In this document: positions 1-41,335 of the stretch, piece by piece
Position numbering within the stretch: position 1 is the stretch's first letter
How the letters are laid out: every line of letters starts with the position of its first letter
Source: Ruminococcus sp.
GTDB taxonomy: Bacteria; Bacillota; Clostridia; Lachnospirales; Lachnospiraceae
DNA length: 41,335 nt
Reading direction: 5' to 3'
NCBI GenBank assembly: GCA_023663085.1
Contig: JAMPIB010000033.1
Span: 1-41,335 of the forward strand
Program-made: the position numbers and the translations under genes
The notes under the pieces: generated by a model
Databases searched by the model: none
The model's input: only the letters and a program-made list of their open reading frames with translations
What the model was told of the DNA's origin: nothing

Positions 1-182
1 GTAGCTGCGCATTTCTGGCTGAAATATATCGCAGTTATCATGTATAAGAATCAAGATTTGTTTTATTTCGTATATATTACCATAAAATACGAGGGAATGC
101 AAGTGTTTTTTCAAAACCGGAAAGGGAGTATAATTTTATTAGGTTTAACACTTATATTAGGGAAAGATTAAAGTCAAATACC
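1..182. other. Intergenic stretch, no gene seen
   Basis: This AT-rich stretch at the left edge shows no reading frame of useful length on either strand and no clear terminator hairpin. It may contain the promoter of a gene lying outside the window, but I cannot assign one. Confidence 0.4.
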
Positions 183-377
183 CTATTGCTCGCGGGATTC
201 AAGCCATATTAAATCTGCCGATTTTGTTACTGTCTGCTTTTCTGCTTCTGCTGTCATGCCCTGCGCCTCCATATTCTGTATAATATCTGTCTGTTCAGCT
301 TCAAATGACCCACAGGCGGACAGACATAACATACAGGCCGTGATAAGACAGATCATGACAAGCAAAGCATACAACAT
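183..377 (-). pseudogene. Small lipoprotein, probably a truncated remnant
   Basis: The 64-residue frame begins with a hydrophobic signal segment and a lipobox (LSAC, Cys22), followed by a short polar tail. This is the layout of a Gram-positive lipoprotein precursor, but it stops after about 40 mature residues. The usual Met-Lys-Lys start is missing and there is no good ribosome binding site. Its start overlaps the end of the alpha/beta-hydrolase remnant, whose own stop codon seems to have been lost. I read it as the N-terminal end of a larger lipoprotein trapped in a decayed region. A functional small lipoprotein is possible but less likely. Confidence 0.4.
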
Positions 378-556
378 TTTTCTCGTTTTAGATTTTCCTT
401 AAAAAACTTCTCCAGCTTATCAAACGGTATCGCATCTTTTCTTCCGCCATCATAGAGATCGGTATGCACCGCCTCCGGGATGATGAGCAGTTCTTTATTG
501 TCTTTATAAGGATTATCTTTTATCATCGCCGCATAGGCGTCACGGCTGAACTGCAT
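353..556 (-). pseudogene. C-terminal remnant of an alpha/beta hydrolase
   Basis: The segment FSRDAYAAM ... KELLIIPEAVHTDLYD ... IPFDKLEKFFKENLK looks like the last ~55 residues of a COG1073-type alpha/beta hydrolase. It includes the His of the catalytic triad in the 'PxAxHxDLYD' motif. The nucleophile elbow and the rest of the fold are absent: upstream of about position 556 the frame reads antisense to a LysR remnant. The frame also runs past the normal end of the family into a short unrelated tail. The piece cannot form an active hydrolase. The family call is from motif memory. Confidence 0.6.
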
Positions 557-717
557 CTGGAAGGCTCGTTCCGGCTTTCTTATAATGCATCGCTTTTTGT
601 GAAAGAAAAACTGGGCTGCCTTCTGACCTTTGAGCATCTGATCGACACCAGTCCGGAGAGCGGTCTTGTTTTCCGCCCGCTTTCTCCGAGGCTGGAGGCG
701 AAGATGTATCTTGTTTC
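552..717 (+). pseudogene. Remnant of a LysR-family regulator (C-terminal piece)
   Basis: In the frame starting at 464, the stretch from about 552 to 717 encodes YNASLFVKEKLGCLLTFEHL, then ESGLVFRPLSPRLEAKMYLV. It lines up with the C-terminal ligand-binding domain of the intact LysR at 24113-24988 (YNGSLMVEEGMGYALCLNHI, then ESNLCFKPLSPKL). There is no helix-turn-helix domain, no plausible start and no normal C-terminus. It is a ~55-codon fragment between a hydrolase remnant and a RelE remnant, both on the other strand. Homology to the intact LysR is seen directly; the history is inferred. Confidence 0.65.
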
Positions 718-764
718 TTTATGTCCTTTTTTGCATCCTCTAAAAACTCAATACTCCATGTCAT
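708..764 (-). pseudogene. Truncated RelE/ParE-type toxin (first ~19 codons only)
   Basis: The ATG at 762-764 overlaps the stop of the antitoxin gene (ATGA), the usual toxin-antitoxin arrangement. The first residues MTWSIEFLEDAKKDIKKQD match the start of RelE-type mRNA interferases. After about codon 19 the frame runs antisense through the LysR remnant and stays open to position 540 with no family resemblance. All catalytic C-terminal residues of RelE toxins are therefore lost. The toxin is almost certainly inactive, leaving the antitoxin alone. Confidence 0.65.
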
Positions 765-1084
765 TCGATATTTACATCCTCCATATCCGAAAGTTCATCC
801 TCGCTGATCCCTAAATCACTCATTACGGAATCAAATGAGATTGTTTTATGGTCTCCATTATCCTCCATACGCTTGTTTGCTTCTAACAAGAGAAAATAAT
901 CTTCCTCAATTTCTGTCAGCCTTGTATATTCTTCCGGTGACAAAATAATTGCTGAAGGCTGATTATTCTTTAAAACAATCAATTCTTTTTCAGAATGAAG
1001 CCTGTCAAATATCTTCGCTGCCTGACCTTTATTGAATTGTGAAATAGGAACAAGACTTTGTAAAATATCTGCTGTTACTGCCAT
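761..1084 (-). CDS. Phd/YefM-type antitoxin (orphan)
   Basis: This 107-residue protein begins MAVTADILQSLVPISQFNKG and carries VLKNNQPSAIILSPEEYTRL, the N-terminal DNA-binding and dimerisation pattern of Phd/YefM antitoxins. An acidic tail follows, which in the family wraps the toxin. I start it at 1084 because GGAGG lies seven bases upstream; an in-frame ATG five codons earlier overlaps that site. It normally neutralises a RelE-type nuclease and represses its own operon. Here the toxin gene that overlaps its stop codon survives only as ~19 codons. It may remain as an autorepressor or act against a toxin elsewhere. Confidence 0.75.
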   Translation of the reverse strand: MAVTADILQSLVPISQFNKGQAAKIFDRLHSEKELIVLKNNQPSAIILSPEEYTRLTEIEEDYFLLLEANKRMEDNGDHKTISFDSVMSDLGISEDELSDMEDVNIE

Positions 1085-1116
1085 AATAAATACCTCCATT
1101 GCTCTATTCTCTTTTT

Positions 1117-1146
1117 ATTATATGCAAAAACCAGCAAATAAATCAA
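1117..1146 (-). promoter_or_regulatory. Promoter of the antitoxin gene
   Basis: On the minus strand a TTGATT -35 (1141-1146) and a perfect TATAAT -10 (1117-1122) are separated by 18 bases, about 30 bases upstream of the antitoxin start. A 12-bp direct repeat, ATAATTTATTGT, lies just upstream at 1159-1170 and 1183-1194, 24 bp apart (centre to centre). It could be an antitoxin operator or simply an AT-rich upstream element. Confidence 0.55.
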
Positions 1147-1196
1147 CTATAAAGTTTGATAATTTATTGTTAAATTTTCATTATAATTTATTGTCT

Positions 1197-1850
1197 TTAC
1201 TGTACCTTCCTTCCGGTTACAGCCTCAAAATGATATTTTACAATGCCCAGATCTACTTTAGTATAAAAACCCTTTCCCTTTACAGCCGCGGATACAGTAT
1301 CGCCTGTCAGTGTAAAGTAGAATTTCTGCTGATTGACCGCAGTCGGCGCAAGCAGAACCGCTTCTATGCCCTCTTTAAACCATGCCGGCATGGAATCCGT
1401 ATAATTGCATATTTCCTCAATTTTCTTTCCCACATGAGGAACACCCTGATTTTCCCCATATCCGAGTGCGATCAGGCAGGTCTGTTTTTCATCCTTGCCG
1501 ATAAGTGCGGCACTCTTACCATGTGTCAAGGCCACCCAGCAGGTGTTCAGTCCCAGTTCCTGCGCTTTCAGCACAAGTTTTTCCCCGTAATATCCGGTTT
1601 TTTCTTCCAGATCATCCGTCTTTTTTCCTACCAGCGCGATATAATCCGTTACACCGGAAAATTTTCCGTAATGTGCCATCATGGAATTAAAGCATTTTGG
1701 CTCGTCAAACAGAATCTGCATATGCAGTCCGCCCTCCGCATTACATTCTTTTATCATTTTTTGTAATATCTCTCTTTTATCCGCCTCAATCTTTTGGCTT
1801 GTATATTGGCGCACACTGTGGCGACGCTTCATGATCTCTAATATCTCCAT
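1197..1850 (-). CDS. Nitroreductase-family flavoprotein
   Basis: The protein begins MEILEIMKRRHSVRQYTSQK, the N-terminal signature of nitroreductases, in which Arg/Ser side chains contact FMN. Later segments (ELGLNTCWVAL; LIALGYGENQGVPH; APTAVNQQKF) fit the larger 'Nitroreductase_2' / TM1586-like group, in which two nitroreductase half-domains sit in one chain. At 217 residues it matches that group. The start at 1850 has GGAGAGG seven bases upstream; a longer frame back to 1934 lacks such a site. It probably reduces a nitro- or quinone-type substrate with NAD(P)H in the cytoplasm; the substrate is unknown. It has its own promoter. Confidence 0.8.
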   Translation of the reverse strand: MEILEIMKRRHSVRQYTSQKIEADKREILQKMIKECNAEGGLHMQILFDEPKCFNSMMAHYGKFSGVTDYIALVGKKTDDLEEKTGYYGEKLVLKAQELGLNTCWVALTHGKSAALIGKDEKQTCLIALGYGENQGVPHVGKKIEEICNYTDSMPAWFKEGIEAVLLAPTAVNQQKFYFTLTGDTVSAAVKGKGFYTKVDLGIVKYHFEAVTGRKVQ

Positions 1851-1885
1851 AAAGATACCTCTCCGTTGTTTCAGCATTTGAACCA

Positions 1886-1914
1886 AGTATACCACAATCT
1901 TTTTCTGACAACAA
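1886..1914 (-). promoter_or_regulatory. Promoter of the nitroreductase gene
   Basis: A TTGTTG -35 (1909-1914) and a TATACT -10 (1886-1891) are spaced by 17 bases on the minus strand, about 35 bases upstream of the start codon at 1850. Confidence 0.5.
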
Positions 1915-1936
1915 TTATTTATACGCTCCCGCATAA

Positions 1937-2458
1937 TTACCGTAACAGCTTATTCCCCTTTTCCCATATCTCATAGATTTCATCATACTTTGCTTCGATC
2001 AGCGGCGCCATCTTTTCTGTCCGCTTCTCTACAGTCTTCTTATAGAGAAAATAGGGAAGTATCCACCCCAGAAATCCCGGTATGGCAAGAATGATACATA
2101 AAATATAATATGGCGGCTGTGCCGTCACTGCAAAGACTGATCCCGCCATGAATGCCGTCCCAATGATACCAAGAATGAGTGCATACATGGTCGCCGTGGA
2201 AGTTTTAGCCTTTTCCAGCTTATCAATTTCATCCACACACGCTTCAAAATTTCTCTCAAGCCTTGTCAATTCCACCTTATTGACAATCTTACGGTCCCGT
2301 TTCAGCCGCAGTACTCTTCCCTGCCGGGAAACCGGGCTCCGATTCTCCCTGTCATCCGACAGTCTGTCGTCAAACTCCCATCCAAAATTCTCATATCCAT
2401 CCAACAGGAAAGAAAATCTGCTGCTCTCCGTCAGTATTTCTTTATACTCATACGCCAT
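1937..2458 (-). CDS. Two-TM membrane protein of unknown function, last gene of the two-component locus
   Basis: The 173-residue protein has a polar N-terminal half with a likely coiled coil (KVELTRLERNFEACVDEIDKL, cut here to KVELTRLERNFEACVDEIDK for length), then two membrane segments at about residues 91-112 and 117-137. A charged cytoplasmic tail follows. The start at 2458 is chosen because GGGAG lies five bases upstream; the frame extends to 2515 without a better site. It begins 59 bases after the histidine kinase on the same strand, so it is probably co-transcribed. I do not recognise a family. A membrane partner or target of the sensor system is possible. Confidence 0.65.
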   Translation of the reverse strand: MAYEYKEILTESSRFSFLLDGYENFGWEFDDRLSDDRENRSPVSRQGRVLRLKRDRKIVNKVELTRLERNFEACVDEIDKLEKAKTSTATMYALILGIIGTAFMAGSVFAVTAQPPYYILCIILAIPGFLGWILPYFLYKKTVEKRTEKMAPLIEAKYDEIYEIWEKGNKLLR

Positions 2459-2516
2459 AAAAACTCCCTGCTGTCTTTTTTCGCCGTCCATATTAGTACC
2501 ATACCTTTCTCTCAAC

Positions 2517-3614
2517 CTAATCCTCTATGCCGGAGCCGCTTGCCGCGATGACACCGCGCCGGAATTTTCCGGCGTCCGCCACAGGTAATGTGACCGTAAA
2601 AGCGCTGCCTTTTTTCTCTTCACTGGCAACCCGGATATCCCCGTCCATAAGCTCCAGCACACGTTTGACAAGCGCCAGTCCAAGTCCGTTGCCCTCTGTC
2701 GCGTGGGAAGTATCGCCCTGATAAAATTTATCGAAAATATGGTTCATACTCTCCTCACTCATCCCGCATCCTGTATCGGACACTGTTACGCTGACCGTAT
2801 TTTCATCCGACGTCTGTCTGACGATAACGCATCCTCCCTGCCCCGTAAACTTTATCGCATTGCTTATCAGGTTATTCCACACCAGCTCCATCAGGCTCGC
2901 ATCCGCCTTTACCATCGCCATATCCTCAATTTCCGTTTCCAACTCTATTTCTTTCTCATCCCACGCATCCTCAAACTGCAAAATACATTCGCATAACTGC
3001 CTGCACACATCATAAGCTTTCATTTCCGGTGTGATTTTCTGATGCTCCAGTTTATTCAGTCGTAGGATATTGCTGATCAAGGAAGAAAGCCTTGCCGCCG
3101 CGCCCTCAATTTCCTTTGCATATTCTTTTTCCTGCTCTCCTAATGTCTGCGCTGTCTGTAAAAGCTGCGCATAATTTTTTATAATGGCAATGGGCGTCTT
3201 CATCTCATGGGATACGTTGGAAACAAAATCTGTTTTCAGCGTTTCAATACTCCCCAGTTCTTCCACCATTTTATTAAAATCAAGAATCATGACATCCAGA
3301 TAGTCCAGCTTATCCGCTGTATGGATTGTGGGAACATAGACGGAAAAATCCCCCTCCGATACCTTTTTCGTTGCCTCCGCCATCATATGCAGGGGAACTT
3401 CATACGTATTTTTCATTTTCTGCCTTGTAAACAGGGTAAGTCCAACCGCTACCGTTCCCCAATAGACTATAGGGATGAGCGTTTCCACCCAATCATACCA
3501 ATCGACGGCTGCCATAAAGATAACCAATCCTGTATGAATACCGGACATTAAGAGCAAAACCCCTAAATAAATAGCAAACAGGGATGGGGGAAAAAGAGTT
3601 TTTTTAATTTTCAT
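2517..3614 (-). CDS. Sensor histidine kinase
   Basis: The 365-residue protein has two N-terminal membrane helices (about residues 10-35 and 45-63). A HAMP-like linker follows, then a HisKA dimerisation domain with the phosphoacceptor His136 in SHEMKTP. The C-terminal HATPase domain shows an N box (LVWNNLISNAIKF), a G1 box (DTGCGM) and a G2 box (GNGLGLALVKRV). The loop between the two membrane helices is only about ten residues, so it is probably an intramembrane-sensing kinase that detects envelope or transporter state. Its ATG overlaps the stop of the response regulator gene by four bases (ATGA). Downstream is a two-TM protein; upstream, beyond the regulator, are further membrane proteins. 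Confidence 0.92.
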   Translation of the reverse strand: MKIKKTLFPPSLFAIYLGVLLLMSGIHTGLVIFMAAVDWYDWVETLIPIVYWGTVAVGLTLFTRQKMKNTYEVPLHMMAEATKKVSEGDFSVYVPTIHTADKLDYLDVMILDFNKMVEELGSIETLKTDFVSNVSHEMKTPIAIIKNYAQLLQTAQTLGEQEKEYAKEIEGAAARLSSLISNILRLNKLEHQKITPEMKAYDVCRQLCECILQFEDAWDEKEIELETEIEDMAMVKADASLMELVWNNLISNAIKFTGQGGCVIVRQTSDENTVSVTVSDTGCGMSEESMNHIFDKFYQGDTSHATEGNGLGLALVKRVLELMDGDIRVASEEKKGSAFTVTLPVADAGKFRRGVIAASGSGIED

Positions 3615-4282
3615 AGTAACACCGCCTTATAGCCAAGTCCTCTGACGGTCACAATCTGAAAGCCGTCACAGTCTGATAATTTATCCCTGAGTTTTGTCAC
3701 ATAGACGTCCACCGCACGCAGGCTGGTATCACTGTCCACGCCCCAGAACTCATCCATAAGCTGCGCTCTGGAAAAAGTCTTTTTGGGATAGGATAACAGT
3801 TTATAAATAATATTAAATTCCCTTGTGGTAAGACTGATTTCTGCTCCGTTAATCTCCGCGCTCATCCCATCCGCATCCAGCATGAGATTCCCTACGGTTA
3901 TTTTCCGCTCCATTTCAATATTCGCCCTGCGCAGCAATGCCCTGACGCGCAGCAGAAGTTCGTCCAATTCCACAGGCTTTACCATATAATCATCAATCCC
4001 AAGCCGGAACCCTCTTTGTTTGGATGGCAGGTCGTCTTTTGCCGACATGAAAAGAATAGGGATATTTTTATTCACCTGCCTGACCGTCCGTGCAAACTCA
4101 AACCCGTCGATTTCCGGCATCATAATATCGGAAATAATCAGTTCATACAAACTGTTATACATCTCGTCATAAGCTTCTTGCGCATTCAGACACCCTTTGG
4201 CATAAAAACCGCTGTCATTTAAGTAAGTGCATACAATCCGGTTCAGCTTTGCATCATCTTCCACGACTAAAATATTTATCAT
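3611..4282 (-). CDS. OmpR/PhoB-family response regulator
   Basis: The protein has an N-terminal receiver domain with the acidic pair in VVEDD, phosphoacceptor Asp52 in ISDIMMPE and the conserved Lys in MVKP. A winged-helix DNA-binding domain follows (TTREFNIIYKLLSYPKKTFSR ... VDVYVTKLRDKL ... VRGLGYKA). At 223 residues it is full length. It is translationally coupled to the kinase downstream and lies three bases after the 302-residue membrane protein, so the locus reads as one operon. Its targets cannot be told from sequence; autoregulation of this operon would be typical. Confidence 0.94.
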   Translation of the reverse strand: MINILVVEDDAKLNRIVCTYLNDSGFYAKGCLNAQEAYDEMYNSLYELIISDIMMPEIDGFEFARTVRQVNKNIPILFMSAKDDLPSKQRGFRLGIDDYMVKPVELDELLLRVRALLRRANIEMERKITVGNLMLDADGMSAEINGAEISLTTREFNIIYKLLSYPKKTFSRAQLMDEFWGVDSDTSLRAVDVYVTKLRDKLSDCDGFQIVTVRGLGYKAVLL

Positions 4283-4285
4283 ATA

Positions 4286-5194
4286 TCAAGTCTCCTTTAT
4301 TGGTTTAAGCTGCTTTGTGGAACGCACAATCATAAAAACCGCCATCCCAAGTACAATCATGCTTATTCCTGCTCCTGTGCACCCCGTCATAATCTGCCTA
4401 AAATCCGCATCATCCGCGGCTCCAAACTGTGTCAGCATTGCCGTCTCTAAGGAAAGCATGGACACTAACGCCGCCGTTAAGCTGATTACCTTGCCTGCCG
4501 ACAGAACCGGACTGCCGTATCTTCTGAATTTTATGATATTTAGGACAGCCGTAATCGTCGCATAAAACGCATACAATGCCATAATGTAAATCAGCACACC
4601 CGGATATACAAATCCACTATTGCGGCGCACTACAAGGACAATAATGCCCGTCAGCGCAGCATTCATAAACAGTAAAATAATTCCGCACAGGCGGTATCTT
4701 CGCCATTCCAAAGCCATATTTTTTTCGGATTTTCTCACATAATGAAGAAGCGACGCCCGCATCAGGGCAAGCAGGATATAATAAAATGCCAGCGCGGTAA
4801 ACCACACGGAATGATAAAAGATTCCCGAAAATATTTTTACGCCCGCATAGAAAAGACTGGTTACAAAACCCTGATACAAAGCAGTCTCCACCCGAAAGGT
4901 ATCCTCTTTTAAATACCTGTCTACAAGAGGGATGCCCCTCATCTTTCTTACAAAAGGATTCTGTTCCATGCCATGCCGCATCAGGCGCACAATGCCTGTA
5001 ATGCCCGTAACTGTAATGATAAGCGCATAGGCGGAAAAAAGATATGAAAGATAAGTGATTACCGGATTCACATTTCCTTTTGTAAGTGTATAAATGACAA
5101 GCAGATAAGCCGGAACCGAAATCAAAACAGTCGGAACCGGCGGCAGAATAAATATTTTTTTCAATATCCTCTTCATCCTCTGCAATTTTATCAA
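4286..5194 (-). CDS. Polytopic membrane protein of unknown function
   Basis: The ~300-residue protein is mostly hydrophobic, with roughly eight predicted membrane segments and short charged loops; the last segment is near residues 270-290. I recognise no named family, although proteins of this kind occur next to two-component genes in Clostridia. The start is uncertain. A TTG at 5194 follows GGAGG by only three bases, whereas the ATG at 5176 has GAGG directly abutting it. It lies between the small four-TM protein (24 bases upstream) and the response regulator (3 bases downstream), so it is probably part of the same sensing or response unit. Confidence 0.7.
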   Translation of the reverse strand: MIKLQRMKRILKKIFILPPVPTVLISVPAYLLVIYTLTKGNVNPVITYLSYLFSAYALIITVTGITGIVRLMRHGMEQNPFVRKMRGIPLVDRYLKEDTFRVETALYQGFVTSLFYAGVKIFSGIFYHSVWFTALAFYYILLALMRASLLHYVRKSEKNMALEWRRYRLCGIILLFMNAALTGIIVLVVRRNSGFVYPGVLIYIMALYAFYATITAVLNIIKFRRYGSPVLSAGKVISLTAALVSMLSLETAMLTQFGAADDADFRQIMTGCTGAGISMIVLGMAVFMIVRSTKQLKPIKET

Positions 5195-5218
5195 GTGCCT
5201 CCTATATGGAATTATACC

Positions 5219-5587
5219 CTATTTTAACCCTTTGATAAAGGGAATCAGGCACAGGAGAACTACGATACCCACGATTCCGACGATAATGCCGACAACCATG
5301 TTGCTCCATACCATCGCAAGACACATGCCGACACCGAAAAGCAGCGCGCCCACTATTCCAATCAGGGTTGCCCCGACGGTTTTTCCGGACAGTTTGATTG
5401 GCTCTTTGTTTTCCATTTTACGCCATACAAGCACCATCACGAGCAGCACGATGGCTCCAATAACGCCCATAATAGCGCCCGGTCGAAACGCGTTCCACTC
5501 CGGAATCAACGCCATACACATGCCAAGCGCAAATAAAATCCCGCCTATGGTTCCCAAAATCATTGCTACGAACGTACTTTTTTTCAT
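5219..5587 (-). CDS. Small four-TM protein with an internal duplication
   Basis: The 122-residue protein consists of two copies of a hairpin. The first copy contains GTIGGILFALGMCMALIPEW and then GAIMGVIGAIVLLVMVLV. The second contains GIVGALLFGVGMCLAMVWSN and then GIIVGIVGIVVLL. They are joined by a short charged loop (WRKMENKEPIKLSGKT). Each copy has the same GMCxA motif at the end of its first helix. The gene overlaps the stop of the hendecad-repeat gene by four bases (ATGA), so the two are translated together. Function is not known. Gly-rich paired helices suggest a compact oligomeric membrane unit. Confidence 0.7.
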   Translation of the reverse strand: MKKSTFVAMILGTIGGILFALGMCMALIPEWNAFRPGAIMGVIGAIVLLVMVLVWRKMENKEPIKLSGKTVGATLIGIVGALLFGVGMCLAMVWSNMVVGIIVGIVGIVVLLCLIPFIKGLK

Positions 5588-5859
5588 GATTCATGACCCG
5601 CCTTTCTTCTTTCTTCCGCGCTCTTTTCTTCTCTTGCTTTCTGCTCTGCTGCAATCCGTTCTTTCGCTTCTTCTACGGACTCCCCCTCTTTTGTCAGGAA
5701 ATTATCCACAAACTTATCGGCAATTTTGTTAAAGCCTCCCACTGCTCCGTCCTCGATTTTCTTATAGCCGTTTACAACGCCTTCTTCGATTTTCTTATAA
5801 CCGCCGACTACTCCATCTGCGATCTTTTCATTTACTTCTGCTAACTTTGATTTTGCCAT
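5584..5859 (-). CDS. Small amphipathic repeat protein (11-residue repeats)
   Basis: The 91-residue protein starts MAKSKLAEVNE and then carries four 11-residue repeats: KIADGVVGGYK, KIEEGVVNGYK, KIEDGAVGGFN, KIADKFVDNFL. A highly charged helical tail (EEAKERIAAEQKAREEK) follows. An 11-residue period gives a helix with one continuous hydrophobic face, suited to lying on a membrane or packing as a bundle. I start it at 5859, where GGAGAG is well spaced; the frame extends upstream to 5997 without a site. It heads the operon that continues into the four-TM protein and the two-component genes. Confidence 0.7.
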   Translation of the reverse strand: MAKSKLAEVNEKIADGVVGGYKKIEEGVVNGYKKIEDGAVGGFNKIADKFVDNFLTKEGESVEEAKERIAAEQKAREEKSAEERRKAGHES

Positions 5860-5998
5860 ATTTTTACTCTCCTTTATCAATTTTGCTATCGTGTTGCATT
5901 TGTTGATAAAAGAATATCTTTTCATTATTTGCAAAGTGTTTAAATTTTGTTTCTGAAATGTTAATTCTTCAACAGACCAAACAACAATGATATTCACA
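5860..5998. other. Upstream region of the two-component operon
   Basis: This AT-rich region presumably contains the promoter for the operon starting at 5859. Several partial -10 and -35 matches are present, but none has both good hexamers and proper spacing, so I do not name one. Confidence 0.3.
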
Positions 5999-6048
5999 AA
6001 AAAGCGATATTAAAAACCATATGAAAAGGTTTCTAATATCGCTTTTTG
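5998..6048 (-). terminator. Rho-independent terminator of the glucosidase operon
   Basis: A perfect 14-bp stem (AAAAAGCGATATTA at 5999-6012 with its complement at 6034-6047) encloses an inner AAACC/GGTTT helix. It lies about 40 bases beyond the stop of the glucosidase gene. In the minus-strand reading it ends in a run of U. It is nearly symmetrical and could also work on the plus strand. Confidence 0.8.
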
Positions 6049-6085
6049 TTGTTTCCTCCCTAAAATACAAATAAATTTGTACAAA

Positions 6086-7729
6086 TCAGTACTCATAAAC
6101 CCTTGCCTCATACGGCATTAAAATCCCCCGTCTGGGATTTTTATAATTGCAGATGACAAGACGTCCTTTGCTGCCGCGAAATTCCTTGATATTACGCCAT
6201 TTTAATTTATGCGGACTAAAAGAACATACAATGAGCAGGTACTTATTTTTATAGCTTCTCCGATATACAAAAAGGTGTTCACTCGATTTGTAATATTCCG
6301 TGTAATCTCCCCAAAGCGCCACTTCGCTCTTTTTTCTGTATTTAAGACATTTACGGTAAAAATTTAAGATACTTTGCGGGTCTTTTTCTTCATCGGCAAC
6401 ATTGATCTTATTATAATTCGGGTTTATAGTAAACCACGGGGTTCCGGTGGTAAATCCTGCATTTTCTGAAGAATCCCACTGCATCGGAGTACGCGAAGAA
6501 TCCCTGCTGGAAACATGAATACGCGCAAGACGTTTTGCAACTGGGTCCTTTAAATGAAAATTATGATAATTATTTTTGGAGGACACATCCATATATTGGT
6601 CAATAGAATTAAGCCGTATGTTAGTCATGCCGATTTCCTGTCCCTGATAGACAAAAGGCGTACCCTGTTGGAAAAGATAACATACTGCCAGCATAGTGCC
6701 GCTTTCCCTGTGGAATTTCTCGTTTCCATAGCGGCTGATCACTCTCGGATGGTCGTGATTTTCCAGATACAGTGTGTTCCATGCCTTTCCGTTTAACTCC
6801 TTCTGCCATTTGCTAAAAGCTCTCTTTAATCTTGTCAGCTTAAACGGGCGATGGATATACTCCGTAAAGATACAGTCTGCCATCATATGCTCAAAGTGAA
6901 ACATAAGGTCAAGCACCCTATCTTCCCCACTCATATAAAAAAGTGCGGATTTTGTAGTCGTCATAGGACCTTCACCCAATTGAAAACAATCGTACTCCCT
7001 GCAAACCTCTCTAAACTCTGACAGATATTCATGAATATGAGGCCCGTCTTTGTAGTAAGGCATCCCGTTTGCTGCCGGAATAAAAGGCAGGCCGTCAGGC
7101 AGATTTTTCACTTTAGAGATAAAGGTGATAACATCCTCGCGGAAACCATCTACCCCCATATCAAGCCAGAAGCGCATGATATCTTTGACTTCTTTTCGTA
7201 CTTTGGGGTTATCCATATTCAGGTCAGGTTGTTTTCTGGCAAAGAGGTGAAGGTAATACTGTTCTCTCTCAGGGCAGTATTCCCATGCCTTTCCCTCAAA
7301 AAGACTGTCCCAGTTATTAGGAAGTCTGCCCTTTTTAGCGTCCCTCCATATGTAATAGTCGCTGTAAGGATTATGGCGGCTTTTTCTGCTCTCGATAAAC
7401 CACGGATGCTCATCCGATGTATGGTTTATCACTAAATCCATAATCACTTTCATACCAAGTTCATGCGCCCTGTCAAGCACTTTTCGAAACTGCTCAAGGT
7501 CGCCATAGTCGGTATGGATATTTCGGTAATCTGATATATCATATCCAAAATCGGCATTGGGCGACGGATATAGCGGTGAAAACCAGATACCATCCACATG
7601 AAGCGATTTTATATACTCTAATTTTTCGTACACACCATACAGATCACCAATACCATCACCATTTCCATCGTAGAAACTGCGAATCCAGATCTGATAAAAT
7701 GACATACTTTTATACCACTCATTTTTCAT
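6086..7729 (-). CDS. GH13 oligo-1,6-glucosidase / alpha-glucosidase
   Basis: This ~547-residue cytoplasmic glycoside hydrolase (no signal peptide) has the full GH13 set: MDLVINHTSDEHPWF, catalytic nucleophile Asp in GVDGFREDVI (about residue 199), acid/base Glu in LGEG (about 253) and stabilising Asp in LENHD (about 326). Val follows the nucleophile motif's Asp, which in subfamily 31 goes with alpha-1,6 (isomaltose-type) rather than strictly alpha-1,4 specificity. The Met usual in FRMDV is Glu here. Start 7729 is preferred because GAGG sits seven bases upstream; an ATG two codons earlier abuts it. It follows a GT4 gene by 22 bases and is probably co-transcribed with it. Confidence 0.9.
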   Translation of the reverse strand: MKNEWYKSMSFYQIWIRSFYDGNGDGIGDLYGVYEKLEYIKSLHVDGIWFSPLYPSPNADFGYDISDYRNIHTDYGDLEQFRKVLDRAHELGMKVIMDLVINHTSDEHPWFIESRKSRHNPYSDYYIWRDAKKGRLPNNWDSLFEGKAWEYCPEREQYYLHLFARKQPDLNMDNPKVRKEVKDIMRFWLDMGVDGFREDVITFISKVKNLPDGLPFIPAANGMPYYKDGPHIHEYLSEFREVCREYDCFQLGEGPMTTTKSALFYMSGEDRVLDLMFHFEHMMADCIFTEYIHRPFKLTRLKRAFSKWQKELNGKAWNTLYLENHDHPRVISRYGNEKFHRESGTMLAVCYLFQQGTPFVYQGQEIGMTNIRLNSIDQYMDVSSKNNYHNFHLKDPVAKRLARIHVSSRDSSRTPMQWDSSENAGFTTGTPWFTINPNYNKINVADEEKDPQSILNFYRKCLKYRKKSEVALWGDYTEYYKSSEHLFVYRRSYKNKYLLIVCSFSPHKLKWRNIKEFRGSKGRLVICNYKNPRRGILMPYEARVYEY

Positions 7730-7751
7730 CAGCATACCTCAATATACTTTA

Positions 7752-9029
7752 TTATACTTTTTTAAAACGTTCAATCTGTGACTGAAGTTTTTCGTATTTA
7801 TGTAAAAACTCTTCATGGAATGTCAAAGCCGCATTTGTGATGGCATGATGATTCAGAACCAGCCTGCCGCTCTTTTTGGCCTCGATAAGCTCATGATACC
7901 GCTCGCAGGCAGCATGTACACTATCTTTCCACGAGATATAGATTTCATCCATGGCATGTGTGCCCACATCTGTCATATAATTAAAATCCTGATATACGCG
8001 TTTTAACAATTCATACATTGAATCTGCATTTTCCTCAATTAAAAATCCGTTCCTGCCATCAGTAATTCCTTCCGCTGCACAGCTTTCCTTGATAAGAACG
8101 CTGGCAAGACCGCATGCTGCCGCTTCTCTGACTACAATCCCGTTGGTATCATAGGTTGACGGAAACAAAAAGAGGTCTGCACGCGTATTCCAGGCCCGAA
8201 GTATATCCCTGTCATAAATTGCCCCTGTAAAAATCACCTGTTCAGGCTTTAAAAGTTTAGCTGCCATCTCCTTGATCTCATCTTCATCAGGACCACTTCC
8301 GATACAGACAAAACGAAAATCAATATTATCATGATTTAATTTTGACAGAGCTTCTAAGATAAGCGGTATGCCTTTATATTTTACAATGCGCCCGACAAAC
8401 ATAAATACTGGCAGATTTGATGGAAGGTCGAAATTCTTTGTCACTCTGGCAACCGTCTCTGCATCAACACGGCCTTTGTCAAAATCGACGCCGTTATGGA
8501 CAACCCTGTAGTCCCCCTCATAACCTAAAGATTTCAGATTCTCGCCTGCGCCCTTGCTGACAACCCATATTTCATCACATGAGGCAATGTTTTCAACAAT
8601 CGTTCTGGCTGCCTCCTTTTGCAGGAACTTAGCCTTCACCGCTCTGGCAATATCAACATCAAATTTTGTATGATAAGTAAAAATAATCGGCGCATCTGTC
8701 CGGTATCTGAGCATCCTTGCCATCACTGTAGAGGAAAACGGACAATGGCTGTGAATAATATCGGGAGCAAAGTCGGAAAGTTCTTTCAGTTCAAAAACGG
8801 CAAAGGGATTGCCTGTACGATAACCGTCTACCAGATGGGTTGTGTCAATGCTCTGATAAGGAATTACCGTATAAGAATAGGATGAATAATCGGCATCAGG
8901 ATACTTTGGTGTGGCAACGGCCACTTTCGCAAGTCCTTCATCCTGCATAATCTGCGCATAATTGGTCACAACGTTGGCAACTCCATCTATTACAGGTGGA
9001 AAAGAGTCATTTAAAAGACATACATTCAT
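7752..9029 (-). CDS. GT4-family glycosyltransferase
   Basis: The ~425-residue protein starts MNVCLLNDSFPPVIDGVANV, the glycine/NDxFPP-type N-terminal loop of GT4 (group 1) enzymes. It has the C-terminal nucleotide-sugar region VFMFVGRIVKYKGIPLILEA and the EX7E-type segment DTNGIVVREAAACGLAS. Membership suggests transfer from a nucleotide sugar to a lipid or sugar acceptor, as in diacylglycerol glucosyl- or phosphatidylinositol mannosyltransferases; the acceptor cannot be told. The frame extends to an ATG at 9095 that overlaps the flavoprotein stop (ATGA). I prefer 9029 because the fold starts there and GGGGGA lies upstream. It is flanked in one operon by the flavoprotein and the glucosidase. 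Confidence 0.85.
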   Translation of the reverse strand: MNVCLLNDSFPPVIDGVANVVTNYAQIMQDEGLAKVAVATPKYPDADYSSYSYTVIPYQSIDTTHLVDGYRTGNPFAVFELKELSDFAPDIIHSHCPFSSTVMARMLRYRTDAPIIFTYHTKFDVDIARAVKAKFLQKEAARTIVENIASCDEIWVVSKGAGENLKSLGYEGDYRVVHNGVDFDKGRVDAETVARVTKNFDLPSNLPVFMFVGRIVKYKGIPLILEALSKLNHDNIDFRFVCIGSGPDEDEIKEMAAKLLKPEQVIFTGAIYDRDILRAWNTRADLFLFPSTYDTNGIVVREAAACGLASVLIKESCAAEGITDGRNGFLIEENADSMYELLKRVYQDFNYMTDVGTHAMDEIYISWKDSVHAACERYHELIEAKKSGRLVLNHHAITNAALTFHEEFLHKYEKLQSQIERFKKV

Positions 9030-9091
9030 TAATAATCCCCCATTCTGTATGATATATTTTTCAGGTTCCGCTACAGCCTGTTCTGTCCCAC

Positions 9092-9676
9092 TCATTCCGA
9101 ATAAATATTCTTTCCAAACTCATATGCCTGCCGCAGATAATCTGTTTTATCAATCTGCGGTTTCCCGTTGGTATCGCCGCAGCCTCCGGCAAGCAGCATC
9201 CCTTTATCATGGAATCCTATGTAATTTATCAGTGTAAACTGATAATAGGAAACTGCCTGCTCATATGTCCAGAAAAAGTTGTCGGCGGAAGTCATCAGCA
9301 AGGCGCAGTCTTTGTCCGGATATTTCTCATACCTTCCAAACGGCGGATCGGAATCTTTCTCCGCGATACAGTAAAACCGCTCTATAAAGGCTTTTATCCT
9401 GGACGAAACAGTCCAAAAATATAAAGGGGACGCCAGAACAATACAGTCTGTGCTTTTGATCTTCGGAATCATTTCATGAAAGGCATCTTTCTGTATACAG
9501 GGTTTCCCATAGCGGCAGGCATTACAGCCGAGACAGCCTTTTACCTCATTTTTTAAAAGAGATATCAGCTCTACCTTATTCCCTGCTTCTTCCGCACCTT
9601 TTATAAAATGCGCAATAAGCTGCGCTGTATTCCCTCCGGGTCTGCCGCCTCCTTGTATGATAAGTATGTTTTTCAT
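9092..9676 (-). CDS. NAD(P)H-dependent FMN reductase / flavodoxin-fold protein
   Basis: The 194-residue protein starts MKNILIIQGGGRPGGNTAQL, the phosphate-binding loop for FMN. It continues with GCLGCNACRYGKPC, a Cys cluster seen in iron-sulfur-flavoprotein-like NADPH-dependent reductases, and SPLYFWTVSSRIKAFIERFY, the usual isoalloxazine-side motif. It probably reduces quinones, azo or nitro compounds in the cytoplasm. GAAAGGAG precedes the ATG. It leads the operon that continues into the glycosyltransferase and glucosidase, with its own promoter at 9718-9746. Confidence 0.85.
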   Translation of the reverse strand: MKNILIIQGGGRPGGNTAQLIAHFIKGAEEAGNKVELISLLKNEVKGCLGCNACRYGKPCIQKDAFHEMIPKIKSTDCIVLASPLYFWTVSSRIKAFIERFYCIAEKDSDPPFGRYEKYPDKDCALLMTSADNFFWTYEQAVSYYQFTLINYIGFHDKGMLLAGGCGDTNGKPQIDKTDYLRQAYEFGKNIYSE

Positions 9677-9717
9677 CCTATACGCTCCTTTCTAGATTGT
9701 TTTTTGGCTGCACTGAT

Positions 9718-9746
9718 ATTCTAATCAGAGCGGGCTTATCAATCAA
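9718..9746 (-). promoter_or_regulatory. Promoter of the flavoprotein-GT4-glucosidase operon
   Basis: TTGATT (9741-9746) and TAGAAT (9718-9723) are separated by 17 bases on the minus strand, about 40 bases upstream of the start codon at 9676. Confidence 0.5.
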
Positions 9747-9840
9747 TTCGATTTTCAGCAATATTTCATAAGTTTTTCTTATACAAATTCGCATCATAAA
9801 ATCTTCCGAAAACGCCCGGCTCTGTGATATCACGCGGCCG

Positions 9841-10173
9841 CTATCTCCTGTTATTTTCTCCCCAGACACACAACTGGTCTAAAACTTCCATTAAAGACTT
9901 TCCTCTCCCGCTTAAACTGTATTCAACTTTGGGCGGTATCTGCGGATATTCTTTTCTGACAATAAGCCGGTCTGCCTCCAGTTCTTTCAGATTAGCGCTG
10001 AGTGTTTTATCCGACACATTTTTCAGGTATCGCTTTAACTCGTTAAACCTCACCACTTCAAATTCCATGAGGCAGTAGAGGATGACCATTTTGTGCTTGC
10101 CGGATATGAGCGATAACGTATAGCTGAATCCAGTATCTTCAAAATTCGCTTTCTCAATATAGTTCTTTATCAT
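9841..10173 (-). CDS. HxlR-family transcriptional regulator
   Basis: The 110-residue winged-helix protein has the HxlR pattern: SGKHKMVILYCLMEFEVVRF, then FNELKRYLKNVSDKTLSANL, then KEYPQIPPKVEYSLSGRGKS and a short C-terminal dimerisation helix. Unlike classic HxlR proteins, no conserved Cys is visible near the N-terminus. It is divergent from the flavin reductase at 10279, with 105 bases between them containing a TACTTGT direct repeat, so it most likely controls that gene and itself in response to an electrophile or redox signal. Confidence 0.9.
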   Translation of the reverse strand: MIKNYIEKANFEDTGFSYTLSLISGKHKMVILYCLMEFEVVRFNELKRYLKNVSDKTLSANLKELEADRLIVRKEYPQIPPKVEYSLSGRGKSLMEVLDQLCVWGENNRR

Positions 10174-10195
10174 TTCACGCTTTCCTTTAAGATAG

Positions 10196-10220
10196 TACTT
10201 GTATTTTTTCTATTACTTGT
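10196..10220. promoter_or_regulatory. Candidate HxlR operator
   Basis: TACTTGT occurs at 10196-10202 and again at 10214-10220, 18 bp apart, in the intergenic region between the divergent hxlR-type gene and the flavin reductase gene. HxlR-type regulators commonly bind repeated sites of this kind in divergent promoters. The assignment is inferred from position and repetition only. Confidence 0.4.
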
Positions 10221-10278
10221 TAAAATTATAGATAACAAAAACATTTCTGTCAATCCTATACAAGAATGGAGGCTTATC

Positions 10279-10845
10279 ATGAGAAAAAAACTTAATCTGA
10301 CGGAAGGTATCTTTCCGATGCCTGTTTTAATGGTAGCAACTTACAATGAAGACGGCAGCGTCAACGTCATGAATGCTGCCTGGGGTACGATGCAGGAGCG
10401 CGATCATGTCGCTCTCAATTTAACGGAATCACACAAGACTGTAAAGAACATCAAAGCCAGAGGCGCATTCACAGTAAGCATCGCCGATGCCGCCCACGTA
10501 GTAGAAGCGGATTATTTCGGCGTTGAATCAGGCAATCAGGTTTCTGACAAGTTGGCAAGCAGCGGTCTTACTGCAAGCAAGTCTGAAAATGTGGATGCTC
10601 CGATCATCAATGAATTTCCGCTCTGCTTAGAATGCGAGTTCATTGAATATCAGAACGGAGAATACGGATGCGGCGTTATCGGTAAGGTGGTCAATGTCAC
10701 CGCGGATGAAAGTGTTATCGTGAATGACAAAGTAGATATGTCACTGGTAAATGCCATTGCTTTTGATCCCTATACACACGGCTATTATAAAGTGACAGAA
10801 AGAGTCGGCGACGCTTTTAAAGATGGTCTGAAATTAAAAAAATGA
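10279..10845 (+). CDS. Flavin reductase-like FMN-binding protein
   Basis: The 188-residue protein carries the flavin reductase split-barrel: FPMPVLMVATYNEDGSVNVM, VALNLTESHKTVKNIKARG (FMN phosphate contacts), DYFGVESGNQVSDKLASSGL and an ECEFIEY strand. Proteins of this set bind FMN and reduce it or use it with NAD(P)H. It is preceded by GGAGG with good spacing. It stands alone on the plus strand, divergent from an HxlR regulator, and ends at a strong terminator. Confidence 0.88.
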   Translation: MRKKLNLTEGIFPMPVLMVATYNEDGSVNVMNAAWGTMQERDHVALNLTESHKTVKNIKARGAFTVSIADAAHVVEADYFGVESGNQVSDKLASSGLTASKSENVDAPIINEFPLCLECEFIEYQNGEYGCGVIGKVVNVTADESVIVNDKVDMSLVNAIAFDPYTHGYYKVTERVGDAFKDGLKLKK

Positions 10846-10857
10846 CACCGTTATGAC

Positions 10858-10890
10858 AAGGTTTCCCAGAAATGGGAAACCTTTATTTTT
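10858..10890 (+). terminator. Rho-independent terminator after the flavin reductase
   Basis: A perfect 10-bp stem AAGGTTTCCC / GGGAAACCTT with a six-base loop (10858-10883) is followed by TATTTTTT. It lies 13 bases after the flavin reductase stop. Its right end overlaps the stop codon of the convergent UvrA-like gene, so it may serve both. Confidence 0.85.
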
Positions 10891-13390
10891 TCAAATATTT
10901 TCCAGTCAGACTGTCCTTATTATCACAAATTTCCCGCGGCGTTCCCCGCGCAATGACCCTTCCGCCATGAATACCGCCGCCCGGCCCCATGTCGATCACA
11001 TAATCAGCATTATGGATAACGTCCAGATCGTGTTCGACCACGATAACGGTCGCCCCGTTTTCAATCAACCTCTGAAATACATGCAGGAGTGTCTCTACAT
11101 CCAGCGGATGCAGGCCGATAGTCGGTTCGTCAAAGACAAATACAGAATCCGACTGTCCTTTTCCCATCTCGCTGGCTAATTTAAGCCTCTGCGCCTCTCC
11201 GCCGGACAAACTCGGCGTCTCTTCCCCCAGCGTCAGATATCCAAGCCCCAGCTCATGCAGTACCCGGAGTTTACGCTCCACCTGCGGAATATCCGCGCAG
11301 GCGGCCAGCGCCTCGTCAATACTCATATCCATCAGTTCGGGAAGTGTATACGCCCCATTGTTTTTCTTTACTATCCGCCTGATCAGTCCCGCTTCTTTCG
11401 CATACCGTGAACCGCCGCAATCCGGACAGGGAATCTCCACATCCGGCAGAAACTGTACATCCAGACTGATGGAGCCGGTTCCGTCGCAGACCGGACAGCG
11501 CAGTTTCCCTGTATTATAGGAAAAATCTCCCGCCTTATATCCTCGTTCTTTGGCATCGGGAGTCCGCGCGTATATTTTACGCAGTTCGTCGTGTACATCA
11601 GCATAGGTAGCCACCGTGGAACGGATATTGACACCGATTGGCGTGGCATCGATCAGCTTGACCTGACGAATGCCCTCTGCGGAGACAAAGAGCACATGTT
11701 CTGGCAGTTTTGTCCCTTTGATAGAGGCTTCGATCGCAGGAATCAGACTTTCCAAGACCATTGTCGTCTTTCCGGAACCGGAGACTCCCGTCACAGCGAT
11801 CAGACGGCCTTTCGGGAAATCCACTTCCAGTGGTTTCACCGTATGGATTTCAGAAGTAGACAGGCTGATTCTGCCAAATCCAAACATCTGTTCAGGAGAA
11901 ATCTGTCTGCCCAGATCAATCACGGACTTTCCCGTAAGAAAGCCGCCAATCCGGGAATCAGGATTCTGCTCTACCTCATCAAGCGTTCCCTGCGCGATGA
12001 TCGTACCGCCGCCTGCACCGGCCTCCGGCCCAAGCTCTATGAGCCAGTCCGCCTCGCAAAGCACATGTGGGTCATGGTCTACCAGAATGACCGTATTGCC
12101 ATCCGCTAAAAGATCGTGCATCACACCCGTCAAGCCTTCCATATTGGAGGGATGCAGGCCGATAGAGGGTTCGTCCAGCACATACAGCACGCCGGTAGTC
12201 CGGTTTCTGACCGCTCTCGCCAGCTGCATCCGCTGCCGTTCTCCTGTAGAAAGTGTGGATGCCGCGCGATCCAGAGTCAGATAGGAAAGGCCAAGGTCTG
12301 TCAACCGTTTGGCCGCGCTCTGGAAAGACTCACAGATACTGACTGCCATGGGACGCATTTCCTCCGGCAAAGAATCCGGTACGCCTTCCACCCACTCTGT
12401 TAATTCAGAAAGCGTCATCATACATGCCTCGGCAAGGGATATCCCGCGAAGCCTCGGTGCACGCGCCTCCTCTGAAAGCCTTGTTCCCCCGCAATCCGGG
12501 CAGATTCCCTGTCTTAAAAACTTCTCTACCCGCTTCATGCCTTTTTCATCTTTTACCTTGGACAACGCATTTTCCACAGTATAAGTGGCATTGAAATAGG
12601 TAAAATCCATATCGCCCGCCGCGCCGTTTGTTTTATTCTGATAGATGATGTTTTTCTTAACGGCAGGCCCGTGAAATACGATATCCCGTTCCTGTTCTGT
12701 CAGTTCGCAGAATGGCACATCCGTCCGCACTCCCATTTCGCGGGCGATATCTTTCATAAGCGACCACATCAATGTCTGCCAGGGGGCAACCGCACCTTCG
12801 TCAATAGATAGCGATTCGTCCGGTACGAGCGTCGATTCATCCACGGTGCGGACAATTCCGGTACCATCACAGCGTCTGCATGCTCCCTGACTGTTAAATG
12901 CCAGTTCCTCCGCGCCGGGCGCAAAAAAATGTTCTCCGCACTCCGGGCAGACAAGTTCCAGTCCCGCCGCCACATTGAAAGACGGCCTGACATAATGTCC
13001 GTTGGGACAGCGATGCTCGGCAAGCCTTGAATACATCAACCGCAGGCTGTTTAGAAGTTCTGTTCCCGTTCCAAAAGTGCTGCGTATTCCGGGAACGCCG
13101 GGACGCTGCCGCAGCGCAAGAGCCGCCGGAACATACAACACCTCGTCTACCTGTGCTTTTTCCGCCTGTGTCATACGTCTTCTTGTATAAGTTGAGAGAG
13201 CCTCCAGATACCGTCTGGAGCCCTCCGCATACAGAATGCCCAATGCCAGAGAAGATTTCCCCGAACCGGATACGCCCGCTATCCCGACGATTCTATGCAG
13301 CGGAATATCCACGTCAATATTTTTCAGATTATGTACCCTTGCCCCGCGCACCTTGATATGCGCGGGTGTTTTATCTGCTCTATGATCCAA
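10883..13390 (-). CDS. Short UvrA-like ABC ATPase (UvrA2 type)
   Basis: The 835-residue protein has two ABC ATPase modules: Walker A GVSGSGKSS near residue 40 with signature STGERQRMQLARAV and Walker B YVLDEPSIGLH, then Walker A GVSGSGKTT with signature LSGGEAQRLKLASEM and FVFDEPTIGLHP. Zinc-finger cysteines are present (CPVCDGTG ... CPDCGGSR). It is about 100 residues shorter than housekeeping UvrA (~940), and the insertion that binds UvrB appears reduced. Such paralogues are linked to resistance to DNA-damaging compounds rather than core repair. A TTG start at 13390 follows GGGGAT by a normal distance. It lies four bases after the CMD-cupin gene, downstream of a MATE exporter. Confidence 0.88.
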   Translation of the reverse strand: MDHRADKTPAHIKVRGARVHNLKNIDVDIPLHRIVGIAGVSGSGKSSLALGILYAEGSRRYLEALSTYTRRRMTQAEKAQVDEVLYVPAALALRQRPGVPGIRSTFGTGTELLNSLRLMYSRLAEHRCPNGHYVRPSFNVAAGLELVCPECGEHFFAPGAEELAFNSQGACRRCDGTGIVRTVDESTLVPDESLSIDEGAVAPWQTLMWSLMKDIAREMGVRTDVPFCELTEQERDIVFHGPAVKKNIIYQNKTNGAAGDMDFTYFNATYTVENALSKVKDEKGMKRVEKFLRQGICPDCGGTRLSEEARAPRLRGISLAEACMMTLSELTEWVEGVPDSLPEEMRPMAVSICESFQSAAKRLTDLGLSYLTLDRAASTLSTGERQRMQLARAVRNRTTGVLYVLDEPSIGLHPSNMEGLTGVMHDLLADGNTVILVDHDPHVLCEADWLIELGPEAGAGGGTIIAQGTLDEVEQNPDSRIGGFLTGKSVIDLGRQISPEQMFGFGRISLSTSEIHTVKPLEVDFPKGRLIAVTGVSGSGKTTMVLESLIPAIEASIKGTKLPEHVLFVSAEGIRQVKLIDATPIGVNIRSTVATYADVHDELRKIYARTPDAKERGYKAGDFSYNTGKLRCPVCDGTGSISLDVQFLPDVEIPCPDCGGSRYAKEAGLIRRIVKKNNGAYTLPELMDMSIDEALAACADIPQVERKLRVLHELGLGYLTLGEETPSLSGGEAQRLKLASEMGKGQSDSVFVFDEPTIGLHPLDVETLLHVFQRLIENGATVIVVEHDLDVIHNADYVIDMGPGGGIHGGRVIARGTPREICDNKDSLTGKYLKK

Positions 13391-13394
13391 CTCT

Positions 13395-14165
13395 TTATCC
13401 CCGCCTTTTTAAAAACAAGTTATTATATATTCCATCGTCTACCGCCTCCAGCCATTCATTGGAACTATTCTCACCGGGGACTTCAACTGCCAGATGAGAA
13501 AACCAGCTGTCTTTCGCCGCACCGTGCCAATGCTTTACACCGACCGGAATATTGACGACATCTCCCGGATGAAGTTCCTGCGCTTCTTTTCCTTCCTCCT
13601 GATAATACCCGCGCCCTGCGACACAGACCAGAATCTGCCCGCCGCCTTGATCCGCATGGTGGACATGCCAGTTGTTGCGGCATCCCGGCTCGAAGGTCAC
13701 ATTGAAAATCCCAACCTGCGACGTGGAAAGCGGAGCAAGATAACTTTGTCCGCTAAAATACTGTGCAAAGCCGTCATTGGGCGCGCCGATCGGAAACACC
13801 ATCTCCGCCGCATGGGCTGCCTTCGCATCTGCTCCCACAGCTTCCTCCTTCCACACATCCTTTGCCAGACGAAACACCGCCCAGCCCTTGGGCCAGCCCA
13901 CGTAGAATGCCGCATGAGTGATGATCGCCGCGGCTTCCGCCCTCGTGACGCCATGCGCCTTCGCGTTTTCCAGATGATAGATCAGCGAAGAATCCGTGAT
14001 ACCGGAAGCCATCAACGCTACCATCGTCACAATGCAGCGTGTTTTCAGGTCAATATCCTGATTGTTCCAGTTCTCTCCAAAAAGCACATCATCATTATAA
14101 TGTGCAAATTCCGGCGCAAAGTCGCCAAGCTGCATCTTTCCTGCTGTTTGTACAATTTTCTCCAT
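13395..14165 (-). CDS. Carboxymuconolactone decarboxylase-like / cupin two-domain protein
   Basis: Residues ~1-105 form a CMD/AhpD-like helical domain (LKTRCIVTMVALMASGITDS, AKAHGVTRAEAAAIITHAAF). Residues ~125-245 form a cupin with metal-binding His residues in NNWHVHHADQGGGQ and a second motif HPGDVVNIPVGVKHWHGA. The CxxC disulfide of AhpD is absent: the matching position reads SSLIYHL, so it is not a peroxidase-reducing AhpD. A role in detoxifying or rearranging a small organic acid or quinone fits the family. TAGGAGG precedes the start. It lies between the MATE exporter and the UvrA-like gene with gaps of 26 and 4 bases. Confidence 0.85.
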   Translation of the reverse strand: MEKIVQTAGKMQLGDFAPEFAHYNDDVLFGENWNNQDIDLKTRCIVTMVALMASGITDSSLIYHLENAKAHGVTRAEAAAIITHAAFYVGWPKGWAVFRLAKDVWKEEAVGADAKAAHAAEMVFPIGAPNDGFAQYFSGQSYLAPLSTSQVGIFNVTFEPGCRNNWHVHHADQGGGQILVCVAGRGYYQEEGKEAQELHPGDVVNIPVGVKHWHGAAKDSWFSHLAVEVPGENSSNEWLEAVDDGIYNNLFLKRRG

Positions 14166-14191
14166 TTTCTTATCCTCCTACCTACTTGATT

Positions 14192-15538
14192 TTATGATTT
14201 GATCACCTGAAAAGTTTTCCACTTTCCGGTTTTTTCCCTCCAGATAAACAGGACGGCCCGCACGATCCAGTCACATACCATGGCAAGGGCAATCCCGATC
14301 ACGCCCATCTCCAGAATAATCCCCAGCAGATACGACAAAAGCAGACGCACCAGGATCGTGGAAATAACCGACACATACATGGTAAATTTCACATCTCCCG
14401 CCGCGCGGAGTCCATTGCTTAATGCTCCCGAAAAGGGGAACGCCGCGGCATTAAATACATTATGAATCAGCACGAGCCATATCACCAGCCGCTTTGTTTC
14501 CGGTGACAGAGAGTAAAAATGTAAAAATACCGGAGTCATGATAAAGACCAAAGCATTCCATGCCGCACTGATCAAAAGTGTCCATTTTGTCAGTTTATTA
14601 AAATAATATTCTGCCGCCCCGGTATCTCCGGTTCCCATGCACTGTCCGATCACAGTAATGAATACCGGCCCCATAGCGACACCGGCTAAAGCCGCCAGTG
14701 ACCAGATGCTCTGTGCCACACCGTTCGCCGCAATCTGATAAGTACCGAACAATGCCACGATACTGCTAAGCGCCACTTTGACAAGCTGGAAGATACCGTT
14801 TTCTATGCCGTTTGGCACAGCTACATTCAGAATACTTTTCATCAGACTGCCATGCCAGCTAAAGATCCACCTGCCCCGATACACCACACCATTCTTTTCC
14901 CGAAAACAGAGAAAAGTGATGACCACCGCAGAAAAGACACGGGCAAGGAAAGACGGCCATGCAACACCGGCCACTCCGGCATGGAAAACAAAAACACCAA
15001 GCACATTGCCAGCGACATTGATCACATTGGAGACGACCGATATATACATGGTCACATTTGTTTTGCCAAGACTGCGGTAAACGGCCGCCCCTGCATTATA
15101 AACGGCAAGTGCCGGATAAGAATAGGCCGAGATCCGCAGGTACGTAATGCAGGCCTCCATGACAGACTGCTCCACTTTCCCGAACAACAGGCGCAACATC
15201 GCTTTATTTCCAAATAAAACCGCTGCCCCAAGCAGTACGGAAAAAACTGTAGAGAACATGAGAAGCTGGCTCGCGGACTCTCCCGCATGGTCTGCATCCT
15301 GTCTGCCGATATACTGGCTGATCACAACAGCCCCTCCGGAGGCAAGCGCTGTAAACAGGTAAATAAATATGGTATTAAACTGATTGACCAGAGACACTCC
15401 GGATACTGCTGCCTCCCCGGCATAGCTTATGACCAGCGTGTCCGCAAGCCCTACGAACATCACCAGAAGCTGTTCCAGAAACAAAGGCGCAATCATTTTT
15501 TTTAATTCCTGGTTAGTAAATAACCCGTTTTCATTCAT
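14192..15538 (-). CDS. MATE-family multidrug/Na+ antiporter
   Basis: The ~448-residue protein has about twelve membrane helices in two homologous halves. Typical MATE segments are visible: LVISYAGEAAVSGVSLVNQF, ALASGGAVVISQYIGRQDAD, and in the second half FGTYQIAANGVAQSIWSLAA and GMGPVFI-like VAMGPVFITVIGQCMGTGD. It exports cationic or aromatic compounds in exchange for Na+ or H+. The start at 15538 has AAAGGAAAGG upstream; an earlier frame start at 15583 overlaps the flavodoxin gene and lacks a site. It is 34 bases downstream of the flavodoxin lipoprotein gene and likely in its operon. Confidence 0.9.
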   Translation of the reverse strand: MNENGLFTNQELKKMIAPLFLEQLLVMFVGLADTLVISYAGEAAVSGVSLVNQFNTIFIYLFTALASGGAVVISQYIGRQDADHAGESASQLLMFSTVFSVLLGAAVLFGNKAMLRLLFGKVEQSVMEACITYLRISAYSYPALAVYNAGAAVYRSLGKTNVTMYISVVSNVINVAGNVLGVFVFHAGVAGVAWPSFLARVFSAVVITFLCFREKNGVVYRGRWIFSWHGSLMKSILNVAVPNGIENGIFQLVKVALSSIVALFGTYQIAANGVAQSIWSLAALAGVAMGPVFITVIGQCMGTGDTGAAEYYFNKLTKWTLLISAAWNALVFIMTPVFLHFYSLSPETKRLVIWLVLIHNVFNAAAFPFSGALSNGLRAAGDVKFTMYVSVISTILVRLLLSYLLGIILEMGVIGIALAMVCDWIVRAVLFIWREKTGKWKTFQVIKS

Positions 15539-15572
15539 TATGCCTTTCCTTTTCACAAACGTCATTCTCACA

Positions 15573-16181
15573 CTAATCCCCAAAATCCAGCCCCAGACCG
15601 TTTACCCATTCCATAACTGTATCCTGCGAATCGCTGCCGTTCAGACGCTTTCCCGCAAGCCACTCTGTTCCATCCGTAAGCTGTTCCAGATTCGTCGCAG
15701 AAGAACCCACGCCGCTGCCGCCGGAAGTGCAGAATGGAACGATAGTTTTTCCATCAAAATCATAACTTTCAATAAACGTACTCATGATACGCGGCGCTTC
15801 GCTCCACCATATGGGGTATCCAAGGAACACAATATCATACTGTTCCATATTTTCTACCGAACCGGAAATTGCAGGGCGGACATCCGGATCATTCATCTCA
15901 ATCGTAGTACGGCTGTTATTATCATTATAATTCAAGTCTGCATCCGTATACGGCTCTTCCGGGACAATCTCGTAAATATCCGCATTCAGCCCTTTGGCGA
16001 TATGCTGTGCCACACCCTTTGTAGTATTAGTAGCGGAAAAATAGGCCACCAGAACTCTGGTTCCCTGCTCCTCCGGCTTCTCTTCTGTAGAAGGTTCTGC
16101 TGTCTGTTCTGCGGAATTTCCGCAGGCCGCCAGACTCAAAATCATAACCAACAAAAGTAAAACAATGATCGCTTTTTTCAT
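15573..16181 (-). CDS. Flavodoxin-like lipoprotein
   Basis: The ~203-residue precursor has a hydrophobic signal and lipobox LSLAAC (Cys20), a short Glu-rich linker, and a flavodoxin domain. FMN-binding motifs are YFSATNTTKGVAQHI (phosphate loop), LGYPIWWSEAPRIM (flavin stacking) and FCTSGGSGVGSS. It therefore carries FMN on the outer face of the membrane, an uncommon place for a flavodoxin but seen in gut Firmicutes. GGAGG sits seven bases before the ATG at 16181; a second ATG at 16184 is adjacent. The promoter 16248-16276 drives it and probably the MATE, CMD-cupin and UvrA-like genes behind it. Confidence 0.88.
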   Translation of the reverse strand: MKKAIIVLLLLVMILSLAACGNSAEQTAEPSTEEKPEEQGTRVLVAYFSATNTTKGVAQHIAKGLNADIYEIVPEEPYTDADLNYNDNNSRTTIEMNDPDVRPAISGSVENMEQYDIVFLGYPIWWSEAPRIMSTFIESYDFDGKTIVPFCTSGGSGVGSSATNLEQLTDGTEWLAGKRLNGSDSQDTVMEWVNGLGLDFGD

Positions 16182-16204
16182 CATAATACCTCCTAAACCA
16201 AAAA

Positions 16205-16247
16205 GTAAGTACAGTTCCGAAACTGTCTGCCTCATTCCTGTACTTAC
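16205..16247 (-). promoter_or_regulatory. Nested inverted repeats in the leader of the flavodoxin lipoprotein gene
   Basis: GTAAGTACAG (16205-16214) is perfectly repeated in inverse at 16238-16247, ending exactly at the -10 hexamer. A second hairpin, CAGTT-ccga-AACTG (16212-16225), overlaps the first arm, so the two stems are mutually exclusive. The structure fills the region from the transcription start to about 20 bases before the start codon. It may be an operator or a regulatory RNA hairpin; no U-run follows, so it is not an ordinary terminator. Confidence 0.5.
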
Positions 16248-16288
16248 ATTATAAAGATATGCCTTATATATATCAAATACTTGATTTT
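16248..16288 (-). promoter_or_regulatory. Promoter and shared box of the flavodoxin-MATE-CMD-UvrA operon
   Basis: On the minus strand TTGATA (16271-16276), a 17-base spacer and a perfect TATAAT (16248-16253) form a strong promoter. The plus-strand sequence ATATCAAATACTTGATTTT (16270-16288) over the -35 shares 12 of its first 13 bases with the boxes at 19623 and 24016. The spacer also contains AAGGCAT, the half-site of the palindrome in the promoter of the adjacent LysR gene. Confidence 0.65.
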
Positions 16289-16293
16289 TATAG

Positions 16294-17178
16294 CTAACCC
16301 ATGCCCAAAAAGCATTTTGCATATTCTATAAATTTCGTCGCCGCCAGACCAAAAGGCTGTTCCCGTTTCCATGCCAGAACACATGTTGCCATAAGTTCCG
16401 GATACAATGGCCGACAGACAATTTTTGACGAATCCCAGAAAGGAACCGCGCCCTCAATGACCAGAGAATATGCCAGTCCCCTGTTTACCATAACTGCGCC
16501 GTTGGTACTCAGATTACTGGTGAACAGGATATTCAGATTTTTATAATAGTCCCCAAACCAATTTGCCAGTTCACTCTGCACCTGCATCCGCCGCGGAAGG
16601 ATCAGTGGTAAATCCGCCAGTTCTCCTGCCGTAACATGCTCTTTTTTCGCAAGCGGATCATCCGGCGGTATCAAAACCACCCATCTTTCTTTCCTGTCCA
16701 AACGGATAAACTCATATTTTCCCATCTCGACCGGTTCCAAAAGCAGCCCCAGATCAAGCAGTCCCTTTTCCATCTGTTCCTTTACCAAATCCGCAGTCGC
16801 GGTAAAAATATCAAAGGTAACAAGCGGATATTTCTGATGAAAACTTTCTATCAGATCCGGGAGCATCTGTACAGACGCAACCTCTCCACAGCCAATAGAA
16901 ATCTTTCCTTCTACCTGCTCCTCCTGTTCCACCAGTTCTTTTTCTGTCTTGTCAACAAGCTGTAAAATCTCTTCTGCGCGGCGGCGCAACAGGATACCTT
17001 CATTGGTCAATCTGATCTTACGCGTTCCCCTATCAAAAAGTCTGACGCCAAGTTCTTCCTCCATCTGTGCAAGCTGTCTGGAAAGTGTCGGCTGTGTAAT
17101 ATGTAACACTTCCGCTGCTCCGGTAATGCTTTCTTCCCTGACTACAGTCAGAAAATAACGCAGGACTCTGATCTCCAT
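16294..17178 (-). CDS. LysR-family transcriptional regulator
   Basis: The ~294-residue protein starts MEIRVLRYFLTVVREESITG and has the LysR winged HTH (AAEVLHITQPTLSRQLAQME), then a periplasmic-binding-like effector domain (residues ~90-290). AGGAG lies seven bases before the ATG at 17178. It sits 113 bases upstream of the flavodoxin lipoprotein gene on the same strand, unlike the usual divergent LysR layout. Both its own promoter and that of the flavodoxin gene contain AAGGCAT between -35 and -10, so it probably controls both. It is a paralogue of the LysR at 24113 and of the remnant near 600. Confidence 0.9.
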   Translation of the reverse strand: MEIRVLRYFLTVVREESITGAAEVLHITQPTLSRQLAQMEEELGVRLFDRGTRKIRLTNEGILLRRRAEEILQLVDKTEKELVEQEEQVEGKISIGCGEVASVQMLPDLIESFHQKYPLVTFDIFTATADLVKEQMEKGLLDLGLLLEPVEMGKYEFIRLDRKERWVVLIPPDDPLAKKEHVTAGELADLPLILPRRMQVQSELANWFGDYYKNLNILFTSNLSTNGAVMVNRGLAYSLVIEGAVPFWDSSKIVCRPLYPELMATCVLAWKREQPFGLAATKFIEYAKCFLGMG

Positions 17179-17219
17179 ATGGGAACTCCTTTCGGGTCTA
17201 TTCATGCTTTACAGGCTAT

Positions 17220-17248
17220 ATTATAAGGCATTTATGCCTTTTGAGCAA
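17220..17248 (-). promoter_or_regulatory. Promoter and palindromic operator of the LysR gene
   Basis: TTGCTC (17243-17248), 17 bases, TATAAT (17220-17225) on the minus strand. The spacer is almost filled by the palindrome AAGGCAT-tt-ATGCCTT (17225-17240), placed where a bound protein would block or remodel RNA polymerase, consistent with autoregulation. Confidence 0.6.
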
Positions 17249-17255
17249 TACCCTG

Positions 17256-17693
17256 TCAAAGAGAAAGCACCGCCGTTACACTCCCGTCCCCCAATATATC
17301 TTTAAGTTCCTGCTGCGTCATATCCTCAATCTTTCCCAGCCTTGTAAGACTCCACGAATTGGTATCATAATAAATGACAAAAGAGTTCCCCTGATATAAA
17401 ATCAAGTCTCCGGCCCCCGTATTGATCTGTTCGTCATTCCTCGGCAGACTTTCAGGCAGAGAACCCACTTTCTCCATACCTGCATAATCATTCATCTCGA
17501 TCGTGACCGGCCCCTTGGAAAGCATTTCGATAAGCGCCTCCGTAGAAGAATTTTGTACCAGGGTTGCCGTCAGCACATTGTCTCCGATCTGAATATTCAT
17601 TTTCATGTCATTTTCCTCCTCCCGCGTATTCCCGCAGGCCATAACAAAGCCAGCGAATACAAAAACAAAAAAGATACCTAAAAATCGCTTCAT
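17256..17693 (-). CDS. Cyclophilin-like-fold lipoprotein
   Basis: The ~145-residue precursor has a signal segment ending in a lipobox (FVMAC, Cys19) and then a domain with MNIQIGDNVLTATLVQNSST, VTIEMNDYAGMEKVGSLP and GDLILYQGNSFVIYYDTNSW. This is the pattern of the cyclophilin-like beta-barrel family formerly DUF369 (PF18050). These proteins are not shown to be isomerases. I start it at 17693 behind GGGAGGGG; the frame continues upstream to 17759 within the DUF3737 gene. It is the last gene of a four-gene operon whose first gene encodes a second lipoprotein of similar type. Confidence 0.8.
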   Translation of the reverse strand: MKRFLGIFFVFVFAGFVMACGNTREEENDMKMNIQIGDNVLTATLVQNSSTEALIEMLSKGPVTIEMNDYAGMEKVGSLPESLPRNDEQINTGAGDLILYQGNSFVIYYDTNSWSLTRLGKIEDMTQQELKDILGDGSVTAVLSL

Positions 17694-17719
17694 ACCATAA
17701 CCCCTCCCAACTTTCAAAT

Positions 17720-18613
17720 CTACGCGCAGACACACATCTCTTTTGCCGCAGATCTGCATCTGTCCTTATCCTGCCTGCATATAATCTTTGTTCTGGCCGG
17801 GTCGATACGGTCCGTTTCCAGAATCAACTCACCGATTTCATCTGCATGAATCTCTCCGCAAAGAGGATTTTTCACACTGTCGATACTGCCGCATACCGTT
17901 GCCCGGACTTCGCTGTTTTCAAACGATAAGTCCGTCTGCTCCATCGTGCAGTCTTCTAAAACCAGCCCTTTACAATAACACAGCGGCTGTGTGCCGATGA
18001 TCTTACAGCGGACAAGTTTCAGATTTTCCGAATACCAGCCGAGATACTCGCCGCGGACAACGCAGTCCTCCACGGTCACATTTTTGCTGTGCCAGAAGGC
18101 ATCTTTGGTATTCAGATCAGAATTACGGATTATCGCATTTTCCACATACTGAAACGAATATTTCCCTGTCATTGTCAGGTTATTAATTTCCATATCCCTG
18201 CACTCGAAAAACGGGTATTCCGATTCCAGACTGCAATCCTTAATCCATAAATCGCTGCACCGCCACGCGAACTCCGGCGAATGGATATCACATTCGCTTA
18301 AGGAAAGTTTTCCATGGCATTCCCGCAGAGCCTTGATTCCGTTCATCCGGCACTTTTCCATCGTAATATCCTCATCGTACCACAACGCCGCCCGGCACCC
18401 CTCCGTCATGGTGATATCCCGGATAGCGGCGCCTCTCGTATGCCAGAAAGGATAGCGGAGATTAAAATAACATCTCTCCACCGTGATATCCGAAGTTTCT
18501 TTCAAAGCGGATTCCCCATCCGCCGGGCCGTCAAAAGAACAGTCCGCGATATGCGCTCCGTTTATGCCATATAAAGCACGTTCCTCATCATAAGTTTTAT
18601 TGCTAAATTCCAT
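17720..18613 (-). CDS. DUF3737-family parallel beta-helix protein
   Basis: The ~297-residue protein begins MEFSNKTYDEERALYGINGA and is built from short repeated strands with a regular '...DCxFxG / ...CxF...PFWH...' pattern, as in the DUF3737 family (PF12541), a right-handed beta helix. Many Cys, Trp and acidic residues line the repeats. It has no signal peptide, so it is cytoplasmic. GAGGAG lies seven bases before the start at 18613. It follows the 75-residue protein by 23 bases and precedes the cyclophilin-like lipoprotein. The biochemical role of the family is unknown. Confidence 0.85.
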   Translation of the reverse strand: MEFSNKTYDEERALYGINGAHIADCSFDGPADGESALKETSDITVERCYFNLRYPFWHTRGAAIRDITMTEGCRAALWYDEDITMEKCRMNGIKALRECHGKLSLSECDIHSPEFAWRCSDLWIKDCSLESEYPFFECRDMEINNLTMTGKYSFQYVENAIIRNSDLNTKDAFWHSKNVTVEDCVVRGEYLGWYSENLKLVRCKIIGTQPLCYCKGLVLEDCTMEQTDLSFENSEVRATVCGSIDSVKNPLCGEIHADEIGELILETDRIDPARTKIICRQDKDRCRSAAKEMCVCA

Positions 18614-18636
18614 AATCAGTCTCCTCACTTTCCGCA

Positions 18637-18864
18637 TTATGCTTCTTTATCCATCTGCCAGACCAGATAGTCCAGACAATCAATATGTTTCTGCGCTGTA
18701 TGCAGATCCTCTAACAGCATACGCCTGTGCGTCTCCAGCAGCCGCTTACCGGATTCCACCTCGCCCTGCCGGATGTCCTCGACAAACTCGGTGATCGTAT
18801 CCGCACCGCATCCGGCGTCTTTTAAATTCTGGATCATTTCTGTTTCCGAAGAATAGCCTCTCAT
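18637..18864 (-). CDS. 75-residue helical protein of unknown function
   Basis: This small soluble protein is predicted to be nearly all helix, with acidic and basic heptad-like patches (EFVEDIRQGEVESGKRLLET; DLHTAQKHIDCLDYLVWQMD). It has a GGAAGG site before the ATG. It lies between the cyclophilin-like lipoprotein gene (38 bases upstream) and DUF3737 (23 bases downstream) and is evidently part of that operon. The 'LDYLVWQM' end resembles the C-terminal end of MerR-type coiled-coil domains, but no DNA-binding domain is present. I do not assign a function. Confidence 0.65.
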   Translation of the reverse strand: MRGYSSETEMIQNLKDAGCGADTITEFVEDIRQGEVESGKRLLETHRRMLLEDLHTAQKHIDCLDYLVWQMDKEA

Positions 18865-18902
18865 TGTCTTTACCTTCCTTCATCCCCGTTATCACAGAAT
18901 CC

Positions 18903-19526
18903 TTAGTCAATGCTCTGTATCAATACTATTTTGTTATTCCAGCCTTCCAGAACAGGATTATTTTCCACCGCTTCTACAAACTCGTCTGTATAATCAAAAT
19001 ATCCCACCTTAGTATATTCGGCAAAGATTTCCGCGTCATGATAAAACAAAACGATACGGTTCGGCTCTGAATAATATACCTCTCCGCCTTTTACCTCTGT
19101 AACAGTTTCCGCATCCGAGGGTATCTCATACCGGCTGGGAACATCATAATACTGCATAACCTCCCAGTTCTCATAATCATCATAGTGATATATCGGAAGC
19201 TGCCATCTGGCTGTCCCGACATGATGCGCGATAGCGGCCGCCGTATCATTCTCATACAGATGCAGGATAAATGGTTCCCCGTCAGCGCCAAAGCAGACCT
19301 CGATCTCAACCGCTTCTGCCAGCGCTCTGCTCCCGCCGTCTTCCGTAACAGCGCTTTCCTCCGCCACAGAACTGTCATTTAGCTCATTTTCCATCTGAGC
19401 GGCATTTTCTGCGCTCTGTTCTACAGTGTCCGTCTCCTGCTTTTGCCCGCATCCAACAAGCATGATCGACAGCATCAGGGGCCAAAAACATATACTTGCA
19501 AATATTCCTGTTTTATTCCGTCTCAT
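18903..19526 (-). CDS. Cyclophilin-like-fold lipoprotein with a long acidic linker
   Basis: The ~207-residue precursor has an N-terminal signal with lipobox (IMLVGC), then a ~45-residue Glu/Ser/Ala-rich linker, and a C-terminal cyclophilin-like domain. The domain shows EPFILHLYENDTAAAIAHHV, ending in GGEVYYSEPNRIVLFYHDAE and GYFDYTDEFVEAVENNP. Start 19526 is preferred: GGAAAGGA is six bases upstream, and the preceding ATG abuts it. It is first in the operon with the 75-residue protein, DUF3737 and the smaller cyclophilin-like lipoprotein. Its promoter carries the shared box. Confidence 0.78.
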   Translation of the reverse strand: MRRNKTGIFASICFWPLMLSIMLVGCGQKQETDTVEQSAENAAQMENELNDSSVAEESAVTEDGGSRALAEAVEIEVCFGADGEPFILHLYENDTAAAIAHHVGTARWQLPIYHYDDYENWEVMQYYDVPSRYEIPSDAETVTEVKGGEVYYSEPNRIVLFYHDAEIFAEYTKVGYFDYTDEFVEAVENNPVLEGWNNKIVLIQSID

Positions 19527-19591
19527 GGTCATTCCTTTCCTGCGTCAGTTTTCTGACACATCTGCATTTTCAATTTTTAAATATCCCGTCT

Positions 19592-19641
19592 CTATACAGT
19601 AGTATAGTCTGTGTTCTTTCGCATAGCAAATACTTATATCA
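19592..19641 (-). promoter_or_regulatory. Promoter and shared box of the lipoprotein-DUF3737 operon
   Basis: TTGCTA (19624-19629), 17 bases and TATACT (19601-19606) form the minus-strand promoter. The plus-strand box ATAGCAAATACTTATATCA (19623-19641) covers the -35 and is 17/19 identical to the box at 24016-24034. A second element, the perfect inverted repeat CTATAC-agta-GTATAG (19592-19607), overlaps the -10. Confidence 0.65.
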
Positions 19642-19674
19642 CATATTATTCTATAGTTAAAAAGCATAGTATGT

Positions 19675-22026
19675 TTACTCTGAGATCAAAACAGTCAGAT
19701 CAGTTCTTTTCATTTTCCCGGCCGCCAGATACGCGAAGCAGATAAACAGCAAAACAACAATACCGCCCGGAAGTAAAGTATTGCCGACGTCTGCCTGAGA
19801 AGCAAAATTACTGATCCCTGCAAACTTCATGACTGCCGATACCAACAGATCCGTAAAAACAGCCGACAGGATCGTACCGGCCACGGAACCGGCCAACGCC
19901 GCCATACCAAAGCGCAAGGCAAAAGTCATCCGCAGTTCGTTTGTCCGGAAACCGATTGCCTTATAAATGCTCATATCCTTTTGCTCCGCATACAGAATCT
20001 TACTGCCGGCCATGACTGTTACAATCAGGATAAAGCCAAAAACCAGTACATACATCAAAACCAGAAGCGCCTGCATGGCGGAAATAATACCAAAAAGTCC
20101 CGGCCAGGTATTCTCATGGACATGGACATCCCCTCCGTAAGCGGACTCCAACGCTTCTGTGATCGCCGCTTTTTGAGACGTATCGGCAAGAAAATAATGC
20201 CAGCACCAGATATGGGGATTATCCTGTCCGATCTTCAGATATCCTTCCCGGCTCAGCCCCACGTTATCTCCCATGTCATTAGCACAGGAATAAATACCCG
20301 AAACGATATACTCACCGCTGCCGCTATCTCCGCTGACCATGACTGTATCTCCGATGGTAACACCGAAACTGTCCGCCACAAATTCCGTCAGCACAATCTC
20401 ATTATCCGCCATACAGGTTTTTCCTGCCAGAATATGAAACCGTTCCGGCTCAGAGATCACATTCGCTGTATAATCTACACCATTTACTGCCACCCCCGGC
20501 ATGGCAAGCTGATAAGTATCCGTAACATCTGTGTAAGTTCGTATCATCTCTTCCGCCTCTTTTGCGCTCAGATCTCCGAATACCTGAACGCCGATATCGT
20601 GATCCGCCGGATTGAAAGCATCCATCATACCTTTGCCGTCTGCCCCCAGCCAGGAATTCATCCGCCCCACTAAAGAAGCAAAGAACACCAGAAGGACCGC
20701 TACGATCAATGTCCCTGTGTACCGCCGCTTTCCACTGACAAGCTGTCTGTATGCCAGCCTTAAAGGCAGCACATTGCCAAAAGCCGGGACCGTCTTTTTC
20801 AGGGAAAAGCGCATCTTCTCCGCTTCGCCGCGTATCGCCTTCATAGGTGTGATCTTGCGGATTCTCCCTACACGCAGAAAAATAAAACCCATAAGCAGAA
20901 TAATGATTACCGCCGCAGACACCGCACACCACAAAAGCGGCAGCTGCGTCGGTATCCGCATCCCAATCGTAGTAACAATCGCTCCGCTCACAAACCGTCC
21001 CGCCACAACTGCCAGCAACAACCCGCCAAACATTCCGGCCATAACAGGGAACAGATATTGCAGCATCTGGATCCGCCGCAGTTTTACTGATGTAAAACCA
21101 ATCGTTTTGAGGATTCCCATATTCACAGTATCTTCTTCCAGCGAACTGTCAATGCTGTGTCCAAGCGCCACACAGACGGTAAACAGCAGCACGGCCACGA
21201 AAGCGATCAGTAAACCGCTGAAGGCATTTTGCAGGATCAGCATAAAACCTGCAATAGCTTCTTTGCTGTGTACAAACTCCGCAAATTCTGGCAGGGAAGT
21301 TTTTTCATTGATGACACCGTTTAATTCTGACACGTTCATCTGAGCATCCGGCTGTGCGAAAATATGCAGCATGGCTCCATCCCTTGCCAGCGCGTCAATT
21401 CCTGCGTTTTGCAGAATGTCCAGTATCTCCCTGCGGTCTTCCTCACAGATCAGAAACCCTTTCATCCCGATCATGGAACTGCCCATAAAAGGGTCTTCAT
21501 AAAATCCTTTGATGATAAACACCTTATTTTTTCCCGCCCTTGCAATGGGAAAGGTAATTTCATCTCCGATCGTTACCCCAAACATGGATACCAGAGAGGG
21601 CGATACATATATTTCACCGGGCGCAATAGCGGGCGCCGTCTCCCGATATGAAGAAATATCTTCCGTAAAAAAGCGGTAACGTCCTTCTTCCGGCACGAAA
21701 GAGATTAGTTGTCCTTCACTGTCAGATTCCTGCTCTCCAATTTCATAATTTGCAAAGATAAGCGGCTGGACTTCTACTTTTTGGATCTCCGGCAGCCCGC
21801 TTATCTCATCAGCCAGTTTATTCCTGTCAGGCACATTAGAAACCCAGGCGGTGAGATTGCCAAACCCCGCCCGCTCCATTTCTTCCCGGATAAAACTCTG
21901 TGAATTCAGCCAAATCGTCAGTACCGTACCGAGCGCCGCGGCTGTCAGCATGAGCAGTATCCCTATGCCGGCCAGAGTTCCCTTATGTTTCTTTATGTCT
22001 GCTTTTAATAAAATGACATTTTCCAT
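19675..22026 (-). CDS. FtsX/MacB-type ABC transporter permease
   Basis: The 783-residue protein starts with one membrane helix (GTLAGIGILLMLTAAALGTV), then a large extracytoplasmic domain, three helices, a second extracytoplasmic domain and three final helices. This is the two-FtsX-domain plan of Gram-positive lipid, peptide or lipoprotein exporters. FtsX segments LGHSIDSSLEEDTVNMGILK and ILYAEQKDMSIYKAIGFRTN are clear. It works with the ATPase encoded 18 bases upstream and is in the operon with the Ntn-hydrolase lipoprotein. Such permeases often move or sense antimicrobial peptides or lipids rather than small solutes. Confidence 0.88.
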   Translation of the reverse strand: MENVILLKADIKKHKGTLAGIGILLMLTAAALGTVLTIWLNSQSFIREEMERAGFGNLTAWVSNVPDRNKLADEISGLPEIQKVEVQPLIFANYEIGEQESDSEGQLISFVPEEGRYRFFTEDISSYRETAPAIAPGEIYVSPSLVSMFGVTIGDEITFPIARAGKNKVFIIKGFYEDPFMGSSMIGMKGFLICEEDRREILDILQNAGIDALARDGAMLHIFAQPDAQMNVSELNGVINEKTSLPEFAEFVHSKEAIAGFMLILQNAFSGLLIAFVAVLLFTVCVALGHSIDSSLEEDTVNMGILKTIGFTSVKLRRIQMLQYLFPVMAGMFGGLLLAVVAGRFVSGAIVTTIGMRIPTQLPLLWCAVSAAVIIILLMGFIFLRVGRIRKITPMKAIRGEAEKMRFSLKKTVPAFGNVLPLRLAYRQLVSGKRRYTGTLIVAVLLVFFASLVGRMNSWLGADGKGMMDAFNPADHDIGVQVFGDLSAKEAEEMIRTYTDVTDTYQLAMPGVAVNGVDYTANVISEPERFHILAGKTCMADNEIVLTEFVADSFGVTIGDTVMVSGDSGSGEYIVSGIYSCANDMGDNVGLSREGYLKIGQDNPHIWCWHYFLADTSQKAAITEALESAYGGDVHVHENTWPGLFGIISAMQALLVLMYVLVFGFILIVTVMAGSKILYAEQKDMSIYKAIGFRTNELRMTFALRFGMAALAGSVAGTILSAVFTDLLVSAVMKFAGISNFASQADVGNTLLPGGIVVLLFICFAYLAAGKMKRTDLTVLISE

Positions 22027-22043
22027 TCACACACCACCTTCTC

Positions 22044-22805
22044 TTACCATTGTAAAGAAGCAAGCCATTGTGTCACCCTGCTCTCTCTGTCAGAGCGTTC
22101 ATCCTGCAGATAAGAAGGAAGTGACAACTCATCCAGTATCCTTCCATCTTCCAGATAAAGCAGGCGGTTTCCCCGGATCGCCGCCCGTACATCGTGCGTC
22201 ACCAGCAAGATACTCTGTCCGTTCTCATGCAGATTGGTCAGAAGATTCAGCACTTCCTCACTATTGGCTTTATTCAGGGCGCCTGTCGGTTCATCCGCAA
22301 AGATCAGTTCCGGTTCATTTATCACACTTCTTGCCACAGCCGCACGCTGCGCCTCGCCGCCGGATACCTGCGATGGCAGACGATTCCTGGCCCCCTCCAC
22401 TTTCATCCGGGTAAGAAGATCTGCCGCACGCTTTTCCACCGCCCTTTTGTCCTGCTTTTTTCCCATATACCCCGCAACCACAACATTTTCCAACAGGCTC
22501 AGATTACTGACAAGATGTGTCTGCTGGAAAACAAAGCCGAATTTTTCCGCCCGCAGCGCTGCCATTTTCTTTTCCGAAAACCGGTTCATTTCCTCTCCCT
22601 GAAATATGACCGAACCGCCTGTGACAGCATCCATCCCGCCAAGGGCATACAAAAGCGTGGACTTTCCGGTGCCGGAAGAACCCATGATGACAGTAAAGTC
22701 TCCTTTGAAAATATCTATATTGACATGATCCAGCACATTGATTTCTTTTTCTTTACCCGGAAAAGTTTTGCATATATCCTTTCCGGAAAGCAATATATCC
22801 TTCAT
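22044..22805 (-). CDS. MacB/LolD-type ABC transporter ATPase
   Basis: The 253-residue protein has Walker A GSSGTGKSTL, Q-loop VFQQTHLVSNLSLLENV, signature VSGGEAQRAAVARSV, Walker B LIFADEPTGALN and the His-switch VTHDVRAA. The 'FADEPTGALNKANS' wording is typical of MacB/LolD-type exporters paired with FtsX permeases. A GGAGG site precedes the ATG. The permease follows 18 bases downstream and the Ntn-hydrolase lipoprotein gene ends 28 bases upstream. Confidence 0.93.
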   Translation of the reverse strand: MKDILLSGKDICKTFPGKEKEINVLDHVNIDIFKGDFTVIMGSSGTGKSTLLYALGGMDAVTGGSVIFQGEEMNRFSEKKMAALRAEKFGFVFQQTHLVSNLSLLENVVVAGYMGKKQDKRAVEKRAADLLTRMKVEGARNRLPSQVSGGEAQRAAVARSVINEPELIFADEPTGALNKANSEEVLNLLTNLHENGQSILLVTHDVRAAIRGNRLLYLEDGRILDELSLPSYLQDERSDRESRVTQWLASLQW

Positions 22806-22833
22806 TCGTTTACCTCCGTTTGTTTTATCATCT

Positions 22834-23958
22834 CTAACTGTCCTGTCCTATTCGGAAAATGTAGCCGTATTCATAATTCTCCCTGTGATAATACCATGCC
22901 TCCCCGCTGCTTTGGTTAAATACCACACTCCATTCGGTAGATTCAAATTCGCCAAAATTTCCTTTGCTCACGCTGCGTAAAGCGTCCCTGACATCTTCTG
23001 CGGACATGATTCCGCTCTCTTTAAGGCGTTCTGTCAGCATTTCATAGCGAGTATGCGACTGCGCCGTTCCAATCCCTTTCTTATCCCCTTCGGCCATATA
23101 AAAATTCGTAACGACCGGTGTCTGGACCACCACCATTTCATTGTCCACATATTCCACCACTACGCTCTTACCATCTGCGTCCGCGATCGCAAAATGCACC
23201 ATATAATTCATGGATGCGTGCAGATCATACTTTTCAAGCAGAGCAACGGCCTCCGCCGTATCCGCCGCCTGATCTAACAGCAGCCGCACGGCAGTCGTAG
23301 TCGTAATATCCGGCCTCTCTGTATCCTGAGCGATCGTGGCATTATCCTGTATCATATTGACCGATACCACAAGTCCCTTTTCATTCATTCCATCAAGCGG
23401 TGCATATAACGCGATAAGCGCCTTCATCTCATCGGGAAGATGGGAAAATCCCACTCCCTGAATGAAATCCGTGTTTACGGTAGAGATGGACGCATAGCCG
23501 CTTTCGGGAACAGATTGTACGATCATGGCATTACAGCGGTTCCAGTCGAAATTTCTCCCAAACAACTGCCCGCCGTCCGTATTTTTTACAGAAATTGTAC
23601 TGCATCCAAAGGGATCTCCTCCAAAAGAAAAATCTCCGGCATCTCCGACAAGATATCCCAGCAAAAACGCCGCCACATCAGCATCCGAAGAAGCCCCTCC
23701 CCCTGCAAGATATTCCTCAAAACCATAATCTCCTTCAAACTTAACGGCCGACAGACCGCTTTCCAACTCTACCACTTCTGAACTTAATGATATAATACGC
23801 ATATCCGCTTCTGAATCCGCATCATCTGGCAATGAGCCACTCTTCTCATTGAAATTTGCCGACCGCTCAGCAGATGTCTCTGTATTATTTCCACACCCGA
23901 TAAGCAGAAAAATTATAACAGCAAACATGCAGACAACTGCCGCACCTTTATATTTCAT
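22834..23958 (-). CDS. C45/penicillin-acylase-like Ntn-hydrolase lipoprotein
   Basis: The ~374-residue precursor has a signal with lipobox FLLIGC (Cys22), a ~95-residue pro-region, then an Ntn-hydrolase core starting at Cys119 in GCSTISV and continuing GRNFDWNR, PLDGMNEKGLVVSVNM and TTTTAVRLLLDQ. In the acyl-CoA:6-APA acyltransferase (C45) and linear amide hydrolase families, self-cleavage before this Cys makes it the N-terminal nucleophile. Cleavage of linear amides, such as N-acyl amino acids or bile-salt-like amides, outside the cell is plausible. Start 23958 follows GGGAGG. It leads the operon with the ABC exporter and is divergent from a LysR gene. Confidence 0.82.
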   Translation of the reverse strand: MKYKGAAVVCMFAVIIFLLIGCGNNTETSAERSANFNEKSGSLPDDADSEADMRIISLSSEVVELESGLSAVKFEGDYGFEEYLAGGGASSDADVAAFLLGYLVGDAGDFSFGGDPFGCSTISVKNTDGGQLFGRNFDWNRCNAMIVQSVPESGYASISTVNTDFIQGVGFSHLPDEMKALIALYAPLDGMNEKGLVVSVNMIQDNATIAQDTERPDITTTTAVRLLLDQAADTAEAVALLEKYDLHASMNYMVHFAIADADGKSVVVEYVDNEMVVVQTPVVTNFYMAEGDKKGIGTAQSHTRYEMLTERLKESGIMSAEDVRDALRSVSKGNFGEFESTEWSVVFNQSSGEAWYYHRENYEYGYIFRIGQDS

Positions 23959-23993
23959 GATGAACCTCCCGTCTGACAGCATTTTTCAAATAT

Positions 23994-24034
23994 AGTATAA
24001 TTCGCGGAAATACAAATAACAAATACTCATATCA
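23994..24034 (-). promoter_or_regulatory. Promoter and shared box of the Ntn-hydrolase/ABC exporter operon
   Basis: TTGTTA (24017-24022), 17 bases and TATACT (23994-23999) form the minus-strand promoter about 35 bases upstream of the start at 23958. The plus-strand box ATAACAAATACTCATATCA (24016-24034) covers the -35 and matches the box at 19623-19641 at 17 of 19 positions. Confidence 0.65.
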
Positions 24035-24040
24035 AATATC

Positions 24041-24078
24041 ATACCATGCTTGACAGGCATGGTATTACGTGTTATGTT
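24041..24078 (+). promoter_or_regulatory. LysR promoter with inverted-repeat operator
   Basis: TTGACA (24050-24055), 17 bases and TATGTT (24073-24078) form the plus-strand promoter of the LysR gene. The -35 forms the loop of a perfect 9-bp inverted repeat, ATACCATGC / GCATGGTAT (24041-24049 and 24057-24065), a layout expected for autorepression. Confidence 0.65.
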
Positions 24079-24112
24079 ACAGAAAAGATAATAAAATCAG
24101 GGGGATACCTTT

Positions 24113-24988
24113 ATGGAGCTTCGCGTTCTACAATATTTTCTGGCCGTAGCAAGAGAACAGAGCATATCCGGCGCCGCGGAATACCTACACCTTTCCCAGC
24201 CCACGCTTTCACGCCAGCTAAAAGACCTGGAAGATGAACTCGGCAAACAGCTTTTTATCCGCGGGAGCCGCAAAATAACGCTGACTGACGAGGGTATGAC
24301 GCTGCGAAGACGGGCGGAAGAAATTTTAGACCTTGTCAAAAAGACCGAGGATGAGATCACCCTCTCCGACGAAACGATAACGGGCAATGTCTATATCGGC
24401 GCCGGAGAAACGGAATCCCTGCGCATTCTGGCCCGTGCCGCTTATGAACTGCAAAAGACTTTTCCCGGAATCTGCATCCATATATCCAGCGGCGACAGTG
24501 TCGATGTAACGGAACGGCTGAATAAAGGACTAATTGATTTCGGTGTTTTGTTTGACCCTACCGATCTATCCGAATACAATCATTTACACCTTCCTGCCAA
24601 AGACGAATGGGGTGTCCTGATGCGGCGCGACGCTCCCCTGTCCGAAAAAGAAGTAATAACACCGGAAGATCTGCGGGATAAGCCGCTCATCATCTCCCGT
24701 CAGCAAATGGAAGGCAGTCCCCTGTCCGTGTGGTTAAAGGAAGATTTTGCCAGACTGCATATCGTGGCGACTTACAGCCTGATCTATAACGGTTCTCTTA
24801 TGGTGGAGGAAGGCATGGGATATGCGCTGTGCCTGAACCATATCATCAATCCGACAGGAGAGAGCAACCTGTGTTTCAAACCGCTTTCCCCTAAACTTGA
24901 CGTCGGATTGAACGTCGTGTGGAAAAAATATCAGTTTTTTAATAAAGCGTCAGAAAAATTTCTGGAAAAACTGCAGGAATTGATATAA
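24113..24988 (+). CDS. LysR-family transcriptional regulator
   Basis: The 291-residue protein starts MELRVLQYFLAVAREQSISG, has the LysR HTH AAEYLHLSQPTLSRQLKDLE and a full effector domain ending near LLEKLQELI-type residues. GGGGGA precedes the ATG. It is divergent from the Ntn-hydrolase/ABC exporter operon, with a 154-bp shared region that holds its own palindromic operator and the box found at two other promoters in the window. It is the most likely regulator of the shared box, although the paralogue at 16294 is an alternative. The last codons are inside the first copy of a 15-bp tandem repeat. Confidence 0.92.
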   Translation: MELRVLQYFLAVAREQSISGAAEYLHLSQPTLSRQLKDLEDELGKQLFIRGSRKITLTDEGMTLRRRAEEILDLVKKTEDEITLSDETITGNVYIGAGETESLRILARAAYELQKTFPGICIHISSGDSVDVTERLNKGLIDFGVLFDPTDLSEYNHLHLPAKDEWGVLMRRDAPLSEKEVITPEDLRDKPLIISRQQMEGSPLSVWLKEDFARLHIVATYSLIYNGSLMVEEGMGYALCLNHIINPTGESNLCFKPLSPKLDVGLNVVWKKYQFFNKASEKFLEKLQELI

Positions 24989-25018
24989 CGGGAATTGATA
25001 TAACGGGAATTGATATAA
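24976..25018 (+). repeat. 15-bp tandem repeat across the LysR stop codon (three copies)
   Basis: GGAATTGATATAACG is repeated head to tail at 24976-24990 and 24991-25005, with a third, shortened copy at 25006-25018. The first copy contains the last codons and stop of the LysR gene, so the array re-creates the end of the gene twice. It looks like recent slippage or duplication and fills most of the 52-base gap to the J-domain gene. Confidence 0.85.
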
Positions 25019-25040
25019 AAAGAAAGGACAGCGCACCGCC

Positions 25041-26039
25041 ATGACCATACAAGAAGCCTGCCATATCCTCGGACTTACGCCAGACGCCGGACTATCAGAG
25101 ATCAAAAAGAAATATCGGGAACTTATGAGGCAGGTTCATCCCGACATGTCCCGTCATCATAATCATCTTAAGGCGGGAAAATGTGCCTATACTGCACATG
25201 AGATCAACACCGCTTATGCTGTTTTGAAGGAAAAAACAGCCGGCACATCCGAAACGGACATCCGTCAGACCAAAAATCAGAACCCAAAGAAAAAGCAGAC
25301 CGCAAAGAAAAAAACTCCTGTCACATGGAACGCCCCTGTCAATCAGGGCGCCTATATAGAACGCGAGATCCTGCAATACGCCGAAGATGCGGGGGGCGCT
25401 GTTTTAGGACATTTCTGTATCGCCAGAGGAAAATATATGTGGACTACAGACGAAGACTTCTCTCTGTTCCTGCTCAGTCTCTATCAGTGCGGCAGGCAGA
25501 TACTAGATGAAGCGGACAACCGGCTTGGCCGCGATGATGCGCCTGCAGGCAGACCGCAGTTTCAGGCAGAACTTACCTATCTGCTGGCACAGCAGTTCAT
25601 AGCACAGACCACACTGTTAGAAGAACTTGCCAAAGAAAAAAATGCCGACGCGGACGGAAACCGTATTTTCTATATGCCCGCCATGCTGGAGACTTCCGGC
25701 AGAGCGCGCCCGTTTAAGCCGGGCGAAAATCTTTATCCGGCCGGAGTCAGACAACACCGCCTGTATCTGGCGGATCGAAACGGTCAGGAAACGGGATATC
25801 TCTCTTTTCCTGACGATCGCCTGTATTATGTCGTTATCCCGCTTTTTGAACAGAAGGTCGTGCAGATTAAAGTTCAGACCGCCGAAAGCCAGCCGGAACC
25901 AAAGAAAAAAGCGCGGGCCGCCTATCAGAATCTTCATCTGTGGCTAAAGCTGTCTGACAGCGCGTGCGCAAAACTGCCGGAGAATCTGAATCTGCAAATT
26001 GAGAAGGTGTTGAAAGAATATAAGTTCCGGCCGCGGTAA
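25041..26039 (+). CDS. J-domain protein with an unknown C-terminal domain
   Basis: Residues ~1-70 form a J domain: helix II KKKYRELMRQ, the HPD motif at residues 33-35 and a long loop before helix III (HEINTAYAVLKEK). Then comes a Lys-rich linker (residues ~75-95) and a ~235-residue domain I do not recognise. There are no zinc-finger or Gly/Phe regions, so it is not DnaJ itself but a specialised co-chaperone that would recruit DnaK. An AAAGAAAGGA site precedes the ATG. It follows the LysR gene by 52 bases and may be co-transcribed with it; its relation to the lipoprotein cluster is not clear. Confidence 0.85.
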   Translation: MTIQEACHILGLTPDAGLSEIKKKYRELMRQVHPDMSRHHNHLKAGKCAYTAHEINTAYAVLKEKTAGTSETDIRQTKNQNPKKKQTAKKKTPVTWNAPVNQGAYIEREILQYAEDAGGAVLGHFCIARGKYMWTTDEDFSLFLLSLYQCGRQILDEADNRLGRDDAPAGRPQFQAELTYLLAQQFIAQTTLLEELAKEKNADADGNRIFYMPAMLETSGRARPFKPGENLYPAGVRQHRLYLADRNGQETGYLSFPDDRLYYVVIPLFEQKVVQIKVQTAESQPEPKKKARAAYQNLHLWLKLSDSACAKLPENLNLQIEKVLKEYKFRPR

Positions 26040-26048
26040 CGCCCCTCC

Positions 26049-27827
26049 TCAAGGCTCCCAGCGATAACTTTGACCATAGAAGTCAATAAACCTGGCATTC
26101 GGCAGCATCTCCAAATCCGGCAGAACCGGCAAAGCTTGTTCCTCTCCATGGGAATACCCGTCCCAATGCTCTTCCACACAATCCTCTTCCATGCAGATTT
26201 CAGGCGAAAGCCCTATTGTACAGATTTCAGGACAATATTGCAAAAAGGAATAATCCTGCACCCCCGGCATTTCCAGAAACAAGTATCCCAGATGCGGGCA
26301 ATTTTTTAAACAGGAGATGTCCGTTATCCCGTAAAAAGCAGTTTCCCCGTTTTCGTTTTCATACCCGTAATCTGTACGGTCATAACTGCTGTATTCATGC
26401 AGATCAAGCGTCCGCAGTTCATGAAGATATCCTAAAAAGTCCACGTTATCCACCGCTTTTCCGGCTTCTATGGTAAGTGACCTGAGTTTCGTCATTTCTC
26501 CGATAAAAGAATAATCCGCCAGATCACAGACTTTGAGTTCCAGACTCTGTGCTCCCTTAAAATGCCTTAAAAAATCACAGGAAATAAACTCGTCTTCGCC
26601 AGCAAGCGCTATCTGTTCAGAGTGTCCGTTTAACATCAGATACATTTCCGGCACGTTCTCTTCATTCGACGACCAGAAATACGGCGGAGATTTCCGACAG
26701 GAAATATCCGTAATCACGGCAACATCACTGGCCATGACCGGCCTGGCCGCGAACGCTTCTTTTTCCTCTTCCGAAAGCTGCCAAAGTTCTATGAGCGCGT
26801 TCCGCACCGCTGCTTCTATCCTTTCATCTTCCCACTCGATTACATAATCTCCAGCCGTATTGCTCTCCGGCCTCTCGGCATAGGTTATGAAATTCTTCAT
26901 CGCGGCGCTAAACAAATTGTGCAGTTCCGGATAGTTCCAGTCGCCCGCCCCTATGTTCTCCGTCGTTTTCGTATAACCCATGCCGATTTCACCGCCAAAA
27001 TCCTCAAAACTGGCCGCAATATAACGGGTCACATCCGTCAAGGTCGTACTCTTCAACCAGTCCCAGCTATTCTCCGGATCCCAGACCCCGATCACTTCCG
27101 CCATATTCTGTACGCCCAGACGATAAAAAGCCGCAAACTTCACTGTTTTTTCTCCCGTATCAAAATCAAAAGAATACCCGCACAAATCGCAGGCGCCTTC
27201 CATTTCATATTTTTCAAAAGTCAGGTTCGATACCCTGCCGCCGCATGTCTCGCTGCACCTGGTCACCTCCGCCACAAACGCCTCCCAGTCCCGCGTCAAC
27301 GCGTTTTCCCCCATACGGTTAGTCACCGGCAGGGAAAAGGTGATGATTCCGGTAGATTCCATCGTATAACCCGTCAGATCATGAATATCCGTTACCAGAA
27401 ACATATCCCGCTCTACCATATCGGGCATCGCGATATGGATGGCTCCATCATACACAAGTCCCCCTCTGTCATAAACATCCTTCGGTATGTAAATCTGCGA
27501 AGAAATATGAATCACATCCCCCGGTAAAATATAATCCGCATCCGCAATAATCTCTCTGTTTTGCGCAAAAATCTCTCCGTACCGTTCTCCGCTCCCCAGA
27601 AACGCTTTGGCAATCGCCCACAGCGTATCACCTTTCTGAATTTCATACTCCACACTCTCGGCCGACAAGGCGATATAATCCTCCGCATCCGCTCCCTCCG
27701 GTATCTCCCCTACCGGTTCAAAATCTATCTGCACATACGCATAACTGTCTGTTTTAATAAACAGACACCCCAAAAACGGCACTGCAAATACTATAACTGC
27801 CTTTAATATCATTCGCAAATCTTTCAT
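26049..27827 (-). CDS. Secreted LysM / leucine-rich-repeat protein
   Basis: The ~592-residue protein has an N-terminal signal (MILKAVIVFAVPFLGCLFIK). Next is a LysM domain (YEIQKGDTLWAIAKAFLGSG ... NREIIADADYILPGDVIHI) that should bind peptidoglycan. A middle region has two CxxC pairs (CSETC; CDLC), and a C-terminal leucine-rich-repeat stretch follows (residues ~400-590, e.g. LRSLTIEAG, LRTLDLHEY, LGYLFLEMPG). GGAGAGG lies seven bases before the ATG at 27827. It ends convergent with the J-domain gene, nine bases apart. A cell-wall-bound recognition protein is likely. Its promoter has four phased TTGCAT repeats. Confidence 0.82.
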   Translation of the reverse strand: MKDLRMILKAVIVFAVPFLGCLFIKTDSYAYVQIDFEPVGEIPEGADAEDYIALSAESVEYEIQKGDTLWAIAKAFLGSGERYGEIFAQNREIIADADYILPGDVIHISSQIYIPKDVYDRGGLVYDGAIHIAMPDMVERDMFLVTDIHDLTGYTMESTGIITFSLPVTNRMGENALTRDWEAFVAEVTRCSETCGGRVSNLTFEKYEMEGACDLCGYSFDFDTGEKTVKFAAFYRLGVQNMAEVIGVWDPENSWDWLKSTTLTDVTRYIAASFEDFGGEIGMGYTKTTENIGAGDWNYPELHNLFSAAMKNFITYAERPESNTAGDYVIEWEDERIEAAVRNALIELWQLSEEEKEAFAARPVMASDVAVITDISCRKSPPYFWSSNEENVPEMYLMLNGHSEQIALAGEDEFISCDFLRHFKGAQSLELKVCDLADYSFIGEMTKLRSLTIEAGKAVDNVDFLGYLHELRTLDLHEYSSYDRTDYGYENENGETAFYGITDISCLKNCPHLGYLFLEMPGVQDYSFLQYCPEICTIGLSPEICMEEDCVEEHWDGYSHGEEQALPVLPDLEMLPNARFIDFYGQSYRWEP

Positions 27828-27878
27828 CCCCTGTCCTCTCCGCAGATTCACAATCCCCTATCCCTACTCCTATCCCCC

Positions 27879-27931
27879 ATTATATCCCTTGATTGCATCA
27901 TTTTTGCATCATAATTGCATCCTATTTGCAT
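27879..27931 (-). promoter_or_regulatory. Promoter of the LysM/LRR gene with four 11-bp-phased TTGCAT repeats
   Basis: A perfect TATAAT (minus strand, 27879-27884) has only a weak -35 (GCAAAA, 27902-27907). TTGCAT occurs at 27893, 27904, 27915 and 27926 on the plus strand, each exactly 11 bp apart, running through and upstream of the -35. One copy per helical turn on the same DNA face suggests cooperative binding of an activator or repressor. No regulator gene adjacent to it is obvious. Confidence 0.6.
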
Positions 27932-27960
27932 ATTCTCACACCAAAAATTTCCTATATAAC

Positions 27961-27995
27961 AAAAAAACCACCGCCCTGTCCAACCAGCGCGATGG
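27961..27995 (-). terminator. Rho-independent terminator of the TrpXYZ-type operon
   Basis: Read on the minus strand, CCATCGC pairs with GCGGTGG (plus-strand arms 27968-27974 and 27989-27995), with an inner CTG/CAG extension. A run of seven T follows. It lies 17 bases after the ATPase stop codon. Confidence 0.8.
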
Positions 27996-28011
27996 CCTCT
28001 CTTCCCAATCT

Positions 28012-28815
28012 TTATTTCGACAACAATATCCTGTCATTATCCATCTGTCTTCCGGCGCAGAGTTGAAACTGCCTTAGCAAATCTTCCACCGTCAGCCTGC
28101 TTCTCTCCTCACCTTTTACATCAAAAACAATGTTCCCGCCGTCCATCATCAGTGTGCGGTTCCCCATTTCCAGCGCCTGATGCATATTATGCGTGACCAT
28201 CAGACAGGTGATCTTTCTTTCCGCAATGATCTCTCTGGTCAGTTCCAATACTTTTCCTGCCGTCGTGGGGTCCAGCGCCGCCGTGTGTTCGTCAAGAAGC
28301 AGTATCCTGGGGGTTACAAGCGTGGCCATGAGCAGCGTCAGCGCCTGCCTCTGTCCACCGGAAAGCAGTCCTACAGGCTGTTTCATCCTGTCTTCCAGTC
28401 CCATGTTAAGCAGAGAAAGCTGTTCTTTGAATTTCTGTTTATCTTTGCTGCTGATACGGCTGAAATACGCGTGCCTGGCAGTCGTGGCCCGCAGATAGGC
28501 CAGCGTCATATTTTCCTCTATCGTCATATGCGGCGCCGTTCCTTTCAGAGGGTCCTGAAAGAGATGGCCGATAACCTTGCTTCTAAGATGCTCTTTTTGA
28601 TAAGTGATATCTTCACCGGCCAGAATGATCTGCCCTTCATCGACATAAAAATTCCCCGTAATAGCGTTAAATAACGTCGATTTCCCAGCGCCGTTACTAC
28701 CGACAATAGTCGCAAAATCACCGTCTTCCAGATGCAGGTCTATCTTATCCAGAGCCTTTTTTTCATTGACCGTGCCCGGATTGAACGTTTTGGAAACCTT
28801 TTTCATGGTCAGCAT
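28012..28815 (-). CDS. trpZ: ABC transporter ATPase, TrpZ-type
   Basis: The 267-residue protein has Walker A GSNGAGKSTL, a Q-loop HLFQDPLKGTAPHMT typical of the COG1101 group, signature LLSGGQRQALTLLM, Walker B ILLLDEHTAALDP (His in place of the usual Pro) and switch VTHNMHQA. In Gram-positive bacteria this trio is predicted to import tryptophan or related compounds. It overlaps the permease gene by seven bases and ends at a strong terminator. The gene name follows the predicted TrpXYZ family, not substrate evidence. Confidence 0.85.
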   Translation of the reverse strand: MLTMKKVSKTFNPGTVNEKKALDKIDLHLEDGDFATIVGSNGAGKSTLFNAITGNFYVDEGQIILAGEDITYQKEHLRSKVIGHLFQDPLKGTAPHMTIEENMTLAYLRATTARHAYFSRISSKDKQKFKEQLSLLNMGLEDRMKQPVGLLSGGQRQALTLLMATLVTPRILLLDEHTAALDPTTAGKVLELTREIIAERKITCLMVTHNMHQALEMGNRTLMMDGGNIVFDVKGEERSRLTVEDLLRQFQLCAGRQMDNDRILLSK

Positions 28816-29756
28816 ATACTTCCACCGCCCTTCTTATTCATACGCATGGAAACGCTCTTCTGTTTATAAAAGCCGGCCTTTTCCTTCAAATACGGGAAAG
28901 AAATGGCCACAGCCACGATGATGGCCGACACTAACTTCAAGGCTTCTGCCGGAACGTTCATCCGCAGCGCGATGGAGACAATAAAGCGGTACAGGCAGCT
29001 GCCCAGAATGACGCCGATGACTTTCTTTAATATACTTCCCTTGCCGATCAGCGTCTCGCCAATGATCAGACTGGCCAGTGCGATCGTTACCATACCGGTT
29101 CCCAGATTGATATCGCAGGATTTCTGATACTGTCCCAGGATTGCCCCGGAAAGCCCGGTCAGCGCGTTGGCCACACACAACCCTACCGTGATCATAAAGG
29201 TCGGATTAATGCTCGAAGCGCGCACCATATACTCGTTATCTCCCGTCGCCCGAATGGATAGCCCCAGTCGGGTATTTAAAAACCAGACAAGTAAAATGCC
29301 GACCAGTACGACAATGAGAAAAGCGATCAGAAACTTATACCAGTCCTGATACCAGGAGGCATCTGTCACGTCTTGGGCCAGAGAGAACATCGTATCGCAG
29401 GCAAACAGATTGACCATTGAGGAAAAATCCATCACCGCGATATTAATGGTATAAAGTCCCGTATTCACGATGATCCCCGCCAGAATAGAAGGCACGCCCA
29501 TCTTCGTCTGCAAAAAAGCCGTAATAAACCCGGAGCAGATACCCGCTCCCATCGCCGCAAACAGCGCCAGAAACGGATGCCCGCTAAGCGTCACCATCGC
29601 CCCGACCGCACAGCCGAGCGTAAAGCATCCGTCGGTCGATAGATCCGCAATATTCAAGATACTGAAAGAAATAAAAAGTGCCAGCGCCACCAGCGCATAA
29701 ATGCAGCCTAATTCCAATGCGCGCTGTACGATTGATATTGTAAATATTGAACTCAT
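28809..29756 (-). CDS. trpY: ABC transporter permease, TrpY-type
   Basis: The 315-residue membrane protein has about eight to nine helices and the COG4120 / branched-chain-permease-like pattern (ALGCIYALVALALFISFSIL; LFAAMGAGICSGFITAFLQT; GVPSILAGIIVNTGLYTINI; NALTGLSGAILGQYQ). It forms the membrane channel for the substrate-binding lipoprotein encoded 66 bases upstream and the ATPase overlapping its 3' end. Confidence 0.88.
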   Translation of the reverse strand: MSSIFTISIVQRALELGCIYALVALALFISFSILNIADLSTDGCFTLGCAVGAMVTLSGHPFLALFAAMGAGICSGFITAFLQTKMGVPSILAGIIVNTGLYTINIAVMDFSSMVNLFACDTMFSLAQDVTDASWYQDWYKFLIAFLIVVLVGILLVWFLNTRLGLSIRATGDNEYMVRASSINPTFMITVGLCVANALTGLSGAILGQYQKSCDINLGTGMVTIALASLIIGETLIGKGSILKKVIGVILGSCLYRFIVSIALRMNVPAEALKLVSAIIVAVAISFPYLKEKAGFYKQKSVSMRMNKKGGGSIC

Positions 29757-29822
29757 CTAAATCCTTTCCTCTCCCACGGAAGTTTATATGCCTGCAAACC
29801 TCCAGCCCGAACATAGATTTCT

Positions 29823-30890
29823 CTAGTTGGAAAACTCTTCCGCCGTCTGAATTTCTACAAGATTCGTGCACATATCCGCAAACATGCCATAATCCAGACC
29901 GATCGCCTCCGCTGTCTCCGTATTGACCGTAGCGATACCATTATCCATCATCACGACTGGCGTAGACGCCGGATCGGCTCCGTTTACCAGAATCTCCACG
30001 ACCATATCCGCCGTAGCCGTTCCCAGCTCTTCGTAATTAACGCCGTATCCCAAGAACGCTCCGTTTAAGGCAAAGGAATCCGCGCCGCAGTAATGCGGAA
30101 CGCCCGCGTCGATGAATTTCTCATAGATTGCCAGTTCCGCCGTCATAACGTTATTGTCGGTCGGTGTAAAAACAGCTTCTGCTCCGGCCGCGACTAAGGC
30201 ATCCGCCGCCAGTGAAATTTCGCCGTTATTCGTACCGGTCTTTTCCACTACCGTTACGCCCTTTTCTTCACAATACGCCTTAGCCGCCGCGATGGCCGCC
30301 GTGGAAGAATCCTGACTCTTATCGTATAAAAGACCTACCGTTCCAATATCCGGATCAGCCGCAAACATCAGATCAAAAACGGCGTCTGTATTCAAAGCAT
30401 CGGAAGTTCCCGTTATGTTGGAACCCGGCGCGTTTAAATCTGCGACAAGTCCCGCTCCTATCGGATCAGAAACCGCCGAAAATACGATGGGGATCAGACT
30501 GCCGTCCTCCCGCGGACTTTCCGCAGTCGCATTCTGCATGACCATAGCGACCGGCGTTGCTACAGGCACAATGATATCCACTTCCGAAGCGATCAAGTCC
30601 GTGGCGATCTGGTTCATGGTCGTTGCATCCGCCTGACCGTTATACGTATAATCCGCATAATCGAAAGTAACGCCAAGTTCCGCGCCTTTGGCATCAAGCT
30701 GCGCCTGCACGGCCGACACGATCTGATTTAACGACGCATCGTCAACATACTGTACGATAGCTACCTTGTAAGTCTTTCCATCCGCGGATGTATCCGCAGC
30801 GGAGTCATTTCCGTTTCCATTACCACAGCCTGTTACCATAGCTGCCATCGTTGTTACTGCCATGAGTAACGCCAAAATTTTCTTTTTCAT
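29823..30890 (-). CDS. trpX: ABC transporter substrate-binding lipoprotein, TrpX-type
   Basis: The 355-residue precursor has a signal with lipobox MVTGC (Cys22), a short Asp/Ser/Gly linker and an ABC_sub_bind (PF04392) domain: VAIVQYVDDASLNQIVSAVQ, VDIIVPVATPVAMVMQN, PIVFSAVSDPIGAGLV and the C-terminal GVNYEELGTATADMVVEIL. Members bind aromatic amino acids or related ligands. AAGGAG precedes the ATG. The gene is first in the operon, behind a T-box-type antiterminator, which fits control by an uncharged tRNA; which amino acid cannot be read because no specifier stem is visible. Confidence 0.88.
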   Translation of the reverse strand: MKKKILALLMAVTTMAAMVTGCGNGNGNDSAADTSADGKTYKVAIVQYVDDASLNQIVSAVQAQLDAKGAELGVTFDYADYTYNGQADATTMNQIATDLIASEVDIIVPVATPVAMVMQNATAESPREDGSLIPIVFSAVSDPIGAGLVADLNAPGSNITGTSDALNTDAVFDLMFAADPDIGTVGLLYDKSQDSSTAAIAAAKAYCEEKGVTVVEKTGTNNGEISLAADALVAAGAEAVFTPTDNNVMTAELAIYEKFIDAGVPHYCGADSFALNGAFLGYGVNYEELGTATADMVVEILVNGADPASTPVVMMDNGIATVNTETAEAIGLDYGMFADMCTNLVEIQTAEEFSN

Positions 30891-30940
30891 AATAGTTTCT
30901 CCTTCTTAACTGAAAATTTTTTATGATGCCCCTGCACAAT

Positions 30941-31018
30941 CGAGTAGGGAAGACGAGTCTTCCCTACTCGCCGCGCGGGGCGCACGCTGCCTTGGCAGCA
31001 TATTCCACTGTGCGCCCC
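30941..31018. repeat. Two GC-rich hairpins in the trpX leader (possible palindromic element)
   Basis: CGAGTAGGGAAGA (30941-30953) pairs perfectly with 30958-30970 around a four-base loop. Next to it GGGGCGCAC (30977-30985) pairs with 31010-31018, enclosing GCTGCC-tt-GGCAGC (30986-30999). The block is much richer in GC than the flanks and lies between the T-box terminator and the trpX ribosome binding site. It looks like an inserted repetitive palindromic element. No second copy is in this window, so this is not confirmed. Confidence 0.6.
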
Positions 31019-31026
31019 TGTGCATA

Positions 31027-31060
31027 TAAAAACCGTCCCAAGCATCATGCCTGAGACGGT
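31027..31060 (-). terminator. Terminator of the T-box leader
   Basis: ACCGTC (minus, plus-strand 31055-31060) pairs with GACGGT (31032-31037), with inner CA/TG and GCAT/ATGC pairs, and is followed by TTTTTAT on the minus strand. Its 5' arm contains CTCAG, which can instead pair with CTGAG upstream of the T-box sequence, so this terminator competes with the antiterminator. Confidence 0.75.
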
Positions 31061-31146
31061 AATAAACTGAATTATTATCGCGGTACCACTCAGTTTCTTC
31101 TATCCTTTATTTAAACATTTTTTAAAAATATTTACAATATTATTTT
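31027..31146 (-). promoter_or_regulatory. T-box antiterminator leader, apparently without stem I
   Basis: The minus strand contains GAGTGGTACCGCG (31079-31091), the conserved T-box core that pairs with the tRNA acceptor end. CTGAG just upstream (plus CTCAG, 31089-31093) can pair with CTCAG in the terminator arm (plus CTGAG, 31051-31055), giving the usual choice between antiterminator and terminator. A TTGACA -35 (31175-31180) places transcription start near 31146. That leaves only about 55 AT-rich bases before the T-box core, too few for a stem I with a specifier codon. The -10 is poor (TAAGGT at 17 bases), so the start is uncertain. Confidence 0.7.
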
Positions 31147-31256
31147 ATATTACCTTAATCTATCTGTTACAAATTGTCAATACTATTTTTGCAGGAAATC
31201 TGCTATACTGTTACAGAGATAAAATAAAAATCCCCAAAAAGGAAAGGCACACATTT

Positions 31257-32093
31257 ATGAAACTGGACATGCACTGTCATACCAGAGAAGGTTCGCCCGA
31301 CGGAAAGACGAATCTGCTTGATAATATTGCTATTTTAAAAGAAAAAGGCTTCGACGGGATGCTGATCGCCGATCACAATTCTTACAAAGCATACCGTTAT
31401 TACAAAAAACTGGAAAACAAACCGGAAAATTTTACCGTTCTTTGCGGTATTGAATATGATACGTTAGATGCGGGACATATGCTCATCATCATGCCGACCG
31501 GCCTCTGCCCTCGGATCATGGAACTGCGCGGGATGCCGGTCATGTTCTTAGTAGAGGTCGTGCACCGGCTCGGCGGTATCATCGGCCCCGCCCACCCCTG
31601 CGGAGAAAAGTTCTTAAGTTTCTGCAGTACACGGCGCGGGAGACTATTACAGGATAAACTGCTAAAGAAATTCGATTTTCTGGAAGTTTATAACGCCTGC
31701 GAAGAAAACGAGGCTAACGAAGCCGCCCGGAAACTGGCTTTAACTTACGGACTACCGGGATTCGGCGGGAGCGATTCCCACAAGGAGGACTGCATCGGAC
31801 TGGGCTTTACCGAGTTAGAGGAAACCGTCCACAACGAATCCGAGTTCATCCGGTATATCAAAAACGGACTTCCCGTCTGCGCGGACGGCACCCATTACTT
31901 CCACACAACGAAGCAGAAACTCGGCAGAGCCAACGACATCTTAGTCTATAGTTTCTGGTTCTATAATAAGTTCCTGGCTCTGTTTCGGAGCAAAGCAAGG
32001 AAACTGGAACTGTTAAGAAGTTATGACCTGCGCTCCGGCGGCCGTTTTGGCGTCAAATATATCACCCTGACAAATAACGAACCGGAAAAATAA
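31257..32093 (+). CDS. PHP-domain metal-dependent phosphoesterase
   Basis: The 278-residue protein has the PHP metal-binding motifs: LDMHCHTREG near the start, LIADHNSYKA (residues ~37-46), CGIEYD, GIIGPAHPCG and GGSDSHKED. PHP proteins hydrolyse phosphoesters in nucleotides or sugar phosphates; the substrate here is not known. The last ~60 residues are Lys/Arg-rich and beyond the usual fold. GGAAAGG precedes the ATG. The gene is alone on the plus strand, divergent from the trpX leader and ending convergent with the membrane protein at 32095. Confidence 0.88.
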   Translation: MKLDMHCHTREGSPDGKTNLLDNIAILKEKGFDGMLIADHNSYKAYRYYKKLENKPENFTVLCGIEYDTLDAGHMLIIMPTGLCPRIMELRGMPVMFLVEVVHRLGGIIGPAHPCGEKFLSFCSTRRGRLLQDKLLKKFDFLEVYNACEENEANEAARKLALTYGLPGFGGSDSHKEDCIGLGFTELEETVHNESEFIRYIKNGLPVCADGTHYFHTTKQKLGRANDILVYSFWFYNKFLALFRSKARKLELLRSYDLRSGGRFGVKYITLTNNEPEK

Positions 32094-32094
32094 A

Positions 32095-33009
32095 TTATTT
32101 ATTTTTATGGTCTGTAGCAGCCTTTTTCAATTCTTCAAAAGCATCTTTATAACGGTCGGAGTTCATGCCCGGATTGTTGCGGATCATATCACGCTTATAA
32201 AAATCCAGCATCTCTTTATAGTTTTTCCGGTTCTCCAGATACAGATTATAACGGGCGCGAAGTTCCGCGATCTCATCCCGTACCGTATCCACATAAGTTC
32301 CAGGCGCGTTCTGGACCGTCTCTTTGATGTTGCCAAAACGTTGTCCCAGCCCTTCCAGAAGTTCGCTGATCTTCCACTCGCGCTCCTGACGCTTCTGTTC
32401 TTTTTCCTCGTTATTAAAGGCTACGATAACATCCAGCCGCTTCTGCATCCGCACCAGTTCTTCTTTCACACGCTGCATCTTATCCAGGATATTGCGCAGA
32501 TCCATCGCTGTCTTGAAAGAAAGCGCAAAATCCGCCACGATATAAATGGTCAGGATCCACGTCAGATAGGTCAAAAGCGTATTCGGTATCGACAGTACAA
32601 ACTGCTCGATCGGCCTGTGGATGACCCGCGTCATGAGGATCGTCAAAAAGCCCCAGGCAATCGTACTTCCCAGACAGATACGTCCCTGAAAATTAAATTT
32701 TTTATCCGAATAGTCCCAATAGCGGACTTTAAATAATGCCTCCATCGCTACGGCAGTCACATATTCTAAGACCGTCGCCCCGACGCATCCCGCGAAGTAC
32801 GTGAGTACAACATTATCCTGAAACGGCATGGAGACAACAAACATCATGATAGCGCCGCTGCCATAAAGCGGCAGAAAAGGCCCCCGCATAAACCCGCGGT
32901 TAATCAGTTTCCGGTCTTTAATGGAAACATAAGTGGATTCAAAACACCATCCGAGAAAACAATACGTATAAAAGAAAAACAGCCACTGTGTCATACTATA
33001 CTGAAACAT
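32095..33009 (-). CDS. Putative ABC-transporter type IV membrane protein
   Basis: The 304-residue protein starts MFQYSMTQWLFFFYTYCFLG and has about five helices in the first 170 residues with WCFESTYVSIKDRKLINRGF and GPFLPLYGSGAIMM. This is the pattern of the PF06541 family (putative ABC-transporter type IV, formerly DUF1113). A long charged coiled-coil region (residues ~175-300) is cytoplasmic. GAGAGGGG precedes the start. It follows the S4-domain gene by 12 bases. The family's transport role is only predicted. Confidence 0.8.
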   Translation of the reverse strand: MFQYSMTQWLFFFYTYCFLGWCFESTYVSIKDRKLINRGFMRGPFLPLYGSGAIMMFVVSMPFQDNVVLTYFAGCVGATVLEYVTAVAMEALFKVRYWDYSDKKFNFQGRICLGSTIAWGFLTILMTRVIHRPIEQFVLSIPNTLLTYLTWILTIYIVADFALSFKTAMDLRNILDKMQRVKEELVRMQKRLDVIVAFNNEEKEQKRQEREWKISELLEGLGQRFGNIKETVQNAPGTYVDTVRDEIAELRARYNLYLENRKNYKEMLDFYKRDMIRNNPGMNSDRYKDAFEELKKAATDHKNK

Positions 33010-33021
33010 CTTTTTCCCCTC

Positions 33022-33795
33022 TCAGCTTTTGTAGATTCCGACGGATATCCGTTCCCTGCCTTTTCTTGTCTCGCTTGTCATCCCGTAAAATATAAACTTC
33101 CCGTATCCGCGCACTGTCACCGCATCATCTTTTTTCAACTGATAACTGACATTCTCCGTGGCAATACCGTTCACATATATCTTTCCGGCACTGAACAGTT
33201 CAAGACTTCTACTCCTTGACATATGATAAATCTTTGCTATCACGCTGTCAATCCTTGCGGATGAAACTGTAAGGGAAATTTCTTCCGGCTCCGCGCTCTG
33301 TAAAGATACCGTATCCTCCAGAATGCGGCAGCGGATGCTCGTGTGCTTTACCTGTGTGAGATTTTCCAGCAGATAGGGGGCGATACTCTGTTTGCAAAAC
33401 AAAATACCGCCTCCATCCCGGACAAAAATATCTCCGATCGTATCCCGCTCAATCCCGTGGTTCATGATTGTCCCCAGAAAATCTCTGTGCGTCAGCGTAT
33501 CCGCAAACTTAGGCGTCACCGGTGCCATTTCCAGACAGGCAATCGGATATTCCTCCTCATAACCGAGATTTTCCACTGAACCGAAACGTATCATCTTGCG
33601 CTCGCAGGCGGGCGCGCCGCCTTCCAGCCCTACGCCCGCATAAGCGACTTCTTTTTCTATCTCATAAAAGACCTGCTGCTCGGCCAGCCCCAGAAAAGAC
33701 GTATAAGTATAAATGCCTCTGCTATATGACTTATCCGCCAGTTCAAGCAGTCTTTTTTTTAATTGCTGTAACTCCTTTTCTCCTGTTCCTGCCAC
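33022..33795 (-). CDS. S4-domain RNA-binding protein (YlmH-like)
   Basis: The 257-residue protein has an N-terminal YlmH-type domain (KKRLLELADKSYSRGIYTYT; FLGLAEQQVFYEI; THRDFLGTIMNHGIERDTIG) and a C-terminal S4 domain (SARIDSVIAKIYHMSRSRSL ... FSAGKIYVNGIATENVSYQL). S4 domains of this kind bind structured rRNA; YlmH proteins are tied to ribosome rescue and cell division. The start is a GTG at 33795 with only a weak site nearby, so it is uncertain. Downstream in the operon is the type-IV membrane protein. Confidence 0.85.
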   Translation of the reverse strand: MAGTGEKELQQLKKRLLELADKSYSRGIYTYTSFLGLAEQQVFYEIEKEVAYAGVGLEGGAPACERKMIRFGSVENLGYEEEYPIACLEMAPVTPKFADTLTHRDFLGTIMNHGIERDTIGDIFVRDGGGILFCKQSIAPYLLENLTQVKHTSIRCRILEDTVSLQSAEPEEISLTVSSARIDSVIAKIYHMSRSRSLELFSAGKIYVNGIATENVSYQLKKDDAVTVRGYGKFIFYGMTSETRKGRERISVGIYKS

Positions 33796-33846
33796 ATCAA
33801 TAACCGTACCTTTCCACCTGCCATCGGCACAAAACTTCTTTTCACC

Positions 33847-35907
33847 CTATGCCGTTTCCTGCTTCTCCTTCCTCACCTTCAGGACCATGAGTCCGATACC
33901 GACTAAGATCAGTCCCGCGCCGGATAATAACAGGATATCCGATACGCTCACCGTCTCTTTTACGAGTACCGGCATCACCCTGCCTATCTGCTCCGGATAA
34001 TACATCAGCAGCACACTGACCGCATTATTGATAAAGTGCATCAGCATCGCTGGGAAGATACTGCCCGTCTTATAGACCACATAACAGAACATCAGTCCTA
34101 AAAATCCGGTCGGAATGAATTTCACGAGACTCATATGATACAAACCGAATAATACCGCCACCGTAACGATCGACGTCGTGATGCGATATCTCGCTTTCAT
34201 GGAATGGAAAATCATCCCGCGGAAAAGCATCTCTTCGCAGATGGCCGGCGTTACTGCGATCACCAGAAATGCACTCCCCACGCCGCCTGTCGTAAGGCCC
34301 TCGAATGTCGTGGTCACACTGTCCGCACTGTTCGGAAATAAATTGACCATTCCGGTCGATATTACAAGATTTAAACAGACCATGCCAAAGGCCATAACTG
34401 CGCTGCCTATATAACTTTTAACGCCCGTCCCGGCAAATCCATAGGTCAGCAGAATATCTTTTTTCGTATAAAGGACTACAAATAGCGGCCCAAGAAGCAG
34501 CATCATCTGTGTTCCGAAAAGTCCCGCCAGACCGAATCTGACCTGTAAGAGACTGCCTACATATAACATTAACACAATCGTTACCGCGATGACAAGCGCA
34601 ACATCCGACATTGCCGGAACGCCGCCTTTTTTCAGATTACTGCGCTTTTCAAAGATCTGTATGCCGCTCTTGGCGTCTCCGAAAAGAACCGCCTCGCTGT
34701 CATAGATCCTGCTGAGCACTAAGACCGCCAGAACCGCATAAGCCACATTGCTCAACAGCACGACGGCAATGGCCGCATAGTCCACCTTAAATACCAGCAG
34801 GTTTTTAATAAGCAGACAGATGTTGGCTACCGGGATCATGGCCATAGTCTGCGTCAGCTCTATATTCGGGATAAACCCGATATAACCGGTTATCATCACG
34901 ACTAACATAAGCGGCGTGATGTAATTATTGGCCTCTTTATAACTCTTGGCAAAAGAAGTCACACACATGGTGATCGCACTGATAAACAGAGAAAATGCAA
35001 AAATTGCCAGAATACATACCAAAATTGCCGGGACGAACTGCGATATATCAAACGCCTGCGTATCCGAAGACAGTTCCAGGATCTGGAACATATAAAAAGC
35101 CAGACCTCCCATAGATAAAATATTGAGCAGCGCCGAAAGGATGCCAATGGACGCCACCGTCAAAAACTTGGATACGATAAGCTGTCTGTTCGTCACCGGG
35201 AGCGTGAGGATGGTTTCTAACGTGCCGCGCTCTCTTTCTCCGGCTGTCGTATCGATGGCCGGATACATCGTACCTAAAAGCAGGCTGACGATCAGCATAA
35301 AGGGCAGGATAGCCCCCATGATGCTGCCCAGCGACTGCTCGTTGCTGGCCGTATCCATCGTCTGATACGTTACGGGTTCCATGATCTCATGCACATCCAG
35401 CCCCGCCTCCTGTATCAGTTCTTTCGTCAGTTCTTCCCTGAATTCATCAAAAACATCCATCACGATATTCATGGCGTAAGCCGAATTGGACGCGGAAGAA
35501 AGATAGTAAACGTCATACTGCATCTTCCCTTCCTGCTCTTGGCCTACGATGTAGGCATCTATCGTCTCCTCACCCAATTCCACCATATAATCATGTATGG
35601 AATCCATGCTGTAAACATCATATACGGTAAGTGTATAAGAAGCTTCTCCCTCTTCTGCATCTGCATGTTCTTCGCTTTTTTCCATTAATTTATGTACAAA
35701 AGCGCCGTCATCTTCCGCCTCCACAGCGATGCGGTAATTCTGCTCCTCCATATTAGAAGCGATAAAACTTGCCACCGACATGGCCCCGATAAAAATAAGC
35801 GGGTATAAAATAAGCGGTACGACCAGCATCATCAGTACTGTCTTTTTATCACGAAAAACATCCAGTATCTCTTTTTTCATCAAAGTCCATATTATCTTAG
35901 TGTTCAT
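33847..35907 (-). CDS. NatB-type ABC permease fused to a CPBP intramembrane protease
   Basis: Residues ~1-400 follow the ABC-2/NatB permease plan: a first helix (TVLMMLVVPLILYPLIFIGA), a long extracytoplasmic domain, then several helices with AGERERGTLETILTLPVTNR. Residues ~430-680 form a CPBP (CaaX-like) domain with EEMLFRGMIFHSMKARY, FGLYHMSLVKFIP and MLMHFINNAVSV carrying the metal-binding Glu, His and Asn/His residues. This fusion occurs in some Firmicutes. The start overlaps the ATPase gene by 11 bases. It probably exports Na+ or an antimicrobial compound; the protease part may process a peptide or regulate the exporter. Confidence 0.86.
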   Translation of the reverse strand: MNTKIIWTLMKKEILDVFRDKKTVLMMLVVPLILYPLIFIGAMSVASFIASNMEEQNYRIAVEAEDDGAFVHKLMEKSEEHADAEEGEASYTLTVYDVYSMDSIHDYMVELGEETIDAYIVGQEQEGKMQYDVYYLSSASNSAYAMNIVMDVFDEFREELTKELIQEAGLDVHEIMEPVTYQTMDTASNEQSLGSIMGAILPFMLIVSLLLGTMYPAIDTTAGERERGTLETILTLPVTNRQLIVSKFLTVASIGILSALLNILSMGGLAFYMFQILELSSDTQAFDISQFVPAILVCILAIFAFSLFISAITMCVTSFAKSYKEANNYITPLMLVVMITGYIGFIPNIELTQTMAMIPVANICLLIKNLLVFKVDYAAIAVVLLSNVAYAVLAVLVLSRIYDSEAVLFGDAKSGIQIFEKRSNLKKGGVPAMSDVALVIAVTIVLMLYVGSLLQVRFGLAGLFGTQMMLLLGPLFVVLYTKKDILLTYGFAGTGVKSYIGSAVMAFGMVCLNLVISTGMVNLFPNSADSVTTTFEGLTTGGVGSAFLVIAVTPAICEEMLFRGMIFHSMKARYRITTSIVTVAVLFGLYHMSLVKFIPTGFLGLMFCYVVYKTGSIFPAMLMHFINNAVSVLLMYYPEQIGRVMPVLVKETVSVSDILLLSGAGLILVGIGLMVLKVRKEKQETA

Positions 35908-36676
35908 CTATGATGCCCTCTCTTTCGATCAATTCTCTGAATACATCCCGGAGACTTCCCCTGCCGGTCTGCGCTTTTAACTCCTCCGGCGTTCCCTCGC
36001 TGATGATCTTTCCCTGATGAATCATAATGATCCTGTCGCAGAGATACTCCGCCTCTTCCATATAGTGCGTGGAATACAGTATCGTCTTGCCTCTCTCACG
36101 TTCCGCTTTCATAAAATCAATAATGGCCGCGCTGCTTAAAATATCCAGACCTAACGTCGGTTCGTCGAATATATAAACATGCGGATCATGTATCAGACAT
36201 CTGGAGATAGAAGCGCGCTGTGTCTGTCCGGTCGAAAGTTTCTCAATACGGTTATCTATAAAAGAATCCATGGAAAGAACCTCACAAATCTGCTCGATCT
36301 TTGCTTTCGACTCTTCTTCCGATATTCCGTATAAAATACCTAACATCTGCAAAAGTTCCCTTGCCGAAAGACGTCCGTATAGTTTGGTATTGTTGGACAG
36401 ATAGCCGATATGCCGCTTTACTTCTATATCATCCGAAATCTCTTTTTCACCGATACGAATGCTCACCATACCGCTCGTAGGCTTCATCAGCTTGGAAAGC
36501 ATACGTAAAAGCGTTGTCTTCCCGGCGCCGTTAGGCCCTAAAATGCCGACGATCTCGCTTTCCTTTACTGATAAAGAAATGCCGTCTACCGCGTTGATGT
36601 CGATTTTTTTGCTTTTCTTTTCATTTTTAGTAAATGTTTTGACCAGATGATCCGCTTTAATCCTGTAGTCGCTCAC
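35897..36676 (-). CDS. NatA-type ABC transporter ATPase
   Basis: The 259-residue protein has Walker A GPNGAGKTT, Q-loop LSNNTKLYGRLSARELL, signature LSTGQTQRASISRCL, Walker B VYIFDEPTLGLD and the switch STHYMEEAEYLCDRI, the exact NatA/drug-exporter wording. A GTG start at 36676 uses a GAGG site within the last codons of the upstream gene, and two bases separate the genes. Its permease partner overlaps its stop codon. Confidence 0.92.
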   Translation of the reverse strand: MSDYRIKADHLVKTFTKNEKKSKKIDINAVDGISLSVKESEIVGILGPNGAGKTTLLRMLSKLMKPTSGMVSIRIGEKEISDDIEVKRHIGYLSNNTKLYGRLSARELLQMLGILYGISEEESKAKIEQICEVLSMDSFIDNRIEKLSTGQTQRASISRCLIHDPHVYIFDEPTLGLDILSSAAIIDFMKAERERGKTILYSTHYMEEAEYLCDRIIMIHQGKIISEGTPEELKAQTGRGSLRDVFRELIEREGIIDEH

Positions 36677-36678
36677 CT

Positions 36679-37275
36679 TTATTTATCCTCCTCGTTTTCA
36701 CTTTTTTCTTTTTTACTCTCATTTATGTTTTTGTTTTCGTTTGCGCCTTTGCTTTCATTTGCGCTTTTGCTTTCATTTACTCTTTTGCTTTCAACTTCGC
36801 CTTCACTTTCTGCTTCGCTCTCCATCTCGCTTTCCAGTTTATTGACTTTCCTGTGGTATAAAAATGCCGAAAACGCAAAACCCGCATAACAGAGTACGAA
36901 CGCCATGCCCATCAACACAATACCTGCCGCAACCGAACCCGCCAGCATTCCGTATCTGCGGTAGCTGACTATGAACTGCATCACGCCGCAAAAGACGCCG
37001 ACTAACAGACTGAGAAGCAGATGCGTCGCCGGCTTCGGTGTAAATCTCCTGTCCCAGATGCCGTTTTTCAAACAGGCCGCCACCATATATACGGCTATGC
37101 ACATGAAAACAATCCACTCTCCGACACAATTCTCAAAGCATCCCGGCCCGTATATCAGAAGCTGTACGATCAGCGAGATAAACAGTCCCCAAAAAGCGAG
37201 CCAGTATCCGTTATGCTCTATCTGCAATAATTTCTGTTCCTGCATTTCATCCAGTTTATTTTCCCATTTCTTCAT
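36679..37275 (-). CDS. DUF6773-like membrane protein with hexapeptide repeats
   Basis: The ~198-residue protein starts MKKWENKLDEMQEQKLLQIE and has four membrane helices (WLAFWGLFISLIVQLL; GEWIVFMCIAVYMVAAC; HLLLSLLVGVFCGVMQFIV; GSVAAGIVLMGMAFVLCYAG), as in DUF6773-type proteins often beside NatAB genes. The C-terminal tail is five degenerate 6-residue repeats (ESKRVN, ESKSAN, ESKGAN, ENKNIN, ESKKEK). Start 37275 has GGGAGG nine bases upstream; two nearer ATGs are too close to it. It overlaps the XRE regulator gene by 20 bases. Confidence 0.75.
   Translation of the reverse strand: MKKWENKLDEMQEQKLLQIEHNGYWLAFWGLFISLIVQLLIYGPGCFENCVGEWIVFMCIAVYMVAACLKNGIWDRRFTPKPATHLLLSLLVGVFCGVMQFIVSYRRYGMLAGSVAAGIVLMGMAFVLCYAGFAFSAFLYHRKVNKLESEMESEAESEGEVESKRVNESKSANESKGANENKNINESKKEKSENEEDK
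36703..36792 (-). repeat. 18-bp tandem repeat array coding for ESKxxN units
   Basis: Five adjacent 18-bp units encode the hexapeptide repeats at the end of the DUF6773-like protein. The units at 36775-36792, 36757-36774 and 36739-36756 differ at only a few bases; the last two are more diverged. Each unit is a whole number of codons, so expansion or loss would not break the frame. Confidence 0.8.
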
Positions 37276-37477
37276 CACCATCATCCTCCCAAAATAAATC
37301 ATCCAGACTCTTTCCCAACACACGGCAGATCGCGCGGCATAATCTGATCGTCGGATTATACTCGCCCTGCTCAATGGCATTGATCGTCTGTCTCGATACC
37401 AGAACGGCATCCGCAAGCTGTTTCTGCGTCATATCTTTCTCGGCTCGTGCTACTTTGATCGCTATGTTTCTCGCCAA
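37256..37477 (-). CDS. XRE-family HTH regulator
   Basis: The 73-residue protein is a single Cro/CI-type helix-turn-helix: IAIKVARAEKDMTQKQLADA, then VSRQTINAIEQGEYNPTIRL. An acidic tail (LFWEDDGDEEMGK) follows. Small proteins of this kind often control adjacent NatAB-type exporter operons. Here it is the first gene of the operon with the DUF6773-like protein, NatA, NatB-CPBP and two more genes. The start is a TTG at 37477. The only ribosome binding site is a run of nine G, nine bases upstream. Confidence 0.88.
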   Translation of the reverse strand: MARNIAIKVARAEKDMTQKQLADAVLVSRQTINAIEQGEYNPTIRLCRAICRVLGKSLDDLFWEDDGDEEMGK

Positions 37478-37486
37478 GTCGCTTTA

Positions 37487-37495
37487 CCCCCCCCC
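37487..37495 (-). repeat. Nine-G tract serving as the XRE ribosome binding site
   Basis: The plus strand reads nine C in a row at 37487-37495, so the mRNA has G9 followed by TAAAGCGAC and the TTG start. No other purine-rich site lies nearby. Homopolymer tracts of this length slip readily, which would change the distance between binding site and start codon. Confidence 0.6.
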
Positions 37496-37508
37496 TGTGA
37501 AAATATGT

Positions 37509-37538
37509 AGTATATCGTTATGTTGTTATGTCCTGCAA
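37509..37538 (-). promoter_or_regulatory. Promoter of the XRE-exporter operon
   Basis: TTGCAG (37533-37538), 18 bases and TATACT (37509-37514) on the minus strand place the transcript start just ahead of the G9 tract. Further upstream a TTGACA with an inverted repeat ACATAT...ATATGT may be a second promoter or an operator. Confidence 0.55.
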
Positions 37539-37723
37539 CTGTGTGCTATAGATAAATTAACATATAGATTACCATATGTCAACTATATTTTACATTTTGT
37601 TTGATATATTTTATTTTTTGTGGAATTTGTTTGACAGAGTGTCGCAGGATAGTGGATAGCAAGGCGAGAGTCCCGTAGAATGCAGCTATAGCTGGAATAT
37701 ACGGCTGGAATACGCACATGGAA
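37539..37723. other. Intergenic region without a convincing gene
   Basis: A minus-strand frame here (37579-37773) overlaps the terminator and the end of the 71-residue gene and has no ribosome binding site, so I do not accept it. The left half is AT-rich and holds a possible upstream promoter/operator for the XRE gene (a TTGACA plus an inverted ACATAT/ATATGT pair between about 37570 and 37585). I see nothing else assignable. Confidence 0.4.
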
Positions 37724-37755
37724 AAGGCTGTTGCTCTTTTTAGGGAAACAGCCTT
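37724..37755 (-). terminator. Terminator of the AAA-kinase operon
   Basis: A perfect 9-bp stem AAGGCTGTT / AACAGCCTT (37724-37732 and 37747-37755) lies five bases beyond the stop codon of the 71-residue gene. Only a short U-run follows on the minus strand, so strength is moderate. Confidence 0.6.
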
Positions 37756-37759
37756 GGTT

Positions 37760-37975
37760 TTATGCAATTCCATATTTCCGGAAAATAAGATTTAATTCCT
37801 CCCTGCTGATCTTTCCTGCAAGGTAATGCGCTTTTACGCTTGCCTCCACCGCCTCAAATAGAAGATCAAATTGAAGCCAATCCCCCGCATCATAAAACTC
37901 CTGCAATTCCTTAAAATCATTCTGCAAGGACGCCGGGAGTGTTGTCGGAAGGAAAATTGTCATATCGTTATACAT
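37760..37975 (-). CDS. 71-residue partner protein of the kinase
   Basis: The small, acidic, helical protein MYNDMTIFLPTTLPASLQND ... LQFDLLFEAVEASVKAHYLAG ... KISREELNLIFRKYGIA overlaps the kinase gene by eight bases, so the two are translated together. The segment YDAGDWLQFDLLFEAVEASV looks like a conserved core of a small clostridial family that I associate with CtkA-like kinase genes, from memory only. It has no DNA-binding motif. It may modulate, stabilise or be a substrate of the kinase. Confidence 0.7.
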   Translation of the reverse strand: MYNDMTIFLPTTLPASLQNDFKELQEFYDAGDWLQFDLLFEAVEASVKAHYLAGKISREELNLIFRKYGIA

Positions 37976-38942
37976 GCTGACTACCTCGTTCTTTATTTTG
38001 CTGTACCTTTTCTTCTACACAGACATTCTCTCCACTGATAATCTTTTGATAAAGCGGAAGAAACACCTTGTTATATCTGCACTCTATGACTGCAACATAA
38101 AATTTCTTCTGTACTTCTGATAAAACAGCAATATTCCCTATCAGTTCACGGATTTCAGAAAGAGAATTTCCCATTACAGGGACAAGCCTTTTCACAGCCT
38201 CCGTGCACCCCGGATATTTCATGCTTTCCATAATTTGATAGGGATTAATTTTCTTTCCGTTCAGTTCAAAAATACATCTGCGCCCTTTATAACTTTCTGT
38301 TTCCAGCTTCTTTTCATCAGACAAAACCTCCTGCATTTTTTCCTCATCCCATTTACAGTTCAGGCAGTTGCCGTTATCATAAACAGGCGCAATGCGTTTA
38401 CTGCCATCTATGCCTAAGATGACTCCCCAGTTGCTATTATTTCTGTCTGGATTCCCAAGCAGAGCATCCACAACAAACATATTCCAAAAATGCTCTTTTA
38501 CCCCTGAAATATTTGATAAAAACGGATGTTCCTGTATCGTCATTAATATTTCATACAGATCAACACCTACACCATTTGTCTCATTTCCACTAGAATCCAG
38601 AAAATGAGGTTCAAATGTCACCTTGATCTTATCAAACTCATACAGCTTCTCACCCTCCTGTAAAAAATCACCACAGGCAACAACCGTTTTCCCATTCCTT
38701 TCGCCAAGTATAGTCTCATGTACATCAAGGCCGAGTATCCGATAAATCTGCGAACCGATATATTCACATACAGGACTGTTAGAATAACTAAGCTGAATAT
38801 TTTTCATTCCCTGCTCCTTTAAATTCCCCGGAAATTTCAATATATACTCTTTTCCCTGATAGGAAATCCCTATCTTTCTTCCTGCTGTTCCTCCATACAT
38901 TCTCTGGTTTTGTTCGTATCCGTTAAAATCTTCTATTTTCAT
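37968..38942 (-). CDS. CtkA/HipA-like protein kinase
   Basis: The ~324-residue protein has a HipA-type kinase fold: the N-lobe (RKIGISYQGKEYILKFPG), then FWNMFVVDALLGNPDRNNSN with the catalytic Asp and metal-binding Asn, and IAPVYDNGNCL as the DFG-like segment. The layout is nearest to Helicobacter CtkA, a stand-alone HipA-like Ser/Thr kinase, not HipA itself. No HipB-type HTH gene precedes it. The start at 38942 is preferred over a GTG three codons earlier because GAGGTGG is well spaced. It follows the AAA/DUF4143 gene by 27 bases. Confidence 0.8.
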   Translation of the reverse strand: MKIEDFNGYEQNQRMYGGTAGRKIGISYQGKEYILKFPGNLKEQGMKNIQLSYSNSPVCEYIGSQIYRILGLDVHETILGERNGKTVVACGDFLQEGEKLYEFDKIKVTFEPHFLDSSGNETNGVGVDLYEILMTIQEHPFLSNISGVKEHFWNMFVVDALLGNPDRNNSNWGVILGIDGSKRIAPVYDNGNCLNCKWDEEKMQEVLSDEKKLETESYKGRRCIFELNGKKINPYQIMESMKYPGCTEAVKRLVPVMGNSLSEIRELIGNIAVLSEVQKKFYVAVIECRYNKVFLPLYQKIISGENVCVEEKVQQNKERGSQHV

Positions 38943-38969
38943 GCTGCCCACCTCGTTTTCTGCCTTATT

Positions 38970-40289
38970 TCAAAACGCCCTAAGCAAAAACGCCATATAC
39001 GAAGGCAAAGTCAGAATCTGTCCTGCCCTTCCTATATTATAATCTCCCAGCTTAATGGCTCGTTTGACATGATATTTTTCAGGGTGATTTAAAATTGTCT
39101 TCATACTCTTGGCATTTCCAGTCGTTGCTTTTATTTCTATAATCGTACACTCTCCTTTATATCTGATAACAAAATCCACTTCCAATCCGGAATCTTTATG
39201 AAAATAATAAAGTTTACGTCCCATTTTGGCAAAAATATCCGCAATCAGATTTTCAAAAACAGCACCTTTATAACTATAAAGATTTCCCTGCAATATATCA
39301 TATTGCGTACCATCTTCTAACATACTCGCAAACAAGCCACAGTCTTTCATATACACCTTAAAAACATCTTCCTGTGCATTTCCTTCTAAGGGCAGTTCCG
39401 TAATAGAAAGATTATAACATCGGGAGATTATGCCCGCATCCTCAATCCATTGCAGACTGCCAGCGTATTTAGATGATGTAGACCCCTTCTTGACAACGCT
39501 GTATTGAAATTTCTTATTTTCCTTACTCAACTGTTTGGGAATCGACTGGAAACATTCTTTTATATGGGATTTATCTTTTTTTTCTGCATATTTCACCATA
39601 TCATCCTCATAAGAACGGATAATATCCCTCTGAATATGCAGCACTTTATCCATTTGCTTTGTGTTTACAAAAGTCTGTACGACATCCGGCATACCACCTA
39701 CTACGGCATATTGAAGAAACATCTGCCGCATACGGTTATGCAATACCTCCGGAACAGGCGTTTCATTTTCCAGACTCTTCTCCAACAGTCCAATGATGGA
39801 ATCTGTAATCCCATTCGCCCATAAAAACTCCTCAAAATCTAATGGATACATATCAATCACTGTCTCTGACCCCACAGGCACAGATTTGGGTTCTCTCCCA
39901 TATCCTCTGACACCTAATAAAGAACCCGTCCCTATGACATCATATCTTCCATCCAAATGAAAAAACTTGAGCGCGGTCCTGGCCTCCGGACAATCCTGAA
40001 TTTCATCTAATACAAGAATCGTTTTCCCCGGTTCAAACACCGCAGCATCTCCAAGCAGCGCAGACAACATCATCACAATATAGTCAATTTCCAACGAACC
40101 GGAAAAAACAGCGGCATAATCCGGATTCTCATAAAAATTTAAGTATACTATATTCTTATAATTTTTCCTTGCAAAATCCATGACGGAAAATGTCTTTCCA
40201 CATTGGCGGCATCCTTTAATGATTAATGGTTTATGATGTTCTGTATTTTTCCACTCCAGCAAACTTTTCTCAATTTTTCTTTTCAGCAT
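38970..40289 (-). CDS. AAA-ATPase / DUF4143 protein
   Basis: The 439-residue protein has an AAA_14 ATPase domain: Walker A GCRQCGKTFSVMDFA, Walker B TILVLDEIQDCPEARTALK and sensor GTGSLLGVRGYGREPKSVPV. A DUF4143 domain follows (YVKDCGLFASML ... NLYSYKGAVFENLIADIFAK ... YYFHKDSGLEVDFVIRYKGE ... CTIIEIKATTGNAKSM). The end carries a PD-(D/E)xK-like nuclease pattern: E-VDFV and IEIKA. AAGGAG precedes the ATG. Members are very common in anaerobes and their role is unsettled; DNA processing has been suggested. Here it leads an operon with a CtkA-like kinase. Confidence 0.87.
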   Translation of the reverse strand: MLKRKIEKSLLEWKNTEHHKPLIIKGCRQCGKTFSVMDFARKNYKNIVYLNFYENPDYAAVFSGSLEIDYIVMMLSALLGDAAVFEPGKTILVLDEIQDCPEARTALKFFHLDGRYDVIGTGSLLGVRGYGREPKSVPVGSETVIDMYPLDFEEFLWANGITDSIIGLLEKSLENETPVPEVLHNRMRQMFLQYAVVGGMPDVVQTFVNTKQMDKVLHIQRDIIRSYEDDMVKYAEKKDKSHIKECFQSIPKQLSKENKKFQYSVVKKGSTSSKYAGSLQWIEDAGIISRCYNLSITELPLEGNAQEDVFKVYMKDCGLFASMLEDGTQYDILQGNLYSYKGAVFENLIADIFAKMGRKLYYFHKDSGLEVDFVIRYKGECTIIEIKATTGNAKSMKTILNHPEKYHVKRAIKLGDYNIGRAGQILTLPSYMAFLLRAF

Positions 40290-40320
40290 AACTGCGGCTC
40301 CTTATCCTGTCTTGATAAAG

Positions 40321-40349
40321 AGTATATCTGAAATTATCAATTTTTTCAA
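40321..40349 (-). promoter_or_regulatory. Promoter of the AAA-kinase operon
   Basis: TTGAAA (40344-40349), 17 bases and TATACT (40321-40326) on the minus strand, about 32 bases before the start codon at 40289. The -35 is inside the first of three direct repeats. Confidence 0.65.
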
Positions 40350-40425
40350 GGGACTTTTATATGTAATATTAAACTTTTTCAAATGACTTTTAAATATAAT
40401 ATGCAACTTTTTAAAGAGACTTTTA
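40341..40425. repeat. Three 33-bp-spaced direct repeats (iterons) at the AAA-kinase promoter
   Basis: On the plus strand GACTTTTA occurs at 40352, 40385 and 40418, exactly 33 bp apart, each preceded by a TTTTTCAA/TTTTTAAA stretch. The first copy overlaps the -35 element. The intervals of about three helical turns put all three on the same face of the DNA. A minus-strand frame through them (40302-40571) has only a repetitive sequence and is not a gene. Confidence 0.7.
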
Positions 40426-40430
40426 TAAAC

Positions 40431-40467
40431 AAAAAGATGCCTGTCATGGTTATAACGGGCATCTTTT
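40431..40467. terminator. Bidirectional terminator hairpin upstream of the AAA-kinase operon
   Basis: AAAAGATGCC (40432-40441) pairs with GGCATCTTTT (40458-40467), with three more weaker pairs inside, and both sides have A/T runs. It separates the operon promoter and its iterons from the gene at 40686, which reads toward it on the minus strand. Confidence 0.7.
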
Positions 40468-40685
40468 GTTATATCGGAAATTCCTTCAAAGAGCGGAGAA
40501 GAAGACTTTTTAATGAAGATGAGTTGATGTACAGTGTTGCCCACAGTCTGTTTATGCATTTTATCATTCATATTTGCATTTTACATTTTTTGTTGATTTC
40601 TTTTGCAGCATGTGTAAGTTGAAGATATCAGCTAAAATACAAAATGAAAAAAACAAAGGCAGGAGTCATTGTCATTTTACCCCAG

Positions 40686-41183
40686 TTATAACAGTTCATT
40701 TATTTTATTTATTATATTGCGTTGACATGTTTCAATAGATGATATAGGAATTGAATCATGACACATAACCGCAACTTTTAACTTAGACTCTCCATACAGT
40801 TTGTCAATAAAATCTATATTATCTGGGGATGTCCCTACACATGCAGTTACTACCTCTAAAAAATCACATGTTTTTAAAGTTTCCTTAACTTTATGTATAT
40901 CGACCAACATAATATCTTCAAATGTATATATTTTCTTTAATGCTGAGGCATGATTGTTAGACTGTAAGAGAATATTTTTGAAAATTTCTTTATCTTTAGT
41001 ATTTAATTCAGTTAAAAGAATATGAATTTCATGAGTACAATTTATATTATTACGATATTTAGACAAATCCATTAATATATCTTCCCACTCTTCATTAGAA
41101 AGCAAACGATTCTCGGCCAATGCATGATAAACTACAACTTTATTTTTTTCATTAAGTGAAGCTATAAAATTTATATAACTCAT
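40686..41183 (-). CDS. 165-residue protein of unknown function, AT-rich
   Basis: The 165-residue protein (MSYINFIASLNEKNKVVVYH at its start) is soluble and mostly helical, with a Cys-His region near VVTACVG and MCHDSIPISSIETC. It has an AAGG site before the ATG. Codon use is clearly richer in A/T than in the rest of the window, suggesting recent transfer. I recognise no family. Its position next to a toxin-antitoxin-like operon could suggest a phage-defence or mobile-element origin, but nothing in the sequence shows it. Confidence 0.6.
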   Translation of the reverse strand: MSYINFIASLNEKNKVVVYHALAENRLLSNEEWEDILMDLSKYRNNINCTHEIHILLTELNTKDKEIFKNILLQSNNHASALKKIYTFEDIMLVDIHKVKETLKTCDFLEVVTACVGTSPDNIDFIDKLYGESKLKVAVMCHDSIPISSIETCQRNIINKINELL

Positions 41184-41212
41184 ATTTTTTACCTTGTATG
41201 ATGTTTATAGAA

Positions 41213-41335
41213 TCACAAACACCATATTCCCTTTTTTTGATATTGTGGTTTAATACAACTCAGATACTGTGGACAATTAATTTTACCTGTAGCTTGACTA
41301 CTCGACTGGAGTGTATTGCCGCTACCTTTATCTGA
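41213..41335 (-). CDS. Partial 3' end of an unknown gene (cut by the window edge)
   Basis: The minus-strand frame from the edge of the window to a TGA at 41213-41215 is open for 40 codons. It ends with NCPQYLSCIKPQYQKKGIWCL (shortened here to CPQYLSCIKPQYQKKGIWCL), which looks coding rather than random. It ends 29 bases before the start of the 165-residue gene, a normal operon spacing. Family unknown, and the open frame could be chance. Confidence 0.35.
   Translation of the reverse strand, partial: SDKGSGNTLQSSSQATGKINCPQYLSCIKPQYQKKGIWCL

Follow-up and report, generated by a model that had tools for sequence, protein, structure and literature searches.

Probable bipartite operators of two paralogous LysR-type regulators in a gene block of Ruminococcus sp.

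Genes of the block

The window, that is, the whole stretch of 41,335 nucleotides of Ruminococcus sp. contig JAMPIB010000033.1 that was analysed, contains two genes for LysR-type transcriptional regulators (LTTRs), referred to below as LysR1 and LysR2, together with the gene strings that they are predicted to control:

24113..24988, + strand: LysR1, an LTTR with HTH_1 and LysR_substrate domains, divergent from the Ntn-hydrolase operon
22834..23982, - strand: C45-family Ntn-hydrolase (CBAH/AAT; NF040521 above cut-off), first gene of predicted LysR1 target operon 1
22044..22805, - strand: ABC exporter ATPase
19675..22026, - strand: FtsX/MacB-like ABC permease
18903..19532, - strand: Cyclophil_like2 protein, first gene of predicted LysR1 target operon 2
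18637..18864, - strand: 75-aa protein that recurs beside LysR1
17720..18637, - strand: DUF3737 protein
17256..17759 (listed ORF), - strand: second Cyclophil_like2 protein, its real start probably nearer 17696
17220..17248, - strand: putative lysR2 promoter, TTGCTC-17-TATAAT, with an overlapping dyad
16294..17205 (listed ORF), - strand: LysR2, a paralogous LTTR with both LTTR domains, head-to-tail with the flavodoxin gene
15573..16184, - strand: flavodoxin (Flavodoxin_4; NF005501 above cut-off), first gene of the predicted LysR2 target operon
14192..15538, - strand: MATE exporter
13395..14165, - strand: CMD-cupin fusion
10883..13390, - strand: UvrA paralogue that ends the flavodoxin gene string

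Judged by eye, the Ntn-hydrolase, the first Cyclophil_like2 protein and the flavodoxin each have a lipoprotein-like N-terminus. For the 75-aa protein no Pfam or NCBIfam family was found at E 0.001, and it has no convincing family. The genes neighbouring LysR1 vary between loci while LysR itself stays; a UvrA homologue was not found in 80 LysR1 loci, and inspection of the LysR2 clusters by eye revealed none. When five proteins of the window were scanned for defence genes, the sole outcome was ATPase-type matches for the UvrA paralogue.

Both regulators contain a LysR helix-turn-helix domain and a LysR substrate-binding domain above cut-off. LysR2 is 42% identical to LysR1 and has a conserved start, MEIRVL, at about 17178; the putative lysR2 promoter was read from the sequence and is not among the sites listed by the promoter scan. 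Searching a structure database with LysR1 returned general LTTRs (CysB, BenM, OxyR). For both proteins the top-scoring NCBIfam LTTR model is that of CidR (NF047520), but the scores of 140.5 and 160.8 bits lie below the cut-off of 415, so neither passes as CidR. The LTTR subfamily is found in Bacillota, with record labels including Lachnospiraceae, Oscillospiraceae, Butyricicoccus, Gemmiger, Anaerorhabdus and others. LysR1 and LysR2 fall into separate clades, a separation that is partly by construction, since proteins were assigned to groups according to their identity to those of the window.

The promoter box and its distal dyad

An earlier note on this DNA had placed a common box over the -35 of three promoters. 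An exact search with ATANCAAATACTY confirms its coordinates, with three matches in the window (16270-16282, 19623-19635 and 24016-24028), all on the + strand, and the 19-mers quoted for 19623 and 24016 are both present as given. Under each box lies a minus-strand -35, followed by 17 bases and a -10 (TTGATA/TATAAT, TTGCTA/TATACT and TTGTTA/TATACT, respectively). The hexamers alone are little proof, since scanning the window yields 22 promoter-like sites compared with 18.6 in shuffles.

Chance likeness among AT-rich promoters might account for such boxes, and at relaxed stringency the box is indeed not enriched: with up to two mismatches it occurs 12 times in the window against 8.6 expected (17 of 100 shuffles reach 12), and with up to one mismatch 52 times across the organism's own genome (assembly 90.73% complete) against 96 for the reversed pattern. 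However, three exact matches stand against a mean of 0.017 and a maximum of 1 in 300 shuffles of the window, and the same sites are recovered by models built from other genomes (see below), which makes chance exceedingly improbable. Every one of the 49 genome matches outside the window, again with up to one mismatch, was read and lacks the rest of the operator described below; their best model scores are 0.0 (LysR1) and -10.0 (LysR2), against 50.7-77.2 for the three boxes. Exact matches in the genome number five, namely the three window sites, one within an ORF (C77:66781) and one (C67:2906) that is flanked by two larger ORFs and overlapped by one of 74 aa; the last was considered as a further member and rejected, its dyad being absent.

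At all three window sites a second dyad lies 30-31 bp farther out than the box. The parts, all on the + strand, are as follows:

24016..24030: proximal site of the LysR1 class, resembling an activation site (ABS) and covering TTGTTA, the -35 of the Ntn-hydrolase/ABC operon; LysR1-model score 58.6
24046..24060: LysR1-class distal dyad, resembling a regulatory site (RBS), ATGCTTGACAGGCAT, 30 bp from the box
19623..19637: proximal site of the LysR1 class, covering TTGCTA, the -35 of the cyclophilin-like/DUF3737 operon; LysR1-model score 50.7
19653..19667: distal dyad of the LysR1 class, ATAGTTAAAAAGCAT, at a distance of 30 bp from its box
16270..16284: proximal site of the LysR2 class, covering TTGATA, the -35 of the flavodoxin operon; LysR2-model score 77.2
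16301..16315: distal dyad of the LysR2 class, ATGCCCAAAAAGCAT, at a distance of 31 bp from its box, in the last lysR2 codons

The dyad at 24046 sits in a 25-bp palindrome (24041-24065) and also contains the lysR1 -35 (TTGACA). The earlier note had described the box half only and missed the second half of the operator.

Among relatives of LysR1, the box (up to two mismatches) is found upstream in 68 of 79 named loci, compared with 0.5% of 1580 shuffles; in the other 11 it was not found within the 260 bp searched. An ATR-N9-YAT dyad starts exactly 30 bp from the box in 65 of the 68 boxed loci. Cultured relatives with the LysR1 operator include Blautia schinkii (L216) and Clostridium sp. ASF356 (L204). 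One might still regard the box as an extended -35/-10 promoter that a sigma factor keeps conserved and that LysR does not bind, given that it lies exactly over the -35 and that a conserved -10 follows at a 17-bp spacing in the ungapped alignment of the sites. Conservation nevertheless extends beyond the -35 and -10, the upstream dyad is fixed in its distance, and the rest of the operator is missing from all near-matches elsewhere in the genome, so that we consider this explanation very improbable. Counted from transcription starts inferred by the -10 hexamers, the proximal and distal sites are centred near -36 and -66. According to PMC5603801, LTTR promoters carry a regulatory site of T-N11-A form near -65 and, near -35, an activation site; both a T-N11-A dyad near the former and a second site near the latter are found here, at positions taken from the inferred -10. 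The conservation of these sequences makes it very probable that each box forms the promoter-proximal half of a bipartite LTTR operator, and strongly supports predicted LysR control of all three promoters.

Two operator classes and two regulators

Operator models for LysR1 and LysR2 were both trained without the window. The LysR1 model finds only 19623 (50.7) and 24016 (58.6) and gives -22.3 to 16270, whereas the LysR2 model finds only 16270 (77.2), with a spacing of 31 bp, and gives -7.1 to 19623 and -20.1 to 24016; over 100 shuffled windows the two models reach at best -1.2 and -4.9. For training, the LysR2 model had 7 sites, all from close relatives, and with the window left out the 31-bp spacing is seen in 7 of 8 LysR2-class sites. 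A ninth, held-out site (L186), whose box is weaker, is not in the training set and scores 41.8. One candidate training site (L191), where a LysR2-like box is spaced at 30 bp and the genome lacks a close LysR2, was removed, and the model rebuilt without it gave the same outcome. In three of the 12 regions examined (L192, L193 and L194) a LysR2-class site was not found. The distal dyad falls within the coding end of lysR2 in 5 of the 7 training sites, as it does in the window, so that protein conservation contributes to the conservation of the site; counter-cases are L183, where the dyad lies just beyond the lysR2 stop, and L185, where another ORF lies upstream.

In relatives, each operator class adjoins its own LysR clade. 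The 31-bp class accompanies lysR2, in two genomes (G006 and G015) on contigs other than those of LysR1, and G015 has a further LysR2-class operator before a flavodoxin gene on a contig different from that of lysR2. The closest named relative (L195) retains the LysR1 operator, and a LysR2-class site was not found there; the gene that received the LysR2 label in this relative through its best hit resembles, on inspection by eye, another LysR.

The earlier note had proposed a single LysR regulon over the three promoters. The core CAAATACT is common to the boxes of both classes, the HTH stretch QPTLSRQL is common to both proteins, so that cross-binding between LysR1 and LysR2 is possible, and the operons are adjacent in one block, all of which would suit LysR1 alone governing the three promoters. 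Against this, the scores of 16270 and of the other two boxes are reversed between the models, and the 31-bp class goes with lysR2 on contigs away from LysR1; control by LysR1 alone is therefore unlikely. LysR control is upheld by conservation, whereas the single regulon gives way: the split between the models, together with the separate clades, points to two sister regulons with related operators in the block.

Proposed mechanism and relation to known LTTRs

BenM/CatM and OxyR are classical examples of LTTR promoters. The present system is a canonical LTTR pair, similar to the classical arrangement in that LysR1 is divergent from its predicted target with a shared operator, its own promoter lying under the distal dyad, a divergent layout that is frequent among LTTRs though not general; LysR2 differs in being head-to-tail with its target, the distal dyad lying in its own coding end. 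Domain make-up, the T-N11-A dyad and sites at the inferred -66/-36 agree with the LTTR promoters outlined in PMC5603801. The same paper states that a conserved motif for the LTTR activation site had not been identified, whereas the proximal site here is strongly conserved in sequence. We did not find the system in the open-licence PMC literature searched. Neither DUF3737, nor LysR with flavodoxin, cyclophilin-like protein and carboxymuconolactone decarboxylase, nor a LysR-type flavodoxin regulon in Lachnospiraceae returned any literature there; matches to the string CAAATACTTAT are unrelated by title, and among the matches listed for broader topics a matching system is absent from the titles and the beginnings of the abstracts.

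From the operator anatomy and its established linkage to each LysR clade, we infer binding, activation and an inducer. A LysR1 tetramer would occupy the symmetric dyad near -66 and the box near -36 at 24016 and 19623. As the distal dyad at 24046 covers the lysR1 -35, LysR1 should also repress its own gene from there. LysR2 would act at the flavodoxin promoter (16270) in the same layout, with half-site starts 31 instead of 30 bp apart and its distal dyad in the 3' end of lysR2. A small-molecule inducer may shift the proximal dimer and so make the -35 that the box covers accessible to RNA polymerase; that the regulators activate their targets and do not repress them is assumed here by analogy with the LTTR family. 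Envelope and redox functions would thereby be switched on, the LysR1 output comprising the Ntn-hydrolase with its ABC exporter and the cyclophilin-like/DUF3737 proteins, and the LysR2 output the flavodoxin, MATE and CMD-cupin proteins. We tentatively raise the possibility, to which we give somewhat less than even weight, that the conserved -35 core is common to the paralogues while the distal dyad and the 1-bp difference in spacing (30 vs. 31 bp) choose between them. If true, the sister regulators would read nearly the same promoter half-site, and cross-talk of graded strength would link two regulons, one for envelope/export and one for flavodoxin/efflux.

The analysis supplies an LTTR subfamily with an operator that lends itself to testing, complete with exact coordinates and a position-weight model, and ties the little-characterised DUF3737, Cyclophil_like2 and 75-aa proteins and the C45 Ntn-hydrolase with its ABC exporter to one predicted regulator. 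Moreover, the block is a natural setting in which to test how sister LTTRs keep apart when their proximal sites are nearly alike.

Promoter boxes and the two regulators

The exact box, ATANCAAATACTY, is matched in the window at 16270, 19623 and 24016, and at all three promoters it lies over a minus-strand -35; the earlier note had described the overlap with the -35 and the 17 bases to the -10. The elements concerned are:

16270, box over the minus-strand -35 of the flavodoxin/MATE/CMD-cupin operon
16294-17205, lysR2
19623, box over the minus-strand -35 of the cyclophilin-like/DUF3737 operon
24016, box over the minus-strand -35 of the Ntn-hydrolase/ABC operon
24113-24988, lysR1

Both regulators are LysR-type proteins (LTTRs) by domain content and share 42% identity; in their own genome they are the only matches to LysR1 at E 1e-40, a threshold reached in 30 of the 61 genomes searched (own genome counted). 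In a tree of 119 proteins, 96 LysR1-like and 8 LysR2-like proteins stand apart with support of 100/99 (95/85 for the LysR1 set against all rows, 15 rows falling in neither group), a separation that is partly circular because the groups were defined by identity to the window proteins.

Operators were scored with two models, one for LysR1, trained on named genomes, and one for LysR2, built from seven training sites, the window and the related locus L191 being excluded from the latter. The single LysR regulon that had been proposed for the three boxes is not upheld: 24016 and 19623 score with the LysR1 model only (58.6 and 50.7, against -20.1 and -7.1 with the LysR2 model), and 16270 with the LysR2 model only (77.2 against -22.3). 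Top scores across 100 shuffled windows were -1.2 (LysR1 model) and -4.9 (LysR2 model), and the LysR1 model finds no other site above -14.3 in the rest of the window. The best reading of these sequence patterns is that of two canonical LTTRs, each with its bipartite operator; cross-talk between them is conceivable.

As to whether the box merely occurs at background frequency, the three exact matches in the window are far above the mean of 0.017 in shuffled windows (n=300), but looser matches are not enriched, either at 2 mismatches in the window (12 vs 8.6) or at 1 mismatch in the own genome (52 vs 96 for the backwards pattern; assembly 90.73% complete, 95 contigs). The own genome holds five exact matches, the two outside the window lying one within an ORF and one between two larger ORFs. 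All 49 non-window matches with at most 1 mismatch were inspected, and the rest of the operator is absent from every one (the LysR1 model gives 0.0 at best, the LysR2 model -10.0).

The LysR1-class operator

Outside the own genome, 23 matches are at least 55% identical to LysR1, and every one was retrieved with its surrounding DNA. In 19 of these 23, a 19-base box with no more than 3 mismatches begins 84-175 bp ahead of the LysR start; L103 and L109 have a box with 5 mismatches that retains CAAATA, upstream DNA at L095 is limited to 90 bp, and L112 has none. A second scan covered 80 named loci, 79 with sufficient upstream DNA, which overlap with the first set in part. The 15-base box shows 0 mismatches in 34, 1 in 24, 2 in 10 and at least 3 in 11 of the 79, and shuffled upstream DNA (n=1580) reaches 2 or fewer in 0.5%.

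Of the 68 sites having 2 mismatches or fewer, 65 have a distal dyad, ATR-N9-YAT, whose start lies exactly 30 bp from that of the box; the distance is 29 bp at one site, and two are without the dyad. Conserved islands stand out in an information profile of 68 sites (71 at up to 3 mismatches minus 3 near-copies, a few low-scoring ones being probably misplaced): they are the -10, the box, a short AAT and the dyad. At LysR1 the -35 of lysR1 falls within this dyad as well. If the end of the -10 is set to -7, the centres of box and dyad fall at -36 and -66. LTTRs are described in PMC5603801 as having two binding sites, a T-N11-A regulatory site close to -65 and an activation site close to -35; the latter was without any recognised conserved motif. 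In contrast to this general description, the proximal site is here well conserved, with the caveat that the sites were selected by that box.

In L195, the closest relative among the named loci, the LysR1 match (6001-6879) is broken into two ORFs of 113 and 161 aa, with the operator intact. Among the 23 rows less than 55% identical to LysR1, four paralogues (L048, L051, L117, L167), a third group, share the two-part layout by eye in their upstream regions but have another core, CAAAAAACTAT or CAAAAAGCTAT; this suggests a layout older than the core.

The LysR2-class operator

The DNA surrounding LysR2 and flavodoxin relatives was examined in 12 regions, where the box, ATATCAAATACTT, is located downstream of lysR2, ahead of flavodoxin, MATE or CMD genes; in three of the 12 (L192-L194) no LysR2-class site was found. 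Eight sites, all from close relatives, were taken (L183-L185, L187-L191); their dyad is mostly ATGCYYAAAARGCAT, at a spacing of 31 bp in seven and 30 in L191. L186 is a LysR2 relative whose box is weaker; held out of training, it scores 41.8 with the LysR2 model, and all seven regions in which LysR2 identity is 69-82% therefore have the site.

The final lysR2 codons (16294-16320) double as the distal dyad of the next operon. By coordinates the dyad falls within the last lysR2 codons at five of the seven training sites as well as in the window, and coding conservation therefore contributes to the LysR2-class signal. In L183 the dyad lies just beyond the lysR2 stop, and in L185 (genome G015) the operator precedes flavodoxin with a different ORF upstream; both argue against a purely coding cause. 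In G015, lysR2 is on a separate contig from L185, adjoining a second LysR2-class site, an arrangement that supports action in trans.

LysR1 would regulate its own gene, and LysR2 possibly does so through a putative promoter with a dyad at 17220-17248; by eye, some of the eight LysR2 upstream regions show these features.

Genes under predicted control

The genes adjoining LysR1 differ from locus to locus. Counted as homologues of window proteins inside the retrieved DNA of the 80 named loci, they comprise a 75-aa protein (29), DUF3737 (26), the second Cyclophil_like2 protein (23), the ABC ATPase, whose family is broad (23), and the Ntn-hydrolase (18). Elsewhere in these loci, 13 further LysR1-class sites score above 25, all outside called ORFs; they are oriented like the site at the lysR1 promoter, their targets being encoded on the other strand from lysR1. 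Nine have a downstream gene within the retrieved DNA: the first is the 75-aa protein in three, DUF3737 in one and, in another, a 106-aa protein with DUF3737 next to it; in the other four it resembles, by eye, MATE (one), an aldo-keto reductase (two) or a hydrolase (one). In L235 the further site stands 199 bp ahead of a different LysR paralogue, to which it may belong.

Other genes observed in the window are:

10883-13390 (minus strand), UvrA paralogue of 835 aa, last in the flavodoxin gene string, just below the TIGR00630 UvrA cut-off (721.3 vs 729.8 bits)
18637-18864 (minus strand), the 75-aa protein, which carries the motifs DAGC and CLDYL and matches no family of Pfam or NCBIfam at E 0.001
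25041-26039 (plus strand), DnaJ-domain protein following lysR1

A DnaJ-like ORF (by eye) also adjoins the flavodoxin cluster of L183 (9959-10561). The UvrA paralogue falls outside the conserved set: it is found in 0/80 LysR1 loci, and inspection of the LysR2 clusters by eye revealed none.

An LTTR with its operator is a well-known kind of system, and the literature searched yielded no published account of this LysR1/LysR2 operator system; relative to that literature, what looks new is the operator, together with its occurrence in a two-paralogue form and its wide conservation. Judging by the types of target, the system may serve to export and hydrolyse small toxic or reactive compounds at the envelope and to reduce them in a flavin-dependent way.
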